A DNA stretch of 64,000 bases, taken from NCBI GenBank assembly GCA_947501555.1, contig CANMWG010000004.1, positions 248,001 to 312,000 of the forward strand. Reading direction: 5' to 3'. The notes under the pieces were generated by a model. It was not told where the DNA came from and ran no database searches. It saw only the letters and a program-made list of their open reading frames with translations. Both the position numbers and the translations under genes were made by a program. This stretch comes from an uncultured Paracoccaceae bacterium (GTDB taxonomy: Bacteria > Pseudomonadota > Alphaproteobacteria > Rhodobacterales > Rhodobacteraceae). Shown here in pieces: positions 1-64,000 of the stretch. Position 1 is the first letter of the stretch, and the number at the start of each line of letters is the position of its first letter.

Positions 1-772
1 CACCAAAGGGCATGTGCATGAAACTTTCAAAGGCGAGCATCCAGACAGAAAGGATGATCGGTGCGGTGAGCAACAGCAGTATAAGTCCACCGGCCGTGAT
101 TGCAGGCGCGCCGACGAATGACACCATCAATTGCGGCATCGCCCGGTTAATGACCCCTAAGACAACATTATAGATCAGTGATGCGATCAAGAACGGGGCG
201 GCCAGAGTGAACCCGAGCCCGAACGCGCGACTGACCTCGGCCACGCCAACACTGCTGACCAAATCTGGTTGCAGTCCTGCACCAAAGGGCACCATCGTGT
301 AGCTATGGATCATATAGGCCGCCGCCTGCACATGCAGGCCAGAAAGGGCGGCCAACGCCGTGCCCGCAACCACCAAAACATGGCCAATGGCGGGTTGCGG
401 ATCGACGCCCGCCGATCCGCCAAAGATTTGCGAAAGTGACGTGGATTGGGCCGCGATCGAGCCCGCGATCTGCAGTGCCAGGATGAAAAACCGTAGGAAT
501 ATTCCAAAGAACAACCCCACGGCGGCCTCAGGTCCGAATACTGCAACACTGCGCAAAACATCGTCAGGCATGGGGCTGATCGTGGATCCAACCGAGGGTG
601 CCACCACCAATGTGAACATGATCGCAAGTACCAAGCGCACTCGCATTGGCACAGGTTGATCGCCGAAGGCAGGCAACACGGCCATTACGCCGCTGATCCG
701 CACGAATACGACAAATCCCGTCCAAAGCGCGGCCTGCGAAACAGGCACCAGCGGCAGCAGCTCTGCGATCAT
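1..772 (-). CDS. fliR: FliR, flagellar export gate protein (partial, runs off the window)
   Basis: FliR is an inner-membrane component of the flagellar type III export gate, working with FliP, FliQ, FlhA and FlhB. The frame starts at ATG 772 and stays open to base 1, giving about 257 codons, close to the family's usual length of roughly 260. The start overlaps the flhA stop as ATGA, which indicates translational coupling. The protein is a chain of hydrophobic segments with typical FliR wording near the N-terminus (RISGVMAVLPAFGDQPVP) and a central RAFGLGFTLAAPFL stretch. No stop codon is seen, so only the last few residues are missing. flhB often follows fliR in this group and may lie just outside the window. 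Identification is from remembered family motifs. Confidence 0.9.
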   Translation of the reverse strand, partial: MIAELLPLVPVSQAALWTGFVVFVRISGVMAVLPAFGDQPVPMRVRLVLAIMFTLVVAPSVGSTISPMPDDVLRSVAVFGPEAAVGLFFGIFLRFFILALQIAGSIAAQSTSLSQIFGGSAGVDPQPAIGHVLVVAGTALAALSGLHVQAAAYMIHSYTMVPFGAGLQPDLVSSVGVAEVSRAFGLGFTLAAPFLIASLIYNVVLGVINRAMPQLMVSFVGAPAITAGGLILLLLTAPIILSVWMLAFESFMHMPFG

Positions 773-2859
773 GTGGGCACCAATCCAACCAAGGCTGGTC
801 GGGCATCGACCCCAATCTCCTCAAAGGATAGAACAGGATTCATGATCCCTTTCGCGGCCATGACGGTGCGCAAGAATCGGCGGCGACGCATTGACGTGAC
901 CACAGCCGCATAGGCCCCGGCATCCGCCGCCTGCGCTAGTTTTTCGGCAATACCATCGGCCAATTGGTTAAAATTCTCTGGCGGCAGGGCAACGTCACCG
1001 TTGCCACGTTCCGTCCTGATCTCATATGTGGCAAATGTATCTTCCCACTCCGGGGCCAGTTGCACCAACGGGATCGTTCCATCCGGCCGGCGCATTTGGG
1101 CAACCAATTGAAATCCAAGCCGCTGCCGGACATGTTCGGTAATCCCGTCAACGGACTGGAACAATTGCCGCCCTTCCGCTGTGGCCTCTAGGATCAACGG
1201 AAGGTTTCGAATCGAAACCCGTTCTTCCAGCAGCAATCGCAAAACTGACAAGAGCACATCAATCGGAACCTTGTCTGGGATTAACTCATCCAGCATTTTT
1301 CGATTTGCTTCCGCTCGCGCAGGATCTGACAAGTTCAGCATTTCGTCTAGCCTGCGGCGCAGCGCTTTGAAGGTCAGAAGCCTTGGGAAATTGCGTTTTA
1401 CGATCTCCAAAAGATGGGTCGCAAGCACTTCAGTCGGCTGCACAGTTGTGAGCCCTGCCAGCGCTGCTGTTTCCTGTTGGCTCGGGTCGATCCACTGGGC
1501 GGGCGCACCATAAACCGGCTCGCTGACTTGTTCACCCGGAAGCTCGGCGGGGGCCGCATCATTGATCAAAGCAAGGATATGATCAGCCTTGAGCGTATCA
1601 CGGACTTGTTCCACCCCTTGAACATGCACAACATAACAACCGGGTGGCAGCGCCGCGTTGTCGGTCAGCCGAATTTCGGGCAGCATTACGCCAAATGACG
1701 TGGCAACATGGTTGCGCATATTGGCAATCCGGGCGTCCAACCCGGTGCCAGGATCCAATACCATTTCCACCAGGTCAGGGGCAAATTCGACGTGGATGTC
1801 GTCGAGGTCCAGCATGTCGCCCATCGATGCCTCGCGTGGTGCTTCCTCGGTTGGAGCGGGCGTTTCATTGGCGTTCTTTGCCGCGCGGTCCGCCGCAGCA
1901 GAGAGACCGAAAGCACATGCCCCCAAGGTCAAGGCGCCCAGCATAAACGGCAAGAACGGTAAACCGGGCACCAGTGCAAAAAGCCCCATGAGAAAAGCGA
2001 CAGTCGCGATCGCTGCGGGGTGGCGGCCCAATTGTGCGACCAAAGCCAAATCCGTAGCTCCGGTGGCCCCACCGCGGGCCAACAGCAAAGCAGATGCTAT
2101 AGAAATCACCACTGCCGGGATTTGGGAGACCAACCCGTCGCCGACAGTTAGTATAGCATAGGTTTCAAATGCCAATCCGATGGGCATGTCATGCATTGTG
2201 ATCCCGATGACCAAGCCCATGACAAGGTTCAGTGCCGTGATCAGCAACCCGGCAATTGCGTCGCCTTTGACAAATTTTGATGCGCCATCAAGCGAGCCAA
2301 AAAACGTCGTCTCGGCCTGCTCACGTTCGCGTCTTTCCTTGGCTTCATTGTGGTCAATCGCCCCGGCCGACATATCACTATCGATCGCCAGTTGTTTACC
2401 TGGCATCGCGTCCAGCGCAAAACGTGCGCCGACCTCGGCCATGCGGGTTGCGCCCTTGTTAATCACGACAAAATTCACGATCAGCAAAACACAAAAGACA
2501 ACAAGCCCAAGCAGGACATTGCCACCCATAACGAACATCGCAAAGCCTTCAATCACGTCGCCTGCCGCGTCGGTACCTGTATGCCCTTCGCCGATGATCA
2601 GCTTTGTCGACGACACATTGAGTGACAATCGCAGCATTAGTGACGCAAGCAATACGGTTGGAAAGGCAGAGAAATCCAGCGGTCGGTCAATGAACAATGT
2701 CACAGTAAACATTAGAATTGCCAAGGCAAACGACGCGGCCAATCCAATGTCCAAAACCCAAGAAGGCATGGGCAAGATCATCATCACAATGACTGCCATC
2801 AACGCCAGGGCCAACAGAATTGTTGGTTGGAACAATTCGCGCAGCGAAAGCCCGGTCAT
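769..2859 (-). CDS. flhA: FlhA, flagellar export gate protein
   Basis: FlhA is the large export-gate subunit of the flagellar type III secretion apparatus. Its membrane part conducts protons and its cytosolic ring docks chaperone-substrate complexes. The 696-residue length is normal. About eight membrane segments occupy residues 15-310. The conserved FHIPEP-family loop (MPGKQLAIDSDMSAGAID, then NEAKERREREQAE) lies near residues 150-185. The cytosolic domain runs from about residue 350 to the end. The stop overlaps the fliR start by four bases (ATGA). A gap of about 210 bp containing a small hairpin separates it from the upstream 748-aa gene, so it may have an additional promoter. Identification is secure. 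Confidence 0.97.
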   Translation of the reverse strand: MTGLSLRELFQPTILLALALMAVIVMMILPMPSWVLDIGLAASFALAILMFTVTLFIDRPLDFSAFPTVLLASLMLRLSLNVSSTKLIIGEGHTGTDAAGDVIEGFAMFVMGGNVLLGLVVFCVLLIVNFVVINKGATRMAEVGARFALDAMPGKQLAIDSDMSAGAIDHNEAKERREREQAETTFFGSLDGASKFVKGDAIAGLLITALNLVMGLVIGITMHDMPIGLAFETYAILTVGDGLVSQIPAVVISIASALLLARGGATGATDLALVAQLGRHPAAIATVAFLMGLFALVPGLPFLPFMLGALTLGACAFGLSAAADRAAKNANETPAPTEEAPREASMGDMLDLDDIHVEFAPDLVEMVLDPGTGLDARIANMRNHVATSFGVMLPEIRLTDNAALPPGCYVVHVQGVEQVRDTLKADHILALINDAAPAELPGEQVSEPVYGAPAQWIDPSQQETAALAGLTTVQPTEVLATHLLEIVKRNFPRLLTFKALRRRLDEMLNLSDPARAEANRKMLDELIPDKVPIDVLLSVLRLLLEERVSIRNLPLILEATAEGRQLFQSVDGITEHVRQRLGFQLVAQMRRPDGTIPLVQLAPEWEDTFATYEIRTERGNGDVALPPENFNQLADGIAEKLAQAADAGAYAAVVTSMRRRRFLRTVMAAKGIMNPVLSFEEIGVDARPALVGLVPT

Positions 2860-2954
2860 TTATCAACGCCTGGCGAAAAAACTACTACATTTGCGTATCC
2901 GAACAGAACAGGCGCCAGCTTGAGCAAGCACTTCTCCCGTATACGGATATTTAG

Positions 2955-2972
2955 GCCCATCGTTAGATGGGC
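2955..2972. other. Small hairpin between the 748-aa gene and flhA
   Basis: A perfect 7-bp inverted repeat (GCCCATC, loop GTTA, GATGGGC) lies in the 214-bp gap upstream of flhA. No clear T-run follows on either strand, so it is not a convincing intrinsic terminator. It may be a processing or attenuation structure, or chance. Confidence 0.35.
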
Positions 2973-3073
2973 GTTCCTTGGCATTCTGCCAGACATTTAA
3001 GCCGAACTTTCTGTTGCTCACTCATGGCAGGTTAGGGGCGAATGATTGACAAATCGTAAGCTGCCCATCGGAC

Positions 3074-5320
3074 CTAAAAGCCAGAGGGCGCAGAAAATCG
3101 ATCCAAAAGATCGCTAACAACTGAACGCGATTGTGCAGATTGCCCTAACAACATGCGACTGCTTTCAAGTGGTGTTTCTGGCGAAAGGGAAGGAACATTC
3201 TCTTCAAGAATCGCAACGGACGCATCCCGTAACAATTGATCTTCACTTGCCGAAAGCCTGTCCCACTCGCCACTTCGCCAGAGTCTTTGCGGACCTGAGG
3301 TGTCACTCTGTAAATTCGGTACGGCTATATTTCCGGACAGCACGTCCAATGCTGCCAGTCGCAGAGCATCTTCAGAACCAACTGCCGCGATATCCATGTA
3401 GGTCAAGGCGGTTTCTGCATCCCCCAGCATGAGAGCAATCTCTGCCCGCAAAGTTGCGCGATCTGCTGACAAGTCGTCTCCGGTTGTGCCTTCAATCAAC
3501 AAGCTGCCCTGCTCTGGGAAGCCAAGATCCAACAGTCTTCGGGCCATTGCATCCTGCGCGCTCTCCGTTGTCGGCCAAACGGTCAAATCGAACGCAACAT
3601 CCAAGAAATCCGCGTCTGACATCCGCTGGGTCGCGGCAGTCGCAAATTCGTTGATCAACCCTGAAATATCCTCATTTTCAATTTCGCTCGACAACTCGTT
3701 CAGTAGAATGCGCGCGGCATCAAATTGGTCTTGCGTGATATATGCGCGGGTTTGAGCTTTGCCCAATTCAATGCTCTCGGGCAACCGGGCATTTTCAAAT
3801 CGCAACACATCGGCCAATGCAAAGTCAGATTCTTGGGCAGAAATGCTGCCGGCTACTACAGCATCGAGAAAGGCTATCATTGTATCAGGCGTTGCACCTT
3901 CATCTGTCCGGGCAAGTTCGGTCAGATTTGCGAGCGCTTCTTCAGTTTCACCCAAATCTTGCATTAGAGCAGTTTCAGCGAGTTGTGCATCGATTGTGGG
4001 CACTGGGGCAGAGGTCGCCGCGGCCAATGCTTGTAAAGCACTGTCTTCATCGCCGATGGCCAAGAAGCGTTCCGATAACTGCGGCCCGAGATGTGATTGA
4101 AGCCCGATTGGAAGTTCCCTAAACGCCCGCAGCACTGCCGCTGGATCAACCTTTCCATCCAGCCCACCCTGTCCATTTGCCAACATCGCCCAGAGCGCCA
4201 CGGGTGACTGGCAACTGACCTGTCCTTCAAACAGTTCAGACTTAACCGGATCACCATCAACGATTTGCGCGATACTGATCAGATATTGCCGTTCCTGCGA
4301 GGAAACACCATCCAATCGGAGCGTTTGAATTGCCTCTCGGCCAAAGCCAAAGAACGCGAACAACCGCGCCTGTGCCATCACCGCCTGTTCGTCCACACGG
4401 TCGAATTCGCCCGTCAGATTGACACGTGCCACGCTCATTTGTTCTGAAAAACTGCCTTCACCGCCCCAACTGCTCACACTGAAATAGTTGTCGGGCAAAC
4501 ACATCCGTCCTTCCTGGTTCACTTCGATGCGAGGATCACGCGGAACGGCTGAGAAATCTATCCCTGTTCGGGTTTGCAAACCGGGTGGTATGGTATCGCC
4601 AAGCCCCATTGGGTCAGCATCGCCATCTTGTAAATCAAGGTCCGCTTCCAAGACGCCCTGCGTCAGACCACGCGAGAGGCTTTCTGTGATTGATTGCTCC
4701 AAAGCAAGAAGGTCATCCGCCCTACCAGTTTGATCAGAGGCTGGTGGTTCTAACTCGTCTGGCACCAGTGTTGTTTCAACGACAACCGTCTTTTGCGATG
4801 ATGCGTTGGCCTCAAGCGGTCCTATTTCCGTCTCGTCTGGAAAGACGAGGGGAAGAAGGCGGTTGACGGGTGGCTCATAAGGTTGCGTTACAATAGGTTG
4901 TGTCGCTTCTGCCAATTCTGGAAGGTCCGGATCTATGCGTGCCTCAAATGCCGCGCTTTGTGGGGCAATACCATCGCGAATGTCGATGACCAGGAAACTG
5001 GCACCTTCAAGAAACGCATCCGCATAACAAGTACAATCGACATCAAGCTGCAATTCACCGACCGAACCCCCTTCAGACGCTTCAAGAATGCGATTGCGCG
5101 GAATCAAGTCGAAGAACCGACGCAGATCATAGCCCTCAATGTCAGTCAATCTTAGCAGATACCCATTATCGTTCCGGCCTAGGCGCCACTGTGCGCCAGA
5201 CGGAATCGTGACAACGACCCGAGTAAACGACGAATGCTCTCCAGTCTGGACGGGCACCTGTTGCGCCGTCGTAACCATCGGAAACAGGACTAATATCCAA
5301 ATGATTACCCAGCGCATCAA
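3074..5320 (-). CDS. Large periplasmic protein of the flagellar motor operon, function unknown
   Basis: The 748-residue protein has a clear signal peptide (MMRWVIIWILVLFPMVTTA, cleavage near residue 20). A first domain (about 20-115) is rich in beta structure, with a Cys pair (DCTCYADAF). An acidic, proline-rich linker covers about 120-270. A Cys-containing segment follows (GRMCLPDNYF, and later GQVSCQSPVALW), and then about 400 mostly helical residues that read like degenerate TPR/helical repeats (many ALA/LAEL pairs). The start codon overlaps the motA stop by four bases, so it is almost certainly co-translated with the stator gene. The context suggests a periplasmic partner of the MotA/MotB stator or motor, similar in position and export to alphaproteobacterial accessory motility proteins such as MotC. 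That is inference; I do not recognise the family with certainty. Confidence 0.8.
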   Translation of the reverse strand: MMRWVIIWILVLFPMVTTAQQVPVQTGEHSSFTRVVVTIPSGAQWRLGRNDNGYLLRLTDIEGYDLRRFFDLIPRNRILEASEGGSVGELQLDVDCTCYADAFLEGASFLVIDIRDGIAPQSAAFEARIDPDLPELAEATQPIVTQPYEPPVNRLLPLVFPDETEIGPLEANASSQKTVVVETTLVPDELEPPASDQTGRADDLLALEQSITESLSRGLTQGVLEADLDLQDGDADPMGLGDTIPPGLQTRTGIDFSAVPRDPRIEVNQEGRMCLPDNYFSVSSWGGEGSFSEQMSVARVNLTGEFDRVDEQAVMAQARLFAFFGFGREAIQTLRLDGVSSQERQYLISIAQIVDGDPVKSELFEGQVSCQSPVALWAMLANGQGGLDGKVDPAAVLRAFRELPIGLQSHLGPQLSERFLAIGDEDSALQALAAATSAPVPTIDAQLAETALMQDLGETEEALANLTELARTDEGATPDTMIAFLDAVVAGSISAQESDFALADVLRFENARLPESIELGKAQTRAYITQDQFDAARILLNELSSEIENEDISGLINEFATAATQRMSDADFLDVAFDLTVWPTTESAQDAMARRLLDLGFPEQGSLLIEGTTGDDLSADRATLRAEIALMLGDAETALTYMDIAAVGSEDALRLAALDVLSGNIAVPNLQSDTSGPQRLWRSGEWDRLSASEDQLLRDASVAILEENVPSLSPETPLESSRMLLGQSAQSRSVVSDLLDRFSAPSGF

Positions 5321-6186
5321 GCTGCTTCCTGCTTGGCATTCTTCAGCGCCTCTTCCATATCGGAAAAGCTGGGCCGGTATTGGCTGGGCATGTTCTGGCG
5401 ACCGACTTCAATACAAATATTTGGCGCGTGGGAATAAAGATTTGCCACCAAGACTTCGCGGATCAGTTGGTGGAAATGCGCGTCTTCTTCCACCACCGCT
5501 TTTACCTTGACTGAAAATGGGCCGACAAAACCATATGCAAGGAAAACACCAAGAAACGTCCCGACCAACGCGCCCCCAATCAGCTTGCCCAAAACTTCGG
5601 GCGGCTGATCAATTGATGCCATAGTCTTAATGACACCCAACACGGCAGCAACAATGCCAAGTGCCGGCAAACCATCAGCGACACTCTGCAAGGCGTGGGT
5701 TGAATGCATGTTGTGATGCAAGGTCGCTTCAATCCGCTTTTCCAAAATCTCTTCGACCTGATGCGGATCATCATAGTTCATTGAGGCAGACCGCAGCGTG
5801 TCGCAAATCAACGCAATCGCCTCTGTGTCGCCTAATATCTTTGGATATTTGCCAAAAATGGTCGATTCTGCAGGCCCCTCAATATGGCCTTCCAAAGCGA
5901 CAGGATTTGATCGGGCAACGCGAATCAACTCAAACAATAGGCAAAGCACATCGCTGTAATCCTGCGCTTTCCACTTTGGACCCTTGAACACCTTACCCAT
6001 GTCCTTGACCGTATGTTTAATTGCTGACCCATCATTGCTGATCGCAAAGGCACCAACGGCAGCGCCGCAGATCATCAGCATCTCAAATGGCAGTGCTTTC
6101 AAGATGATCCCCATCTTGCCGCCAGCAAGCAGGTAGCCGCCAAAGACAGTCACAAAGACGATCACAACACCAATGATGCCTACCAT
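5317..6186 (-). CDS. motA: MotA, flagellar stator subunit
   Basis: MotA forms the proton-conducting stator with MotB and pushes on the rotor through its large cytoplasmic loop. The 289-residue length matches the long, E. coli-like MotA class. Two membrane segments lie at the N-terminus (about 4-55) and two near residues 165-220, with the signature ADGLPALGIVAAVLGVIKTM in the third. The cytoplasmic loop between them carries charged residues typical of rotor contact. The gene overlaps the downstream 748-aa gene by four bases. Its partner motB lies in another operon (16391-17224). The upstream gap of 83 bp to the motE-like gene contains TTAACGATCCAT, which resembles a CtrA half-site. Confidence 0.95.
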   Translation of the reverse strand: MVGIIGVVIVFVTVFGGYLLAGGKMGIILKALPFEMLMICGAAVGAFAISNDGSAIKHTVKDMGKVFKGPKWKAQDYSDVLCLLFELIRVARSNPVALEGHIEGPAESTIFGKYPKILGDTEAIALICDTLRSASMNYDDPHQVEEILEKRIEATLHHNMHSTHALQSVADGLPALGIVAAVLGVIKTMASIDQPPEVLGKLIGGALVGTFLGVFLAYGFVGPFSVKVKAVVEEDAHFHQLIREVLVANLYSHAPNICIEVGRQNMPSQYRPSFSDMEEALKNAKQEAA

Positions 6187-6269
6187 GTAGCTGATTTCCC
6201 TTTATTGCAGGTTCAAAGTCCGAGTGCTTGAGAACTGATAACGCAAAGATGTTAACGATCCATCAGCGA

Positions 6270-6839
6270 CTACTGGGTGGGAACATTTGCATTTCGACCG
6301 GCCAGAACAACACTGAACGAATATGCCGTTTCCGGTTCAAGTTCAGTCATGATTTGGGCAGCGGCGTCTGGCCGCATGAGACCTAGAAAACCCGCCGCGA
6401 ACTGGGGCGTCATTTCCTCAAACAAGGCGGCCGCATCCTTGGCTTTCATATTTTCATACACAGTTGTCAGCTGGGCCAAATCAGTTTCCGAAGCGCTATC
6501 AGCCAAAGCAATCGTGGCGCTCAGCGCCTCCTCCGCCGCGCGGAGGGCTTGCAGCTTTTCTTCAATTTCAACCTCAGCCACGCGCAATGCCTGCAAGCGG
6601 TCGCGCAATTGGGCTTCTTGGGCGACCAAACGCGCTTCTCGCGCTTGAAAGGCTGCCAACAAGGTGTCAGTTTCGACCGCTGGACTATCATCCATTTCGG
6701 CCTCAACAGGAGCATCCGCACCTTCGGCGAGGGCGGGACCTGCCTGTGCACTGATTCTCACGATGGCCGATGCAATCAACAGGCCAGCAATCAGATGCAG
6801 GGTCCCACGACCACGGGTGCGTCTTATTCGGCGTGTCAC
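6270..6839 (-). CDS. motE: MotE-like flagellar protein (MgtE N-domain/coiled-coil type)
   Basis: This 189-residue protein has an N-terminal membrane or signal segment (about 13-33), a long coiled coil (about 55-115, regular LQALR/AEEAL heptads), and a C-terminal domain (about 118-180). The C-terminal domain contains YENMKAKDAAALFEEMTPQ and MRPDAAAQIMTELEP, the pattern of MgtE-N/MotE (COG3334) proteins. MotE in rhizobia is a periplasmic motility protein that acts with MotC. Here it is the second gene after fliL in the operon that ends with motA, the 748-aa protein, flhA and fliR. Its start overlaps the preceding small gene by four bases. The family call is good; the precise role is inferred from position. 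Confidence 0.75.
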   Translation of the reverse strand: MTRRIRRTRGRGTLHLIAGLLIASAIVRISAQAGPALAEGADAPVEAEMDDSPAVETDTLLAAFQAREARLVAQEAQLRDRLQALRVAEVEIEEKLQALRAAEEALSATIALADSASETDLAQLTTVYENMKAKDAAALFEEMTPQFAAGFLGLMRPDAAAQIMTELEPETAYSFSVVLAGRNANVPTQ

Positions 6840-7189
6840 TGATGCGCTCCGTTACCATTGGGACGTCGGACAAAAAACGGGCTTTCCGCAGGTTGGACTG
6901 CAGGTTCTGGCAAGTCGTGCAATGAGGCGACAAGCAGCTCAAGATGACGCGAAGCGGCCTCTGCACGCCCGCTGACATCATCCAATCGATCAACCGAGGA
7001 CTTTGCTGTCGATTGTGCCTTGTTCAACGTCTTGGTCAGATCGTCGACCTGAGCGGACAACACAGCCACTGCGCCACCAACACCTTTTTCGAGATCGGTG
7101 AATCGACGCAAGCGGCGGGATAGGATGTAGCAATAAAATCCTGCGCCCAGCGCCCCGGCAACAAGTAGAATATCTGAAATCAGTAGCAT
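6836..7189 (-). CDS. Small membrane-anchored coiled-coil protein in flagellar operon
   Basis: This 117-residue protein has one N-terminal membrane segment (about 3-22, LLISDILLVAGALGAGFYCY). A basic patch follows (SRRLRRF), then a predicted coiled coil (about 35-92) and a proline-rich tail ending in FFVRRPNGNGAHQ. No enzymatic motif is visible. It sits between fliL (13-bp gap) and the motE-like gene (four-base overlap), so it is made together with motor proteins. A structural or assembly role at the motor is likely, but I do not recognise a named family. Confidence 0.7.
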   Translation of the reverse strand: MLLISDILLVAGALGAGFYCYILSRRLRRFTDLEKGVGGAVAVLSAQVDDLTKTLNKAQSTAKSSVDRLDDVSGRAEAASRHLELLVASLHDLPEPAVQPAESPFFVRRPNGNGAHQ

Positions 7190-7202
7190 TAACGTCGTCC
7201 TC

Positions 7203-7697
7203 TCAGCTTAAGACAAATTCCATGATCAAAAGATCCTTGATCCGACCTTCACCAGCGACGACTTGAACCCTGCGTAGCATCTGGCCGCGCAGACGCATCA
7301 AGGCGGTCGGGTCTTCCAATTCGGCCAATTCAACAGCGCGCAGATATCCATTCAAGACGTCCACAATCCGCGGTTTTATTGCTTCAATTTCAGCGACATG
7401 GTCCGGCGAAACCTCCAGCTGTGCGGCGAAACGCAGATGATCGCGACCACCTGAGGAAGGTAAGGAGATGACCAACGGATCAATCGCCACAAACGAAACG
7501 GCTTCAGTAGATGTTCCGCTCTCGGCGGGCGTTTCCTCAGCCACTTCATCTGCTGTTTCGCCTCCGCCAAGCAGGCCGGATTGCACGGCGAAAAAGCCAC
7601 CACCTCCGCCTACCAAGGCGAGGACAAGCCCAATGATCAAGGGCATTTTTGACCCTTTCTTGGGGGTCGGCTCGGGTGCGTCAGCTGGTGTCGACAT
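7203..7697 (-). CDS. fliL: FliL, flagellar basal-body/stator-associated protein
   Basis: FliL is a single-span inner-membrane protein that surrounds or supports stator units. The 164-residue protein has a short cytoplasmic N-terminus with PTPKKGSK, one membrane helix (about 19-42, PLIIGLVLALVGGGGGFFAV), an acidic linker, and a stomatin-like periplasmic domain (about 65-164). That domain includes FVAIDPLVISLP and RIKDLLIMEFVLS, both typical of FliL. It is the first gene of the leftward operon and lies divergent to fliF across a 120-bp region containing a CtrA-like site. Confidence 0.93.
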   Translation of the reverse strand: MSTPADAPEPTPKKGSKMPLIIGLVLALVGGGGGFFAVQSGLLGGGETADEVAEETPAESGTSTEAVSFVAIDPLVISLPSSGGRDHLRFAAQLEVSPDHVAEIEAIKPRIVDVLNGYLRAVELAELEDPTALMRLRGQMLRRVQVVAGEGRIKDLLIMEFVLS

Positions 7698-7745
7698 TGT
7701 GCCGCCTCTTAGAATTTCGATGTGACAGTCATAAACTGATAAGCC

Positions 7746-7760
7746 CTAACCGATTGTTAA
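7746..7760. promoter_or_regulatory. Candidate CtrA-binding site between fliL and fliF
   Basis: The sequence CTAA-N7-TTAA lies in the 120-bp divergent region (on the minus strand TTAACAATCGGTTAG). It matches the CtrA consensus TTAA-N7-TTAA at seven of eight positions. CtrA controls flagellar genes in roseobacters, and the site could serve both operons. The match is by eye; no binding data exist here. Confidence 0.55.
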
Positions 7761-7817
7761 GGCTGATGGGCCAAACAGAGAACATTCGGCAGAACGCCAA
7801 TGTGATGGAGAACCAGT

Positions 7818-9386
7818 TTGCAAAGCCTTAGCACCGTATGGACCGCGCTTGATGCACGGCGTCGTGTCTTTGTTATTCTTGCAACAATTGCGGTCTTTGC
7901 GGCCGTTTTGACGTTGGCGCGCGGGGCAGGGACCAAGGACATGTCGCTGTTATTCGGCGGGCTCGAATCACGGGCGGCCGGTGACGTAATAGGGGCGTTG
8001 GATCAACGTGGTGTCTTGTACGAGGTGCGTGGTGGAGCGATCTACGTACCCACCGGCGAGCGGGATAACCTGAGGATGAGCTTGGCTGGCGAAGGGCTGC
8101 CTGCGACAGGCAGTCAAGGATATGAACTGCTTGATGGGCTTTCCGGCTTCAGCACAACGTCGCAGATGTTCGATGCGGCCTATTGGCGGGCCAAAGAAGG
8201 GGAGTTGGCACGTACGATCCTGGCCAGCCCACACATTCGGGCGGCGCGGGTGCATATCTCAACGCCAGCCTCGCGCCCATTTCAGCGCGATCAAGCACCC
8301 ACGGCGGCGGTGACCGTCACCACAGCAGGCGGCACCTTGTCGGGACCGCACGTCAAAGCGTTGCAATATCTGGTTGGGGCCGCCGTTCCGGGGCTATCTC
8401 CTGAAGCGGTTGCAATCATTGATGATGACGGCGGGCTGATGTCCGACGCGGATGGCAACATCCTGAGCCCCAATGGGGATGACCGAGGAGAGGCATTGCG
8501 GCAAAGGGCCGAACGGTTGCTGGCCGCACGAGTGGGTGTAGGCAACGCCGTTGTCGAACTGTCGCTAGAAACCGTAATGGAAACCGAATCCATTACTGAA
8601 CGTGTCGTCGACCCCGACAGCCGGATCGCCATCAGCACAGATGTGACGGAAAGCGCAGGCACGTCGACAGACAGCCGCGGCGGCGATGTCACTGTCGCGT
8701 CAAACCTACCTGACGGAGACGCCGGCGGAAACACGGGCGCGTCGGCAAATGAATCAAGCGAAAGCAGGACTCTGACAAATTACGAAATTTCCGAAACAGA
8801 GCGGCAATTGCTACGTGCCCCGGGGGCGGTCAAACGCATGACTGTGGCGGTACTGGTTAATGACGTGACGACAATAGGCGCCGATGGAAACACAGCGACG
8901 ACACCTCGATCCGACGAAGAATTAGCATCATTGCAAGAGTTGGTGTCGGCCGCCGTAGGGTTCAACGCAGAGCGGGGTGACGTGATTACGTTGCGATCCA
9001 TGTCTTTTGAGCCGCTGACACCGCTGGGCACAGAGGTCACCGACGAGGTGGCCGGTTTGCCGCTTGATACGATGCAACTTATCCAAATCGGGGTTTTGGC
9101 AGTGGTTGCGTTAATCTTGGGGCTGTTTGTTGTCCGGCCAATCCTTGCGCCTTCGGGCCTTTTGCCGGCGCCCGGGGACCTTCCTGCGCTCACGGATGAA
9201 ACAGAACCGGTAGCGTTTGAGATGAATACGGCCCCATTTGACGCCATGGGCGACATGGGTGTGGTCGAGGATTTTGATGATGATCCTGTGGCACGGCTGC
9301 GCCAGGTCATCTCAGAACGCGAAACAGAGACCATTCAGATCCTGCAGGATTGGATCGAAGACCCAGCACCACAGGAAAAAGCATAA
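7818..9386 (+). CDS. fliF: FliF, flagellar MS-ring protein
   Basis: FliF builds the MS ring in the inner membrane and houses the export gate. The 522-residue protein has an N-terminal membrane helix (about 17-35), the ring-building/YscJ-like domain (LFGGLESRAAGDVIGALDQRG near residue 37; GLSGFSTTSQMFDAAYWRAKEGELARTI in two parts near 100-135), a long periplasmic region, a second membrane helix (about 415-440, IQIGVLAVVALILGLFVVRP), and an acidic cytoplasmic tail that should bind FliG. The start is TTG at 7818, chosen because GGAG at 7807-7810 sits seven bases upstream. The stop overlaps the next start by one base (TAATG). Identification is secure. Confidence 0.95.
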   Translation: MQSLSTVWTALDARRRVFVILATIAVFAAVLTLARGAGTKDMSLLFGGLESRAAGDVIGALDQRGVLYEVRGGAIYVPTGERDNLRMSLAGEGLPATGSQGYELLDGLSGFSTTSQMFDAAYWRAKEGELARTILASPHIRAARVHISTPASRPFQRDQAPTAAVTVTTAGGTLSGPHVKALQYLVGAAVPGLSPEAVAIIDDDGGLMSDADGNILSPNGDDRGEALRQRAERLLAARVGVGNAVVELSLETVMETESITERVVDPDSRIAISTDVTESAGTSTDSRGGDVTVASNLPDGDAGGNTGASANESSESRTLTNYEISETERQLLRAPGAVKRMTVAVLVNDVTTIGADGNTATTPRSDEELASLQELVSAAVGFNAERGDVITLRSMSFEPLTPLGTEVTDEVAGLPLDTMQLIQIGVLAVVALILGLFVVRPILAPSGLLPAPGDLPALTDETEPVAFEMNTAPFDAMGDMGVVEDFDDDPVARLRQVISERETETIQILQDWIEDPAPQEKA

Positions 9387-9946
9387 TGGCACAAGCGCTT
9401 TCACTGGAATCCTTCGAAGAAGCACTTGTCGAAGACGTCACCGAATCAGACGACTTTCAACAGGGTTATCAAGACGGGCTACAAGCGGGCATCGCCCAAT
9501 CAGCCGCCGATGCTGCGGCACTCAGCGCAGAACTTGTTCAAAACATCGGCAATATTGATTTCACCTACACAGAAGCACGCAGCCAATTGTTGGGGTCACT
9601 TGCCCCTTTGCTGACAACGATCGTTGAAAAGGTGTTGCCGCATTGCGTTGCGGAAGGGTTTGCTGGCCAACTGGCTGATTTGCTTTTGCAGGCTGCTGGG
9701 GAAGACGCAAACGCGGCGATGACGCTGCATATTCACCCCAGCCAACGCACCGCAGTTGAGACCGCGAGCCAAGACATGACGGGACAGGTCACTATTCAGG
9801 ATGACCCGCAACTCGATATGCATGCTGCCTGGATCAAACAAGAGCGAAGCGAAACGCTGCTTGATGTCGACAATCTGCTTGTGACCATCAGTGCAGCGCT
9901 CGGCGCCATTCATCACACCGAAGACAGGAACGAAGATCATGGATAA
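9386..9946 (+). CDS. fliH: FliH-like flagellar assembly protein
   Basis: This 186-residue cytoplasmic protein lies between fliF and fliN. It has the make-up of FliH/SctL, the regulator that links the FliI ATPase to the C-ring. The N-terminus is acidic, followed by an alanine- and glutamine-rich helical stretch (about 25-85). The C-terminal domain (about 90-185) contains an FliH-like pattern of hydrophobic positions (VLPHCVAEGFAGQLADLLLQ and HIHPSQRT). ATG 9386 is chosen as the start because it overlaps the fliF stop as TAATG, with AGGAA about ten bases upstream. The sequence is divergent, so the name rests partly on gene order. fliI is not in the window. Confidence 0.7.
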   Translation: MAQALSLESFEEALVEDVTESDDFQQGYQDGLQAGIAQSAADAAALSAELVQNIGNIDFTYTEARSQLLGSLAPLLTTIVEKVLPHCVAEGFAGQLADLLLQAAGEDANAAMTLHIHPSQRTAVETASQDMTGQVTIQDDPQLDMHAAWIKQERSETLLDVDNLLVTISAALGAIHHTEDRNEDHG

Positions 9947-10232
9947 CGAAAGCAATGACATACCGCGGACAAGCGAGGATCATCCGCTTCATAAGATTCC
10001 GATTGAAATCTGTGTTTCCGTTGGCAAAGCGCGACCCTTGGTCAGAGATTTGCTGAGCCTAGGCGAGAACGCTGTCTTACCGCTTGATAAGCGGATCGAG
10101 GACCCAGTTGAACTTTATGTCGGCGAGCGATTGATCGCCCGCGGAGAATTGCAGGAAATGGAAGGCGGCGAACCTGGGCAACTTGCGGTGCGCTTGACTG
10201 AAGTCGCCTCAGACAAAGGCGAGCTCGACTAG
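9939..10232 (+). CDS. fliN: FliN, flagellar C-ring switch protein
   Basis: FliN forms the lower C-ring with FliM and FliG, takes part in switching and helps export. The 97-residue protein is a single SpoA/FliN-like domain. Typical features are IPIEICVSVGKARPLVRDLL followed by GENAVLPLDKRIEDPVELYV and ERLIARGEL. ATG 9939 gives the expected length and overlaps the end of fliH by eight bases. fliP starts two bases after its stop. Identification is strong. Confidence 0.93.
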   Translation: MDNESNDIPRTSEDHPLHKIPIEICVSVGKARPLVRDLLSLGENAVLPLDKRIEDPVELYVGERLIARGELQEMEGGEPGQLAVRLTEVASDKGELD

Positions 10233-10233
10233 G

Positions 10234-10962
10234 ATGCGCATCTTCTGCGTCCTCATCGCAATTTGTGCTATTTGGTTAGCTGGGCCCGTCGCCGCCCAGG
10301 ACGTCGCGATCACGCTTGGTGAAGACGGATCGCTTGCCACACGATCGGTCCAATTGCTGGTCTTGATCACTGTGCTGAGCATTGTGCCCGGCATCGCGAT
10401 TATGGTGACCTGTTTTCCCTTTATCGTCACGGTTTTTGCCATTCTGCGTCAGGCCATCGGGCTGCAACAATCACCGCCGAATATGCTGATCATCAGCCTA
10501 GCAATGTTTCTGACCTATTTCGTGATGGAACCCGTCTTTCTCGAAGCCTGGGCTAACGGTATAGACCCCTTGCTGAATGATGCGTTGCCGCTGGAAGAGG
10601 CGTTTTTTCGAACAATGGACCCGTTGCGTACGTTCATGTCGACACGCATTGCCCCCGACACTTTTATCGCATTGGCCGAACTGCGGCCGGATGTTGACAG
10701 TCAGGTCGCACTTGACGACGCACCGCTTTCCGTTCTCATCCCGTCATTTTTGCTTAGTGAAATGGAGCGCGCGTTTCAGGTCGGATTCCTGATCTTCATA
10801 CCGTTCCTTATCATCGATCTTGTCGTCGCCGCAGTCTTGATGTCCATGGGTATGATGATGGTACCGCCTGCAATTGTATCGCTACCGTTCAAATTGGCCT
10901 TTTTCGTTGTCGCCGATGGCTGGGGGTTGATCGCATCCAGTCTGGTGCAAAGCTATAGCTGA
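10234..10962 (+). CDS. fliP: FliP, flagellar export gate protein
   Basis: FliP is a core subunit of the export-gate channel. The 242-residue protein begins with a cleavable signal peptide (MRIFCVLIAICAIWLAGPVAAQ), as FliP proteins do. Membrane segments are at about 43-70, 83-105, 185-207 and 215-240. Family motifs include ILRQAIGLQQSPPNMLIISL and the C-terminal FQVGFLIFIPFLIIDLVVA and MGMMMVPPAIVSLPFKL. It is the last gene of the fliF operon. A 425-bp gene-poor stretch follows. Confidence 0.96.
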   Translation: MRIFCVLIAICAIWLAGPVAAQDVAITLGEDGSLATRSVQLLVLITVLSIVPGIAIMVTCFPFIVTVFAILRQAIGLQQSPPNMLIISLAMFLTYFVMEPVFLEAWANGIDPLLNDALPLEEAFFRTMDPLRTFMSTRIAPDTFIALAELRPDVDSQVALDDAPLSVLIPSFLLSEMERAFQVGFLIFIPFLIIDLVVAAVLMSMGMMMVPPAIVSLPFKLAFFVVADGWGLIASSLVQSYS

Positions 10963-11387
10963 CGAAGTTTCTTTGTCGCCAAGATCCCCTCTCTGAAATG
11001 CTAAGAGCTATCGAAAATGGGCCTGTCACATACTTGGGCCGTCGACCATGCTCACTAAGACCTCCATCCGTTCGTTGGTGACGAAGCTTTCCCAACCAAA
11101 CGCTGAGATCCGCAGATGGGAATTGTAAGATGCTGTTGATCTATCCAAAGAATGCAGGTCCAGCTTGCTACCTCGTGTCGTTTGATATGCACCTATAGTG
11201 TTTTCGAATTATCAAACGCGTCATGTATCAGCTCGCGGTTTCCAAGCTTTGAGTCCAGGCAGTTTTAGATGATTCAAGTTATTTGCATAACGTCTTAGGT
11301 CTGTGAGCTTGCCTCATAATGGTGAACCATTTTATCGGTGCAATTGAGCCTATGCAACGCAATCCTGCCCCAAGGACAGGGCTTGTC
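10963..11387. other. Convergent intergenic region with no recognised gene
   Basis: This 425-bp gap separates the 3' ends of fliP (+) and flgI (-). Only short open stretches with no support were found, including a 26-codon one from 11048. One small palindrome (AATGGT GA ACCATT) lies at about 11314-11327. No strong hairpin with a T-run was recognised at either end. The length is unusual for two convergent flagellar operons and may mark a deleted gene. Confidence 0.5.
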
Positions 11388-12488
11388 TTAACGAACAATG
11401 AACTCTGCATGCAGCGCACCGCTCGCTTTGATGCTCTTTAAGATATCGATCATGTCGCGCGGTGCGACACCCAATGCGTTCAGGCCTGCGACCACTTCGC
11501 TCAAAGAAGTCCCACCGCTTACTTCGGCAAGTCCGATGCCCGGCTCATCGATGATGGCTGCATTTGTGCGCGGGACAACGACAGTCTCGCCTGGCGCAAA
11601 TGGATTGGGCTGCGACACCAGCGGTGCCTCTTGAATTCGCAAAGTGAGATTTCCCTGGCTTACGGCAACACGACTGATCCGAACATCTTCACCCATGACA
11701 ATTGTGCCGGACCTCTGGTCAACGACAACACGTGCCCGGCGTTCGGGTTCGACAAGGATATTTTCTATCCGGCCCAACGCATGTGCGGGTGAGGGCATCT
11801 GGGTTGCAGCAATATTCAACTCCACTGTACCAGCGTCCAGCATGACAGCAACTACCCGTTCAAAATTCTGATTTATGGCCTGTTCGATCCGGCCTGCCGT
11901 CGTAAAATCCGGGGTCCGGAGAGCCAAACGTAAGCTGGTCATCCCTCCAAAATCAAAGGCTACTTCTCGTTCGACGGTAGCCCCTGATGGCACCACTCCG
12001 GCGGTCGGCACGCCTTGAACAACGGTCGCGCCATCACCCGTTGCTGATGCACCACCAGCAATAATTGTCCCCTGTGCGACCGCATAGATATCCCCATCCG
12101 CAGCATTAAGTGGAGTCATAATGAGCGTGCCGCCCAAAAGGCTGTTCGCATCACCGATCGCCGACACGGTGACATCAATAGGGCTGCCGGCACGGGCAAA
12201 TGGCGGCAGGCTAGCGGTAACGAGAACAGCGGCAACATTTTTTGGTCGGAATTGTTCGCCTGTAACATTTACGCCTAAGCGTTCCAGAATATTACTCAGC
12301 ATTTCTTCGGTAAACGGAGAATTCCGCAAACCGTCACCGGTTCCATTCAATCCAACGACAAGGCCATAGCCCACCAAATCGTTTGACCTAACCCCATCAA
12401 ACTCGACAAGATCTTTGATCCGAATTGGTGACGCTTGCGCCATCAACGGGAGTATTATGAAAATCAGCGGTAAAAGGCTACGGAGCAT
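11388..12488 (-). CDS. flgI: FlgI, flagellar P-ring protein
   Basis: FlgI forms the periplasmic P ring around the rod. The 366-residue protein has a signal peptide (about 1-19, LLPLIFIILPLMAQA) and then the mature start SPIRIKDLVEFDGVRSNDLVG, a hallmark of FlgI. Other family stretches are GYGLVVGLNGTGDG and, at the end, VAGLNALGVAPRDMIDIL. Its start overlaps the flgL stop by one base (TAATG). It is the last gene of the leftward hook operon. flgA and flgH, its usual assembly partners, are not in the window. Confidence 0.96.
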   Translation of the reverse strand: MLRSLLPLIFIILPLMAQASPIRIKDLVEFDGVRSNDLVGYGLVVGLNGTGDGLRNSPFTEEMLSNILERLGVNVTGEQFRPKNVAAVLVTASLPPFARAGSPIDVTVSAIGDANSLLGGTLIMTPLNAADGDIYAVAQGTIIAGGASATGDGATVVQGVPTAGVVPSGATVEREVAFDFGGMTSLRLALRTPDFTTAGRIEQAINQNFERVVAVMLDAGTVELNIAATQMPSPAHALGRIENILVEPERRARVVVDQRSGTIVMGEDVRISRVAVSQGNLTLRIQEAPLVSQPNPFAPGETVVVPRTNAAIIDEPGIGLAEVSGGTSLSEVVAGLNALGVAPRDMIDILKSIKASGALHAEFIVR

Positions 12489-13492
12489 TAAAGGTACCTT
12501 AATAAACTAAGCTGTGACAATCGGGCGGTCACACTGTAGTGGGTTTCTAGCTGAAGTTGCACACTTTGAAGGCGTGACGCCGTATCAAAAGGGTCAGCGG
12601 AAATCAGATTGTTTTTTGCAATCCCAAGTGATGTTTGTTGCGCATTCATTTCTGTTTCTGACCGCGCCACTTCTGCCTCTGCCGATCCAATTCGGGACCG
12701 AACGCCGATCAGCTCGCTGGATGCGGTGTACAAACCCGTACCGGCTTCCTCCAAGAGTGCGATTTTGTTCGCTCTGTCGAGACCTGGTAAGTCGTTTGCC
12801 ATGGCAGCAATAGCTGCGGACTTGAGTGTTTCGCGGATAGCGGGGTCATCAGCCCGCGCATCCAATGTAACGGTATTTGTATCTGAAACGCGACGTTCGA
12901 TCATTGTGCCCGTGTCGCCCAGATAACCCATTGTCGCGAAGCCGCCGAGTGGATCGTCAAACCAAGTTGTGATTGCTGCTGTGATCGCAGCTGGTGTGGT
13001 CGCCCCACCAATTGCGGCCTGTATGTCCGTCAACATGTCTTCGGGATCGGCGAGGGCCGGGTTTTCGACGGCCGCTCCGCCAAACAAAGACCGGTCGGCG
13101 ATCTGTGTGTTCAGAACAGTCACCATATTTCCAAAGGTTCCACGTGCCGCGCGGGCAGCTTCATTCACCTGTGAAATTGTGCTTTCACTATTGACCAGAA
13201 GCAATTGTTCCGCTGAGTCTGCGCGCATGGTGTCAACGCGTCCCAAAATTTCTTGCATCCCTTCCAGGACCTGCGTGGTTTCAATGATCGCTTGTTGATA
13301 ACCTTCCAGTTGACTCAGTGAGTAGTTTATGCCGGAAAGACGCACAGTATTGCCGTTCAACGTGTTGGTGACATCAGTCACACGGCCGGATGACATGCTT
13401 TCTGCCAACTGCGATAGCTCTGTCTTAATCGCGCCACTGTTGCGCATGGAAACGAACTGCTGGGACATGTCGCCCACTGAAACTACTGGCAT
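12488..13492 (-). CDS. flgL: FlgL, hook-filament junction protein (HAP3)
   Basis: FlgL caps the hook-filament junction together with FlgK. The 334-residue protein shows the flagellin-like D0/D1 architecture. The N-terminal coiled segment (about 1-140) includes SMSSGRVTDVTNT, the central region is variable, and the C-terminal helix (about 260-334) includes RIGSAEAEVARSETEMNAQQ. It lacks the conserved flagellin NQ..A ending. It sits directly after flgK (three-base gap) and overlaps flgI by one base, the common order flgK-flgL-flgI in this group. A true flagellin is unlikely, given the position and the divergent termini. Confidence 0.88.
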   Translation of the reverse strand: MPVVSVGDMSQQFVSMRNSGAIKTELSQLAESMSSGRVTDVTNTLNGNTVRLSGINYSLSQLEGYQQAIIETTQVLEGMQEILGRVDTMRADSAEQLLLVNSESTISQVNEAARAARGTFGNMVTVLNTQIADRSLFGGAAVENPALADPEDMLTDIQAAIGGATTPAAITAAITTWFDDPLGGFATMGYLGDTGTMIERRVSDTNTVTLDARADDPAIRETLKSAAIAAMANDLPGLDRANKIALLEEAGTGLYTASSELIGVRSRIGSAEAEVARSETEMNAQQTSLGIAKNNLISADPFDTASRLQSVQLQLETHYSVTARLSQLSLLRYL

Positions 13493-13495
13493 CGC

Positions 13496-14932
13496 TTAAA
13501 TCTCCATCAGACTTTGCATCATTGAATCGACGGTCTGGATGACTCTTGCATTGGCCGCATAGGCTTGTTCGACAAGCAGCAGCATTTGCAATTCAAGGTC
13601 AGTATCGACACCATTTGCCAATTCGGCTTCGCGCAATGTATCCCAGCGGGCTGATGTGAAACTAAGTTGTTCTTCTGCCGCCAAACGAGTTGCGCCAATT
13701 TGCGAAGTAAACGACGCAGCCCGCCCAGACGCCCCTTGCGAGACACTGCCGGGCAAATCAGCACGTGCCACATCCAATGCTGCGATCCAGCGATTGAGTT
13801 GCGTACTATCCCCAACAGGGCCTTGCACCGCGGCATTCAAGCCATCGCGTAACAACGTCACGTCACCGCCAGCGTTGGGATCTACGGCTGCATTTATCCC
13901 GATACGGCCCGCCAAGCCAACGGTATCAGCAAGGTCGAGTACACCGCCTTCGTCAGTCAATAGCCCCAAATCACCTGCTGTGAGTGTGGGATCTGTCGTG
14001 GGGTCCTCAAATCTGGCGACAAGGTCAACGGCAATGCCATCAAGGCCAGCCTGCACTTCGACCAGCGTCCCATCACGCATCGCAAACGATGCACCAAGAG
14101 AACCACCATCCAGCCGGCCAATACCTGTTGTCGGATCAAGGGCTACACCATCCAATGTGATCGCGCCCAACGCACCTGATGCCAACGTCATATCTGCGGT
14201 GATTGTGGGGGTTCGTTCAAAACCAAATTGAACCGTTTGACCATCCAGGAGGGTGGTGCCGGATGTTGTCATCAAAGTGATAGTCCCATTTTCGCGTTGT
14301 GTTTCGCGGATGGGCAAAATCCCCGCAATCTTGTCTACAGCGGTCTGGCGTGCATCGATCAGTGCAGAAGTGTCATTGCCTGTGGCTTTAAGTCTTAAAA
14401 TATCCTCGTTCATTGCCTCAACTTGCAATAATGAGGCATTGAGCACTTCAATATCGCGGGCAATTGCCGCATCGGCTTCTTGGCGTAAACTTTGTACCGT
14501 GCGGGTATTGTCTTGCAGGGTAATGGTAACATCATTCAACCGAGAAACGACATTGCTCAGCCGGACGTCCGAGGCGGGATCACTGCTAGCGCTGATCAAA
14601 GCGTTCTCAAATACGGCCAGACGCGCGCCAATGCTTGCAGCGTCTTCAGGGTCTCCAAGGGATTGTTCTAACCGAACAAGCATACTGGTATTGCGATCCT
14701 GACCCTCTAAGGCAGCATCGGTCAGTCGGCGATCCGCTAAAAGGCCCGCATCAACAAACCGATTAATGCTTTCCACGCCAACACCACCTAGTTGGGAAGA
14801 TGTCAGTTCAACCGATCGCCGACCATAACCATCGGTCAATACATTTGCCAAATTGGATGAGGTCACTTCTGCCATGCGACCGTTCACAGTCAGACCTGAC
14901 ATTGCATTGCTAAGGGCGCTTGAAATACTCAT
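13496..14932 (-). CDS. flgK: FlgK, hook-associated protein 1
   Basis: FlgK is the first hook-filament junction protein. The 478-residue protein begins with the rod/hook N-terminal motif (SALSNAMSGLTVNGRMAEVTSSNLANV). It carries the FlgK-type helical domain and a variable middle, and ends with the typical C-terminal hook helix (LLLVEQAYAANARVIQTVDSMMQSLMEI in two halves). It is co-transcribed with flgE upstream (23-bp gap) and flgL downstream. The length is at the short end for FlgK but usual for Rhodobacteraceae. Confidence 0.94.
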   Translation of the reverse strand: MSISSALSNAMSGLTVNGRMAEVTSSNLANVLTDGYGRRSVELTSSQLGGVGVESINRFVDAGLLADRRLTDAALEGQDRNTSMLVRLEQSLGDPEDAASIGARLAVFENALISASSDPASDVRLSNVVSRLNDVTITLQDNTRTVQSLRQEADAAIARDIEVLNASLLQVEAMNEDILRLKATGNDTSALIDARQTAVDKIAGILPIRETQRENGTITLMTTSGTTLLDGQTVQFGFERTPTITADMTLASGALGAITLDGVALDPTTGIGRLDGGSLGASFAMRDGTLVEVQAGLDGIAVDLVARFEDPTTDPTLTAGDLGLLTDEGGVLDLADTVGLAGRIGINAAVDPNAGGDVTLLRDGLNAAVQGPVGDSTQLNRWIAALDVARADLPGSVSQGASGRAASFTSQIGATRLAAEEQLSFTSARWDTLREAELANGVDTDLELQMLLLVEQAYAANARVIQTVDSMMQSLMEI

Positions 14933-14955
14933 GGCTTCATCATCCGGTTAATGAG

Positions 14956-16290
14956 TTAACGTTTGATATTAGTGGTTTCCTGCAGCATCTCATCAACTGT
15001 CTGGATCACCTTGGCGTTGGAGGAATAGGCTCGCTGCGTCTGGATCAACTCTGTCAGCTCACCGGCAACATCTGTGGCCGATTCCTCACGGGCGTAGCCA
15101 ACGATGTCACCGGTGGGCCCATCGCCCGCATCCCACAAAAAGAAGTTACCACTGTCTGTCGTGACGCCGTAGACCTGCTGATCATTTGTTTCCAATCCGT
15201 TTACGTTTGCCACATCAACCAAGGGAATTTGATAGAGGATACGGTTGATTCCGATATCAAATGAAGCACGGACAAATCCGTTTTCATCCACCTCGATCGA
15301 CGTCAAACTACCCACCGGGGTCCCATCTTTCGAAATGGCCACTGGAGCAAATGCGTCTGACAATTGAGTCAGCCCAAGGGAGCTTCCCAATTCTCCGATG
15401 TTAATGTCCATTGGACCACCATCAACGGCAAGCGTGAACACACCTGTGGCAGCGTCATAGGGCCCTCCGATGGGCGCAAGAGGGTCCGCAAAATCGACTG
15501 ACGCCAACGTGCCGCCACCCCCACGTGAATCATCAAAGACCAAGGTATATTCGCCTACGATATCGGGCTCGCCATCTGTATCGACATCAGATTCGCTATC
15601 TTGAATGACCATCGTCCATTCATTTGACGAACCTGTCGCAGGCACAGTCGGTGTAAAGGTGAACAACAAATTGGATGACGCGCCAAGGTTGTCAAAGTAC
15701 TCAATCGACAATGTCTCGTCGTCACCAGCAGAATCTTCACGGGTCGAGGTCGCAGGCAGGTTCACCGATAGATCAACGCGTGTCGTCGGTTCTCCTGCAA
15801 ACTGGTTTGAATTGATCTGAACCGGCACAAGGCCATCAATCGAATCACGTGGATAATTGGGAATCGTGCCGTCCGTTTCAGCTTGTACGCCGAGTAAGAC
15901 CATGCCACCTGGCGTTGTCAGGTATCCTGAGGCATCTGTTCTAAATGACCCTGTTGTTGTCAGAAATAGTGGGTTTTCACCATTTCCAACTGCAACAGCA
16001 CTTGACGTCGTGACGGGAAGCATTCCGCGGCCCCGTACTGCCAAATCGGTGGGGTTCGACGTTGACACCAACGCCCCGCGTTCATCAATCAGACGTGACG
16101 AGGTGACACGCACGCCGCCTGCCGAATATGTCCCTTGCCCGCTTTCAATCACCATGGATTCAAAATCGGTCACCGCGCGCTTGTATCCAAAGGTCGAAGA
16201 ATTCGAGATGTTGTCCGAAATCGTTGCAAGTCGCGACGCATTTGCCGCCAAACCGGCGACACCTGCGTTCAAGGAGGAGGATATCGTCAT
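14956..16290 (-). CDS. flgE: FlgE, flagellar hook protein
   Basis: FlgE polymerises into the hook. The 444-residue protein opens with the conserved rod/hook helix (SLNAGVAGLAANASRLATIS, then DNISNSSTFGYKRA). It has FlgE-type beta domains in the middle and closes with LTELIQTQRAYSSNAKVIQT, typical of hook proteins. It is preceded by a CtrA-like site about 60 bp upstream and by motB about 100 bp further up. flgD and fliK are not nearby. Confidence 0.94.
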   Translation of the reverse strand: MTISSSLNAGVAGLAANASRLATISDNISNSSTFGYKRAVTDFESMVIESGQGTYSAGGVRVTSSRLIDERGALVSTSNPTDLAVRGRGMLPVTTSSAVAVGNGENPLFLTTTGSFRTDASGYLTTPGGMVLLGVQAETDGTIPNYPRDSIDGLVPVQINSNQFAGEPTTRVDLSVNLPATSTREDSAGDDETLSIEYFDNLGASSNLLFTFTPTVPATGSSNEWTMVIQDSESDVDTDGEPDIVGEYTLVFDDSRGGGGTLASVDFADPLAPIGGPYDAATGVFTLAVDGGPMDINIGELGSSLGLTQLSDAFAPVAISKDGTPVGSLTSIEVDENGFVRASFDIGINRILYQIPLVDVANVNGLETNDQQVYGVTTDSGNFFLWDAGDGPTGDIVGYAREESATDVAGELTELIQTQRAYSSNAKVIQTVDEMLQETTNIKR

Positions 16291-16350
16291 AGATGAACCT
16301 TTCTGGATCGGGGAATCTTGTTGGACTTGCCCTTTCCTAAAGGCTCAGAC

Positions 16351-16365
16351 TTAACGTCGACCTAA
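16351..16365. promoter_or_regulatory. Candidate CtrA-binding site upstream of flgE
   Basis: TTAA-N7-CTAA lies 61-75 bp upstream of the flgE start and differs from the CtrA consensus TTAA-N7-TTAA at one base. It is the same type of site as the one between fliL and fliF. Together they point to CtrA control of both flagellar operons. Found by eye only. Confidence 0.5.
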
Positions 16366-16390
16366 CGTCTAAAATCCTACCTAATTTCGG

Positions 16391-17224
16391 TCAGACATCT
16401 GAACGAAGCAGCACGATCTCAAGCCGGTTGTTGCGCGGGGCTGTGGCGTCACGAACCGCAGGCGATCTGTCACCCGCACCGGTTTGACGCGCGATCCGCA
16501 AGGGGCTTAGCCCGGCATCGACCAACAATTGGCGCATCATGGCAGCCCGATCAGTGGACAGTTGCCAAATCGGATTATCGACATGAACCACAGATTTCGC
16601 GCTCAGATGACCTGTGATTGCAACCTCGTTGCTCACGCTCTGGAACAAACGACCCAGAATGCCAGCCACCTCAACCGTTACCGGATTGGGTTCCGCCAGA
16701 TCAGGCGGGAACAAGGTTGCATCAGGCAGATCGAAAATCTCGATTACCAACCCTTCATCGGTCAGCCGTGTCACAATATGGCGCAGTGCTTGGTCGGACA
16801 CCATGCTTTCACCGCCTAAACCCATCAATATCTCTTCGATATCGCGCAATGCAGCGACCTCTGCGGCAGCAGCAGCCTCAGCGGCGGCTTGTTCTGCGTT
16901 GATGGGATTATTCCCAATTGTCGGCTGGTTGATACCTGTGCCACTTTGCGCAAGTGCATCTCGGGTAAAGATGTTGTCACCACCAAAGGCACCTGATCCA
17001 CCGCCTGACATGCGGTTGATTGGGATCGTTGGCGAAAAATAGTCCGCAATTCCCTTGCGTTGCTGTTCTGTTGTCGCGTTCAAAAGCCACATCAGCATAA
17101 AGAACGCCATCATCGCCGTAACAAAGTCGGCATAGGCCACCTTCCAGGCGCCGCCATGATGACCATCACCGCCCACAACTTTCTTACGCTTAATAATCGT
17201 TGGCGCGTTTGATCCTGCGCTCAT
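16391..17224 (-). CDS. motB: MotB, flagellar stator subunit
   Basis: MotB anchors the stator to peptidoglycan and carries the proton-accepting aspartate. The 277-residue protein has a basic N-terminus (IIKRKKVVGGDGHHGGAWK) and then the membrane helix YADFVTAMMAFFMLMWLLNA, in which the Asp of YADF is the expected proton-binding residue (about residue 33). A plug/linker follows, and then an OmpA-like peptidoglycan-binding domain (about 140-277) with ITGHLSAKSV, LSTDRAAMMRQLL and RNNRLEIVLL. The TGH motif replaces the more common GHTD. It lies between a DUF6165-like gene and flgE, away from motA. Confidence 0.94.
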   Translation of the reverse strand: MSAGSNAPTIIKRKKVVGGDGHHGGAWKVAYADFVTAMMAFFMLMWLLNATTEQQRKGIADYFSPTIPINRMSGGGSGAFGGDNIFTRDALAQSGTGINQPTIGNNPINAEQAAAEAAAAAEVAALRDIEEILMGLGGESMVSDQALRHIVTRLTDEGLVIEIFDLPDATLFPPDLAEPNPVTVEVAGILGRLFQSVSNEVAITGHLSAKSVVHVDNPIWQLSTDRAAMMRQLLVDAGLSPLRIARQTGAGDRSPAVRDATAPRNNRLEIVLLRSDV

Positions 17225-17315
17225 CTCACCACCTCATTTTCACCCTGAGAAAGGACCTAGGGGTGAGGGGTGAAAGGATGCTTAAAGGCACAATTCAATC
17301 CAAATGCAACGTACC

Positions 17316-17720
17316 TTAGGACGGTCCAGACGCGGACCGGTCAGCAGAGACGGATTCGGGCAAGGTTTGATCTGCATATGTGTCCAAAGCCAGCTTATGG
17401 GCGTCCAAATCAACCTGGGCCTGCAGGTAAGCACGGGCCAAGGCGACAAAGGCCACATCAAATTCGGACCGGGCTTCGCAGGCGCGCAAATCGGCCTCAA
17501 GCTGCGTGATATCATGACGGGCTGACACCACTGATTTGCGCAATTGGTCAAAAGGTGGGGACTGCGGCGACACGCGGGCGGCGACGCGTTGCATCACGTT
17601 CAATCGCTGGCTCAGAATACGACGATCAGCAGGGTCTGAGGCCGTGTTCAATTTGCCCTGCACGATAATGATCTGATCGATCAGTTCGGCCAGTCCGGTC
17701 GGAACAAGGATTTCATTCAT
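17316..17720 (-). CDS. DUF6165-like protein upstream of motB
   Basis: This is a small soluble protein of 134 residues. It begins MNEILVPTGLAELIDQI and continues with a helical stretch ending near EARSEFDVAFVALARAYLQ. This pattern (I-L-V-P-x(3)-x-E-L-I-D at the start; F-x-x-x-F-V-x-L-A-R near the end) resembles the DUF6165 family. No catalytic motif is evident, and the family has no known function. It is the first gene of the leftward motB-flgE-flgK-flgL-flgI group, with a 91-bp gap to motB. The gap holds an 8-bp inverted repeat (TTTCACCC/GGGTGAAA). Family membership is from memory and moderately sure. Confidence 0.6.
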   Translation of the reverse strand: MNEILVPTGLAELIDQIIIVQGKLNTASDPADRRILSQRLNVMQRVAARVSPQSPPFDQLRKSVVSARHDITQLEADLRACEARSEFDVAFVALARAYLQAQVDLDAHKLALDTYADQTLPESVSADRSASGPS

Positions 17721-17869
17721 TTGCCGACTCCCATCCTGTCCTCGCGGGTGATCCGAAAAAAGGGATCTGCCTTTTAAAAACCTATCTCGCGGCCCCGGTT
17801 AACAGCGTCATAAGACACAAACCCAAATGCACTTAAAAGTCAAAATAGGGGACCGTACGGTGGTCGATG

Positions 17870-18919
17870 TTATACAGCTTGCTCTCGGGTGTCATCTGTG
17901 TCTGACTTGACCGCTAGGTCCAATACACGTTGCAGTTTGGCACCGCGGGCAAAGTCTGGATCAGCAGACACTCCGGTACGAATTGCGGCGATAAATCGGG
18001 CAAAATTGCTTTGCACAGATGGGGTCTGCACGTCTGTCCAAGTGCCGGTCGTCAGGCCATCGCCCAGACAGGCACGCAACCGGCTATTGAAGTCCTCAAA
18101 ATGCACATCCAAACCACCTTTGGTACCGAAAATCTTGAGACGCAAATCATTGATATGACCGCTGGCAAACCGACTGGCATGGATCACGCCAACCGCACCA
18201 TTTTGCAACGATAAATGCATGGCCATGCTGTCATTTGCATCCAAGCGATAGGGGCCAATCTGGCCATCTTGCGCCTTGTCAAATGTCTTGAGGCGACACG
18301 ACACGCGGGTAGCATCCGACCCCGCAACAAAAGTGGCATAATCCAGAATATGAACGCCCACATCACCCAAGACACCCATTGAGCCATGGGCGGTCGAAAG
18401 GCGCCACAACCATTGATCTTCATTGCGCCAATCGCCCCATAAGGATTGGGTCAGCCAGCTTTGCAGATACGAGGCCTCAAAATGGCGCACCTCACCGATC
18501 TGACCACCCGCGACCATGGCTGCGGCATGCATCAAGGCGGGAACGCTGCGATAGGTCAAATTGACCATATTAATCACACCCGCAGCCTTGGCCGCAGCAG
18601 CCATTTCATCCGCATCGGCCATATTGGTGGCCAAAGGTTTTTCACACAAGACATGTTTGCCCGCCGCCAGAAATGGCAAGGTCGTGCGATGGTGCACAGC
18701 ATCGGGGGTGACATTCGACACCGCATCAAACTGATCCCAAGCAATGGCCTGCTCAACGGTTTGAAACGCGTTGGGAATGGCGTATTTGGCATTGAACGGC
18801 TGCTGGTTCTTAGGGCGGGGTTCAACCGAGGCAACGATTGAAACACCATCCATCTCGGCAAAGGCATCGGCATGATCTTGGGCCATGGCACCCGTGCCGA
18901 CGATCAAAACACGGATCAC
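17870..18919 (-). CDS. Gfo/Idh/MocA-family oxidoreductase
   Basis: This NAD(P)-dependent sugar or cyclitol dehydrogenase has 349 residues. The Rossmann start is VLIVGTGAMAQDHADAF. The catalytic-lysine motif CEKPLA is near residue 95. A second conserved block (GVLGDVGVHILDYATFVAG) holds the usual Asp/His near residues 175-185. It starts at GTG 18919, overlapping the upstream thuA-type gene by four bases (GTGA), so the two act together. In related bacteria such ThuA-Gfo pairs serve the oxidation of sugars such as trehalose, or of inositol-like substrates, to keto-derivatives. The exact substrate cannot be read from the sequence. Confidence 0.88.
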   Translation of the reverse strand: MIRVLIVGTGAMAQDHADAFAEMDGVSIVASVEPRPKNQQPFNAKYAIPNAFQTVEQAIAWDQFDAVSNVTPDAVHHRTTLPFLAAGKHVLCEKPLATNMADADEMAAAAKAAGVINMVNLTYRSVPALMHAAAMVAGGQIGEVRHFEASYLQSWLTQSLWGDWRNEDQWLWRLSTAHGSMGVLGDVGVHILDYATFVAGSDATRVSCRLKTFDKAQDGQIGPYRLDANDSMAMHLSLQNGAVGVIHASRFASGHINDLRLKIFGTKGGLDVHFEDFNSRLRACLGDGLTTGTWTDVQTPSVQSNFARFIAAIRTGVSADPDFARGAKLQRVLDLAVKSDTDDTREQAV

Positions 18920-19701
18920 TTAAAGCCCTCTTCGCCATCTTCATGTAGCCGGGGGCCGCGTTCGGAAATAGGTTCCAACGCCTGCGTAACTGGTACATTG
19001 GGGGTATCCGTGACACCCAACACACGGGCGATAGGATTATGGGCCCAACGAACGGCGTTGGTCAAAACCGTCTGAATATTGGCATCATGATAGGTCGGAT
19101 AGGTCTCATGACCGGGGCGGAAGTAAAACACATTGCCTGCACCGCGCTTATAGGTCAGGCCCGAACGAAATACCTCACCGCCCTGAAACCAGCTGATAAA
19201 GACGGTTTCCAGCGGCTCGGGCACACCAAAGGGCTCGCCATACATCTCTTCATGCTCAAGCGAGAAATGATCAGGCAGACCGGCAGCAATCGGATGATTG
19301 CGTGAGGTGACCCACAAACGCTCGCGCTCGCCCGCTTCACGCCAGGTCAGATTACAGGCCGATCCCATCAGCTGCTTGAACGGTTTGGCAAAATGGGTGG
19401 AATGCAACGCAATGAAGCCCATGCCGGACCAAACGGCCTCAACCACACGCTGGGAAACCTCGTCAGACACATCACCATGGGCTGCGTGGCCCCACCAAAG
19501 CAAGACATCCGTTTCAGCCAAGCGGTCAACAGTCAAACCGTGGTCGGGCTCCTGCAAGGTGGCAGTCGACGCGGTGATACCACCAGCGGCATTCAAGGTC
19601 TGGGCAATCGCACCATGAATGCCCGTTGGATACAGATCCGACACGATCTGATTTGTCTGCTCATGGACATTCTCGCCCCAGACAACCGCACGAATTGACA
19701 T
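18916..19701 (-). CDS. thuA: ThuA-like (trehalose utilisation) protein
   Basis: The 261-residue protein belongs to the ThuA family (class I glutamine-amidotransferase-like fold) and acts with a Gfo/Idh/MocA dehydrogenase in sugar breakdown. Typical stretches are VVWGENVHEQ at the start, LLWWGHAAHGDVSD, GMGFIALHSTHFAKPFK and FYFRPGHETYPTYH. An in-frame ATG at 19710 lies directly against the GGGAG ribosome binding site with no spacer, whereas ATG 19701 has nine bases, so 19701 is taken as the start. A LacI-type palindrome sits just upstream. A trehalose-specific role is only inferred from the family name. Confidence 0.85.
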   Translation of the reverse strand: MSIRAVVWGENVHEQTNQIVSDLYPTGIHGAIAQTLNAAGGITASTATLQEPDHGLTVDRLAETDVLLWWGHAAHGDVSDEVSQRVVEAVWSGMGFIALHSTHFAKPFKQLMGSACNLTWREAGERERLWVTSRNHPIAAGLPDHFSLEHEEMYGEPFGVPEPLETVFISWFQGGEVFRSGLTYKRGAGNVFYFRPGHETYPTYHDANIQTVLTNAVRWAHNPIARVLGVTDTPNVPVTQALEPISERGPRLHEDGEEGFK

Positions 19702-19713
19702 TTCTGACATCTC

Positions 19714-19727
19714 CCAAAGCGCTTTGG
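19714..19727. promoter_or_regulatory. LacI-family operator overlapping the thuA ribosome binding site
   Basis: The perfect 14-bp palindrome CCAAAGC/GCTTTGG has the central CG typical of LacI/GalR operators. Its right half, read on the minus strand, runs directly into GGGAG, the thuA ribosome binding site. A repressor bound here would block the promoter or early transcription. No LacI gene is in the window. Confidence 0.65.
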
Positions 19728-19904
19728 ATGCAGTTTTAGGGTCAAATCAGGGAAAGACAAGCGCCCAATTCGGGTGCCGGTGACGTTAGGCGCAATCTCG
19801 GTGACAAAGGCAATCGCAGCAGACAATCTTCCCCTGAATGCAGACTGGACTTGGTCGGACGGTCGTACTAGTCAATTTGCGGTAGATTAACGAGGCGACA
19901 GCAT

Positions 19905-20342
19905 ATGATGAAGAAACTCGTGAAAAACATTGTGATCTTTGCTGTTGCCCTTGGTATCGTCCAGGTTGGTGCGATGATTTATTTCGGCAAAGTCCATGCA
20001 GATCTCGCAGAACGATACGCGCTGTCAGAAGCAGGGCTGGAATATGCGACGACCTGCGAGAACCGGTTGAACTGGCATGATCAGGAATTGAATTCAGGGC
20101 GCGAAACGCTGGATGGGTGCGGTTGTATAGCGGGTCGTGTGGCTGCGGATTATCCTGACGATATGGCGGCGGCGACTGTCGTAGTCGAAGACATGATCAA
20201 TTGGTTGGTGCTTGAGGACGGTGAAGAGGCCGACTGGGCCTCTCTGGCAGCAGAAGCCGACATCGATGAAGGCGCGTACAGTAGCCTGTTGGTTGCGAGT
20301 TTGGATGCAATGGGTGCATGCAACGTCAGCAGCGAAAGTTGA
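19905..20342 (+). CDS. Hypothetical membrane-anchored protein
   Basis: The 145-residue protein has one N-terminal membrane helix (about 7-27, IVIFAVALGIVQVGAMIYFG) and an acidic, presumably periplasmic domain. Four cysteines stand out: TTCENRL, the pair in DGCGCIAG, and GAC near the C-terminus. These could form disulfides or bind a ligand, but no known motif fits. A second ATG directly follows the first, and GAGG lies upstream of both. It stands alone between the thuA operator region and idi. I do not recognise a family. Confidence 0.65.
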   Translation: MMKKLVKNIVIFAVALGIVQVGAMIYFGKVHADLAERYALSEAGLEYATTCENRLNWHDQELNSGRETLDGCGCIAGRVAADYPDDMAAATVVVEDMINWLVLEDGEEADWASLAAEADIDEGAYSSLLVASLDAMGACNVSSES

Positions 20343-20398
20343 ATAGACGTCAGGTCAAGAAAGTGGCGCTTTAACGGTTCGTGTCAAACCTATCGTAT

Positions 20399-20432
20399 GT
20401 ACGCAGTATTTATGCCATCTGTACGCAGTATT
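20399..20432. repeat. 13-bp direct repeat upstream of idi
   Basis: TGTACGCAGTATT occurs at 20399-20411 and again at 20420-20432, a 21-bp period equal to two helical turns. It lies 40-75 bp upstream of the idi start, where a regulator dimer or promoter would bind. The regulator is unknown. Confidence 0.5.
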
Positions 20433-20474
20433 GCACCTTGCGCATCTGACGCGACTGGTGTCACCGTTGCGCAC

Positions 20475-21005
20475 ATGACGATCATGATCCCGGCCTGGGT
20501 AGACGGCACGTTGAAACCCGTTGAAAAGCTAGAAGCGCATCAGCGCGGGCTGAAGCATAAGGCTGTCAGCGTCTTTGTGCTGAACAAGGGGCAGGTGCTG
20601 ATCCAACAACGTGCAATGCATAAATATCATACGCCAGGTCACTGGGCGAACACCTGTTGTACGCATCCCGCATGGGATGAAGACCCTGCTGATTGTGCTG
20701 TGCGGCGTTTGGAGGAAGAGCTTGGAATTAAAGGGCTTTACCCTTCGCACCGCGACGAAATCGAATATAAGGCCGATGTAGGTAACGGGCTGACCGAACA
20801 TGAGGTGGTGCAGGTCTATGTCGCCGATGCGCCGGACAACCTGCAGTTCAAGCCTAACCCCGATGAGGTCATGGCAACCCGTTGGGTCGACTTTCACGAA
20901 TTGTCGGCTGACGTTGCCCAGCATCCGGCCAAATACACGCCTTGGCTGCGCATTTACTTGCAAGACTATACCGCAGCCATTTTCGGCGACCTGATGCGCG
21001 CCTAG
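20475..21005 (+). CDS. idi: Isopentenyl-diphosphate delta-isomerase, type I
   Basis: Idi interconverts isopentenyl and dimethylallyl diphosphate for carotenoids, quinones and bacteriochlorophyll tails. From ATG 20475 the protein has 176 residues, normal for type I enzymes; an upstream in-frame ATG would add 26 unusual residues. Motifs include HKAVSVFVLNKGQVLIQQRA, WANTCCTHPAWDED (catalytic Cys in NTCCTHP) and the Nudix-type RRLEEELGI, with later EHEVVQVY. The stop codon TAG is part of the CTAG target site at which a 260-bp mobile element has inserted. In phototrophic relatives idi is often linked to pigment genes. Confidence 0.94.
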   Translation: MTIMIPAWVDGTLKPVEKLEAHQRGLKHKAVSVFVLNKGQVLIQQRAMHKYHTPGHWANTCCTHPAWDEDPADCAVRRLEEELGIKGLYPSHRDEIEYKADVGNGLTEHEVVQVYVADAPDNLQFKPNPDEVMATRWVDFHELSADVAQHPAKYTPWLRIYLQDYTAAIFGDLMRA

Positions 21006-21269
21006 GGTCAAGACCCATTAATCTTACACCGTCAGTTTGTCAGATTTTTTCTCTGACAAGAAGCATCTGCGCAAGAATAGTGGTTCTATTTCAAGCAGAT
21101 GTGCCGCTGCTCAGAGGGAAAATCCGCCAAACCCGGAGGGCGAAGATTTCACATCATCTCAGCGGCGTGCGCCGCTTGGCCGTAGAACAACTATGGCCGC
21201 TCAGCGCAAACCACTGATATTTCGTGAAATCGCCGCTGACGGTGCAAGATTAATGGGTCCTGACCCTAG
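21002..21269. mobile_element. 260-bp MITE, copy 1, with CTAG target duplication
   Basis: The element spans 21006-21265 and is flanked by CTAG at 21002-21005 and 21266-21269. Its terminal inverted repeats are about 30 bp long with two mismatches, beginning GGTCAAGACCCATTAATC on the left and GGTCAGGACCCATTAATC on the right (read inward). Internal hairpins are present, for example TTGTCAGA/TCTGACAA at 21037-21059. It has no transposase. An open frame inside reads MSDFFSDKK and is shared with copy 2, but it is only passenger sequence. The ends and CTAG targets suggest mobilisation by an IS5-type transposase. A second copy of identical length lies inverted at 50790-51057. Confidence 0.88.
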
Positions 21270-21326
21270 GGCCTTTCCGTTTTGCCCGTTCCGGTGTTTA
21301 TGGAGGCGGAAGAAAAGGATACGGCA

Positions 21327-21857
21327 ATGGCATTTTGGGTTTTCGGATACGGGTCACTGTTGTGGAACCCTGGCTTTACCCCCGCACGCAAAATCACGGC
21401 GTGTTTGCACGACTATCATCGCAGCTTCTGTATGCTTTCCATACATCACCGTGGGTCCGAAGATGACCCCGGTTTGGTGCTGGCACTTGATAAACAACTC
21501 GGTAGTCGTTGCACCGGAGTGGCATTTCAGGTGGCCGAGAACGAGGAAGACGACGTCCTAGCAATGCTCCGTGAACGCGAACTGATTTCATCTGCATATT
21601 ACGAAGACACCGTCGATCTGGTGACGGAAGACGGCGACACCATTCAGGCGCTGGCTTATATTATCAAGCCCGATCACGTACAATATTGCCAGTTCGGGTT
21701 GGAAAAACAGGCGCAAATGATTGCACATGCAATTGGCGAGCGCGGCCCAAACACCGAATATCTGTTCAACACGGTCGATCACCTGAACCAGCTTGGAATC
21801 AAGGATGATGACTTGGCTTGGCTGAACCAACGGGTGCGTGCCCTGACTGCAACATAA
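21327..21857 (+). CDS. chaC: ChaC-like gamma-glutamylcyclotransferase
   Basis: ChaC enzymes cleave glutathione to 5-oxoproline and Cys-Gly. The protein starts at ATG 21327 with AGGA about seven bases upstream and has 176 residues. The hallmark FGYGSLLWNPGF lies at the N-terminus (residues 4-15), giving the YGSL substrate loop. The catalytic glutamate is expected in the stretch LRERELISSAYY. The gene starts 57 bp after the MITE, so its promoter may have been changed by the insertion. The next gene begins 90 bp downstream. Confidence 0.9.
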   Translation: MAFWVFGYGSLLWNPGFTPARKITACLHDYHRSFCMLSIHHRGSEDDPGLVLALDKQLGSRCTGVAFQVAENEEDDVLAMLRERELISSAYYEDTVDLVTEDGDTIQALAYIIKPDHVQYCQFGLEKQAQMIAHAIGERGPNTEYLFNTVDHLNQLGIKDDDLAWLNQRVRALTAT

Positions 21858-21946
21858 GCTAAATCGAATTTTATTTGGGTTTGCGCGCGTACCGCCATAT
21901 GGTGCTATCGGAGCAGCAACAGAACACAATATGAGGACTCCCTCCC

Positions 21947-23095
21947 TTGTTGGACAAACGGGAACCCAAGGCACAGCCGCAGTTTTCACAACCTATCCGC
22001 CAAATTCTGTTCATGTTGACAGTCTTGGGGCTGGTCGGGGCTGGCTTCTACCTTGGATTTGAGCAGATCACAGCGATCTACCAATCGAACCCTTACCTGA
22101 ATGGTGTCATCCTTGCGGTGTTCGTCCTTGGGGTGCTTTCCTGCATTAATCAGGTCTTCTTGCTGATCAAATCAGTGCGCTGGATCGAAAGATTCGCCAA
22201 AGACGCTGGCGGGCACTCTTATGTTGCGGCACCTTCGTTGCTGGCACCGCTCGCGACCTTGCTGCGATCGCGCGGAGCACGGACCCAGGTGTCATCGACC
22301 TCGGGCCGGTCGATCCTTGATTCTGTGGCACAGCGGATCGACGAAGATCGCGAAATCACCCGCTATATCGGCAACGTGCTAATTTTCCTGGGGCTTTTGG
22401 GAACCTTCTATGGGTTGGCTACGACGGTCCCGGCATTGGTCGAAACCATAAGGTCACTGAATGCGGGTGAAGGGGAATCAGGGGCAGACATTTTTGCCCG
22501 GCTGCAAGCGGGGCTTGAGGCACAGCTTGGCGGCATGGGTACTGCGTTTTCCAGCTCACTTCTTGGGCTGGCCGGGTCGCTTATCGTTGGGCTTTTGGAA
22601 CTGTTCGCAGGACATGGCCAAAACAGGTTCTATCGCGAGCTAGAAGAATGGCTTTCGACGATCACACGTGTCGGGTTGGACGGCGAGGAAAGTGGCAGCG
22701 CCGATATGGGCGTCATGGGTGCGTTTGTTGATCAATTGGGCGAGTTGATTGATACAATCCAAATGATGATGGGCCAAACAGACGCTGATCGGGAAGAGAA
22801 CGACAGGCGCTTTGCAAATCTTGCGGCAGCCGTTGAACAATTGGCACAGATTGGCGGTTCCGATAACACGACTGAGTTGATGACCCGTGTCGCTGAAGGG
22901 CAGGAAACCCTGATCAAGAAGCTGGATGATAGCGGGATGGAAGGGATCGACGCCGAAAGCCGGATGCGGCTCCGCTCAATTGACGTGCAACTTTTGCGTA
23001 TCCTTGAGGAAATGTCGGCGGGTCGTCAGGAAAGTGTGGGCGACTTGCGTCGGGACCTTGCCGTTTTGGCAAACACGATCAAAGACAGAGGTTGA
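21947..23095 (+). CDS. MotA/TolQ/ExbB-like proton channel protein with helical tail
   Basis: The 382-residue protein has four membrane segments (about 18-40, 50-72, 143-163 and 200-226). The third and fourth carry the family signature (YIGNVLIFLGLLGTFYGLAT, then GMGTAFSSSLLGLAGSLIVG). A charged, helical cytoplasmic tail covers about 240-382. The start is TTG 21947 (or the next TTG), nine bases after AGGA. It is followed three bases later by an OmpA-domain protein with a MotB-like helix, so the two should form a MotAB- or ExbBD-like motor. It is distinct from the flagellar motA in the same window. The load it drives is unknown. Confidence 0.85.
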   Translation: MLDKREPKAQPQFSQPIRQILFMLTVLGLVGAGFYLGFEQITAIYQSNPYLNGVILAVFVLGVLSCINQVFLLIKSVRWIERFAKDAGGHSYVAAPSLLAPLATLLRSRGARTQVSSTSGRSILDSVAQRIDEDREITRYIGNVLIFLGLLGTFYGLATTVPALVETIRSLNAGEGESGADIFARLQAGLEAQLGGMGTAFSSSLLGLAGSLIVGLLELFAGHGQNRFYRELEEWLSTITRVGLDGEESGSADMGVMGAFVDQLGELIDTIQMMMGQTDADREENDRRFANLAAAVEQLAQIGGSDNTTELMTRVAEGQETLIKKLDDSGMEGIDAESRMRLRSIDVQLLRILEEMSAGRQESVGDLRRDLAVLANTIKDRG

Positions 23096-23098
23096 TCC

Positions 23099-24805
23099 AT
23101 GGCGCTGAGCCGCAGATCATCTAATCGGTTTCAAAACGCGATCTGGCCGGGGTTCGTGGACGCGATGACCGGGCTATTGCTTGTTTTGATGTTCGTGCTG
23201 ACGATCTTTATGGTGATCCAGTTTGTGTTGCGCGAGACAATTACAGGCCAAGCGAGCGAATTAGATGCGCTTGGTGTTGAAGTGGCAAACCTCGCGGCCA
23301 CCCTTGGGCTGGAACGCGACCGCAACGCAGCACTCACTTCAGATCTTGATGCCGCATCAGCCGAGGCTGAGCGTCAGAGCGGCCGTATCGCTACCCTCAT
23401 TGCGGAACGTGAAGCGCAAGATCAGGCCTTGGCTGCCGCCCAGAGCGAAATCACGCAATTTGAGGCACAGGTTGCAGGCCTGCTCAGCGAACGTGACGAT
23501 GCGTTGTCCAATGTCGCGGCGCTGGAAACCACACAGGCCGAACTTTTGACGCAACAAGAGGCGCTGAACCTGGCCTTGGCCCAAGCCCGAACTGAGATTG
23601 ACGCGGGAACGGAAGCAGCCCGACTGGCCGCGGCCCGGCGTGAAGCACTTGAGGCTTTGGTCGCCGATTTGGAAACCGAAAATGATGAAAATGCGGCGCG
23701 ATTGACCGAACTGCAAACAGCCCAGTTGACTGAAAACGCAGCGGCTGCGGCATTGCGCGAACGACTTGCCAATGCCGACACCGAATTGACGGCGATGACG
23801 TTGAACTTGGAACAACAACGGCGCGAAGCAGAAGAAACACTGACGTTGCTGGCTGCCGCGCGGACGGCGCAGATCGAGTTGGACGCCTTGCGTGCCTCAC
23901 TTGAGGGTGAAAATAGCGAAATGGCCGCGCAACTGGCCGAGGCGCGCGCCCAGATTGCGCGCTTGCAGGGCAATCAAACCAGTCAGGGCAATGAGGTTGA
24001 ACGGCAAGCCGCCCTACTGGCGCTCGCAAACCAACAATTGGCCGCAGAAGAGGCGTTGTCTGCCGAAAGCCAGCGACAGGTTGTCTTGCTCAATGAGCAG
24101 GTGACCGAATTACGTGAGCAGGTTGGCAATCTGCAATCCTTGCTGAACTTGGCAGAGGATGCAGACCGCGAAGCGCAGGTGCAAATCGAAACCCTGGGTT
24201 CGCAACTGAACACGGCACTGGCTCGCGTTGTGTCGGAAGAACGGCAGCGCCGTGCATTGGAAGAGGCCGAACGCTTGCGGCTGGAAAATGAAACCGCCCG
24301 GCTTGAAGAAGAGGCCGAACGATTGGCGGCCGAGGCCGAGGATTTGTCCCGCTTTAAGTCAGATTTCTTTGGCCAATTGCGCGAAGTGCTTGAAGGGCAG
24401 GATCGGGTCCGAATCGAAGGCGACCGCTTTATCTTTGCGTCCGAAGTTCTGTTCCAACCCGGTAGCGCCACATTGTCCCCTGCAGGCGAAGCCGAAATCG
24501 CCAGCATTGCTGATCTGTTGCAAAACATCGCCACTGATATTCCGCCCGGAATTGATTGGATCATCCGGGTCGATGGCCACACCGACAATATCCCGGTCAG
24601 CCGGAATGGGCGTTTTGCGGACAACTGGGAACTGAGCCAAGCGCGCGCCTTGTCGGTTGTGCGTTTCATGACGGAAGAGTTGGGCTTTGATCAGCGACGG
24701 CTGGCGGCAAATGGTTTTGGTGAATACCAACCCATCAATCCATTGGATACACCCGAGGCCCGTGCGCAAAATCGGCGAATCGAATTGAAACTGACTGAAC
24801 GCTAA
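23099..24805 (+). CDS. MotB-like protein with long coiled coil and OmpA domain
   Basis: The 568-residue protein has one N-terminal membrane helix (about 20-45) with FVDAMTGLLLVLMFVLTIFM. The Asp of FVDAM is placed like the MotB proton-binding residue. A very long coiled coil follows (about 50-420, dense in E, A, L, Q and R). The C-terminal OmpA-like peptidoglycan-binding domain (about 430-568) includes RVDGHTDNIPV, NWELSQARALSVV and AQNRRIELKL. It would span the periplasm from membrane to cell wall. It is co-transcribed with the ExbB/MotA-like gene. The layout resembles the ZorA/ZorB pair, but no other Zorya gene is present. Confidence 0.87.
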   Translation: MALSRRSSNRFQNAIWPGFVDAMTGLLLVLMFVLTIFMVIQFVLRETITGQASELDALGVEVANLAATLGLERDRNAALTSDLDAASAEAERQSGRIATLIAEREAQDQALAAAQSEITQFEAQVAGLLSERDDALSNVAALETTQAELLTQQEALNLALAQARTEIDAGTEAARLAAARREALEALVADLETENDENAARLTELQTAQLTENAAAAALRERLANADTELTAMTLNLEQQRREAEETLTLLAAARTAQIELDALRASLEGENSEMAAQLAEARAQIARLQGNQTSQGNEVERQAALLALANQQLAAEEALSAESQRQVVLLNEQVTELREQVGNLQSLLNLAEDADREAQVQIETLGSQLNTALARVVSEERQRRALEEAERLRLENETARLEEEAERLAAEAEDLSRFKSDFFGQLREVLEGQDRVRIEGDRFIFASEVLFQPGSATLSPAGEAEIASIADLLQNIATDIPPGIDWIIRVDGHTDNIPVSRNGRFADNWELSQARALSVVRFMTEELGFDQRRLAANGFGEYQPINPLDTPEARAQNRRIELKLTER

Positions 24806-24809
24806 CCCC

Positions 24810-25313
24810 CTACGGTATGTCGACAAAGCGTATATCACGGCCCACACATTCTGCTGCATCAGGTGGCTCCCACATTTCGGATGCCGTTGCGAAAATCGCA
24901 TCAGTCACCTCCATCGCATAGGATTCGCCCTTTTCGATATTGCGTTTGCGGACGCGGGCAAGGCGTTCCGGCATTGGTGCGTCCAGCACGTGAACAACAT
25001 ATGCTGCCCCTATGTCATTCAGACGCGCATAATAGTTCTTGCGGCTTTCACGTTGTAGCAAACCCAGTTCCACAATTGCATCGTGATCAGTGCCGAGCAA
25101 ACCTTGGGCCACATCTGTTATCTGATCGATGCAACGCTGTTTTCGTGCAGCGTACCACTCCCATAGGCCTCGATCAGGCCGGTCGGGCCGAAACAAGGTC
25201 ACAAACCATGCGTCTAGAATAAGCGGGGGTGTCCGCAGTTCTTGTCCTAGCTTGTTTGCAAACGTTGTTTTCCCAGCCCCGACAGGGCCTTCGATGACAT
25301 GGAAACAAGGCAT
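24810..25313 (-). CDS. P-loop kinase-like ATPase
   Basis: The 167-residue protein has a Walker A motif at the very start (IEGPVGAGKTTFANKL, GPVGAGKT at residues 9-16), followed by an Asp (LILDAWFV) in the position seen in small-molecule kinases. An Arg-rich lid region (RLARVRKRNIEKGESY) lies near residues 115-130. The fold is that of AAA_33/zeta-toxin or chloramphenicol-phosphotransferase-like kinases, so transfer of phosphate to a small molecule is likely. Its 3' end meets that of the OmpA-domain gene with four bases between. The target is unknown. Confidence 0.75.
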   Translation of the reverse strand: MPCFHVIEGPVGAGKTTFANKLGQELRTPPLILDAWFVTLFRPDRPDRGLWEWYAARKQRCIDQITDVAQGLLGTDHDAIVELGLLQRESRKNYYARLNDIGAAYVVHVLDAPMPERLARVRKRNIEKGESYAMEVTDAIFATASEMWEPPDAAECVGRDIRFVDIP

Positions 25314-25346
25314 TTTGTCTATCTTTTTTCGGCATATTATGGACCC

Positions 25347-25379
25347 AAAAAAACCCGCCCTCGCGATGAGGACGGGTTT
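25347..25379 (-). terminator. Intrinsic terminator downstream of clpA
   Basis: On the minus strand a 12-bp stem (AAACCCGTCCTC/GAGGGCGGGTTT, one mismatch, loop ATCGC) is followed by a run of seven T. It lies 25 bp after the clpA stop and before the P-loop kinase start. Confidence 0.88.
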
Positions 25380-25403
25380 CTATTCTTGATAAGAACGCCT
25401 TGA

Positions 25404-27731
25404 TCAGTCGGCGGTCAGCAACGGTGGTTTGTCACCTTTATCTGTGATGCGGCCTTGTTGAGGGGCTTCATATTTCAGGTCAAGCTCACCCTTCTTGACG
25501 CCAACCTTGACGATCCCGCCCTTGACCAGCTTGCCGAACAACAGCTCTTCTGCCAGCGGCTTTTTGATGTGTTCTTGGATGACGCGGCCGAGTGGACGCG
25601 CACCCATTTTGTCATCATAGCCCTTGTCGGCGAGCCATTCAGCGGCAGCCGATGTCAGCTCGATATGGACGTTACGGTCGATCAACTGCGCCTCAAGCTG
25701 CAAGACGAATTTCTCAACCACTTGCATGATCACCGGTTTCGGCAAAGCGCCGAAGCTGACGATTGCATCCAGCCGGTTGCGGAATTCCGGAGTGAAGGTC
25801 CGCTCAATCGCGGCGGTATCTTCACCTGTGCGGCTTTCGCGGCCAAAGCCCATTGCGTTCTTGGACATTTCGGCTGCACCAGCATTGGATGTCATGATGA
25901 TAATCACATTCCGGAAATCGGTTGTTCGGCCGTTGTGATCGGTCAACTTGCCGTGGTCCATGACCTGCAACAGGATGTTGTAGACATCCGGATGCGCCTT
26001 TTCCATCTCGTCCAACAGCAGGACACAATGTGGGTTTTGGTCGATGCCGTCGGTCAACATGCCACCTTGGTCAAAGCCGACATAGCCCGGAGGCGCACCG
26101 ATCAGCCGTGAAACCGCGTGTTTTTCCATATATTCGGACATGTCAAAGCGCAGCAGTTCCACACCCAAAGTGCTTGCCAATTGCTTAGCCACTTCGGTCT
26201 TACCCACACCTGTTGGACCCGCGAACAGATAGTTCCCAATGGGTTTTTCAGGTTCACGCAGACCGGCGCGGGCCAGTTTGATCGCCGATGACAGTGCTTC
26301 AATCGCATTGTCCTGCCCAAACACCACGCGCTTCAAGGATTTCTCAAGGTCCTTCAGCACCTCTGCGTCATCTTTCGACACGTTCTTGGGCGGAATACGG
26401 GCGATTTTGGCGACCACATTTTCGATTTCTTTCGCGCCAATAGTCTTGCGGCGCTTGCTTTCGGCGACCAGATGCTGTGCGGCACCGGCCTCATCGATCA
26501 CATCGATTGCCTTATCGGGCAGCTTGCGGTCGTTGATATAGCGTGCCGAGAGTTCGACCGCGGTTTTGATCGCATCAGCCGTGTATTTGATGCTGTGATG
26601 CTCTTCAAAATAAGGCTTCAAACCCTGCAAAATCTTGATCGAATCAGGGACGGAGGGTTCAGTCACATCGATTTTCTGGAACCGGCGGCTCAATGCGCGG
26701 TCCTTTTCGAAATGCTGACGGAATTCCTTATAGGTCGTGGACCCCATGCAGCGCAGTTTCCCACCCTGCAACGCGGGTTTGAGCAGATTGGACGCATCCA
26801 TGGCCCCACCGGATGTGGCACCAGCACCGATCACCGTATGGATTTCGTCAATGAAAAGCACCGCATCGGGGTGATTTTCCATCTCTGTCATGACGGCCTT
26901 CAAACGTTCTTCAAAATCGCCGCGATAGCGGGTTCCGGCCAGCAAGGCGCCCATATCAAGTGAAAAGATCGTAGCCTTTGAAAGGACTTCGGGTGTTTCG
27001 CCGTTGACGATCTTAAAGGCCAAGCCTTCCGCAATCGCGGTTTTGCCAACGCCGGGATCGCCCACCAGCAGCGGGTTGTTCTTACGGCGACGGCAGAGCA
27101 CCTGAATGCAGCGTTCAACCTCATGGGCGCGACCGATAAGTGGATCCACATCGCCTTTCTGCGACTTTGCATTCAGATCAACGCAGTATTTTGCCAATGC
27201 ACTTTCTTTTTCTTCCGCATCGGCGCCAACCGAAACAGTGTCACTTTCGTCAGGGGAGCCGGTCACGGGGCGCTGTTCGCCAAATGCGGGGTCTTTGGCC
27301 ACGCCATGTGCGATGAAATTCACCGCATCATAGCGGGTCATTTCCTGTTCTTGCAGGAAGTAGGCCGCATTGCTTTCACGTTCCGCAAAGATCGCGACCA
27401 GCACATTTGCACCTGTCACTTCATTCCGGCCTGAGGATTGCACGTGGATCGCCGCGCGCTGGATGACGCGCTGGAACGCAGCGGTAGGCACCGCCTCCGA
27501 CCCTTCCACATCAGTGATTAGGGTTGCCAGATCATCATCAATGAAATCATCAAGATCCTTGCGCAAATCATCCAGATTAACCGAACACGCACGCAGCACC
27601 CGGGCCGCGTCCGGCTCATCAATCAGCGCCAGCAACAGATGCTCTAGCGTTGCGAGTTCATGCTTACGTTCATTCGCAAGGGCCAGGGCCCCATGGATGG
27701 ACTGCTCAAGTGTGGTCGAAAATGATGGCAC
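25404..27731 (-). CDS. clpA: ClpA, ATPase subunit of ClpAP protease
   Basis: ClpA unfolds substrates and feeds them into ClpP, taking N-degron clients from ClpS. The 775-residue protein has the double Clp N-domain (about 1-145) and a first AAA domain with GDPGVGKTAIAEG and VLFIDEIHT (about 215-300). A second AAA domain carries GPTGVGKTEVAKQ and VLLLDEMEKAHPD (about 495-580), and the C-terminal D2-small domain completes the protein. It lacks the ClpB middle coiled coil, so it is ClpA rather than ClpB. clpS, often next to clpA, is not adjacent here. A strong terminator follows. Confidence 0.96.
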   Translation of the reverse strand: MPSFSTTLEQSIHGALALANERKHELATLEHLLLALIDEPDAARVLRACSVNLDDLRKDLDDFIDDDLATLITDVEGSEAVPTAAFQRVIQRAAIHVQSSGRNEVTGANVLVAIFAERESNAAYFLQEQEMTRYDAVNFIAHGVAKDPAFGEQRPVTGSPDESDTVSVGADAEEKESALAKYCVDLNAKSQKGDVDPLIGRAHEVERCIQVLCRRRKNNPLLVGDPGVGKTAIAEGLAFKIVNGETPEVLSKATIFSLDMGALLAGTRYRGDFEERLKAVMTEMENHPDAVLFIDEIHTVIGAGATSGGAMDASNLLKPALQGGKLRCMGSTTYKEFRQHFEKDRALSRRFQKIDVTEPSVPDSIKILQGLKPYFEEHHSIKYTADAIKTAVELSARYINDRKLPDKAIDVIDEAGAAQHLVAESKRRKTIGAKEIENVVAKIARIPPKNVSKDDAEVLKDLEKSLKRVVFGQDNAIEALSSAIKLARAGLREPEKPIGNYLFAGPTGVGKTEVAKQLASTLGVELLRFDMSEYMEKHAVSRLIGAPPGYVGFDQGGMLTDGIDQNPHCVLLLDEMEKAHPDVYNILLQVMDHGKLTDHNGRTTDFRNVIIIMTSNAGAAEMSKNAMGFGRESRTGEDTAAIERTFTPEFRNRLDAIVSFGALPKPVIMQVVEKFVLQLEAQLIDRNVHIELTSAAAEWLADKGYDDKMGARPLGRVIQEHIKKPLAEELLFGKLVKGGIVKVGVKKGELDLKYEAPQQGRITDKGDKPPLLTAD

Positions 27732-27883
27732 CTTGCGTGCTCCTTCATATCGGGGGTCGGCATCTGATCTACATCCGCCAACCGTGGCCTCTTATCCTTA
27801 AGGTTTGGTTTTCTGACGCAACCTTCAAGGACTTTTTTTCATTTTTGCTTCACAAATCGCTCAATGCCCCGGATTTGATCTGC

Positions 27884-27917
27884 TTTTAACCACCATGACA
27901 CAATATCGTGGTTAAAA
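27884..27917. repeat. 10-bp inverted repeat at the gloB stop
   Basis: TTTTAACCAC and GTGGTTAAAA are perfect arms separated by 14 bases, overlapping the last codons of gloB. No T-run follows the hairpin, so termination is doubtful. It may stabilise the mRNA end or bind a protein. Confidence 0.45.
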
Positions 27918-28685
27918 TTTGTCTTTCTTGGCCCGCACCGCTGCAAAGACATCTTCATCAGACGCCTCTGCCATACCCAAAACGGCTTTGAATTCGGGAA
28001 TATCAGCACGCAAAAACGGGTTTGTGCGCTTTTCTTCTAACAGCGTCGAAGGGACCGTCGGTTCACCGGCTGCGCGTGCGGTTTCAATCCCTTCAATACG
28101 TAAGATAAGGTCGGGATGTGCCCCGTCAAGGGACGCTGCGAAACGCGCATTTGCGGCAGTATATTCATGCCCTGAACAAATCATTGTGTTTTCTGGTAAT
28201 GCACGCAGTTTCAGCAGACTTTGCCACATCTGGGCGGGCGTTCCTTCAAACAGGCGACCGCAGCCCAGTGCCATCAAACTATCGGCGGTAAACGCATAGG
28301 CCGGCCCGGGCATGTGAAAGGCAATATGTCCGATGGTGTGCCCTGACACATCAATGACATGGGTGGGCAAGCCACAGACCGTGATTACATCGCCTTCGGC
28401 AACTGCCAGGTCAAGCGCTGGAAGCCGGTGCGCGTCGGCTGCAGCCCCAATAACCCGGGCACCTTCCCGCAGTGCGGCGACCCCATCAATGTGATCATTG
28501 TGGTGATGGGTGATCAAGATATCGGTCAGGGCCCATCTGCGGTCAGCCAAGACCTTTGCGATGGGTGCCGCTTCGGGCGCATCGATCAAGGCGGTCTCAT
28601 TTGTGTCGTGGTTATGGACCAAGAATGCGTAGTTGTCGGACAGACAAGGAACGACAACCAATTCGACAGAGGACGTGTTGACCAT
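27912..28685 (-). CDS. gloB: Hydroxyacylglutathione hydrolase (glyoxalase II)
   Basis: GloB hydrolyses S-lactoylglutathione to lactate and glutathione in methylglyoxal detoxification. ATG 28685 gives 257 residues, the family length; a longer upstream frame adds 43 atypical residues. The metallo-beta-lactamase motif is ITHHHNDHIDG (residues 53-63). Further metal ligands are GHTIGHIAFH and, toward the C-terminus, CSGHEYTAANARFA. The C-terminal substrate domain holds the family's EKRTNPFLR. It is transcribed divergently from a methyltransferase gene across 63 bp. Confidence 0.95.
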   Translation of the reverse strand: MVNTSSVELVVVPCLSDNYAFLVHNHDTNETALIDAPEAAPIAKVLADRRWALTDILITHHHNDHIDGVAALREGARVIGAAADAHRLPALDLAVAEGDVITVCGLPTHVIDVSGHTIGHIAFHMPGPAYAFTADSLMALGCGRLFEGTPAQMWQSLLKLRALPENTMICSGHEYTAANARFAASLDGAHPDLILRIEGIETARAAGEPTVPSTLLEEKRTNPFLRADIPEFKAVLGMAEASDEDVFAAVRAKKDKF

Positions 28686-28748
28686 GGCATTGTTGCTTTC
28701 TGTTGATATGCTTGCCCCATAGAGTGGCGAAAAGGGCCGGAAACTACA

Positions 28749-29558
28749 ATGCACCTCGACGTGCTTGACTTGCGAAATTTCTACTACCGCAGCGCCTTGG
28801 GGCGTGCGGCGCAAAAGGTGATCCGGGAAGAGCTTGTCACACTCTGGCCTGAAACCAAGGGGCAGATGGTCGTAGGCTTTGGGTTTGCGGTACCGCTGCT
28901 ACGTCCTTTCCTGAAAGAGGCGCGCCGGGTGATCGGCCTGATGCCGGGTCCGCAGGGCGTGATGCCCTGGCCGCCTGAGGCGCAAAATGTCAGCGTGCTG
29001 TGTGAAGATACGGTCTGGCCGATTGAAACGGGGCATGTGGATAAGCTGGTTGTGCTGCACGGGCTTGAGACGACGGAACAGCCCACGGCTCTCTTGGATG
29101 AAATCTGGCGCGTGCTTGGACCCGGCGGGCGGGCCGTGTTCATCGTCCCAAATCGGGCAGGGCTTTGGTCACGCTCAGACGCGACGCCCTTTGGATATGG
29201 GCGGCCCTATTCGCTCAGCCAGCTTGAGGCGCAGTTGCGCAAGCACCAGTTTGTGACCGAGCGGACGATGTCGGCGCTCTATCAACCACCCTCTGCCCGC
29301 AGAATTTGGCGCAAATCTGCGGGCTTTCTGGAAAGGGTCGGGCACAATATCCCCATGGTGGCGGCGGGTGGCGTGCTGATGATCGAAGTGAGCAAACAAA
29401 TGGCTGCACCCACGCGGCCTGGGCTCGGCGAAGCCGTCAAACGACCATTGCGGGCACTGGAAGGGATCGGAAAGCCGGTGCCCAATCCAGAAACGGCGCG
29501 TGTCATAAACAAGACGGCTGGCAACTACCGTTCAGTCGCAAGTACAAGCGTCCAGTAA
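28749..29558 (+). CDS. SAM-dependent methyltransferase domain protein
   Basis: The 269-residue soluble protein is a class I methyltransferase of the Methyltransf_11 type. A degenerate motif I is seen as [12 protein letters not shown] (about 40-51). An acidic loop follows, then [15 protein letters not shown] and [20 protein letters not shown], the typical motif IV-VI region (about 98-140). It lies divergent to gloB. Its end overlaps the end of a convergent CAP lipoprotein gene by 34 bases. The substrate is unknown. Such genes next to gloB are common in Rhodobacteraceae. Confidence 0.83.
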
Positions 29559-30022
29559 GTCTGCGATCCGGACCCGGCCTTGGCAATGCCGAAATCTTCA
29601 AAAACCGGATTGATGTTATTCCGATGATGGTCGTTTGAATTGGTCCAAGCGGTCATGACATCCGCTTCGGTTTGCTGACCTCGGGCAACATTCTCTCCCC
29701 AAATGGCAGGATTATAACCCTGTGCCGCAATCCGCTGGCCGGCATTCGACCCGTCCGATCCAACATGGGTCATATTGCCCATGGAAAGTTGGTCATTGGA
29801 GTGAACCTGCGCGGCAGCTGAAAGTCGTGCATCATAGCTGACATTTCCGGAACCGTTGGACATACGCACGCTATTCAGCAATGAGCCAAAGTTCGCACTT
29901 TCACCAGCGGTGGGAACGACACTTGGAACCGATGAGGTCGAGACAGAAGTATCACTACCAGACCCACCGCCCAAACAGGCGGACAAAAGGCACACTACGG
30001 CGATCGAAAAAACATACTTCAT
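29525..30022 (-). CDS. CAP-domain lipoprotein
   Basis: ATG 30022 gives a 165-residue lipoprotein with signal peptide [20 protein letters not shown] (lipobox LSAC). A Gly/Ser linker follows, then a CAP/SCP domain (about 45-165). CAP signatures are [27 protein letters not shown] and [13 protein letters not shown], retaining the His and Glu residues of the CAP cavity. Bacterial CAP proteins are secreted and of mostly unknown activity. A similar but degenerate gene lies 287 bp upstream on the same strand. The 3' end overlaps the methyltransferase gene. Confidence 0.88.
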
Positions 30023-30309
30023 CAGTCTTCTCCTACCTACCGAATGAGATGTACGGATAAGACTGCTGTTCAGAAATGTCTGAGAGGTGCACACCAATTT
30101 TGAGGCAATAAGACGCCACTTGTGAACAGTTCATAGGGCGATGACCCGCCTAGCGGTATCAATCAAAGGCCTAATCCAGAAACCGAATACACATCAGCGA
30201 CGTCCTGAAGATGTGCTATTGAACTCTTGCGAACAGTAGCCGGTACATACTTTGGGTCGGTCCAAAGCATTGAAGCTCGCACAAAACCTCAATGCTCTGA
30301 TCCTTCAAC

Positions 30310-30825
30310 TTACGTTGGGTTGACCAACAACAAGACCCAGCGAGAATCGTCGCCGTCGCCTGCCTTCGCAAGGCCGAACAATTCGTAATCAGGAAAGTTT
30401 AGATCGTCGAGCACCGCGATTGACCCGTCGCCTTGGCTACCGTTTTCATCCCACTCAGTCAGCAAAGTGTCGACTTCATATTCACCTTGCGCGATGAATT
30501 GCGCGATTTCGTCCCAAGACAGACCAAGGTTGTTGAGCGTGTCGCCCATATCTTCAGAGGTTCCCTCCAAGAAGATGCTCAGGTAGTCGTTTTCGTACAT
30601 ATCGTTGGCATGAATCTGCGCGGCTTCACCAACTGTAGAGTCGTATGTCAACGCCGTTTGACTGTTGCCGGCGCGAAGATCATTCAACGCAGTGCCGAAC
30701 TCTGTGTTCAAACTTGTGCTGGGGATATCGGGTGTCAGATCGACGCCGCTATCGCTTCCATCGCTGCCACCACTACTACATGCGGCCAACGCTAAAATAC
30801 CAAATATCGCGACAATTTTTTTCAT
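30310..30825 (-). CDS. Degenerate CAP-like lipoprotein
   Basis: ATG 30825 gives a 171-residue lipoprotein with signal MKKIVAIFGILALAACSSGG (lipobox LAAC). The mature part aligns by eye with the neighbouring CAP lipoprotein at both ends (AAQIHANDMYEND and FGLAKAGDGDDSRWVLLL). It has lost the GENVA and the HxxN-type motif, so the CAP cavity is not conserved. It is very acidic. The pair probably arose by tandem duplication followed by divergence. Function unknown. Confidence 0.7.
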   Translation of the reverse strand: MKKIVAIFGILALAACSSGGSDGSDSGVDLTPDIPSTSLNTEFGTALNDLRAGNSQTALTYDSTVGEAAQIHANDMYENDYLSIFLEGTSEDMGDTLNNLGLSWDEIAQFIAQGEYEVDTLLTEWDENGSQGDGSIAVLDDLNFPDYELFGLAKAGDGDDSRWVLLLVNPT

Positions 30826-31032
30826 CAGTTCTCTCCAAGGCCCCACAATGAACGGCTAGCGGGATTGCGTTGTAAGAAGAACCGGAAATTGGCGTAACAT
30901 ACCTAAATAGCAATTATCCGCCGACCTGCTGTCGCAGCGACGGTTTGCCTGCATTTCAGAAGGTTGTGACTTGCCGCAGGCAAAATTGCCGTTATCCCGG
31001 TAGGGAAATTACTCTCGCATACGGGCTTTGGA

Positions 31033-32502
31033 ATGATGAAAAAATGGTTAGGTCGCTATTTGTTGGTCATCATTCCATGCCTGATTGCGAATTGCGCAAT
31101 TGCGCAAACGCAAAACGGACGAGACGCTTTCTCGGGCGCGGGCCTGCAGGAACTATATGCGCAGGCCGAAGATGCTCTGGTTAACGGGGACCCGGATCTA
31201 ACGATCACGATTGCGGACCGGATACTTGCCGTTCGGCCCGACAGCTTTAACGCGTTGTTTTTGCGCGCTTTGGCTTTGTCTGATCTTGATGAAGATGGGC
31301 AGGCCGCACGTATCGCACGGCAAGCCTATAACGCTGCAACCAATGAAGAGGCACGACTAGAAGCATCCAAGCTGGCAGGGCGGGCGCATTTTGGGGCCGA
31401 GCAGTATTCACGCGCCGAATTTTGGCTGCGCCGCGCCACGAATCATTTGCAGGATTTGGAAGATGCCCAACAAGTCGCAACACTGTTTCAAAGGGCGCGC
31501 CGAGCCAACCCGTTAACGATGCAGTACGACTTTTCCTTGGCTCCAACAGACAACGTCAATGGTGGGTCTAACGAAACTGAAATTTGTTTGGAAAACGGTG
31601 ATGGGTCGTGCGCGTGCTTCGAGCTAAGTGGGACAGGGGAGTGTCTTGACATTTTTGGTGTTTTGTTTGGCCTAAATGAAGCAGATCTTCCGCTGTCCGG
31701 CGCGGTCTACACTGGCTCGGCACGGCTTTCGTATCGCCTGTCGATGGATAGAAGTCAGATTACCACCGTCAGCGCATTGTTTTTTGGCGAGTCAGTCATC
31801 CTTTCACAAGACGCCAAGGATTTACTCGCGTCCTCAGACGACGCAGCGGTCAGGGCAGTAGATGCAAGCGACTTTTCTGCGTTCCTAAGCGAATTTTCAC
31901 TTGGGCAAAGACAATCAGCACTTAGCCCATTGGGGCCCACTTATTTTTCTGTACATCTTGGGAGTTTTCAACAGGCCGGCACGACCTTGGTCCGCTATCA
32001 AGACCTTAAGTTTGGACAACAAATTCCGCTGGATTGGGGCGATGCCTTATCGCTGGACTTTAAGGCGCGAACACAACAAGGCGCGGTACCTAGCATCGCC
32101 AACTCAAAAATCTACGATACGAGTGGCACCTACGACGCAAAATTCGCTAATGGCGACACTGCGAGCTTCACGCTGTCTAGAAGTGATACTGTCACCGAGG
32201 CCGACAGCGGTTCTATCGAATACATGGGCCAGCTGGCCTATGCGTTTAACACATCCTTTTTGAACGCGCGCTGGTCTGCAAGCGCACAGCTTGGAATACG
32301 GTCTTTTGGATATCTGAACCTTATTGATGAGGACCGCGAGGATGTGTTTGCCTCGCTTGGATTGGTCGCGACGCTAGAAGATTATTCCTATTTCGGTTTT
32401 TCGCCCAATATTTCATTTCGGGCGACACAAACAGATTCGAACTTCGATCTTGTTGATGCGACTTCTATACAGCTGCGCTTTGGTATTCGTTCAAACCTGT
32501 AG
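31033..32502 (+). CDS. Slam-like outer-membrane protein (TPR plus beta-barrel)
   Basis: The 489-residue protein has a signal peptide (about 1-25, ending NCAIAQ). A periplasmic TPR region (about 30-155) includes ALVNGDPDLTITIADRILAV and SFNALFLRALALSDLDED. A predicted beta-barrel (about 165-489) has alternating strands and ends RFGIRSNL. This order matches surface lipoprotein assembly modulators (Slam, DUF560), which move lipoproteins to the cell surface. A Cys-rich loop (EICLENGDGSCACFE then GECLD) is an unusual insert. Two CAP-type lipoprotein genes lie just upstream on the opposite strand and are candidate clients. The family call is tentative. Confidence 0.7.
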   Translation: MMKKWLGRYLLVIIPCLIANCAIAQTQNGRDAFSGAGLQELYAQAEDALVNGDPDLTITIADRILAVRPDSFNALFLRALALSDLDEDGQAARIARQAYNAATNEEARLEASKLAGRAHFGAEQYSRAEFWLRRATNHLQDLEDAQQVATLFQRARRANPLTMQYDFSLAPTDNVNGGSNETEICLENGDGSCACFELSGTGECLDIFGVLFGLNEADLPLSGAVYTGSARLSYRLSMDRSQITTVSALFFGESVILSQDAKDLLASSDDAAVRAVDASDFSAFLSEFSLGQRQSALSPLGPTYFSVHLGSFQQAGTTLVRYQDLKFGQQIPLDWGDALSLDFKARTQQGAVPSIANSKIYDTSGTYDAKFANGDTASFTLSRSDTVTEADSGSIEYMGQLAYAFNTSFLNARWSASAQLGIRSFGYLNLIDEDREDVFASLGLVATLEDYSYFGFSPNISFRATQTDSNFDLVDATSIQLRFGIRSNL

Positions 32503-32543
32503 TCGGCTTGCCCATTTAGGCCACGACAGACTATGTACCCCCA

Positions 32544-33650
32544 ATGACTGACACCTTCGACATTTTCATGGTCGCGACCCCCGGATTGGAACAAGCGTTG
32601 CTGCACGAGGCTGCTGAAAACGGCTTCTCAGACGCCAAAACGACCCAAGGCGGTGTCGTGTTCGCTGGCGGGTGGCCTGACGTATGGCGGGCAAACCTGA
32701 CAATGCGGGGTGCAACCCGCATCTTGGCGCGGATCGGCAGCTTTATGGCTTTTCATCTGGCTCAGCTGGACAAGCGCGCTCATAAATTCCCGTGGGCGGA
32801 CCTGTTGCACACCGACATCCCGTTGCGGGTCGATGTCAGCACCTCGCGCAAATCCAAAATTTATCATGCGGGTGCGGCAACGCAGCGGGTTGAAACCGCG
32901 TTGAGGGCAAATGGATATACGATCAGCCCCGATGCCCCTGTCGCGTTGAAGGTGCGGATTGATGACAACCGGGTGACGATCAGCGTCGATACCTCCGGTG
33001 AAAGCCTGCACAAGCGCGGCCACAAAGAGGCTGTTGGCAAGGCCCCGATCCGCGAAACACTTGCGGCACTGATGTTGCGCAGTTGTGGATATGACGGGGC
33101 AGAACCCGTGCTTGATCCGATGTGCGGCTCTGGCACCTTCCTGATTGAAGCCGCAGAAATGGCCGCCGGGCTGCACCCCGGACGGACGCGCAACTTCGCT
33201 TTTGAGCAGCTTACAACTTTCGACGCGGTTAAATGGGACAACCTGCGTAGGGTGGGTGAAACCCACGCGCCCGTCCAGCATTTCTACGGTAGCGACCGTG
33301 ATCCCGGTGCTGTCCGCATGAGCAAAGCCAATGCGGACCGCGCTGCTGTTGCCGATCTTATCACCTTCACGAACCTATCCGCGGCGGATGTTCAACGGCC
33401 CGATGGACCACCTGGCTTGATCATGTGCAACCCACCCTATGGTGGCCGGATCGGGAACCAAAAGATGCTCTTTGGACTTTACGCCAGCTTGGGTCAGACC
33501 CTGCAAGAACGTTTCAAAGGGTGGCGTGTTGGGCTTGTCACAAACGACGCCAATTTCGCCAAAGCCACCGGCCTGCCCTTCAAACCCAAGGGGCCGCCCA
33601 TCCCGCATGGTGGACTGAAGGTTTGGCTTTTCCAGACGGATGCCTTGTAG
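32544..33650 (+). CDS. THUMP-domain RNA methyltransferase (RlmL/UPF0020 type)
   Basis: The 368-residue enzyme has an N-terminal ferredoxin-like/THUMP region (about 1-160) including ATPGLEQALLHEAAENGF and HKRGHKEAVGKAPIRETLAA. The Rossmann methyltransferase domain contains the SAM motif DPMCGSGTFLIEAAEMAAG (about 192-210) and the catalytic CNPPYGGRIG (about 294-303), typical of N2-guanine methyltransferases. It resembles the RlmL half of E. coli RlmKL, which methylates 23S rRNA. The exact target base is inferred only. The gene ends just before the TPP riboswitch. Confidence 0.9.
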   Translation: MTDTFDIFMVATPGLEQALLHEAAENGFSDAKTTQGGVVFAGGWPDVWRANLTMRGATRILARIGSFMAFHLAQLDKRAHKFPWADLLHTDIPLRVDVSTSRKSKIYHAGAATQRVETALRANGYTISPDAPVALKVRIDDNRVTISVDTSGESLHKRGHKEAVGKAPIRETLAALMLRSCGYDGAEPVLDPMCGSGTFLIEAAEMAAGLHPGRTRNFAFEQLTTFDAVKWDNLRRVGETHAPVQHFYGSDRDPGAVRMSKANADRAAVADLITFTNLSAADVQRPDGPPGLIMCNPPYGGRIGNQKMLFGLYASLGQTLQERFKGWRVGLVTNDANFAKATGLPFKPKGPPIPHGGLKVWLFQTDAL

Positions 33651-33698
33651 TCCCAAACCACATCCTTGACGATCACAGCCCTCCTACCTATCAAGCTC

Positions 33699-33771
33699 TT
33701 ACCGGGGGCGCCGCAAGGCTGAGAAGTACCCTTTGAACCTGAACCAGATAATGCTGGCGGAGGGAGGGTAA
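33699..33771 (+). promoter_or_regulatory. TPP riboswitch (THI element)
   Basis: The conserved core is present in order: a GGGGGCGCC/GGCTGAGA block (33704-33724), the ACCC segment (33728-33731), GAACCTGAACCAGATAATGC (33735-33754) and GGCGGAGGG (33757 onward). P1 is closed by TTACC 33699-33703 with GGTAA 33767-33771. It lies 48 bp ahead of thiM and should turn the thi operon off when thiamin pyrophosphate is plentiful. The short distance to the ribosome binding site suggests translational control. Confidence 0.95.
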
Positions 33772-33818
33772 ATATCGCGCGAGCGGTCTTCCTTTCTTCG
33801 TTGGTCGGAGACATGACC

Positions 33819-34604
33819 ATGAAGACACAAGACGCGCTCGCAGCCCTGCATGCGCAGGCCCCACTTGTCCATTGCATCACCAATTATGTGGCCATGAACA
33901 TCGCCGCCAATGTCACACTGGCCGCCGGTGCATCGCCCGCGATGGTGCATGCAGAGGCAGAAGTTGCCGATTTCACTCCGATCAGTGGCGCGCTAACGAT
34001 CAACATCGGTACATTGTCACCGTCATGGGTGGCCGCGATGAAAAAGGCCGCTGACGCTGCGAACGCATCAGAAACCCCTTGGGTCCTGGACCCGGTCGCC
34101 CATTTCGCGACCCCCTATCGCGGCGAAGTGGTGCAAGACTTGATCAAACGGAGCCCCACGATCATTCGCGGGAATGCGTCCGAAATTCTGGCGCTCAGCG
34201 GGGTGGCAACGGCTGGTAAGGGCGCGGATAGCGGTGACAGTGTGGCGGACGCGAAAGACGCCGCTACAGCTTTGGCCCAATCGCAAGGCTGCGTCGTGGC
34301 CATCACCGGCGAGGTTGATTTTGTCACGGACGGCACGCGTGCGGCCCATGTCTCGGGCGGGTCACCCCTGATGCCTTTGGTCACCGCGATGGGCTGTTCA
34401 CTGACCGCATTGATGGGCGCCTTCGCGGCCATAGCCCCGCCTTTGGTGGCTAGTGTCTCCGCCCTTGCGATGTTCGGGCATGCCGGTGCCAAGGCCGCCC
34501 AAACAGCAAACGGCCCCGGCAGTTTTCAGGTCGCTTTCCTTGATGCGCTCTCCCAAACCAAACCGGCAGATTTGGCCGATGACGCGCTGGTCCAATGGCT
34601 TTGA
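33819..34604 (+). CDS. thiM: Hydroxyethylthiazole kinase
   Basis: ThiM phosphorylates the thiazole alcohol salvaged from broken thiamin. ATG 33819 is chosen because GGAG lies eight bases upstream; two other in-frame starts are poorly spaced. The 261-residue protein has the ThiM start APLVHCITNYVAMNIAANVT, the substrate stretch GTLSPSWVAAM, PWVLDPVAHF, IRGNASEILALSG and the C-terminal anion hole region MGCSLTALMGAFAA. It overlaps thiE by ten bases and is first in the riboswitch-controlled operon. Confidence 0.96.
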   Translation: MKTQDALAALHAQAPLVHCITNYVAMNIAANVTLAAGASPAMVHAEAEVADFTPISGALTINIGTLSPSWVAAMKKAADAANASETPWVLDPVAHFATPYRGEVVQDLIKRSPTIIRGNASEILALSGVATAGKGADSGDSVADAKDAATALAQSQGCVVAITGEVDFVTDGTRAAHVSGGSPLMPLVTAMGCSLTALMGAFAAIAPPLVASVSALAMFGHAGAKAAQTANGPGSFQVAFLDALSQTKPADLADDALVQWL

Positions 34605-35236
34605 ACCGCGATGCATTGCGCCTCTACCTGATCACAGATCCGCTTCTTTGCGCAGATCTGGGCATCATTGACACGGTTCAACAGGCCGTCTCTGGCGGCG
34701 CAAGCATGGTGCAACTGCGCGACAAACACGCCAGCACGGCAGAGCGGATCGCTTTGGCCCGTGGGCTTTTGGCAGCACTGAACGGAACGGGCGTGCCTTT
34801 GATCGTGAATGACGATCTGGAGGCTGCAATCGCATCCGGTGCAGATGGGGCGCATATTGGGCAAAGTGATGGGGACCCCGCCCGCGCCCGCGCAATGTTG
34901 GGACCCGACCGTATCTTGGGGCTGTCCTGCGAAACCATGCAAACCGTGCTGGCAGCCAATACGATGCCGGTGGATTATCTCGGATTGGGACCTGTCTTTG
35001 CGACAGACAGCAAGGCAGATCACGAAGTGCCCATCGGGATGACCGGCCTCGCGGCCATGGCCGCCAATACGCATCTTCCCACTGTGGCGATTGGGGGTCT
35101 GAATGCGACCCATGTGAACCAAGTGACGGCGGCGGGCGCAGATGGGCTGGCCGTCATCTCGGCCATTTGCGGCCAACATGATCCAATGCTGGCGGCAACC
35201 GCATTCTGCCCTTCGCGTCACGGGGGCACAGTATGA
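34595..35236 (+). CDS. thiE: Thiamin phosphate synthase
   Basis: ThiE joins hydroxymethylpyrimidine pyrophosphate and thiazole phosphate to give thiamin phosphate. The 213-residue TIM barrel starts LRLYLITDPLLC. It carries GASMVQLRDKHAS (pyrophosphate and substrate contacts), PLIVNDDLEAAIASGADG with AHIGQSDGD, GLSCETM, YLGLGPVFATDSK and AIGGLNATHV. The gene overlaps thiM by ten bases and thiD by four, which fits coupled translation. Confidence 0.96.
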   Translation: MALNRDALRLYLITDPLLCADLGIIDTVQQAVSGGASMVQLRDKHASTAERIALARGLLAALNGTGVPLIVNDDLEAAIASGADGAHIGQSDGDPARARAMLGPDRILGLSCETMQTVLAANTMPVDYLGLGPVFATDSKADHEVPIGMTGLAAMAANTHLPTVAIGGLNATHVNQVTAAGADGLAVISAICGQHDPMLAATAFCPSRHGGTV

Positions 35237-36033
35237 TCCCGAATGTTCTGTCAATCGCAGGTTCTGACCCTTCGGGCGGGGCGGGAATACAGGCGGATAT
35301 CAAGGCAATCTCGGCCAATGGCGCCTTTGCCATGGCCGCGATCACCGCACTGACCGCGCAGAATACGCAAGGTGTCAGCGGCGTGCATCTGGTACCGCCC
35401 GACTTTGTTGCAAAGCAGATAGGGGCCGTCTTCCAAGACATTCGTGTGGATGCAATCAAAATCGGCATGATTGCAAATGCGGATATCGCCAGTGCCGTGG
35501 CGAAAGCTATTGAGGCTAAGGCAGACGTCCCTATCGTCTTGGATCCTGTAATGATCGCCAAAGGCGGGGCGTCTTTGCTGGAAGATGACGCCATCAACAT
35601 GGTCCGGGATGCCTTGCTGCCCTTGGCCGCGGTCTTGACACCAAACTTGCCTGAGGCCGCGCAACTGTTGGGGGTGGCCACCGCAGCCACCCGTGCCGAC
35701 ATGGAAGCACAGGGCAAGGCGCTTTGCGCGCTGGGCCCAAAGGCGGTCTTGCTGAAGGGCGGTCATCTGGATGGACCACAAAGCCCCGATGTGTTGGTCA
35801 CGCATGACAGCACGCAGTGGTTTGAGGCATCGCGCCTGCCCACCAAAAACACCCATGGAACCGGCTGCACGTTGTCCTCGGCACTGGGGGCCCAGCTTGG
35901 CAAAGGGTTGTCGGTCGCCGAAGCCGTGACCCTTGCGAAAGACTATGTGGCCGGGGCGATCGCCCATGCAGACAGCCTATCCGTGGGCTCAGGCCACGGA
36001 CCCACGCATCATTTTCATCAAGCAGGAAAGTAA
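35233..36033 (+). CDS. thiD: Hydroxymethylpyrimidine/phosphomethylpyrimidine kinase
   Basis: ThiD phosphorylates HMP twice to the pyrophosphate used by ThiE. The 266-residue ribokinase-fold protein begins VLSIAGSDPSGGAGIQADIK. It has KIGMIANADI, VLDPVMIAKGGASLL, LTPNLPEAAQLLG and the catalytic-loop KNTHGTGCTLSSALGA. It overlaps thiE by four bases. The substrate-binding protein gene follows after six bases, linking uptake and kinase. Confidence 0.96.
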   Translation: MIPNVLSIAGSDPSGGAGIQADIKAISANGAFAMAAITALTAQNTQGVSGVHLVPPDFVAKQIGAVFQDIRVDAIKIGMIANADIASAVAKAIEAKADVPIVLDPVMIAKGGASLLEDDAINMVRDALLPLAAVLTPNLPEAAQLLGVATAATRADMEAQGKALCALGPKAVLLKGGHLDGPQSPDVLVTHDSTQWFEASRLPTKNTHGTGCTLSSALGAQLGKGLSVAEAVTLAKDYVAGAIAHADSLSVGSGHGPTHHFHQAGK

Positions 36034-36039
36034 CCCAGT

Positions 36040-36978
36040 ATGAAATTCACGCTTTTCGCCACGCTCTTTGCGCTTCTGACCGCTCCTGCCTTGGCACAGG
36101 ACCGGATGACAGTAATCCTGGACTGGTTCATCAACCCCGACCACGGACCCATCATCATCGCTCAGGAAAACGGGTACTTCGCCGAAGCCGGTCTTGAGGT
36201 TGAGATTGTCGCACCTGCCGATCCGTCAGACCCGCCCAAAATGGTTGCTGCCGGTCAAGCCGATCTGGCGATTTCCTACCAGCCACAGCTGCATATGCAA
36301 ATTCACGAAGGTTTGCCATTGCAGCGGGTCGGCACGCTGGTCGCAACGCCGCTGAGTTGTTTGCTGGTGCTGGCGGATGGACCAATCCAGACGCCCGCCG
36401 ATCTGGCCGGACGCAAGGTGGGCTTTTCCGTTGGGGGCGTGGAAGAGGCCGTCTTGGGCGCAATTTTGCGGACACATGGCCTGACGCTGGATGATATCGA
36501 TCTGGTCAACGTAAACTGGTCGCTATCGCCTTCTCTGATGTCCGGTCAGGTCGATGCGGTGATCGGTGCTTTCCGGAACTTTGAGCTGAACCAAATGGAT
36601 ATCGAAGGCGTCCCGGGCCGCTGCTTCTATGTCGAAGAAGAGGGACTGCCACCTTATGATGAGCTGATCTATGTGGCCAACCCTGAAACGATGGACGCCG
36701 ATTTGATCCGGCGCTTCCTGGCAGCGACCGAGAAAGCCACGCAATATATCGTCAATCATCCTCAGGACAGTTGGAACATCTTCGCAGCCACGTCGCCCGA
36801 GCTGCAAGACGAACTTAACGCACGCGCCTGGGTCGATACGCTGCCACGCTTTGCGCTGCGCCCCACAGCGATGGATGTCGGACGCTATGCTCGGTTTGAG
36901 GCTTTCTTGGCCGAGGCAGGTCTGATCCCTGCGATCAACCCGGTGTCTGCCATCGCCATCGATGTGACCGCCCAATGA
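36040..36978 (+). CDS. thiY: ThiY-like substrate-binding protein (pyrimidine precursor uptake)
   Basis: The 312-residue periplasmic binding protein has a signal peptide ending ALAQ (about 1-20) and belongs to the NMT1/ThiY family. Typical stretches are VILDWFINPDHGPIIIAQ, GYFAEAGLEVEIV, GQADLAISYQP and GFSVGGVEEAV. ThiY proteins bind HMP or its formylated amine, FAMP. It is encoded between thiD and tenA and, with thiZ and thiX downstream, forms a full ABC importer. The ligand cannot be settled by reading, but the tenA partner favours pyrimidine breakdown products. Confidence 0.92.
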   Translation: MKFTLFATLFALLTAPALAQDRMTVILDWFINPDHGPIIIAQENGYFAEAGLEVEIVAPADPSDPPKMVAAGQADLAISYQPQLHMQIHEGLPLQRVGTLVATPLSCLLVLADGPIQTPADLAGRKVGFSVGGVEEAVLGAILRTHGLTLDDIDLVNVNWSLSPSLMSGQVDAVIGAFRNFELNQMDIEGVPGRCFYVEEEGLPPYDELIYVANPETMDADLIRRFLAATEKATQYIVNHPQDSWNIFAATSPELQDELNARAWVDTLPRFALRPTAMDVGRYARFEAFLAEAGLIPAINPVSAIAIDVTAQ

Positions 36979-37661
36979 CCGCCCCGGACTATGGCCGCGC
37001 CTTTGCCAGGCTACGCGATGGGTGCCCAACCGCATGGGCCGCCTACACAAGGCATGACTTTGTGCGGGGCTTAGGCGATGGCACATTGCCGCAGGCCGCA
37101 TTCCTGCATTATCTGGTGCAAGACTACGTCTTTCTGGTGCATTTTGCCCGGGCCTGGTCGCTTGGTGTGGTCAAGGCTGAAACCTTGGACGAGATGAAGA
37201 TATGCGCCCGTACAGTCGATGCGCTGGTGAACCACGAAATGGCGTTGCATGTGAAAACCTGTGCGGCGGCTGGGATTGATGAGGCCACGTTGTTTTCCGC
37301 CAAAGAGGAAGTCGCGAACCTAGCCTATACGCGCTACGTGATGGATGCCGGGGTGCAAGGTGACTTTCTTGACCTGATCGCTGCTTTGGCGCCCTGTTGT
37401 TTCGGTTACGGGGAAATCGGACTTGCGTTGGCCAGCACTGCGCAAGCTGACACACCCTATGCCGAATGGATCGCAACCTACGCGGATGCCGAATATCAGG
37501 AGGTCATGATCGTTGTAGGTGAAATGTTTGATCGCGCCATTCTGCGGCGTTTGGGTCCCGACTTTGAACAAACGCCGCGTTGGGCGCATCTACAAAACCG
37601 CTTTACCACCGCAACAGAACTTGAGGTTGGTTTTTGGGATATGGGGCTACGTGGCGCGTGA
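36975..37661 (+). CDS. tenA: TenA-family aminopyrimidine aminohydrolase
   Basis: TenA converts 4-amino-5-aminomethyl-2-methylpyrimidine, a thiamin breakdown product, to HMP for ThiD. The 228-residue helical protein has the entry helix HDFVRGLGDGTLPQAAFLHY and LVQDYVFLVHFARAW. The active-site Cys lies in APCCFGYGEIG (about 135-145), and a C-terminal Glu lies in YADAEYQEVM (about 172-181). It overlaps thiY by four bases and thiZ by four (GTGA). Together with ThiXYZ it marks a salvage route rather than de novo synthesis. Confidence 0.94.
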   Translation: MTAPDYGRAFARLRDGCPTAWAAYTRHDFVRGLGDGTLPQAAFLHYLVQDYVFLVHFARAWSLGVVKAETLDEMKICARTVDALVNHEMALHVKTCAAAGIDEATLFSAKEEVANLAYTRYVMDAGVQGDFLDLIAALAPCCFGYGEIGLALASTAQADTPYAEWIATYADAEYQEVMIVVGEMFDRAILRRLGPDFEQTPRWAHLQNRFTTATELEVGFWDMGLRGA

Positions 37662-38383
37662 CCACTAGCCCCGCGATCAGATTGCAGGGCAGTTATTTCC
37701 TGGGACAATGGGCTCTGTTTGAACGGGCCGATCTGACTATGAACGCTGGAAAATGGACCTGTCTGCTTGGCAAATCTGGCGTCGGCAAATCCACAATCCT
37801 GCGGCTGATCCTGGGGTTAGAGACCGCCGGCCGGTTTGATGGGGTGATCAAGGCAGATGATGGCAGGCCAATAGCGGGTCGCGCCAGCTATATGGCGCAG
37901 TCAGACCTATTGCTGCCGTGGCTCAATGTCCGTGAAAACGTGGTCCTTGGCGCACGTTTGCGGGGTGAAAAGCCTGATTTTGACAAGGCTGACCAAATGA
38001 TCGCAAGGGTCGGGCTACCGGCCCAAAGCGCGCAAAAGCCAACGTCACTTTCCGGGGGCATGCGGCAACGCGCGGCGCTGGCACGCACATTGATGGAAGA
38101 CCGGCCCATCGTTTTGTTGGATGAACCGTTTTCGGCACTGGACGCAAGCACACGTGCGGATATGCAGGATCTGACGGCAGAGGTTTTACAGGATAAAACC
38201 GTGCTCTTGGTGACCCATGACCCGGCTGAGGCATGCCGGTTGGGGCACAACATCACCTTGCTCTCGGCCACCGGCTGCCAATCCTGGCCCGTGCCGGACA
38301 CGGCCCCGATCCGGGCCATTGATGACCCGGCAACATTGCGCAGCCAAGCCGAGTTGCTGACATATCTGCGGGGTGGATCATGA
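37658..38383 (+). CDS. thiZ: ThiZ-like ABC transporter ATP-binding protein
   Basis: This is the ATPase of the pyrimidine-precursor importer. GTG 37658, overlapping the tenA stop as GTGA, gives 241 residues; a longer in-frame start lies inside tenA. Walker A is LGKSGVGKSTILRL, the signature is LSGGMRQRAALART, and Walker B with its catalytic Glu is PIVLLDEPFSALDA. The H-loop is LLVTHDPAEA. It overlaps the permease gene by four bases. Confidence 0.94.
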   Translation: MTTSPAIRLQGSYFLGQWALFERADLTMNAGKWTCLLGKSGVGKSTILRLILGLETAGRFDGVIKADDGRPIAGRASYMAQSDLLLPWLNVRENVVLGARLRGEKPDFDKADQMIARVGLPAQSAQKPTSLSGGMRQRAALARTLMEDRPIVLLDEPFSALDASTRADMQDLTAEVLQDKTVLLVTHDPAEACRLGHNITLLSATGCQSWPVPDTAPIRAIDDPATLRSQAELLTYLRGGS

Positions 38384-39153
38384 GCCGGTTCACATACCCC
38401 GTCAGCGCAGCAGTACTTGGCCTGATGCTTTGGCAATCGGTGGTTTGGATCACCGGGGTGCCGCATTTCATCCTGCCAAGCCCTGTGCAAGTAGGCCAAG
38501 CGGCGCTGGATAACCGGGTGCTGATCATGGGGCATGCATTTGTCACCGCAAGTGAAGTCATCCTCGGGCTGATCATCGGGGCAGCTTTAGGCGGGCTCAC
38601 AGCAATCCAATTGGCGATGTCGCCGCACTTGGCGCGGTTGGTGCTGCCACTGCTCGTGTTCACCCAAGCGGTGCCGGTCTTCGCGCTGGCACCCATTCTG
38701 ACGCTATGGTTCGGCTATGGGATGGCCTCAAAAATCGTGATGGCGGTGCTGATCATCTACTTCCCCGTGACCTCTGCATTCTACGACGGGCTGATGCGGG
38801 TGAACTCTGCGATCTTGGATCTGGCCAAAACGATGGGGGCAAGCAATGCGCAGACCATGCGACGGATCAAAATCCCCCATGCGTTGCCCGCCTTGGCATC
38901 GGGGCTGAAACTGGCGGCGGTCTATGCACCCATCGGGGCGGTGATTGGCGAATGGGTTGGGGCCTCGCAGGGGCTTGGCTATCTGATGTTGCTCGCCAAC
39001 GGCAGGGCAAAAACAGACCTGATGTTCGCGAGCCTTTTGGTTTTGGCGTTGCTGACGGTTGTATTGCACTGGGTCGTCTCAGCGATGGCGGACCGGCTAA
39101 GCGCGGATGCGCAAGGCCACGCTGTTAGAAAGAAACCCGGTCACCGCCCTTAA
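38380..39153 (+). CDS. thiX: ThiX-like ABC transporter permease
   Basis: The 257-residue inner-membrane protein has six membrane segments. The BPD-type EAA loop reads AKTMGASNAQTMRRIKIPHA followed by LPALASGLK, which docks the ATPase. It completes the ThiXYZ importer and ends the riboswitch operon. Its last 29 bases overlap the 3' end of the convergent BKACE gene, so no terminator can lie between them. Identification as ThiX rests on family and operon context. Confidence 0.92.
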   Translation: MSRFTYPVSAAVLGLMLWQSVVWITGVPHFILPSPVQVGQAALDNRVLIMGHAFVTASEVILGLIIGAALGGLTAIQLAMSPHLARLVLPLLVFTQAVPVFALAPILTLWFGYGMASKIVMAVLIIYFPVTSAFYDGLMRVNSAILDLAKTMGASNAQTMRRIKIPHALPALASGLKLAAVYAPIGAVIGEWVGASQGLGYLMLLANGRAKTDLMFASLLVLALLTVVLHWVVSAMADRLSADAQGHAVRKKPGHRP

Positions 39154-40066
39154 GATCGAGCATCTCGCGGGCTTCATCCGGGGTTGCGACTTCGCAGCCA
39201 AGGTCTTCGATGATGCGTCGGATCTTGGTGACCTGCTGTGCATTGGTTTCGGCAAGCGTACCACGTGAGATAAACAAGCTGTCTTCCAGACCAACCCGTA
39301 CATTGCCGCCCATCTGGCTGGCTGTCGTGCCAAGCGTCATTTGCGCGCCACCGGCACCCAGGACGGACCAGCGATAATCATCACCAAACAGGCGATCCGC
39401 GGTACGCTTCATAAACACCAAGTTATCGACCTCTGGGCCAATTCCACCCAGAATGCCAAAGATAAATTGGATGAACACAGGTGCCTTGAACAGGCCAATA
39501 TCCATGCAGAATTTCAGGTTATACAGATGCCCGACGTCATAACATTCATGCTCAAACTTCACGTCATGCGGGGCGAGGGTTTCGGCGGCCTCTTGGATAT
39601 CCCGGAACGTGTTGCGGAAAATGTTGCCGTCAGAATTCTTGACATAGTCCTTTTCCCAATCGAATTTCCAATCTTCATCTTTGTAGCGGCCCGCCAAAGG
39701 ATGGAACGAAAAGTTCATCGACCCCATATTCATCGAACACATCTCAGGCGAAAAGGTCTTGGCCGGGGTGATCCGATCTTGAATAGACAACGTCAGCGAT
39801 CCGCCGGTTGAGATATTCACAACCGCATCTGTGGCTTGCTTGATCCGCGGCAGGAACGGTGCAAAATCATTGATCTCGACCGAAGGCGCACCCGTTTCGT
39901 TATTCCGGGCGTGTAGATGCAGAATGGACGCCCCCGCTTCGGCCGCGTCCATCGCCTGCTGCGCGATGGCGTCATAGCTATAGGGCAACCCATCAGACAT
40001 TGTTGGCGTATGAATTGCACCCGTCACAGCGCAAGTGATGATCGTCTTTTGTTTCTTCCGGGCCAT
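39125..40066 (-). CDS. BKACE-family beta-keto acid cleavage enzyme (DUF849)
   Basis: BKACE enzymes condense a beta-keto acid with acetyl-CoA to give acetoacetate and a new acyl-CoA; Kce of lysine fermentation is the model. The 313-residue TIM barrel has ITCAVTGAIHTP, the zinc-binding HLHAR (about residue 49) and VNISTGGSLTLS. The C-terminal stretch GGNVRVGLEDSLFISRGTLA carries the Glu and Asp seen in the family. It is the last of ten leftward genes including a dehydrogenase that could supply its keto acid. The substrate is unknown. Confidence 0.93.
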   Translation of the reverse strand: MARKKQKTIITCAVTGAIHTPTMSDGLPYSYDAIAQQAMDAAEAGASILHLHARNNETGAPSVEINDFAPFLPRIKQATDAVVNISTGGSLTLSIQDRITPAKTFSPEMCSMNMGSMNFSFHPLAGRYKDEDWKFDWEKDYVKNSDGNIFRNTFRDIQEAAETLAPHDVKFEHECYDVGHLYNLKFCMDIGLFKAPVFIQFIFGILGGIGPEVDNLVFMKRTADRLFGDDYRWSVLGAGGAQMTLGTTASQMGGNVRVGLEDSLFISRGTLAETNAQQVTKIRRIIEDLGCEVATPDEAREMLDLKGGDRVSF

Positions 40067-40069
40067 GGA

Positions 40070-41098
40070 TCAGTCTTTCTGAGCTGTTTGAGAATGTTTG
40101 ACGCGATAACTGAGCGGGAAAAGCTCTACGTCAAAGCGGGTGCGGATCAGCCCCCAAATGCCTTTGGGGGCCTTGAGCATGATCACAATCGCAACGACGC
40201 CCAAAACCATCAGGTATATGGTCCCAAGGTCGGCCAGCGTTTCGCGCAGTGCAAAGAAGATCAAGGTGCCAATGATGGGCCCTTCGATCGTACCAATCCC
40301 ACCAATCACGACGATGAAAATCACGAAAGCTGTCCAGTCATTGACTGAGAACGCCGCATCCGGGGATATCCGCAGCTTTTGCAGAAAGATCAGTGCGCCG
40401 ATCATGGATGTCAGCGCCGCCGTGACAATATAGACCACAAATTTGGTCCGCCAAATGTCGATCCCAAGGGACCCGGCTGCCAACTCGTTGTCTCTGATGG
40501 CGGTCAGTGCCAGCCCATTGCGAGATCGCAGGAAAAAGTAAACAGCAGCAATCACAATGACCGCAGAGGCAAGCGCCAACCAATAGCTCAGATGTTCGCG
40601 CCCGGCCCGCGACGATGAAAGTGATCTGACAATGCCAACGGGCAGCGATGATCCTGAACCACCACCCAAGACTGAGACTTGCGCAAACGAAAGCCGAAAC
40701 ACTTCGGCGATGACCCACGTCCCGATGGCAAAATAGGCTCCGCGCAACCGGAAAATCAAAAGGGCCACGGGCACCGCGATCAGCGCACCAAAGAACCCTG
40801 CAATGACAATGGCGCCGATGGGGTGCACGCCGCCAAACATCGTCAGCGCAAACAACATATAGCCGCCAAACCCGACATAGGCCTGCTGCCCCACCGACAC
40901 CAGCCCGGCATAGCCCGCCATCAGGTTCCACAGGCTGGCAAGTGCGAGATACAGGAACAGTTCGCCCATCAGGCGCATGTCGGCCCGGCCTGCCCAATAG
41001 GGGGCGGCGATCAGAATGATCAGGATCAACAGACCAAGAACCGCTGCGATCTTGGTCACAGAAGACGACCGGGTGACGTGGAAATCTGATGGGGTCAT
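40070..41098 (-). CDS. livM: LivM-type branched-chain/other amino acid ABC permease
   Basis: The 342-residue permease has about ten membrane segments. Typical LivM wording includes LMAGYAGLVSVGQQAYVGFG, GAYFAIGTWVIAEVFRL, TAIRDNELAAGSLGIDIWR and the C-terminal GIGTIEGPIIGTLIFFALRE. It pairs with LivH, which it overlaps by four bases. Despite the name, such systems carry many small organic acids and amides. The neighbours suggest a hydroxy or keto acid precursor as cargo. Confidence 0.93.
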   Translation of the reverse strand: MTPSDFHVTRSSSVTKIAAVLGLLILIILIAAPYWAGRADMRLMGELFLYLALASLWNLMAGYAGLVSVGQQAYVGFGGYMLFALTMFGGVHPIGAIVIAGFFGALIAVPVALLIFRLRGAYFAIGTWVIAEVFRLSFAQVSVLGGGSGSSLPVGIVRSLSSSRAGREHLSYWLALASAVIVIAAVYFFLRSRNGLALTAIRDNELAAGSLGIDIWRTKFVVYIVTAALTSMIGALIFLQKLRISPDAAFSVNDWTAFVIFIVVIGGIGTIEGPIIGTLIFFALRETLADLGTIYLMVLGVVAIVIMLKAPKGIWGLIRTRFDVELFPLSYRVKHSQTAQKD

Positions 41099-41967
41099 TC
41101 GCCGATCCTCGGGAAAAGTCCATTGGGGCGCACGGCAAGGATGATCAAGAAGACAAGATGGCCTGCCAGCAACTGCCAGCCCGGGTCAATCTTGGCCCCG
41201 ATTGTCTGTGCGACACCAAGGATCACACCCCCAACCAGCGTGCCCCAAAGATTGCCCAACCCACCAATGATGACGGCTTCAAACCCAAAGATCAGCCGTC
41301 CACCCCCAATCGACGGATCGAAACTGGTCCGGATGCCCAACATGATGCCCGCGATAGCCGTCACGGCAAGCGCCAGGGCCATCGCCAGCCCAAAAATATG
41401 ACGCCGGTTCAGGCCCATCAGCTGAGCGATTTCCTGATTGTCTGACGTGGCTCGAAAGGCGCGCCCAAGGGCGGTGCGGTAAAAGGTCCATTGCAGCCCA
41501 GCGATGACACCCACTGCAATAACAAAGGTCATAACGGGCAAAACACCCAACGACAGACCACCCGCAGAAAAGCTCGCGGTCTCCAACGCTCCGGCGTTCA
41601 TCTTTTGCGGATCGGCAGAATAGGCTTCAAGCAAGGTGTTTTGGATGATGACAGACAGACCAAAGGTGACCAGCAAGGGGGGCAGGATATCCTTGCCCAA
41701 GGTCTGGTTCAGGATTGCGCGTTGCAACACATACCCCATGATTGCCATCGCGGGCACGACAACCAACAGCGCTGCCAAAGGGTGCAAACCAAGAAGCGTA
41801 GTTGCAGACAGCCCCAGATATGCGGCCAAGACGATCAAATCGCCATGGGCGATATTCACCAACCGCATGACCCCAAAGATCAGCGATAAGCCCGCCGCAA
41901 ACAGCGCATAAAGGCCGCCCAACAAGGTGCCTTGCACCACTGCATTGACCCATTCCATCCTAAGCAA
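41095..41967 (-). CDS. livH: LivH-type ABC permease
   Basis: The 290-residue permease has about eight membrane segments. The characteristic starts are VQGTLLGGLYALFAAGLSLI and FGVMRLVNIAHGDLIVLAAY. The ATPase-docking loop FRATSDNQEIAQLMGLN is near residue 190, and GGLGNLWGTLVGGVILGV lies toward the end. It overlaps livM by four bases and livF by eight. It is part of the same ten-gene operon. Confidence 0.93.
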   Translation of the reverse strand: MLRMEWVNAVVQGTLLGGLYALFAAGLSLIFGVMRLVNIAHGDLIVLAAYLGLSATTLLGLHPLAALLVVVPAMAIMGYVLQRAILNQTLGKDILPPLLVTFGLSVIIQNTLLEAYSADPQKMNAGALETASFSAGGLSLGVLPVMTFVIAVGVIAGLQWTFYRTALGRAFRATSDNQEIAQLMGLNRRHIFGLAMALALAVTAIAGIMLGIRTSFDPSIGGGRLIFGFEAVIIGGLGNLWGTLVGGVILGVAQTIGAKIDPGWQLLAGHLVFLIILAVRPNGLFPRIGE

Positions 41968-42667
41968 CTCCGAAATAGGCGCGCGAGATATCCTCGCGGG
42001 CGACAGTGGCGGATGCGCCCTCTAGTGAGACGCGCCCTTCTTGCAAACAGTAAAAGCGGGACGATACGGACAGCGCTTTGGTTATGTCTTGCTCGACGAT
42101 CAGGGCACTCATGCCTTCGTTGATTATGCCGGGCAAAGCCGCATAGATGTCTTTGATAATGATCGGTGCCAGCCCAAGGCTGATCTCATCAAACAAGATC
42201 AAATCTGGGTTCGCCATCAACGCCCGCCCAATCGCCACCATCTGCTGCTGACCACCGGACAGCGACGTCGATTGCTGATGGCGGCGTTCTTGCAGGATCG
42301 GGAACAGCTTGTAGACTGCATTCAGCGACCAAGGGCCCTTGCGGCCAACCTGACCACCGATGATCAGGTTTTCCTCGACCGAAAGCGATGGAAACAGCTG
42401 CCGACCCTCTGGCACCAAGGCAATGCCTTTTGCGGCAACCTCGTCCGCGCGCAAGGCACCGATGTTTTCACCGCGATAGCGCACCATCGCGGCCTTGTTC
42501 TGGGTCAGTCCCGAAATAGACCGCATCAAAGTGGTCTTGCCCGCCCCATTGGCGCCAATGATCGCCAGTACCTCGCCCTCTCCGGCTTCGAGCGCAACGT
42601 CATACAATGCCTGAAAGTCACCGTAAAAGGCATCAAGACCGCTAATTCTAAGAATGGGATCAGGCAT
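41960..42667 (-). CDS. livF: LivF-type ABC ATP-binding protein
   Basis: The 235-residue ATPase has Walker A IGANGAGKTTLMRSI, the signature LSGGQQQMVAIGRALM and Walker B DLILFDEISLGLAP. The LivF-specific VPEGRQLFPSLSVEENLIIG is near residue 90. It overlaps livH and livG by eight bases each. Note that DEISLGLAP keeps the catalytic Glu. Confidence 0.94.
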   Translation of the reverse strand: MPDPILRISGLDAFYGDFQALYDVALEAGEGEVLAIIGANGAGKTTLMRSISGLTQNKAAMVRYRGENIGALRADEVAAKGIALVPEGRQLFPSLSVEENLIIGGQVGRKGPWSLNAVYKLFPILQERRHQQSTSLSGGQQQMVAIGRALMANPDLILFDEISLGLAPIIIKDIYAALPGIINEGMSALIVEQDITKALSVSSRFYCLQEGRVSLEGASATVAREDISRAYFGVA

Positions 42668-43388
42668 CAGCTGCGATCCCCAGATAGATTTCCTGCACTT
42701 CTGGACTTTCCATCGTGGTGTGCGGGTCGCCTTCGGTGATCTTGCGCCCGAAATCGATCACCATCAGCTTGTCCACGACGGCCAAAAGCGCATGCACCAC
42801 ATGTTCGATCCAAATGATTGTAACGCCACGCGCATGGATATCCTTGATGGTCTGCACCAGGGATGTGCATTCCGCCTCAGTCAGCCCACCTGCGATTTCA
42901 TCAAGCATCAAAAGCTTCGGCCTGGCGCATAAAGCACGGGTCAGTTCCAGCCGCTTGCGACCCAGAAGGGTCAAACCACCGGCAAGGGTGTTTGCGCGAT
43001 CCAAAAGTGCGGTCTGATCCAGCACCTCAATGCAAAACTGTTCGGCCTCTTTGCCGTGCAGGCCGCCAGCTTGCGTGGCGGCAATCATCGCGTTTTCAAA
43101 AACGGTCATACCCGAAAAAGGCTGTGGGACCTGAAAGCTACGCGCCATCCCCGCCCGGCACCTTTTGGCGGCGCCATCACGGGTGATATCCGTGCCATCA
43201 AACATGATACGACCTGAATTAGGGGCCAAGGTGCCGGTGATCAGATTGAACATTGACGTCTTGCCCGCCCCATTGGGACCAATGACGCCCAGCGCTTGGC
43301 CGGACTGAACTTCAAAGCTTAAGTCTTCGGCGACGGTGATCGCGCCAAACGCCTTTGACACCTGATCAAGTTGCAGAAATGCGGTCAT
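42660..43388 (-). CDS. livG: LivG-type ABC ATP-binding protein
   Basis: ATG 43388, preceded by GAGGGA, gives 242 residues; an in-frame upstream start is less well placed. Walker A is IGPNGAGKTSMFNLI. The usual LSGGQ signature is replaced by LAGGLTLLGRKRLELTRAL, a known variation in LivG proteins (typically LPYGxQRRLEIARAL). Walker B is LLMLDEIAGGLTEAEC, and the H-loop is WIEHVVHALL. The start follows a hairpin that separates it from the binding-protein gene. Confidence 0.92.
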   Translation of the reverse strand: MTAFLQLDQVSKAFGAITVAEDLSFEVQSGQALGVIGPNGAGKTSMFNLITGTLAPNSGRIMFDGTDITRDGAAKRCRAGMARSFQVPQPFSGMTVFENAMIAATQAGGLHGKEAEQFCIEVLDQTALLDRANTLAGGLTLLGRKRLELTRALCARPKLLMLDEIAGGLTEAECTSLVQTIKDIHARGVTIIWIEHVVHALLAVVDKLMVIDFGRKITEGDPHTTMESPEVQEIYLGIAADA

Positions 43389-43413
43389 ATTCCCTCGCGA
43401 TAGCGTAAGCGGG

Positions 43414-43433
43414 GGCACCCGAACCCGGATGCC
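43414..43433 (-). other. Hairpin between binding-protein gene and livG
   Basis: On the minus strand GGCATCC, loop GGGTTC, GGGTGCC form a 7-bp stem with one G-T pair. No T-run follows, so it is not a full terminator. Such hairpins after binding-protein genes commonly protect the upstream message and lower the level of the downstream membrane parts. Confidence 0.5.
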
Positions 43434-43449
43434 GCCAAGCGTTTTTTGA

Positions 43450-44730
43450 TCAAGACAAGAGCTTCAGTTCACCGGTCAATGGAATGTCCGGAGCCGCAGA
43501 ATTGCCAACGATCTTCAGGTCCATGACATCACCGTCCTGCTGCCACTGGCCGGCGACAAGCGGTGTCTTGGTGACGTTGTTGATTGGACCGTTGGCCCAA
43601 TTCACATTGCCGGTAATAGTATCGAGGTTGGTTGCTGCAATTGCTGCGACAATCGCGGCTGGGTCCTCTAAATCTTCCGCTCGCTTGATGACGTCAGCAA
43701 CGACTTCAAACAGCGCATGTTTGAACCCGATCGGTTGGGTCCACGTCCGGCCAGAGGCGGCAGTGTAGCCGTCAGCAAGCTCTTTGGAACTGGCCCCGGT
43801 CAAAGACGAACTGAAAGGATGGTTCGGCGACCACCACACCTCAGATGTAAGCCCATCACCGCGGTCGCCAAGCGATTCAATGACGGATGGGAACAACAGC
43901 GCTTTGCCGATGCTGACGACCTTCGGCGAAAACCCTTGTTGCGCCGATTGCGCCCAGAAGGTTGCGAAATCTGGCGGGATCATATTGCCGGTCACAATTT
44001 CACAACCGGCAGATTTAAACGCGGCAATTTGGTTGCTGAAATCATCTGACAGGGGCTGATAGCGACCTGGATCAATCAGATTATAACCCGCTTCCGCAAG
44101 AGGTTTGGGCAGGCCAAGCTCTGGATCGCCCCAGGCATTGCCGTCTGCATCATTGGGGAACAGACCGCCCACCGTCTTTGCGACACCGCTTTGGCCCCAC
44201 ATATCTAGGAAAGCACCGATCACATCTTCGAGGCCCCAAAAGAAGTGATAGGTGTTCTGGAACCCTTCACCCGGCACGCCGTTGCGACCAAAGAAGTAAG
44301 GCTGCCAGGGGCAATCTGTGGTGATGCAGGGCACCTCATTGATTTCGGCCTGGTCAGACACCGGATTGACCGTGTCAGGTGTGGAAGCCGCGACAATAAT
44401 ATCTACCTCATCGCCCAAGATAAGATCAGCGGCCACTTCGGATGCGCGGTTGGGGTTCGATTGGCTGTCTTTCGATATGATCTCGACGGTGTAGGCCGTT
44501 CCGTTGTTTTCCAAGCCAGCCGCAAAAGCCTGTGAAATCGCGTCCAACACATAATCATCGGCCTCTGCAAAGCCTGCCAAAGGGCCGGTCCGCGGGCTGA
44601 CATGTCCGACTTTGATAACCGGGTTCTGCGCATAGGCGCGACCACCCGTTAAGATCGCCGGAGCAGCCAGCGTGACAGCACCCCCTGCCACAAAGCTACG
44701 GCGGGTCCAGGTTGAAGTTTTCTTGATCAT
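43450..44730 (-). CDS. Periplasmic substrate-binding protein of Liv-type ABC importer
   Basis: The 426-residue protein has a twin-arginine-like signal (TRRSFVAGGAVTLAAPAIL, about 9-27) with cleavage after AYAQ. The mature domain is of the Peripla_BP_6/LivK type: IKVGHVSPRTGPLAGFAEAD, IISKDSQSNPNRASEVAADL and DIIVAASTPDTVNPVSDQAE. It is longer than classic LivK (about 370), as in amide and aromatic-acid binders. It is preceded by a dehydrogenase gene (44-bp gap) and followed by a hairpin and livG. The ligand is unknown. Confidence 0.9.
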   Translation of the reverse strand: MIKKTSTWTRRSFVAGGAVTLAAPAILTGGRAYAQNPVIKVGHVSPRTGPLAGFAEADDYVLDAISQAFAAGLENNGTAYTVEIISKDSQSNPNRASEVAADLILGDEVDIIVAASTPDTVNPVSDQAEINEVPCITTDCPWQPYFFGRNGVPGEGFQNTYHFFWGLEDVIGAFLDMWGQSGVAKTVGGLFPNDADGNAWGDPELGLPKPLAEAGYNLIDPGRYQPLSDDFSNQIAAFKSAGCEIVTGNMIPPDFATFWAQSAQQGFSPKVVSIGKALLFPSVIESLGDRGDGLTSEVWWSPNHPFSSSLTGASSKELADGYTAASGRTWTQPIGFKHALFEVVADVIKRAEDLEDPAAIVAAIAATNLDTITGNVNWANGPINNVTKTPLVAGQWQQDGDVMDLKIVGNSAAPDIPLTGELKLLS

Positions 44731-44774
44731 TTTCGTTCCTCCCTAATCCAGCGAATGCGCCGGTTCGTGACCGC

Positions 44775-45704
44775 CTAGTCGTGCATGATGTCGTCCAGAC
44801 GCTGCAAATGCCGCGCAACACGTGCGCGGACTTGATTGGCTTCCTCCTCCGTCCAATCCCGGAAACCTTTGTTGGCCTTCATACCAAGCCGTCCCTCCGC
44901 GACGAGCTTGGCAAGATATGGTGACGGCGCTTGGCGGCTTTCCAAATCAAACAGAACATTCTCATGGATATCCAACGTCAGGTCGGTCCCCACGAGGTCG
45001 GCATTTTCTAACGGACCCAAAACGGCCAACCTGCGGCCAAAACTGGCCTTGATCACCGTGTCGACCGCTTCCGCATCGCAGATATCATTCTCAACAAGAC
45101 TGATCGCCTCGCGCCACAATGCGTGCTGCAGCCGGTTGCCGATAAAGCCGGGCACGTCCTTCTTAACACGAACCGGGGTCTTGCCCGCGTGGCCCAGTAA
45201 ATCCATCATCTGATCTGCGACAGCGTCGTCTGTCCATTCAGTGCTGACGACTTCCACCAAGGGGATCATGTGCGGCGGGTTCCACCAATGCGTTCCAAGT
45301 GCGCGGGCTTTCAGCCGCAGCGCGCCCATGATCTGAGTGATCGGCATGACCGATGTGTTTGACGCCAAAATACAGCCGTCCGGCGCGTGGTCTTCAATTT
45401 CAGCGAATATCTTTTGCTTTAACGGCAACTTTTCAGGTGCAGCTTCAAACACGAAGGCGGCGTCTTTCACCGCAGCTTCGGTGGTACTGGCAATCTCAAT
45501 CCGGTTCAGGATTGCCGGAATACCTTCATCCGTTTCACCCAAAACCTTTAGGCTGTCCGCAATCCGCTGAATAACTGTCGCGCGGGCGTCCTCAAATGGG
45601 TCCGTGATGCGCACATTCTGCCCAGCGCGCGCAAACGTCAGCGCAATGCCATGGCCCATAAGCCCTGCGCCAATGACGGCAATTTGGCAGTTCTCTTGCA
45701 TCAA
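44775..45704 (-). CDS. 3-hydroxyacyl-CoA dehydrogenase-family enzyme
   Basis: The 309-residue NAD-dependent enzyme has the Rossmann motif IAVIGAGLMGHGIALTFARAG. The catalytic region GTHWWNPPHMIPLVEVVST (His near residue 144) and the VKKDVPGFIGNRLQHALWRE linker are also present, all typical of this family. The WWNPPH wording resembles enzymes acting on free hydroxy acids (carnitine or gulonate dehydrogenase-like) rather than CoA esters. In this operon it probably oxidises a beta-hydroxy acid to the keto acid used by the BKACE enzyme. One base separates it from the SDR stop, giving coupled translation. Confidence 0.9.
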   Translation of the reverse strand: MMQENCQIAVIGAGLMGHGIALTFARAGQNVRITDPFEDARATVIQRIADSLKVLGETDEGIPAILNRIEIASTTEAAVKDAAFVFEAAPEKLPLKQKIFAEIEDHAPDGCILASNTSVMPITQIMGALRLKARALGTHWWNPPHMIPLVEVVSTEWTDDAVADQMMDLLGHAGKTPVRVKKDVPGFIGNRLQHALWREAISLVENDICDAEAVDTVIKASFGRRLAVLGPLENADLVGTDLTLDIHENVLFDLESRQAPSPYLAKLVAEGRLGMKANKGFRDWTEEEANQVRARVARHLQRLDDIMHD

Positions 45705-46490
45705 TCAGCCCGCCGTATACCCGCCGTCAGCATAAAGAATATGCCCGGTGTAAAAATCGGATGCGCCCGACGCTAAAAAGAGAAGTGGCCCGGCGAGGTC
45801 TTCAGGTTCGCCAAGACGCCCCTTGGGGACGCGGGCCAAGAACCCTTCGCGAACGGCTTTGGCCTTTTCCGTGTCCTCAAACATCCAAGCGGTCAGAGGG
45901 GACCGGAATACGGTCGGTGCAATCGCATTCACGGTAATGCCGCTGGGGCCCAACTCACATCCAAGCGCTTTGGTCAGGCCATCAACGGCTGCTTTGGACG
46001 CACAATAGGCCGTGTATCCGGCTGGATGGCCCAACAACCCGCGCGCAGAAGAGACAAAGACGATCTTGCCGCCTGCACCTTGCGCTTTCATCTGCCGGGT
46101 GGCGGCACGGGCAATCAGCCAAGATTGCGTCAGGTTCGCATCGATGACACCGTCAAATGTCGATGGCTCCATGTCTTCAATCTTGGCAACTTTGTTCATG
46201 CCCGAGGCGACGACAAGAATATCTATACTGCCAAAGGCCGCGACCGCCTCTTTGATCATGTCATTGCAGGCCGCTTCACTATCGGGGCGGGCGTTGATCT
46301 GATGCACTTCACCGGTGCAGGTATCGGCGACTTCCGCCATCGCTTGCGCATTTCCAGCGGCAAGAACAACCTTGCACCCCGCGCCAGACAAGCATCGGGC
46401 CGCGACAGCACCAAACGCACCTGACGCACCAGTGATCAAAGCCACCTTGCCCTTCACATCAAACATCGAAAGCGGGTTATCGAGCGACAT
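45705..46490 (-). CDS. Short-chain dehydrogenase/reductase
   Basis: ATG 46490, with GGAG eight bases upstream, gives 261 residues; an in-frame start at 46514 would overlap the cupin gene and is poorly spaced. The classical SDR motifs are ALITGASGAFGAVAARCLSG (NAD binding), VASGMNKV in place of the usual NNAG, the active-site Ser in FVSSARG and YTAYCASKAAVDGL (Tyr/Lys), and the C-terminal YADGGYTAG. It likely oxidises or reduces an alcohol in the same catabolic pathway. Substrate unknown. Confidence 0.92.
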   Translation of the reverse strand: MSLDNPLSMFDVKGKVALITGASGAFGAVAARCLSGAGCKVVLAAGNAQAMAEVADTCTGEVHQINARPDSEAACNDMIKEAVAAFGSIDILVVASGMNKVAKIEDMEPSTFDGVIDANLTQSWLIARAATRQMKAQGAGGKIVFVSSARGLLGHPAGYTAYCASKAAVDGLTKALGCELGPSGITVNAIAPTVFRSPLTAWMFEDTEKAKAVREGFLARVPKGRLGEPEDLAGPLLFLASGASDFYTGHILYADGGYTAG

Positions 46491-46494
46491 GGGA

Positions 46495-46848
46495 CTACTC
46501 CGGTCTTTTGCCATCGGGATAAGGGATCACGACGAGCATCTTGCAAATATGATTGGTCTTGTTTTCGATCCGGCGCACTTCACTGGCGGGTATGGTGCAA
46601 CTATCTAAGGCCTGCAGAACGGTCTCAACACCGTCGACTTCAACGGTCATTTCACCCTCAAGAACGACATAGACCTTCTCAAACGGGGTACTATCCGGGC
46701 CGGCCCCGCCACCGGGTAGAAACTGCGAAAAGCCGATCCATTGGTTTTCAGGGCCACCATCTTCGAACCCTTGCAGGCGTAGCCCCGTGACGCCCCAATG
46801 GTTGGGTGCGTCATAGGGTTGAGCATCGGCAAAGCGCTTGAGTTGCAT
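46495..46848 (-). CDS. Cupin-domain protein
   Basis: The 117-residue single-domain cupin has a first motif around GGAGPDSTPFEKVYVVLEGE and a second ending KTNHICKMLVVIPYPDG. In the first motif the usual metal-binding HxH is not kept (GPDSTPFE), although the glutamate is, so metal binding is doubtful. It overlaps the cyclase gene by one base (TGATG) and lies four bases ahead of the SDR. An isomerase or binding role in the pathway is possible. Confidence 0.83.
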   Translation of the reverse strand: MQLKRFADAQPYDAPNHWGVTGLRLQGFEDGGPENQWIGFSQFLPGGGAGPDSTPFEKVYVVLEGEMTVEVDGVETVLQALDSCTIPASEVRRIENKTNHICKMLVVIPYPDGKRPE

Positions 46849-47684
46849 CAGAAGGTTTCGCCAGCTTCGATGCGGTAGGCTTGCTGTTTGTCGGTCATGG
46901 CGACCAGACGGATGATGCAGCCGTCACCACGGTCCCAATTCCAAGGGAAGAAGGCAAAAGTGACGCGTTTTCCTGTGACGCTATCCAAATCACCACCCAC
47001 ATTTTCAATCCCAAGAATACCGTTGGAAAATAGGGTGTTGTGGACAGGTTCCCATTCTGGGAAATCATCTTTCCAGTCGTTGCCGCCAGACCATTCCTTA
47101 TATTCTTCCTCAAGATGCGGCAGGATTGGGCCGTTGCGCTGCGGGCCAATTGCGGTGGCAAGGGGGTGATCATTGGCCTGTGTGTCGTGACCGACAACCT
47201 TCACGCCTTTTTCAACCATCCAATCCGCAGCCGAAGGCACAAGACCCGGGCAATAAGCAAAATAGTCGCCATCTTCATACTGTTTATGCCAGCCTGTGTT
47301 GATAATCAGCACATCACCCTTCCGGATCGCATGCCCGCATGCCTTTTCCAAATCATCGCCCGTGATGCTTTCCCATTTTTTCTTGGGGATTGAGACAACA
47401 AGACCCGACCCAAAGAAATGAGGCAGCGGAACCTCATCAATGAATGGGGTGCCCTGAACGACGTGGGCGGGTGCATCGATATGCGTGGTGACATGCATTG
47501 TCGTCGTGATGGTCTGCGACAACACGCCAGACTTTGCCATGTAGTGCTTTCGTTCAATGGCCACGTCTTTGAAATACGGCCAGTTCGGACATTGATATCC
47601 AAACCGATGGCTCAGGTTCACAAACTCCAACCCCATGTCGTTGTCAGTATTTGCTTGAAATTCAATCCCGCGGATTTCCACCAT
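46848..47684 (-). CDS. Cyclase-family (kynurenine formamidase/isatin hydrolase-like) hydrolase
   Basis: ATG 47684, preceded by AGAGGA, gives 278 residues. The family's metal-binding motif HxxTHxDxPxH appears as HVTTHIDAPAHV (about residues 64-75). Further conserved parts are GDVLIINTGWHKQYE and VVGHDTQANDHPLATAIG. Members open amide, lactone or similar bonds using Zn or Mn (kynurenine formamidase, isatin hydrolase). It is the first gene of the IclR-controlled leftward operon, so it probably performs an early step on the imported compound. Substrate not known. Confidence 0.9.
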   Translation of the reverse strand: MVEIRGIEFQANTDNDMGLEFVNLSHRFGYQCPNWPYFKDVAIERKHYMAKSGVLSQTITTTMHVTTHIDAPAHVVQGTPFIDEVPLPHFFGSGLVVSIPKKKWESITGDDLEKACGHAIRKGDVLIINTGWHKQYEDGDYFAYCPGLVPSAADWMVEKGVKVVGHDTQANDHPLATAIGPQRNGPILPHLEEEYKEWSGGNDWKDDFPEWEPVHNTLFSNGILGIENVGGDLDSVTGKRVTFAFFPWNWDRGDGCIIRLVAMTDKQQAYRIEAGETF

Positions 47685-47802
47685 GGATACAAGTCCTCTG
47701 TTCACTGCGGTGGCAGTGTTTGTTTGCGCTCAGTTGTCAGGTCGGCCTCCCAGCCCTCTACTGTTTTTGATACACACGCACCGCATAGCGGTCAATAAAT
47801 TA

Positions 47803-47831
47803 ATTGCGATACAATTCGGATGTATCGCAAT
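47803..47831. promoter_or_regulatory. Perfect inverted repeat, candidate IclR operator
   Basis: ATTGCGATAC (47803-47812) and GTATCGCAAT (47822-47831) are perfect 10-bp arms around a 9-bp spacer. The site lies in the 213-bp region between the divergent cyclase operon and the iclR-type gene, 67 bp before the regulator start. A dimeric regulator such as the neighbouring IclR protein is the natural candidate. Confidence 0.8.
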
Positions 47832-47897
47832 GCGGGTTGTATTGACATCCTGCGTCACAAACGTATGACTGCGATCAGACACAGGCGTGGAGTTCCG

Positions 47898-48671
47898 ATG
47901 AAATCTGAAGAGATAGACAGTGGCCGCAGCGGCATTCAGGTGATCTCGCGTGCGGCAACGGTTTTGCGCAGCCTGAAGGAGCATCCAGAAGGCCTTAGCC
48001 TTGGTCAAATCGCGTCAGAAGTGGGGTTGCCCCGCTCAACTGTGCAACGAATCGTTGGGGCGCTTCAGACAGAACGGCTGCTTATCGCGAACATGTCGGG
48101 TGGAGGCGTCCGGCTTGGACCAGAGCTTGGTGCATTGGCGCAGGCCGCCCGTTTCAACACTGCCGAACAATGCAGACCCCTGCTGACCGAACTGACCCAA
48201 GCAACCGGCGAGACGTCTGATCTGTCGGTGCTGCGCGGCGACAAGATGATATTTATCGATCAAGTCCCGGGCACGCACCGACTGAGAACGGTTTCATCAG
48301 TCGGCGAAGTATTCCCTGTAACGACAACCGCCAACGGGCGCGCCTGCCTTGCGCAACTTCCCAGGGACATGGCCTTGAATCATGCGAAAGCCGAAGCAGC
48401 ACGGACGGGGATGCCCCTTGATATCGGCCAGTTCGGTGCAATCCTTGATGGGATCACCGAAACGGGTCTTGCGCACGACAACGATGAACATTCTGACGGT
48501 ATCTCGGCCGTTGGATTCGCCTTCACTGATTTGGCAGGCGAACTTCACGCGATTTCAGTCCCGGTTCCGACCTCGCGTTTTGAAAGACAAAAGCAGAAGA
48601 TCGAGAAAGAGATCAAACGGACGGCTGCCAAAGTTCAAAAAACGATGTCCGCCAGACCGCAACCGACTTAG
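47898..48671 (+). CDS. IclR-family transcriptional regulator
   Basis: ATG 47898, with GGAG five bases upstream, gives 257 residues, the normal length; a longer frame upstream covers the operator. The N-terminal winged helix-turn-helix includes ISRAATVLRSLKEHPEGLSL and IASEVGLPRSTVQRIVGAL. The C-terminal effector domain has VTTTANGRACLAQL and GISAVGFAFTDLAGELHAIS. It is divergent from the ten-gene catabolic operon and likely represses it until a pathway compound binds. Its 3' end overlaps the convergent glycosyltransferase by four bases. Confidence 0.93.
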   Translation: MKSEEIDSGRSGIQVISRAATVLRSLKEHPEGLSLGQIASEVGLPRSTVQRIVGALQTERLLIANMSGGGVRLGPELGALAQAARFNTAEQCRPLLTELTQATGETSDLSVLRGDKMIFIDQVPGTHRLRTVSSVGEVFPVTTTANGRACLAQLPRDMALNHAKAEAARTGMPLDIGQFGAILDGITETGLAHDNDEHSDGISAVGFAFTDLAGELHAISVPVPTSRFERQKQKIEKEIKRTAAKVQKTMSARPQPT

Positions 48672-49516
48672 TCGCGACCACGCCGCCACATGAACGTATC
48701 GCTGTTTTTCGTGCGTTTGGCGCGTAAGTTGCAGATCGCATAGATGGACACAAAAACGACCGAGGAAAACGGTGTTTTCAGTAGTCCCAATGCGTTTCGA
48801 AACGACTTATTGCGCTCTGTATCGTTCGCGATCATCTGCGGGTATTGCTCGGCCAGTTCCATGTTGCCTTCGCTCCAACGATGCCTCACGTGGACAAGAT
48901 TTCCAAACCCTTCAGGCAGGGGCCAATCATAGGTGGCTTTGGTCTTGCGACGTTCGTCAGAAGAAAACTGCAGCCGCACAAAACGGTCATCCGAATAAAT
49001 CTCGGGGAATTCATCCCACCGGGCACGGCCAAGCGCATTCATCGCATAAAGACCAATCCCCGGGACGCCGTCTTTTACAAAGGGCAGACCGGTCCAAACT
49101 TTGGCATAGGCACGACTGACGATACTTTTGGGGCGGGGAATATTGATGGTCCCGCTGGCATAAAGCGGCGTGTCCTTTGATAGAATATCGGCCAGTTCAA
49201 CAAGCAGGCCCGGAGAAATCACAACATCCGCGTCCAAATAGGCACGTGTTCCATAGCGGGCCACTTTGTCAGCCTCGTTCAATGCGTTCATCTTATTGCC
49301 CTTGGCGATATCCAGAACGATCAACGCGAAACCAGCATCTTTCAGCTGTGGCTCCATCGCACGGGCCTTGGCAACGGTGCTGTCTTTGCACCCGTTTGCA
49401 GCAACAATAACCTGAATTTCATGTGCCTGCGGCAGACCTGTCTGTGCGACGATCGCGTCCAGACAGGCGCCAATATAGTTTTCTTCGTTATAGCTGGGGA
49501 TGATGACTGATAGCAT
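48668..49516 (-). CDS. Glycosyltransferase family 2
   Basis: The 282-residue enzyme begins with the GT-A motif LSVIIPSYNEENYIGACLDA. It has VIVAANGCKDST and the metal-binding DXD-like YLDADVVIS (about residue 94). A later acceptor-side ED-type stretch is YSDDRFVRLQFSSDERR. One hydrophobic segment lies near the C-terminus (SSVVFVSIYAICNL). It is the left end of the glycan locus. The donor and acceptor sugars are unknown. Confidence 0.88.
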   Translation of the reverse strand: MLSVIIPSYNEENYIGACLDAIVAQTGLPQAHEIQVIVAANGCKDSTVAKARAMEPQLKDAGFALIVLDIAKGNKMNALNEADKVARYGTRAYLDADVVISPGLLVELADILSKDTPLYASGTINIPRPKSIVSRAYAKVWTGLPFVKDGVPGIGLYAMNALGRARWDEFPEIYSDDRFVRLQFSSDERRKTKATYDWPLPEGFGNLVHVRHRWSEGNMELAEQYPQMIANDTERNKSFRNALGLLKTPFSSVVFVSIYAICNLRAKRTKNSDTFMWRRGRD

Positions 49517-49582
49517 GTCTTGCCCTTATGACTTGTTTGAAATGTATACACTGAAATTGGCAATTGCTGCCAAATTAATACG

Positions 49583-50719
49583 CTAAGCGCGCAGCTTGGA
49601 CGTGCCCCAAGCGCGATGCTTGAAGCTGAGGAAATAGCGTTCAAATGTCCGAAAACTTGCCTCCGAAATCGCAATTGCAAGAAGGCTATAAACGACCAAA
49701 ATCACCCAATTTTGGTCCCCCATGCCAAGCTTGCCCAAGCCGACCTTGGCGATGTGCAACGCAATCAAATGATAAAGATAGACCCCATAACTGATCTCAC
49801 CAATGCGGACAAAGGGCCGGATCGTCAGTACGGGCCGTAGCACATGATCTTCCCTGACAACGATACTGGCCAACGCAACAGCCATAATCAGATGCATTAC
49901 AAGGTTAGGCCAACCGCGCACATCCTCTGGCAGCCATTGCAGTGATGCGAGCAGCACGAGAAACGATCCCACACAGACGTAGCTATTTCCGGTGCTGCCA
50001 CAAATCGCGTCAAAGCCTTTGCGGGAATGTAAAATCAAGGCAAGACCCGAGCCGATCAGAATCGGTGCATAGGTGGCATTGAACATGGCAAACCGCAGCG
50101 GCCCCGCTTCAATCGCGGCAATGCCAAGCGGTGTCAGCCAGCCAATTACCGCGATCACGTTCAAACCTATCGTAAAGACCAAAAACGGGATCAACAGGGG
50201 CCTTGGCAGCAGCATCAGCAACAAGGGCCAGACCAGATAATATTGCTCCTCAACCGCCAGCGACCATGTCGGATACAGCATCGGCATATGCTCGGGCAGA
50301 AAATTTGACAGGAACAAATAGTAGTAGGGCAGCTGTGCAAGATACTGGGTCTGCCCCTTCAGGCCGATATAATACAAGGCTACGGCGGTGATAACGAGAT
50401 AGTAGACCGGAATAATCCGCAAGAAACGTCGCCAATAAAACCCGCGCAAGGAAAAACTGCCCTTCGCGTCCGCCTCACGGAGCAAGAGCGTCGTGATCAG
50501 AAAGCCACTGAGAACAAAGAAGAAATCGACGCCGACAAAGCCACGGGTGAGTATCTGAGCTGGTGCTTCAATAGAGGTCCAGATCGGGGCGTGATGCCAA
50601 AGAATGGCAGCGATACAAACGAACCGCAAACCATTCAACGACCCAAAATGACTGGTAGATTTATACTGTAAATATGACTGCTCAATACTACGCGTCGACA
50701 TCTCGTTCGTCACACCCAA
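49583..50719 (-). CDS. Acyltransferase 3 family membrane protein
   Basis: This is a 378-residue integral membrane O-acyltransferase with about ten helices. It starts its domain with GSLNGLRFVCIAAILWHHAP (catalytic-type His) and continues GFVGVDFFFVLSGFLITTLLL, both hallmarks of the family; TWSLAVEEQYYLVWPLLLML follows. Such enzymes add acetyl or succinyl groups to exopolysaccharide or lipopolysaccharide. It lies 66 bp upstream of the GT2 gene on the same strand, with a MITE beyond its start (70 bp). Confidence 0.92.
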   Translation of the reverse strand: MGVTNEMSTRSIEQSYLQYKSTSHFGSLNGLRFVCIAAILWHHAPIWTSIEAPAQILTRGFVGVDFFFVLSGFLITTLLLREADAKGSFSLRGFYWRRFLRIIPVYYLVITAVALYYIGLKGQTQYLAQLPYYYLFLSNFLPEHMPMLYPTWSLAVEEQYYLVWPLLLMLLPRPLLIPFLVFTIGLNVIAVIGWLTPLGIAAIEAGPLRFAMFNATYAPILIGSGLALILHSRKGFDAICGSTGNSYVCVGSFLVLLASLQWLPEDVRGWPNLVMHLIMAVALASIVVREDHVLRPVLTIRPFVRIGEISYGVYLYHLIALHIAKVGLGKLGMGDQNWVILVVYSLLAIAISEASFRTFERYFLSFKHRAWGTSKLRA

Positions 50720-50789
50720 AACCCGTTCAATACAAATAACTCGGGCACTTATGACATGATTCCAGCCTTCGACCTATACCTGATGACAG

Positions 50790-51057
50790 CTAGGGTCAGG
50801 ACCAATTAATCTTGCACCGTCAGCGGCGATTTCACGAAATATCAGTGGCTCGCGTCGTGCGGCCATAGTTGTTCTACGGCCAAGCGGCGCGAGCCTCTGA
50901 GATGAAGTGAAATCTTCGCCCTCCGGGTTTGGCGGATTTTCCCTCTGAGCAGCGGCACATCTGCTTGAAATAGAACCACTATTCTTGCGCAGATACTTCT
51001 TGTCAGAGAAAAAATCTGACAAACTTACGGTGTAAGATTAATGGGTCCTGACCCTAG
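50790..51057. mobile_element. 260-bp MITE, copy 2, inverted relative to copy 1
   Basis: The element spans 50794-51053 between CTAG repeats at 50790-50793 and 51054-51057. Its 30-bp ends (GGTCAGGACCAATTAATC; GGTCAGGACCCATTAATC read inward from the right) and its interior match copy 1 at 21002-21269 over the full 260 bp with scattered substitutions, in the opposite orientation. The open frame inside (MSDFFSDKKYLRKNSG on the minus strand) is the same passenger frame as in copy 1. No transposase is present. Confidence 0.88.
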
Positions 51058-51181
51058 GGTGCCGCAGGCAAGAACAATGGGGTTTGGAACTTGACGTAGG
51101 TGCAGCTATGATCGGCCAGCGCTTTTTTGAGAGTAACCAGGATAAACATTTCTTATCCGCGTTGACAGATTGGATTTACGA

Positions 51182-51907
51182 ATGACCGTTGCACATGAGA
51201 TGCTAGACGCCTACGGCCCTTTGGTTCTGATCAACCTGCCGGAACGGGCCGACCGCCGGTCAGAGTTTGCGGCGCAGTTGGCGCGCGTCGGGCTATCCTT
51301 TGATCATCCAAACATCCGCATTTTTCCCGCTATCAGACCGGAAAAGCTTGATGGTTTCCCAACTTTGGGTGCGCGCGGGTGTTTTCTGAGCCATCTCGAG
51401 GCGCTGAAGCAGGTCGCAGAGAACCAAGAGACCACCGTGATGATGTGCGAAGACGATCTGGATTTCGCGCCCGACTTCCTAGACCGCCTGCCCGCCGTGC
51501 TTGAGGTTCTGAAAACCACACCCTGGGATATGTTTTACGCAGGATATACGTCGCACCAAACAGGAGAGATGATTGATGCCGCAACCGGGCTCTTCCGCCT
51601 GCCTCGCGACCACACCTTCCAATGTTCACACTTCTACATCCTGAAGGGGGACATCATTCCGGACCTGATCGGATTTCTTGAACAAATCCTAGAACGGCCC
51701 GCGGGTCATCCTGACGGTGGGCCGATGCATTACGACGGGGCACTTAATCACTTCCGGGCAGCCAGGCCTGCGATGACCACGCTTGCGATCCTGCCAACTT
51801 TGGGCCTGCAGCGGCCATCACGGACGGATGTGCATGATCTGAAGTGGTTTGACAAAGTGCCAGGTGTCAAAAAAGTGGTGCAGTTGCTGCGGAAAGTGAA
51901 GCGATAG
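51182..51907 (+). CDS. Glycosyltransferase family 25
   Basis: ATG 51182 gives 241 residues; an in-frame TTG lies 12 bases before it. GT25 motifs are VLINLPERADRRSEFAAQL at the start, ARGCFLSHLEALKQ and the DXD-like MMCEDDLDFAPDF (about residues 85-95). Family members add galactose or glucose in lipopolysaccharide or surface glycans. The gene is opposite in direction to its neighbours and ends three bases before the convergent cpsD-like gene. Confidence 0.9.
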   Translation: MTVAHEMLDAYGPLVLINLPERADRRSEFAAQLARVGLSFDHPNIRIFPAIRPEKLDGFPTLGARGCFLSHLEALKQVAENQETTVMMCEDDLDFAPDFLDRLPAVLEVLKTTPWDMFYAGYTSHQTGEMIDAATGLFRLPRDHTFQCSHFYILKGDIIPDLIGFLEQILERPAGHPDGGPMHYDGALNHFRAARPAMTTLAILPTLGLQRPSRTDVHDLKWFDKVPGVKKVVQLLRKVKR

Positions 51908-51910
51908 GCC

Positions 51911-52777
51911 TTAGTACGATGTCTCTTGGTCCATATAGCGGCACTTATTCAGCATCACACCAAGGACGTTTGTTTGTGTGGCCAATTCCCGTTCACATTT
52001 ATCAATCTCTTTGACCGATGTGGCCTCAGCGGCGGCGACCAACAGAACACAATCAACCTGCCCGATAAACGCCATCGTGTCATCGCTGCTGAGCATCGGG
52101 GGCATGTCGAAAATTGTGATGTCGGGTTGGTAGCGTTCATCAATCTGCGCCAAGATATGCTTGGCAGTTGTGCTTTGCAGCAGTTCGGACGGATTGCGTG
52201 CCGGCGCATAGTTCATACCAAACGCAAGGTTCGGGCGGGGGCGCATCGCGACATCCGCAAAATTGGCAGTGCCATCAATCACTGACGAAAACCCGGCATT
52301 GCCCGTCAAACCAAATGTCTTGGCCATGGACGGGCGGCGCATATCCATTTCGGCAACGATTGTGAAACTATCGGCCTGCCGAGACAATGAAAACGCGAGG
52401 TTCAGAGCAACGGTCGTTTTCCCACAATCAGCGGACGGTGATGTAATCGCAAGCCGCTTCCAGTTATGCGCCCGCATCTGCTGCAGCACTTTGGTGCGTA
52501 ACATATCAAGCTCGACCGCACCGGGGGCCTTTTGCGCCCCGTCCTTGAAGCTGACGATCCGATTACGGGCCATGCGCCGATCCGTAGGGGTAAACGTCTC
52601 CAACGGCATCCAGACCATGGAACGGTCAATCGGCTGCGATGGCATGCTTCGGGTCAATATTCTTGATTGCTGATCAGATGATTTTGGGTACGGCGGAGGC
52701 GACGGATCGATTGGCCGTCTTTTCGCCTCCTCACGGGCGGCCCGGGCTTTTGCGATTGCGGCTTGAACTTTACTCAT
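51911..52777 (-). CDS. CpsD/CapB-type tyrosine kinase-like ATPase for exopolysaccharide
   Basis: This 288-residue cytoplasmic bacterial-tyrosine-kinase-type protein partners the Wzz-like protein encoded just upstream (15-bp gap). Motifs are Walker A ITSPSADCGKTTVALNL, Walker A' VAEMDMRRPSMA (Glu in place of the usual first Asp) and Walker B DITIFDMPPML. The C-terminal tail is short, with only two tyrosines (CRYMDQETSY), so tyrosine-cluster phosphorylation would be limited. It likely controls chain length or export. Confidence 0.88.
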   Translation of the reverse strand: MSKVQAAIAKARAAREEAKRRPIDPSPPPYPKSSDQQSRILTRSMPSQPIDRSMVWMPLETFTPTDRRMARNRIVSFKDGAQKAPGAVELDMLRTKVLQQMRAHNWKRLAITSPSADCGKTTVALNLAFSLSRQADSFTIVAEMDMRRPSMAKTFGLTGNAGFSSVIDGTANFADVAMRPRPNLAFGMNYAPARNPSELLQSTTAKHILAQIDERYQPDITIFDMPPMLSSDDTMAFIGQVDCVLLVAAAEATSVKEIDKCERELATQTNVLGVMLNKCRYMDQETSY

Positions 52778-52792
52778 CTCGCTTGCCCTTCA

Positions 52793-54361
52793 CTATGCCA
52801 GACCGACGCGTTGCAGCACATCATCGACGATGGGCTGCAGGGGCTGGATGTTTGTGTCAATGTACCAAAGCGCCGCTGGAACGCCGATTAAGACAGCGCC
52901 TATGGTGGCCGGAATGAAAAGGCGACGACGCCAGATTTGACCACGGGTCCGGATATAAGGAATGGTCATGATCGGGGTGATCTCCAGCCCCTCGATGATC
53001 TCTGCGGGTCTGCGCACAGCCGAGTTCAAAAACTCCAAGAGCGCGATAAACCCAAACCCCATGGCAAAGCCTGCAGCGATACCCATCGCAACAATGCGGC
53101 GACGGTTTGGTCGGGCAGGGCGTGTCGGCGGAATGGCCTCTTCGACGACTGTAATGCGTTGACCTTTTGACAAAGCTTCGATTGTGTCGCCGACTTCCGC
53201 CGTTGCCCGGTTGCTGACGGCCCGATCATACTGCGCACGCACGTTGTCAAAGTTCCGTTCCAGTGCCGCTAAGGTCAATGCGTTGCCTGGGGTCGCCGCG
53301 ATGGAGGTCGCCAACGTCGCAAGCGTTTCATTGATCAGTTCCTTTTGCTCGTCAATGAACGCGATCTGGCCCTCAATATCAGCAAGTTGTAATTCGAACG
53401 GGGTCAGCAGGGTGCCATCTTCATCGATTGCCGATGTGCCCTCTGCGGCCTGCTGTGCGGCAACGATACGCTCCAGTGCCGATATCTGCGCGCGTAAGAT
53501 ACCGATACGTGGATTGTCGTCAGACAAAACAGCAGAGGCGCGTGCAAGCTGATCCTCAAGATCTTGCAGCTCAGCCTCTTCGGCAGTGCGCGCATCCAAC
53601 CCAACAAGACCGACTTCACCGGTCTGTTCATAAAGTTCGATCAAGCGATCACGCCGATCACGAAGTTGGGTCTTGTCACGATCAAGCTCCAGCAACCGTT
53701 CTTGGGCGGCCGCTTGTTGAGAGCGCCGGAAATCAAGACTGTCTGGCAAGGCTTCTAAGTTGGCCTCTTGAAATGCCAGAATCTCTGCGCGCATCCGGGA
53801 CAATTGTGCTTCAAGTTGATCCGTTTCTTGCGCGAAGAAATCCAGAATTTGTCCAGAAACGGCTGTGCGCATCTCGATATTTTCTGCAACAATCAGGTTA
53901 ACAATCTCGTTGGCAAAATTTGCGGCCATAAAGGGTGACGGGGCATCAAAGCTAACGGTGACAATGATAGCGGTGGCCCGGCCGCCAACGATTGAGCCAC
54001 CGGACGTGAAGATGTTGATCCGATCACGCAGGTCTTGGATCTTTTCATCAGTGGTGCGTCTATTTCCGGCCTCTTCAACGCCATCATAGACGCCCAGCCG
54101 GTTTGCGGTTTCCATCAGGTTGTCGCGGGTGAAAATGCGTTGCTGAATGATTTCAAGCTGCTCGGACGCGTCAGTGCGGACGGTTGAGGCCGCCAAATCA
54201 TCCGGGATTTGCTGCGACTCGACGATTAGACGGGCCTCGGCCACATACGTGCGCTGTTGGGTCAAGGCGACCGTTAATCCCACCGCAGTGCCTAAGCATA
54301 GCAGAAACAGGAAATACGGAAATCGTCTCCAGAAAATTGCGAGATAGAACTTAAAATCCAT
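52793..54361 (-). CDS. Wzz/GumC-type polysaccharide chain-length protein
   Basis: The 522-residue inner-membrane co-polymerase has an N-terminal helix (about 13-32, FPYFLFLLCLGTAVGLTVAL), the Wzz domain (YVAEARLIVESQQIP, EIIQQRIFTRDNL), a long coiled coil (about 170-380), and a second helix near RRRIVAMGIAAGFAMGFGFI with a third hydrophobic stretch beyond (IPATIGAVLIGVPAALWY). The kinase domain is separate, encoded by the next gene. It lies 22 bp downstream of the ExeA-like ATPase. Confidence 0.92.
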   Translation of the reverse strand: MDFKFYLAIFWRRFPYFLFLLCLGTAVGLTVALTQQRTYVAEARLIVESQQIPDDLAASTVRTDASEQLEIIQQRIFTRDNLMETANRLGVYDGVEEAGNRRTTDEKIQDLRDRINIFTSGGSIVGGRATAIIVTVSFDAPSPFMAANFANEIVNLIVAENIEMRTAVSGQILDFFAQETDQLEAQLSRMRAEILAFQEANLEALPDSLDFRRSQQAAAQERLLELDRDKTQLRDRRDRLIELYEQTGEVGLVGLDARTAEEAELQDLEDQLARASAVLSDDNPRIGILRAQISALERIVAAQQAAEGTSAIDEDGTLLTPFELQLADIEGQIAFIDEQKELINETLATLATSIAATPGNALTLAALERNFDNVRAQYDRAVSNRATAEVGDTIEALSKGQRITVVEEAIPPTRPARPNRRRIVAMGIAAGFAMGFGFIALLEFLNSAVRRPAEIIEGLEITPIMTIPYIRTRGQIWRRRLFIPATIGAVLIGVPAALWYIDTNIQPLQPIVDDVLQRVGLA

Positions 54362-54383
54362 CGTTCACCATACACTTAAAATG

Positions 54384-55253
54384 TTAACTCGACAGAACAC
54401 CATCACTTTGTTCTTCCGATACTTTACCACTAAAAAATATGCCGTCGCGGAGAACCTGCCCCACGGTTGCTTCTGTCACTTCTTCAGCGTCATCAGTATA
54501 CGCGTAAAGTAAAGAAAAGTCAGACAGTTGATTGATCAAGCGCGGGACGCCGCCGGTTTCTTGGAAAATCTTAGCACAAGCTTCGGGCGTAAATATAGTA
54601 TATGTCGCGCCGGCAACCTTCATCCGGTGATGTATATAGTCAGCTGTAGCCACATCACTAAGCGCCGGAATGTGAAAGCTGGACGCGACGCGCTGGGCGA
54701 ACTGGGTCAGGTTGGGATGGCGCACATTGTCACGCAACTCAGGCTGCCCCACCAACACCAGCTGGAGCAGTTCATCTTTGTAAGAATTGATGTTCGTGAA
54801 CATACGCAACTCTTCCAAGCATTCCCGGTTGAGGTTTTGCGCCTCATCAAAGATCAGGACAACGCGGCTGCCTTCACCATATTGCTTAATCAGGAACTGT
54901 TCGAACTGACCAAATAGCGCGACATAGTCAGCATCAGGCGGGACCGGCTGATCCAACGCCTGAAGGACCCACCGCAAAAGCTCGTCTCGATTGCCCTGTG
55001 CGTTCGAAATCAGGCCGACCTGTAAATCATCCTCTAGCGCATTCAGCAGATGATGTAAGAGCGTGGTCTTACCAGAGCCAACTTCGCCGGTGATCAGGGT
55101 AATCGGCGCATGTGTCACGATGCCATATTCAAACATGGCGTATGCCCGCTCATGTACAGCTGACCAGAACAGATAATCGGGATCCGGCGCAAGGCTGAAC
55201 GGACGTTCATACAGACCAAAATGGTCAAGATAGATGTTGATCGCGTGCTTCAT
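54384..55253 (-). CDS. ExeA/GspA-like AAA ATPase of polysaccharide locus
   Basis: The 289-residue ATPase begins with the typical YLDHFGLYERPFSLAPDPDY. Walker A is ITGEVGSGKTTLLHHL (about 53-68) and Walker B VVLIFDEAQNLNRECLEEL (about 131-149). A sensor stretch LQLVLVGQPELRDN and the AAA lid GGVPRLINQLSDFSLLYAY follow. Similar ATPases are found in exopolysaccharide loci linked with exosortase A, next to Wzz, CpsD and an outer-membrane barrel, exactly as here. It starts the leftward operon. Confidence 0.88.
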   Translation of the reverse strand: MKHAINIYLDHFGLYERPFSLAPDPDYLFWSAVHERAYAMFEYGIVTHAPITLITGEVGSGKTTLLHHLLNALEDDLQVGLISNAQGNRDELLRWVLQALDQPVPPDADYVALFGQFEQFLIKQYGEGSRVVLIFDEAQNLNRECLEELRMFTNINSYKDELLQLVLVGQPELRDNVRHPNLTQFAQRVASSFHIPALSDVATADYIHHRMKVAGATYTIFTPEACAKIFQETGGVPRLINQLSDFSLLYAYTDDAEEVTEATVGQVLRDGIFFSGKVSEEQSDGVLSS

Positions 55254-55664
55254 CTAGGCCTCAATATATGCCGCAGATTAATCTGCAACCGCCCGTCAAC
55301 GAAGATTCGGCGTGACGCGGCTTTTATCTGATTACCCTATTTCAAGCCAGCGAAACGCCAAAAGTATGGAATAGCTGACTTAAAGTTAGGCAAGAAAAGG
55401 CACATATTGATGACCTAGGGGAAACAATGAGGAAAATTGCCCTTGATCAGCCCAGAATACGGCAACTTCTTCTGGAATAGTGTCAAAAATTCTATATTTT
55501 TATGACTTACGAATTGTTAACATGTATGAAGAAGCCGCGGCGCTGCTGCCGTGCTTTACACCGATCGATATCATTGAAGTCCGGGCATCATGTTGATGCT
55601 CACACAGTTAAGTAGGTGCTGCAATTTTCTGCGCACACGTAGTTAGAAACGAGTGAGTAATTAG
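55254..55664. promoter_or_regulatory. Divergent 411-bp regulatory region of the exopolysaccharide locus
   Basis: The region separates the ExeA-like operon (-) from the sugar-transferase gene (+). It holds a perfect 14-bp palindrome GCAGATTAATCTGC at 55273-55286, 20 bp from the ATPase start, and a hairpin GCATCA/TGATGC at 55585-55599. Two very short frames are present (17 codons from ATG 55427 after AGGGG, and 24 codons from ATG 55522). They are too short to call genes. It is AT-rich toward the middle, consistent with promoters. Confidence 0.55.
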
Positions 55665-56336
55665 ATGACAACTGAATTTTCTGAAGTTCCAAAGCATACA
55701 AAATCACGTCCTATCCAACTCCCACAAGAAGGCCCATACGAACTGGGATTGAAGCGCGTCTTTGACGTGGCCTGCGTTCTTTTGGCACTGCCATTCATCG
55801 TACCGGTGATTGCCGTCATGGCCCTCATGGTGTGGCTGGATGGGGGACCCGCATTTTATCGGCAAGATCGGGTTGGGCGTAACGGCCGGACCTACCAAAT
55901 CTGGAAGTTGCGGACGATGGTTCCAAATGCGGACAAGATGTTAAAGCAATATCTTGCAAGTAACCCCGAAGCGGCAGATGAGTGGGCACTCACCCAAAAG
56001 CTGAAGCGTGATCCGCGCATTACGAAGATAGGTGGCATGCTGCGCAAAAGTTCTCTGGATGAACTGCCGCAACTGTGGAACGTCTTTATTGGCGAAATGA
56101 GCCTCGTAGGGCCACGTCCAATGCTGCCAGAACAGGTTAGAATGTATCCTGGTCGCGCTTACTACACCCAACGACCTGGGATCACAGGACGGTGGCAAGT
56201 TTCTGAGCGCAACGAAAGCAGCTTTGCAGCCCGCGCTATGTTTGACACAGAATATGTGGCGAACATCTCATTTGCGAATGACTTGAAACTGTTGCTCGCT
56301 ACCGTTCGCGTCGTGCTCAAGGGAACGGGCTACTAA
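55665..56336 (+). CDS. Initiating sugar-phosphate transferase (ExoY/WcaJ type)
   Basis: The enzyme transfers a sugar phosphate to undecaprenyl phosphate and so starts the repeat unit. The 223-residue protein has one membrane segment (about 34-56, VACVLLALPFIVPVIAVMAL) followed by the catalytic domain. Family motifs are FYRQDRVGRNGRTYQIWKLR (with RTM), TKIGGMLRKSSLDELPQLWN, and VGPRPMLPEQ, plus RPGITGRWQVSERNE. The length fits the short ExoY class. The export gene follows 257 bp later. Confidence 0.93.
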   Translation: MTTEFSEVPKHTKSRPIQLPQEGPYELGLKRVFDVACVLLALPFIVPVIAVMALMVWLDGGPAFYRQDRVGRNGRTYQIWKLRTMVPNADKMLKQYLASNPEAADEWALTQKLKRDPRITKIGGMLRKSSLDELPQLWNVFIGEMSLVGPRPMLPEQVRMYPGRAYYTQRPGITGRWQVSERNESSFAARAMFDTEYVANISFANDLKLLLATVRVVLKGTGY

Positions 56337-56593
56337 GCCTGCGGTTCTCTCCGTAACCGGACATATCCGGTGTGCGTTTGGCGACTGTTTTAATGTGGAT
56401 GGCTTCGCATCCGCTATTGGTGTGTCTAAAGGTGACCAGTTCGCGTGTCGAAAAAACCAAGGAAATAAGGCGTAGTTCTGCTCGAAAACGCCACTTTCTG
56501 CGATTTCCTTTTGGTTATCGGTACTTTCAGGGTAGTATTCACCCTAATCGTGGGCTGATGGCCCAACCGTGTTTTGTAGATAGAGGCCATGTT

Positions 56594-57172
56594 ATGACCC
56601 GATTTGTTACCCTTTTGGGATCTATTCTTACTCTGATATTATTTTCTACAGTGACCGTTGCGCAAGGATACAGGGTGCAACCCGGTGACGTATTGCGGAT
56701 TGAAGTCGTTGAAGACGAAAGCCTGAACCGCACTGTGCTGATCTCCCCAGACGGAAGGATTTCGCTGCCCGGCGCCGGCGGATTGCGTGTCAGCGGGCTG
56801 ACAATCGAACAGATTCAGTCGACGCTGGCCGCACGCCTTGAATCGAGCTTTGTCAGCAGACCAAATGTCTTTGTGGGCATCGAAGGGCTTGCCCCTGAAG
56901 AAGATGACCCCGTCATCGAAATCTTTGTGGTGGGTGAGGCAACAACCGTTGGGCGCATTGAGCTTGAGCCAGGAACTGTGCTTTTGCAGGCCATCGCAGC
57001 CTTTGGCGGTTTCACAAACTTTGCTGCGACCAAACGGATCCAACTCCGCCGTGGCACTGATATTTATGCGATCGACTACAATCAGATCGTCGATGGCACC
57101 AGCCAAAATGGCTTGGTGCGCATGCATGAGGGCGACGTGATTGTCATCCCACAACGCAAGTTGTTCGAATAG
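56594..57172 (+). CDS. Polysaccharide export protein (Wza/OPX family)
   Basis: ATG 56594, with AGAGG eight bases upstream, gives 192 residues; an in-frame start 222 bp earlier adds unrelated sequence. A signal peptide (about 1-23, ending TVAQ) is followed by the Poly_export domain YRVQPGDVLRIEVVEDESL and ISPDGRISLPGAGGLRVSGL, and then a SLBB domain (EIFVVGEATTVGRIELEPGT). No lipobox and no C-terminal membrane helix are visible, so it needs another outer-membrane partner. The barrel protein encoded next is the natural candidate. Confidence 0.91.
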   Translation: MTRFVTLLGSILTLILFSTVTVAQGYRVQPGDVLRIEVVEDESLNRTVLISPDGRISLPGAGGLRVSGLTIEQIQSTLAARLESSFVSRPNVFVGIEGLAPEEDDPVIEIFVVGEATTVGRIELEPGTVLLQAIAAFGGFTNFAATKRIQLRRGTDIYAIDYNQIVDGTSQNGLVRMHEGDVIVIPQRKLFE

Positions 57173-57201
57173 GCGCTGGCACCCATAGGGGGGCGGTCTT
57201 C

Positions 57202-58434
57202 ATGAAGCAAAATGCAAGTCTTCTCATTCTGGCGGGGCTCTGGCCTGTCGTCGGCGTCGCGCAAGAGGCCGAACCAGGCGGGGCCTACGTGACCTTCGAC
57301 TTTGACCAAGCCTATGAAGCAAGCACTGACCGGGATCTCACGACCGTCGATGACGAAGATGGGTTTGACACGGTGACATCCTTGGGCCTCAGCGCCGTCA
57401 CCGAAACGCGTAGCCAACGGCTGTCTGCTGATGCAGCAACATCGCTGCGGCTCAGCGAAGGCGAGCAGTCATTCGAAGAGATCACCGGACGTCTGGCTTA
57501 CAGCCGTGAAAGTGCAGACGCCGCGTTCGATATCTCACTTGAGGCATTTCGCACGGACATTGCTTTCCTCCGCGATGTCTCGGATTTCATTGATGCGGAT
57601 GGTGAACTCGATCTGCCTGACGACTTTGGGGACCTTGTTGGGTCCGGCATCCGTAGACTGACCATCTTTGCCACAGGCCTTGAATGGGGTGAGACAGCAC
57701 CGGTCGGCTATGAGCTTTTCCTTAGTCTGCAAACATTGCGCTATGAAGATGCCAGCGCCGATCTTCTTGATGCGGACACTGGTATCGTTAGCGCTGGATT
57801 GCGGCTCAATCTGAATGAAGTCACCACCGGAAATATCTCCCTTGGTTTTTCTCAAACCGATGAGGTTGGAGAACCACTGGAGGAAAGCACAACACTCACT
57901 GGCGCATTGACCTTCGCGCGCCCATTAGGTGACCTGACCACAAGCATCAGCGCGACACGTGACGAAGAGGAGGACGTTTTCTTGTCCGCCTCAGTCGAAC
58001 GGGTCTATGCGTTGCCAAATAGCCGCTTGAACGGCGCGCTTGGGTTGGCCGAAGACGAAGGGGGTGAGGCCCGGCTCACCGCCGAGATTGGCTATAGTTT
58101 GCCTCTTCCCGAAAGCCAGATCGACCTCAGTGCAAATCATACTTTCACGCCCGGTGATGATCGGTCCAACACGACGCTGCGTGCTGGCTATATGCGCGGT
58201 CTTAATGAAGTAAACAGCATTCGGCTCGCTTTGGACTTCGCACAGGAAAGCGCCACAGACGGGAGCGATAGAATTGCGACGGGGACGTTATCTGCAAGCT
58301 ATGGGATCAGCCTAACTGATGTCTGGCAACTCGACATTGGCGCACAGACAAGCCGACGGGAGGATGATGGCGTGAGAACACGCAGCAACACAATCTTTCT
58401 GGCGATAGGTCGACCCTTCACGTGGCGCCGGTAG
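57202..58434 (+). CDS. Outer-membrane beta-barrel protein of polysaccharide locus
   Basis: The 410-residue protein has a signal peptide (about 1-20, ending GVAQ) and a mature part of alternating polar/hydrophobic strands rich in Thr, Ser, Asp and Gly, ending AIGRPFTWRR. It looks like a 14-18 strand barrel of the kind that accompanies OPX proteins without their own pore (for example TIGR03016-type proteins of exosortase-linked loci). It is 29 bp after the export gene. An export-pore role is inferred from shape and position; no clear motif exists. Confidence 0.72.
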   Translation: MKQNASLLILAGLWPVVGVAQEAEPGGAYVTFDFDQAYEASTDRDLTTVDDEDGFDTVTSLGLSAVTETRSQRLSADAATSLRLSEGEQSFEEITGRLAYSRESADAAFDISLEAFRTDIAFLRDVSDFIDADGELDLPDDFGDLVGSGIRRLTIFATGLEWGETAPVGYELFLSLQTLRYEDASADLLDADTGIVSAGLRLNLNEVTTGNISLGFSQTDEVGEPLEESTTLTGALTFARPLGDLTTSISATRDEEEDVFLSASVERVYALPNSRLNGALGLAEDEGGEARLTAEIGYSLPLPESQIDLSANHTFTPGDDRSNTTLRAGYMRGLNEVNSIRLALDFAQESATDGSDRIATGTLSASYGISLTDVWQLDIGAQTSRREDDGVRTRSNTIFLAIGRPFTWRR

Positions 58435-58547
58435 CGTCAGGCTCAGGGTTAGCTCATAAGTAATTGAATAATAATGGAAATTCTTATTTTGGCGGGGCGC
58501 ACCATGCAGGCGCGCCCGTGTCGAGATACTTATTGCGACCTAACGGC

Positions 58548-59426
58548 TCACTTCTCAAGCTTCAGGAAATATTCAAAAATCTCAGGAACGTTGCCATCCG
58601 CCAAGCCTGCATCAATAGCGGCTTTCAGATTGGACGATGTGCCTTCCGCGATGGCGGAACGCGTGCCCATGTCTGTGACCATCTGCACAAAGTAAGCGAG
58701 ATCCTTGTTGGCGTTGGCCACTGAGAACCCAAGATCGCTGACACCGTCTACTGCGTACTTCTTACAGAACTGCATGAACGGTGAATTCGATGGGCCCGCT
58801 GACATAATGTCAAACAACTGCTGGCGATCTACGCCCGCACGGTCCGCCACTGCAAAGGCTTGGCTCATGGCGCAAACGGTGGTCATGCCCATAAAGTTGT
58901 TGATCAACTTGGTCGTATGACCCGCACCAAGCGCGCCCACATAAAAGACATTCTCACCCTGAACATCCAAGACCGGCTTCATGCGGTCAAAGGTTGCTTT
59001 GTCGCCTGCCGCCATGATGTTCAGCAAACCGTCTTTCGCATGTGCCGGCGTGCGACCAAGCGGGGCGTCAAGCATACCGGCACCTTTGGCGGCCAAATCA
59101 GCACCGATTTTCTGGGTCGAAGCCGGAATAGAGGTGCCATAGTCAATCAATACAGCGCCTGGCTTGACGCCCGCCAAAATGCCGTCCTCGCCATAAACGA
59201 GGCTCTCGACAACCTCAGACGTCGTCACGCACAGCATGATGATGTCACTGGCCGCAGCAAGTTCGCGTGGGGTGCTGACCTCGGTTGCGCCGCGGGCGAC
59301 CGTTGCAGCGACGGCTTCCTTGTTGCGGCCCATGACGTTCAGCGCAAAACCGTTGTTTTGCAGGCATTCGGCCATGTTGCCCCCCATGAGACCGAGACCG
59401 ATGAACCCGATTGCTGGCTTTGTCAT
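58548..59426 (-). CDS. 3-hydroxyisobutyrate dehydrogenase-family reductase
   Basis: The 292-residue enzyme has the family's Rossmann start IGFIGLGLMGGNMAECLQNN, the substrate region DAPLGRTPAHAKDG in place of the commoner DAPVSGG, the catalytic Lys in GAGHTTKLINNFMG (about residue 171) and a helical C-terminal dimer domain. Members reduce tartronate semialdehyde, succinic semialdehyde or similar. It is last in the TRAP-transporter gene group and may process the imported acid. The altered DAPLGR stretch suggests an unusual substrate. Confidence 0.9.
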   Translation of the reverse strand: MTKPAIGFIGLGLMGGNMAECLQNNGFALNVMGRNKEAVAATVARGATEVSTPRELAAASDIIMLCVTTSEVVESLVYGEDGILAGVKPGAVLIDYGTSIPASTQKIGADLAAKGAGMLDAPLGRTPAHAKDGLLNIMAAGDKATFDRMKPVLDVQGENVFYVGALGAGHTTKLINNFMGMTTVCAMSQAFAVADRAGVDRQQLFDIMSAGPSNSPFMQFCKKYAVDGVSDLGFSVANANKDLAYFVQMVTDMGTRSAIAEGTSSNLKAAIDAGLADGNVPEIFEYFLKLEK

Positions 59427-59453
59427 ATCAAACTCCTAAACTTATGTTTCTTA

Positions 59454-59873
59454 TTAATCGTTGGTAAACGCATGAAGCCCCGCTTCAGCGACCTCTAAGT
59501 CTTGTGCCGGCGTTCCCGAACTGACGCCGATACCACCTACAACGTTGTCACCACAAAAAACCGGCAGTCCGCCCGCAATTGTGATCATTCTTCCGCCGAC
59601 GGTCGCAGAAATCCCATAGGCGGGTTTGCCCGGCTGGCTGGCGTTGCCCAGCTCGTGGGTGCCCTTCCGAATGCCGGTCGCGGTAAAGCTTTTGTCGATC
59701 GCCAGATTGACGCTAGGGATCTTGGCGCCGTTCATCCGCTCAAACGCAATCAGGTTGCCGCTTTCATCTGTCACTGCGATGCACATGGGTACACCAATCG
59801 CATGGGCTTTGGCGCGGGCGGCCGCGATCAACACATGGGCGTCTTCTATGTCGAGGCGCTGTACGGTCAGCAT
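59454..59873 (-). CDS. GlcG/HbpS-family protein
   Basis: The 139-residue protein belongs to the heme-degrading/GlcG family. Typical stretches are ALV-type start LDIEDAHVLIAAARAKAHAI, MCIAVTDESGNLIAFERMNG, KIPSVNLAIDKSFTAT and the C-terminal GGIGVSSGTPAQDLEVAEAG. Family members bind small organic acids or heme and are often beside glycolate or TRAP genes. It sits between the TRAP large permease (9-bp gap) and the reductase. Its precise job is unknown. Confidence 0.9.
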   Translation of the reverse strand: MLTVQRLDIEDAHVLIAAARAKAHAIGVPMCIAVTDESGNLIAFERMNGAKIPSVNLAIDKSFTATGIRKGTHELGNASQPGKPAYGISATVGGRMITIAGGLPVFCGDNVVGGIGVSSGTPAQDLEVAEAGLHAFTND

Positions 59874-59882
59874 ATCGTTGTC

Positions 59883-61196
59883 CTACTCAATGAACGTGTT
59901 GGGCATCAGTAGCCTTGGCAGCCACAACGCTATTTCGGGAAACAGGATCACCAACAGCAAGATGAACAGCATCGGCAGCAAAATGATCGCTACATCGCGC
60001 ATCACATTCACAACATTCAGGCCACCGATGGAGGCCGAAATCAGCAGACACAGCCCATAGGGCGGCGTCACAAGCCCAAAGGCGAGCGAGATAATCCCAA
60101 TGATCGCAAAGACTGTCGGGTGAATGTCCGCAGCCTGCGCGACGGGCAACAAAACTGTGCCCAGAATGATGATTGTCGGGATCGCGTCGATGAACAGCCC
60201 AAAGAACAAAAACAGTCCAGCGATGATCAAGGCGGTGCCAAAGGTGCCGAACTGCAGATCAACGATCAGGCCGACAATCAGGGCAGGCACTTTGTAGAAC
60301 GCCAGCAACCAGCCAAAGGCTGAAGCTGTCCCAATAGCGAACAGCGAAATTGAGGCGAAGCGACCGGTGTCATAAAAGATATGGCCCAAATCGCGCACAG
60401 TCACAGTGCGGTAGACGAACATGCCCAAAATCAAGGAATATCCGGCGGCAATAATGGCGCTCTCGGTGGGGGTCACAATGCCGCCTACGATGCCACCCAC
60501 AACCAGGATTGGGGTAAGTAAGGCCAGAAACGCGGCACGAAAGGCGTTCCAAAGCTCACAAAGCGTCGGAGTGCCGATGGTCGGATACCCGTAAACCTTT
60601 GCATAGCCATAGACCGTCGCCATCAATGCAAGTCCGATCATGATCCCCGGCGTCGCCCCGGCTAGAAATAGCGCCCCCACAGAGGTTTGCATCACACCGC
60701 CCCAAACGATCATCAAGATCGATGGGGGAATGATCACACCCATCACGGATGAACAGGCGGTCAAAGCCACGGCAAAGCGCGGGTCATAGCCTTCCTTGAT
60801 CATCGCTGGGATCAGGATTTTCCCACAACCTGCAGCATCCGCAGTTGAGGATCCGGATATGCCGGCAAACAGCATCGACACCGCCACATTCACATGGCCC
60901 AAACCGCCGGGCATCCAGCCTGTTAGCACGCGGGACAGCTCAATCAGCTTATCTGTGATCTTGCCGGAATTCATCAAATTGGCAGCCAGCAAGAAAAACG
61001 GAACGGCAAGCAAAATGAAAGAGTTGTAAGACTGGAACATCCGATCCAGCAAAATGAACGGGGTCAGACGCAAATCCAAGACGACGACGGGCACCGTCGC
61101 CAAGCCCAACGCGAAAGCCACCGGAATACGCAAGACGACAAGGACAATGAAGGCACCAACAAGAATGGTGCAGGCCAAGCCTGTGGAAATAATCAT
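59883..61196 (-). CDS. dctM: TRAP transporter large permease (DctM)
   Basis: ATG 61196, overlapping the dctQ stop as ATGA, gives 437 residues with about twelve membrane segments. A longer frame would add 24 residues inside dctQ. Family stretches are VPFFLLAANLMNSGKITDKL, GHVNVAVSMLFAGISGSSTA with DAAG, CSSVMGVIIPPSILMIVWGG, and PTIIILGTVLLPVAQ. It uses the sodium gradient to import an organic acid with the small subunit and the DctP protein. Confidence 0.94.
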   Translation of the reverse strand: MIISTGLACTILVGAFIVLVVLRIPVAFALGLATVPVVVLDLRLTPFILLDRMFQSYNSFILLAVPFFLLAANLMNSGKITDKLIELSRVLTGWMPGGLGHVNVAVSMLFAGISGSSTADAAGCGKILIPAMIKEGYDPRFAVALTACSSVMGVIIPPSILMIVWGGVMQTSVGALFLAGATPGIMIGLALMATVYGYAKVYGYPTIGTPTLCELWNAFRAAFLALLTPILVVGGIVGGIVTPTESAIIAAGYSLILGMFVYRTVTVRDLGHIFYDTGRFASISLFAIGTASAFGWLLAFYKVPALIVGLIVDLQFGTFGTALIIAGLFLFFGLFIDAIPTIIILGTVLLPVAQAADIHPTVFAIIGIISLAFGLVTPPYGLCLLISASIGGLNVVNVMRDVAIILLPMLFILLLVILFPEIALWLPRLLMPNTFIE

Positions 61197-61684
61197 AAGG
61201 TTTCTTTCGGTACGCGGCGGTAGGTCGCGATGGCTTCGAACAGACGATATCCTGCGAACAGGGTCCAAAGCGCCCCAGCAATTGGAACCGAAATATGGGT
61301 GATCAACATGTTGGCACGCATCATGGGTGAATTCTGGATGCTGCCGAATTTGGCGTATTCAATGCCGTAGACTGCGAACAACAGGGCAAAGGCCGTTATC
61401 AGCACCAAGACAAATCCATCCTGCAAAAGCTTCAGGAACGGGTGTTTGGCATCAGGAATAACACGCACATCAAAGTGGGTACCTTCCCAGACAGCAATGG
61501 TGGCACCGATCATAATAGCCCAGACAAAGATGAAAGTGGCCAGCTCTTCGGTCCATAGATAGACCGGAATGATGCCAGTGTAGCGTGCAAGGACCTGCAT
61601 CCCAACTGGGATCGCCAAAGTGGCAATCAAGAGGCCAAGCAGCAGGCGCAACACGTTGCAGAAGCTTTCAAGGATACGTTTCAA
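61193..61684 (-). CDS. dctQ: TRAP transporter small permease (DctQ)
   Basis: This is the four-helix small subunit of the TRAP importer, about 163 residues. Motifs are MQVLARYTGIIPVYLWTEEL and FVWAIMIGATIAVWEGTHFD, typical of DctQ. The start is uncertain. TTG 61684 is preferred because a longer in-frame TTG at 61726 falls inside a hairpin between dctP and dctQ, but its ribosome binding site is weak. The stop overlaps the dctM start by four bases. Confidence 0.85.
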   Translation of the reverse strand: MKRILESFCNVLRLLLGLLIATLAIPVGMQVLARYTGIIPVYLWTEELATFIFVWAIMIGATIAVWEGTHFDVRVIPDAKHPFLKLLQDGFVLVLITAFALLFAVYGIEYAKFGSIQNSPMMRANMLITHISVPIAGALWTLFAGYRLFEAIATYRRVPKETL

Positions 61685-61711
61685 AATGACGCTGCCAATA
61701 CAAATGAATGT

Positions 61712-61738
61712 CCACCGGCACGGCAACCGCGCCGGTGG
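61712..61738 (-). other. Intercistronic hairpin between dctP and dctQ
   Basis: CCACCGGC and GCCGGTGG are perfect 8-bp arms around an 11-base loop, ten bases after the dctP stop. There is no following T-run. It probably stabilises the dctP message so that binding protein exceeds permease, as in many importer operons. Confidence 0.6.
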
Positions 61739-61747
61739 ATGAAAAGG

Positions 61748-62743
61748 TTATTGCGAACGGATCGCTTCAAGAAGGTCGGATGCACCAAGCTCGGCTGCGT
61801 AAGCATCCTGCACTGGGATCACCATCTCAAGAAGCTGCTCACGACCGGCGAATTCCTGCACCTGGACCTGACCGGCATCGATCATTTCCTGCATCTTTTC
61901 GCCGTCCTGACGGCTTTCCAGCTCACGACCAAAGGCACCTGCCTGTTTGCCGGCCTCAAGAATGACGGCTTGCAGATCTTCTGGCAGCCGGCTGAACGTC
62001 TTTTCGGCCATCACAAGCGGGCGGACGGTGATCGCGTGACGGGTCAGGGTGATATTTGGGGCAACTTCATAGAACTTCAGGTTCTGGATTGAGGCCGCTT
62101 CGTTTTCAAACCCGGCAATCACACCCGTTTGGATCGCGTTATAGACTTCGTTGTAGGCAATCGCAGAAGGTGCGGCCGTCAGCGCATCAAAGATCTGCGC
62201 CTGGATTGGCGCACCCATCACACGCATCTTGTGTCCGGCCAATTCCTCAAGGTTCCCGATAGGCTCGGCAGAGGCAAGGTTACGGACACCGCCCCCGGCA
62301 TATCCGATAACGCGGATGTCGGCTTTTTCAAGCAACTCAGCCTCGAGAGGGGCCATAACACCACTGGCAAGGGCCTTGTCCCAGTGTTCCAGATCGCGGA
62401 ACAGGAATGGCATGTCCATCAATGGAATGGATGGGGCAAAGACGGCCATGTTGGACGGCGCCATGATGGCATAATCTACCGCAACGCCTTGCTGCAGGAA
62501 GGTGACAAAGTCGCTCTCATCGCCCAGCTCGCCATTGAGGCTGATCTCGAATGAGATATCGCCGTCGTAGCCTTCGGTTACAAGCTCTTCAAATTGGCGC
62601 AGCGTCTTAGTGTAGGCGTGCTCTTCATCAAATAGGCTTGCGCCGCGCAGATCGATGGATTGCGCTGATGTCGAAACAGCGGTGACAGCTGTCAAAGCAA
62701 TAGCGGTCGCGCAGGTCTGCGCAATCGATTTAAAGTGAAACAT
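61748..62743 (-). CDS. dctP: TRAP transporter substrate-binding protein (DctP)
   Basis: The 331-residue periplasmic protein has a signal peptide (about 1-28, ending STSAQ). Typical DctP stretches are LMDMPFLFRDLEHWDKALAS, IGYAGGGVRNLASAEPIGNL and GHKMRVMGAPIQAQIFDALT, with the carboxylate-binding Arg expected near KMRVMG. A strong GGGAGG lies before ATG 62743. It is first in the leftward TRAP group. The ligand is presumably a small carboxylate; the closest known specificity cannot be stated from reading. Confidence 0.93.
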   Translation of the reverse strand: MFHFKSIAQTCATAIALTAVTAVSTSAQSIDLRGASLFDEEHAYTKTLRQFEELVTEGYDGDISFEISLNGELGDESDFVTFLQQGVAVDYAIMAPSNMAVFAPSIPLMDMPFLFRDLEHWDKALASGVMAPLEAELLEKADIRVIGYAGGGVRNLASAEPIGNLEELAGHKMRVMGAPIQAQIFDALTAAPSAIAYNEVYNAIQTGVIAGFENEAASIQNLKFYEVAPNITLTRHAITVRPLVMAEKTFSRLPEDLQAVILEAGKQAGAFGRELESRQDGEKMQEMIDAGQVQVQEFAGREQLLEMVIPVQDAYAAELGASDLLEAIRSQ

Positions 62744-63169
62744 GATTTCCTCCCAGAAAAAGAACCCATTTGGTGGGTTGCTCGTCTGGAATACTAGAAT
62801 GCTTGTTGCGATGTCAACGTCGCGATTGACGGTACAATCCTAAGCTGAGGAAAAGAAAAGACCTTGTTTTCTTCTGCTACGCATCACGCAACCATACATA
62901 CGTCACATGTACAGTTTCTGTACGCAATGCATATGTCAAACAGGCGTCGAAATCCGCTTCTGATCCCGCTCCGCCTCGGCTATCAGGGTGGAACCACGGA
63001 CCTGCGCGCCTCGGCGGGCTTGGTCATATCGCGGCCTAGGGTAAGCCCAAAGCCGCACATGTCGTCAGCGGGCAAATTTTAGGTTGGGCCGTCACGCACT
63101 GAAAATTTGCTGTGTGATGATCCGGGTCTGCGCATTCCTCAAGCATCAAACAGGCGTCCTTGGCAGGGG
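62744..63169. other. Region between dctP and the bch remnants, no recognised intact gene
   Basis: The left part carries the dctP promoter region, with a small inverted repeat AACCCA/TGGGTT at 62763-62779. The right part (about 62940-63169) has codon-like composition on the minus strand but is broken by stops in all frames. It may be further decayed coding sequence following bchY. A 13-bp direct repeat TCAAACAGGCGTC occurs at 62936-62948 and 63146-63158. Confidence 0.5.
62909..62923. promoter_or_regulatory. Inverted repeat upstream of dctP, candidate operator
   Basis: GTACAG, TTT, CTGTAC form a perfect 6-bp inverted repeat about 165 bp before the dctP start. The spacing suits a dimeric regulator, but no regulator gene is nearby in the window and the distance is long. 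Confidence 0.35.
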
Positions 63170-63219
63170 GCTCAAATTTCTAGAAATTTGAGCGGGGCGG
63201 GAATTTTCTAGAAAATTCC
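63170..63219. repeat. Two adjacent perfect palindromes centred on TCTAGA
   Basis: The first (63170-63193) is a perfect 24-bp palindrome, with half GCTCAAATTTCT. The second (63200-63219) is a perfect 20-bp palindrome, with half GGAATTTTCT. Both have TCTAGA at the centre, and the centres are 28 bp apart. They lie just beyond the bchY remnant. They could be tandem operators, a cruciform-forming repeat or terminator-like structures. Confidence 0.75.
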
Positions 63220-63271
63220 GCATACCATCCGCTCCACTTTTGTGGCGTGGGCCTGCTTGTCGCACTTTTTG

Positions 63272-63386
63272 TTACGCCCGGAAATCAGGGTGTAGGTTGG
63301 GCGCGCCTTCCCAGATCCCTGACGCTTTCGTTTTTTCAACGGCGTCAAAGAACGCGCGTCATACCTTCGGTGATCTGGGCTAAGCT
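63272..63386 (-). pseudogene. bchY: 3' remnant of bchY (chlorophyllide reductase subunit Y)
   Basis: Only the end of bchY remains. Reading leftward, SLAQITEGMTRV in one frame is followed, after a single-base frameshift, by AFFDAVEKTKASGIWEGAP and NLHPDFRA in another, ending at TAA. This matches the C-terminal end of BchY from memory (SLAQ..., AFFEGV..., W..TPKLYPEFRE). The bulk of bchY, well over 400 codons, is missing between this piece and bchX, which normally precedes it. The stop falls where BchY normally continues with a short basic tail. Confidence 0.78.
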
Positions 63387-64000
63387 GATCGTCGGCGCCG
63401 TTGTCCTTGGCCAATCCAACTAACGTCGAACCCCATTGGCTCTCATGGGTGCCAACAACCTGATAAGTCGCGCTCTTTTTTCTTAGCTCGTCGTCTTGTG
63501 GGATTGCAGCAAGGACAGGAATGCCAACTGCCTTGGCGAAAGCTTGGGCTTTGCCTGTCCTGTCATCTTTATTAACGACAAGTCCGGCGACCCCAACATG
63601 ACCACCAAGTTTGCAGAAGTATTCGACTGCGGAGCAGACATTGTTAGCAACATAAAACGATTAAAGATCATTTGATCCCACCAAGATAACTTTCTGCGCC
63701 ATATCACGCGCAATCGGCAAACCAAAGCCGCCGCGAACCACATTACCTAAGAAATCCGGCGGGACATGGTTAAGGTCCCAGTCATGGAAGCCCAATTTAT
63801 CAAGTAATTCAAAGCCATGGGTGATTCCACGACCATCACGCCTGCGACCAATTCCGGGCGGGCGTTTCAATTATTGTCGGACAGGCCTTGCCTCCAAAAA
63901 GAAGGCTGGTTGTGTCAGACTTAGGATCGCAACCGATTAACAATACGCGCTTACCCATGTCAGCCATCATATGGCTGAGGTTGGCGAGCGTGATTGATTT
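63387..64000 (-). pseudogene. bchX: Decayed bchX (chlorophyllide reductase iron protein), partial
   Basis: Reading leftward from the window edge: KSITLANLSHMMADMGKRVL, LIGCDPKSDTTSLLFGGKAC and PTIIET match BchX, a NifH-like iron protein. About 35 residues are then lost with a frameshift near 63855-63865. The frame resumes as GRGITHGFELLDKLGFHDW and GGFGLPIARDMAQKVILVGS. A TAA at 63661-63663 replaces the Gln after GSNDL, and then YVANNVCSAVEYFCKLGG and IPVLAAIP continue in frame. Both cluster-binding cysteines are changed (GRGCGGRG to GRRRDGRG; VVCGGFG to VVRGGFG). The gene cannot make a working protein. The 5' part lies outside the window. Confidence 0.9.

Follow-up and report, generated by a model that had tools for sequence, protein, structure and literature searches.

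The last bases of the stretch of DNA analysed here (the window, 64,000 nucleotides) were read in an initial annotation, at 63272-64000, as decayed bacteriochlorophyll genes, with a broken bchX joined by deletion to the end of bchY. Such a fragment may mean that the strain has lost phototrophy or may be a dead second copy, and the question is which of the two the genome supports. The host genome (G000; 4.53 Mb, 21 contigs, 99.58% complete) is taken to belong to the genus Yoonia, and we refer to its source as a Yoonia-type bacterium. Window position 1 corresponds to C4:248001; contig C4 extends 9 kb beyond the window end, and the locus L005 covers C4:308001-321086. Very probably, the fragment is the scar, left in place, of a photosynthesis gene cluster that had been passed down vertically, and this bacterium has lost phototrophy. 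Judged from the DNA, the scar is direct evidence for phototrophy lost, as opposed to phototrophy never possessed.

The operon relic and its neighbours

The relic lies on the minus strand and extends from window 63069 to ~64400, ~400 bases beyond the window end (window numbering continued). It thus exceeds the annotated interval and includes pieces of crtE and pufQ (Table 1). It is collinear with the operon crtE-crtF-bchC-bchX-bchY-bchZ-pufQ, with several genes in the same order and on the same strand, and at least four internal deletions separate its 1.3 kb from the ~7 kb of the operon. Along the minus strand from L005:4399 to window 63069, the pieces are crtE, the N-terminal part of bchX, the rest of bchX, the end of bchY with the bchY-bchZ gap, and the end of pufQ. 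The last bchC codons seem to persist upstream of the N-terminal part of bchX, whose alignments with L024, L025 and L027 begin 37 bp further upstream. The relic lacks crtF with almost the whole of bchC, ~85 bp of bchX, the bchX end with most of bchY, and bchZ with most of pufQ; no trace of pufBALMX or of the cluster dxs was matched in the relic. Against the intact L054 (genome G008), bchX aligned in two DNA blocks (81% over 435 bp, E 9e-117; 78% over 283 bp, E 5e-63), and tblastx lengthened the bchY-end relic to 63358. The E-values exclude a chance origin for bchX and crtE, and the short pieces gain weight because all five blastn blocks are collinear with the operon in order and strand. The initial reading of a fossil photosynthesis cluster, drawn from the order bchX-bchY, is borne out by these five blocks, as is the placing of the last bchY codons after bchX. 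Gene names in the intact clusters come from profile matches for crtC, bchC, bchX, bchY, bchZ, pufL, pufM and dxs; the names crtE, crtF, crtD, pufQ, pufB, pufA and pufX are assumed from gene position, the intact crtE matching general prenyl-synthase models and crtF matching BchU, both below cut-off.

Table 1 Position of the relic pieces, their surroundings and the further scars (window numbering unless a contig or locus is named)
Feature	Position	Strand	Evidence or remark
crtE relic	L005:4172-4399, beyond window	-	blastn against intact relative, E 5e-31
bchX relic, N-terminal part	63858..64000, on to L005:4146	-	72-80% DNA identity to congeners
bchX relic, middle and C-terminal part	63376..63859	-	up to 82% DNA identity to intact congeners, best E 9e-126
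bchY last codons and bchY-bchZ gap	63201..63321	-	blastn 69%, 126 columns, E 1e-8
Two adjacent loopless perfect palindromes, former bchY-bchZ gap	63170-63193 and 63200-63219		12- and 10-base arms
pufQ 3' end relic	63069..63132	-	blastn 81%, 64 bp, L054:14124-14187, E 5e-12
puf-side flank, clpA block	17424..33650		matches G051 C3:242983-223835 in pieces
Extra stretch between clpA block and relic, ~29 kb	33651..63068		without match to the compared 60 kb of the G051 locus
Other flank	66.2-72.9k (numbering continued)		matches G051 C3:207.4-200.1k
bchP last 14 codons and stop	20434..20478	+	tblastn E 4e-5
idi (isopentenyl-diphosphate isomerase), intact	20475..21005	+	NF002995 139.7 bits, cut-off 127
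Block 2 scar	C4:23.0-24.6k, 288 kb from the operon relic		flanks match G051 C9:152.6-156.3k and 183.6-192.3k

The decay of bchX is extensive. The BchX profile TIGR02016 matched two pieces in different frames, C4:311382-311858(-) with 203 bits and one TAA, and C4:311854-312033(-) with 83 bits; no full-length BchX frame above the cut-off (331.2 bits) is present in the relic. The TAA replaces a Gln codon at window 63661-63663 (DLQSLY to DL*SFY), and the halves on either side of the ~85-bp deletion lie in different frames. Of two cysteines that we take to be cluster-binding, the second is replaced by Arg (VVCGG to VVRGG), and the codon of the first is not preserved and falls in the damaged junction; the P-loop in the N-terminal part is also altered (GKGGIGKS to GKCGIGKS). 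All the damage to BchX described at the outset (internal deletion with frame change, stop for Gln, loss of both cysteines) was therefore recovered. With misaligned junction columns left out, and at codon positions where 30 intact genes show no variation, the relic is changed at 16/176 first and 10/200 second positions; single intact genes treated in the same way are changed at a mean of 0.26% of first and 0.21% of second positions, with a maximum of 4/180 and 6/206 in G030. These changes show that bchX has been free of constraint over much of the branch. The description of the loss as fairly recent is apt in a relative sense, but the substituted invariant positions and the disappearance of most of the cluster speak against more. 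That the cluster is alive and only looks broken through faulty sequencing or assembly, an idea to which a draft of 21 contigs might lend some colour, is hardly credible: kilobases are gone at three places, there are scattered stops and frame changes, substitutions affect invariant sites, and PufLM is absent from an assembly of this completeness.

The relic occupies the place of a cluster that is intact in the phototrophic congener G051, where it lies on contig C3 between the same flanks; the flank matches between the two genomes are mostly 71-81% identical. The extra stretch on the clpA side appears, by reading of its frames, to hold exopolysaccharide-type genes and a TRAP transporter. On the other side of the relic, G000 carries a DUF3500 gene and a second frame. 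The DUF3500 gene seems to have been inserted beside the relic because its copy in G006 adjoins no cluster gene; it was rejected as a synteny marker, with strong matches in just two of 55 congeners (G006 83%, G025 74%), weaker ones in four more, and no cluster genes at the G006 copy. In the bchX tree the node of the relic is weakly supported (44/76), and its placement differs from that of G000 in a two-gene species tree; the case for vertical descent therefore rests on synteny and not on the bchX tree.

Scars of the two other blocks and the search for a functional copy

By its coordinates, the intact G051 cluster measures ~45 kb in three blocks of ~16, 27 and 3 kb. Block 1, which the operon relic represents, comprises crtC, crtD, crtE, crtF, bchCXYZ, pufQBALMX and dxs in intact relatives. 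Block 2, on C9 of G051, extends over tspO-crtBI, bchIDO, a cytochrome gene, hemA, puhE, acsF, puh and bch genes, and ppsR; tspO, crtB, crtI, bchO, hemA, puhE, acsF, ppsR, puhB and puhA were identified, and its further frames are presumably crtA, bchI, bchD, puhC, lhaA, bchM, bchL, bchH, bchB and bchN. Block 3 consists of bchG, an MFS gene and bchP ahead of idi (bchG and bchP profile-confirmed) and is equivalent to window 19.7-20.5k.

Both further blocks have left scars in G000. A search with 20 kb of block 2 found C4:23408-24266 and otherwise hemA-like paralogues or repeats, and C4:18.8-33.4k is collinear with both sides of the block in G051. The scraps at this site are tspO' with a stop (E 5e-22), hemA' in two pieces with a stop (E 3e-23), ppsR' in two pieces (E 2e-25 and 2e-16) and puhE'; a reversed-sequence control gave no match at the site. 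Amid them, a c-type cytochrome frame is intact, above the Pfam cut-off and below the NCBIfam CycA cut-off, which we take to be cytochrome c2 (cycA). Other matches of the block 2 query (hemA paralogues, a repeat in the bchD region and one near query 13200) were dropped. At block 3, the 3' end of bchP was recovered in a 31-aa tblastn match whose final 14 residues fit at 13 of 14 positions; the reversed window gave no bchP. The idi gene that follows is 83% identical to that of G051. Matches to bchG and the MFS gene in the window (E 0.13-0.95) were dropped. The bchP stop overlaps the idi start identically in G000 and G051, as might be expected if scraps were retained for a function, for example the bchP and hemA tails as leader or spacer of kept genes. 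We consider such retention unlikely, given that the bchX pieces are without constraint and are interrupted by a stop and a change of frame, and that hemA' and bchP' in the congener G034 hold stops.

No functional counterpart was found in the genome, including in the search for intact bchX, bchY and pufLM that had been proposed with the initial annotation. The profile TIGR02015 detected no BchY, and PF00124 detected no PufLM, which is present in 33 of the 56 genomes of the genus. A TIGR02016 search for intact BchX or BchL returned, beyond the two relic pieces, a single 24.5-bit match of a kind common in congeners; since BchL scores ~175-188 bits with this profile in phototrophic congeners, G000 appears to have no BchL. 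BchP was matched at noise level alone (E 5.6e-4 or weaker). A dxs-like match and a hemA-like match lie elsewhere in G000, at C2:538421-540217 and C1:1112874-1113591, respectively.

These results bear directly on the idea of a dead second copy, or of a broken fragment acquired horizontally, that would be unrelated to the strain's own phototrophic history. A study of Rhodobacteraceae reports transfer of whole clusters (PMC6052148), the cluster of the phototroph G008 has different neighbours outside the clpA neighbourhood and so shows that a cluster can move, and the bchX tree gives the relic no firm position. Nevertheless, the relic shares its neighbours with the intact G051 cluster, blocks 2 and 3 are scarred at their own orthologous places, and a functional first copy was found nowhere in G000. 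We regard a second or acquired copy as very improbable and favour the first option of the initial annotation, loss of phototrophy.

We propose a plausible course for this loss, of which the order of events and the cause, like the exact number of losses in the genus, are what we infer. Very probably, an ancestor lived as a phototroph that used bacteriochlorophyll and carried its photosynthesis genes in three blocks. The breakage of a single essential gene may have released the pathway from selection, and point mutations at all kinds of site together with many separate small and medium deletions could then have accumulated. What the sequence shows as the outcome is, for block 1, 1.3 kb of collinear scraps that still lie between the original neighbours, for block 2, scraps surrounding an intact cytochrome gene, and for block 3, 14 codons ahead of intact idi. 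A single excision is disfavoured, since in G000 blocks 1 and 2 have each left pieces from five places. Genes likely to serve outside photosynthesis as well would have been kept, namely the cytochrome gene and idi, which presumably have such roles, and genes with a second copy elsewhere, the dxs and hemA of the cluster, would have been lost.

Losses in the genus and in other lineages

PufLM is encoded by 32 genomes with BchX above cut-off and by G017. G041 (81% complete), in which block 2 genes are present and BchX and PufLM were not found, was counted in neither group; the remaining 22 genomes, G000 included, are non-phototrophs, and the cytochrome site was read in 21 of them (G035 left out). 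Scraps of hemA and bchP lie at the same places in G034 and G047 as in G000 (BchP was searched in ten genomes). G034 holds hemA' with two stops (E 5e-23) and, ahead of idi, a 77-aa bchP' that is interrupted by two stops (E 2e-17); G047 holds a hemA' tail (3e-6), tspO' (5e-6) and, ahead of idi, a bchP' of 75 aa (1e-22), and the bchP' breakpoints differ between the two. In G037, a bchO tail was matched at noise level (0.005) in the right place. This match and a ppsR tail in G034 (0.001) rest mainly on place and strand, because reversed controls of the cytochrome-site scan also gave two matches, at other sites (G046, E 0.002; G025, E 0.006). At the cytochrome site of the other 17 non-phototrophs nothing convincing was found.

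Several candidates were dropped: puhC matches in G047 and G037, probably to a neighbouring secretin-type gene; weak cytochrome-site matches in G004, G039, G007 and G038 (E 0.004-0.01); dxs matches at query 11.0-12.8k, which are the housekeeping copy; matches of 56-65 bp in seven genomes at query 976-1040, for the most part adjoining dxs and probably to a housekeeping prenyl synthase; and matches of 36-53 bp in G048, G052 and G034 and of 101 bp in G041.

The nearest sampled relative of G000, the non-phototroph G006, carries no relic at the sites read and no idi or bchP in the two stretches scanned, and is thus no help in dating the loss. Scanning the fetched sites of G006 and G048 with cluster proteins (tspO was a query in the cytochrome-site scan and not in this one) revealed no relic and one bchO match of 25% identity, elsewhere in G006.

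The block 1 site is empty in 10 of 21 examined non-phototrophs, with 10-61 bp between the flank matches; in the fetched stretches of the others, one flank was found in two and neither in nine. The gaps measure 13, 61 and 57 bp in the likely losers G034, G047 and G037, and 10-53 bp in seven scarless genomes. This resemblance is what would be seen if, in some losses of the genus, the cluster region had been replaced by the empty-site allele of non-phototrophic relatives, erosion being visible elsewhere. Such replacement seems rather unlikely, although less so than retention of the scraps for a function: G000 itself was eroded piecemeal, the gap sequences of the three differ by eye from those of the seven, and selection to keep both neighbour genes would likewise yield small gaps.

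A clpA+rpoB tree (37 genomes, two genes, no outgroup) places G000 with G006, G048 beside the phototroph G050, and both G047 with G037 and G034 among phototrophs, where G048 is likewise nested. The clpA of G033 is in two pieces with a TAG (C2:3084153-3086478), and its rpoB is split as well, so that an assembly error is likely there. With the root placed on eight scarless non-phototrophs, Fitch parsimony requires four changes. G034, G047 and G037 were counted as one loss because a single common loss was not rejected by the AU test (p-AU 0.27). At least two losses within the genus are demonstrated by scars, one in G000 and one in G034/G047; G048, in which no scar was seen, adds a third from the tree, and a fourth would follow if the loss in G034 was independent of that in G047 and G037. 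More broadly, non-phototrophs nested among phototrophs may be ex-phototrophs in which the same selective erosion repeatedly erased the three-part cluster and spared the cytochrome gene and idi, a generalization that we consider about as likely as not.

Loss of the photosynthesis cluster is already known as a phenomenon. For Citromicrobium JLT1363, whole-cluster loss has been inferred, and the case is similar in that a phototroph and a close chemotroph share the same flanking gene organisation; the site there contains one hypothetical gene, and the argument for loss was that the trees are congruent (PMC3338782). In contrast, broken gene pieces remain at three places in G000 and similarly in at least two congeners. 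Patchy phototrophy in Rhodobacteraceae, the same family, has been discussed as repeated loss versus repeated transfer from comparison of trees, and reconciliation of trees was used to infer the losses; the main text of that study (PMC6052148) contains none of the words pseudogene, remnant and relic, whereas the scars described here are physical evidence of individual losses. Non-phototrophic Acetobacteraceae also keep remnants of ancestral photosynthetic traits, which, as described in part of that report, are retained traits and genes (PMC10715153), unlike the decayed fragments in original gene order in G000. The full-text literature searched, which leaves subscription journals mostly outside, yielded no account of pseudogenes of the cluster in Yoonia, nor of scars recurring within one genus. 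Scars at orthologous sites are direct evidence of loss in individual lineages and display a ~45 kb cluster decaying piecemeal and in place. They also point to where other genomes might be inspected, beside the cytochrome gene and ahead of idi; if our reading is correct, scars at these two places turn "absent" into "demonstrably lost" and could settle gain versus loss without trees.

Palindromes and repeats

Although in dead DNA, both palindromes of the former bchY-bchZ gap are still perfect. Palindromes with arms of at least 9 and a loop of at most 4 number three in the window (the third at 40150) and 0-1 in four Markov controls. The intact gap holds two palindromes of other sequence in L051, L053 and L054, one in L056 and none in L057 and L059; two or more palindromes with arms of at least 7 occur in 12/80 loci, compared with 2/425 random 130-mers.

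Beside the pufQ relic, the exact 13-base direct repeat TCAAACAGGCGTC occurs at 62936-62948 and 63146-63158, with a one-mismatch copy at 28246; it is possibly a deletion footprint. A stretch of ~80 bp in the bchD region (L062:2055-2139) has matches of 80-89% at dispersed positions in G000 and several non-phototrophs and is possibly low-complexity sequence or a mobile element. A TPP riboswitch lies at window 33694-33783 (67.5 bits), and the G051 match ends just short of it at 33650. A MITE-like repeat of ~270 bp with inverted ends is present at window ~21003-21278 and 50790-51058 in opposite orientation (95% alike), and a 92% copy in G006 (L110:11502-11775) adjoins the flank where block 1 would be.
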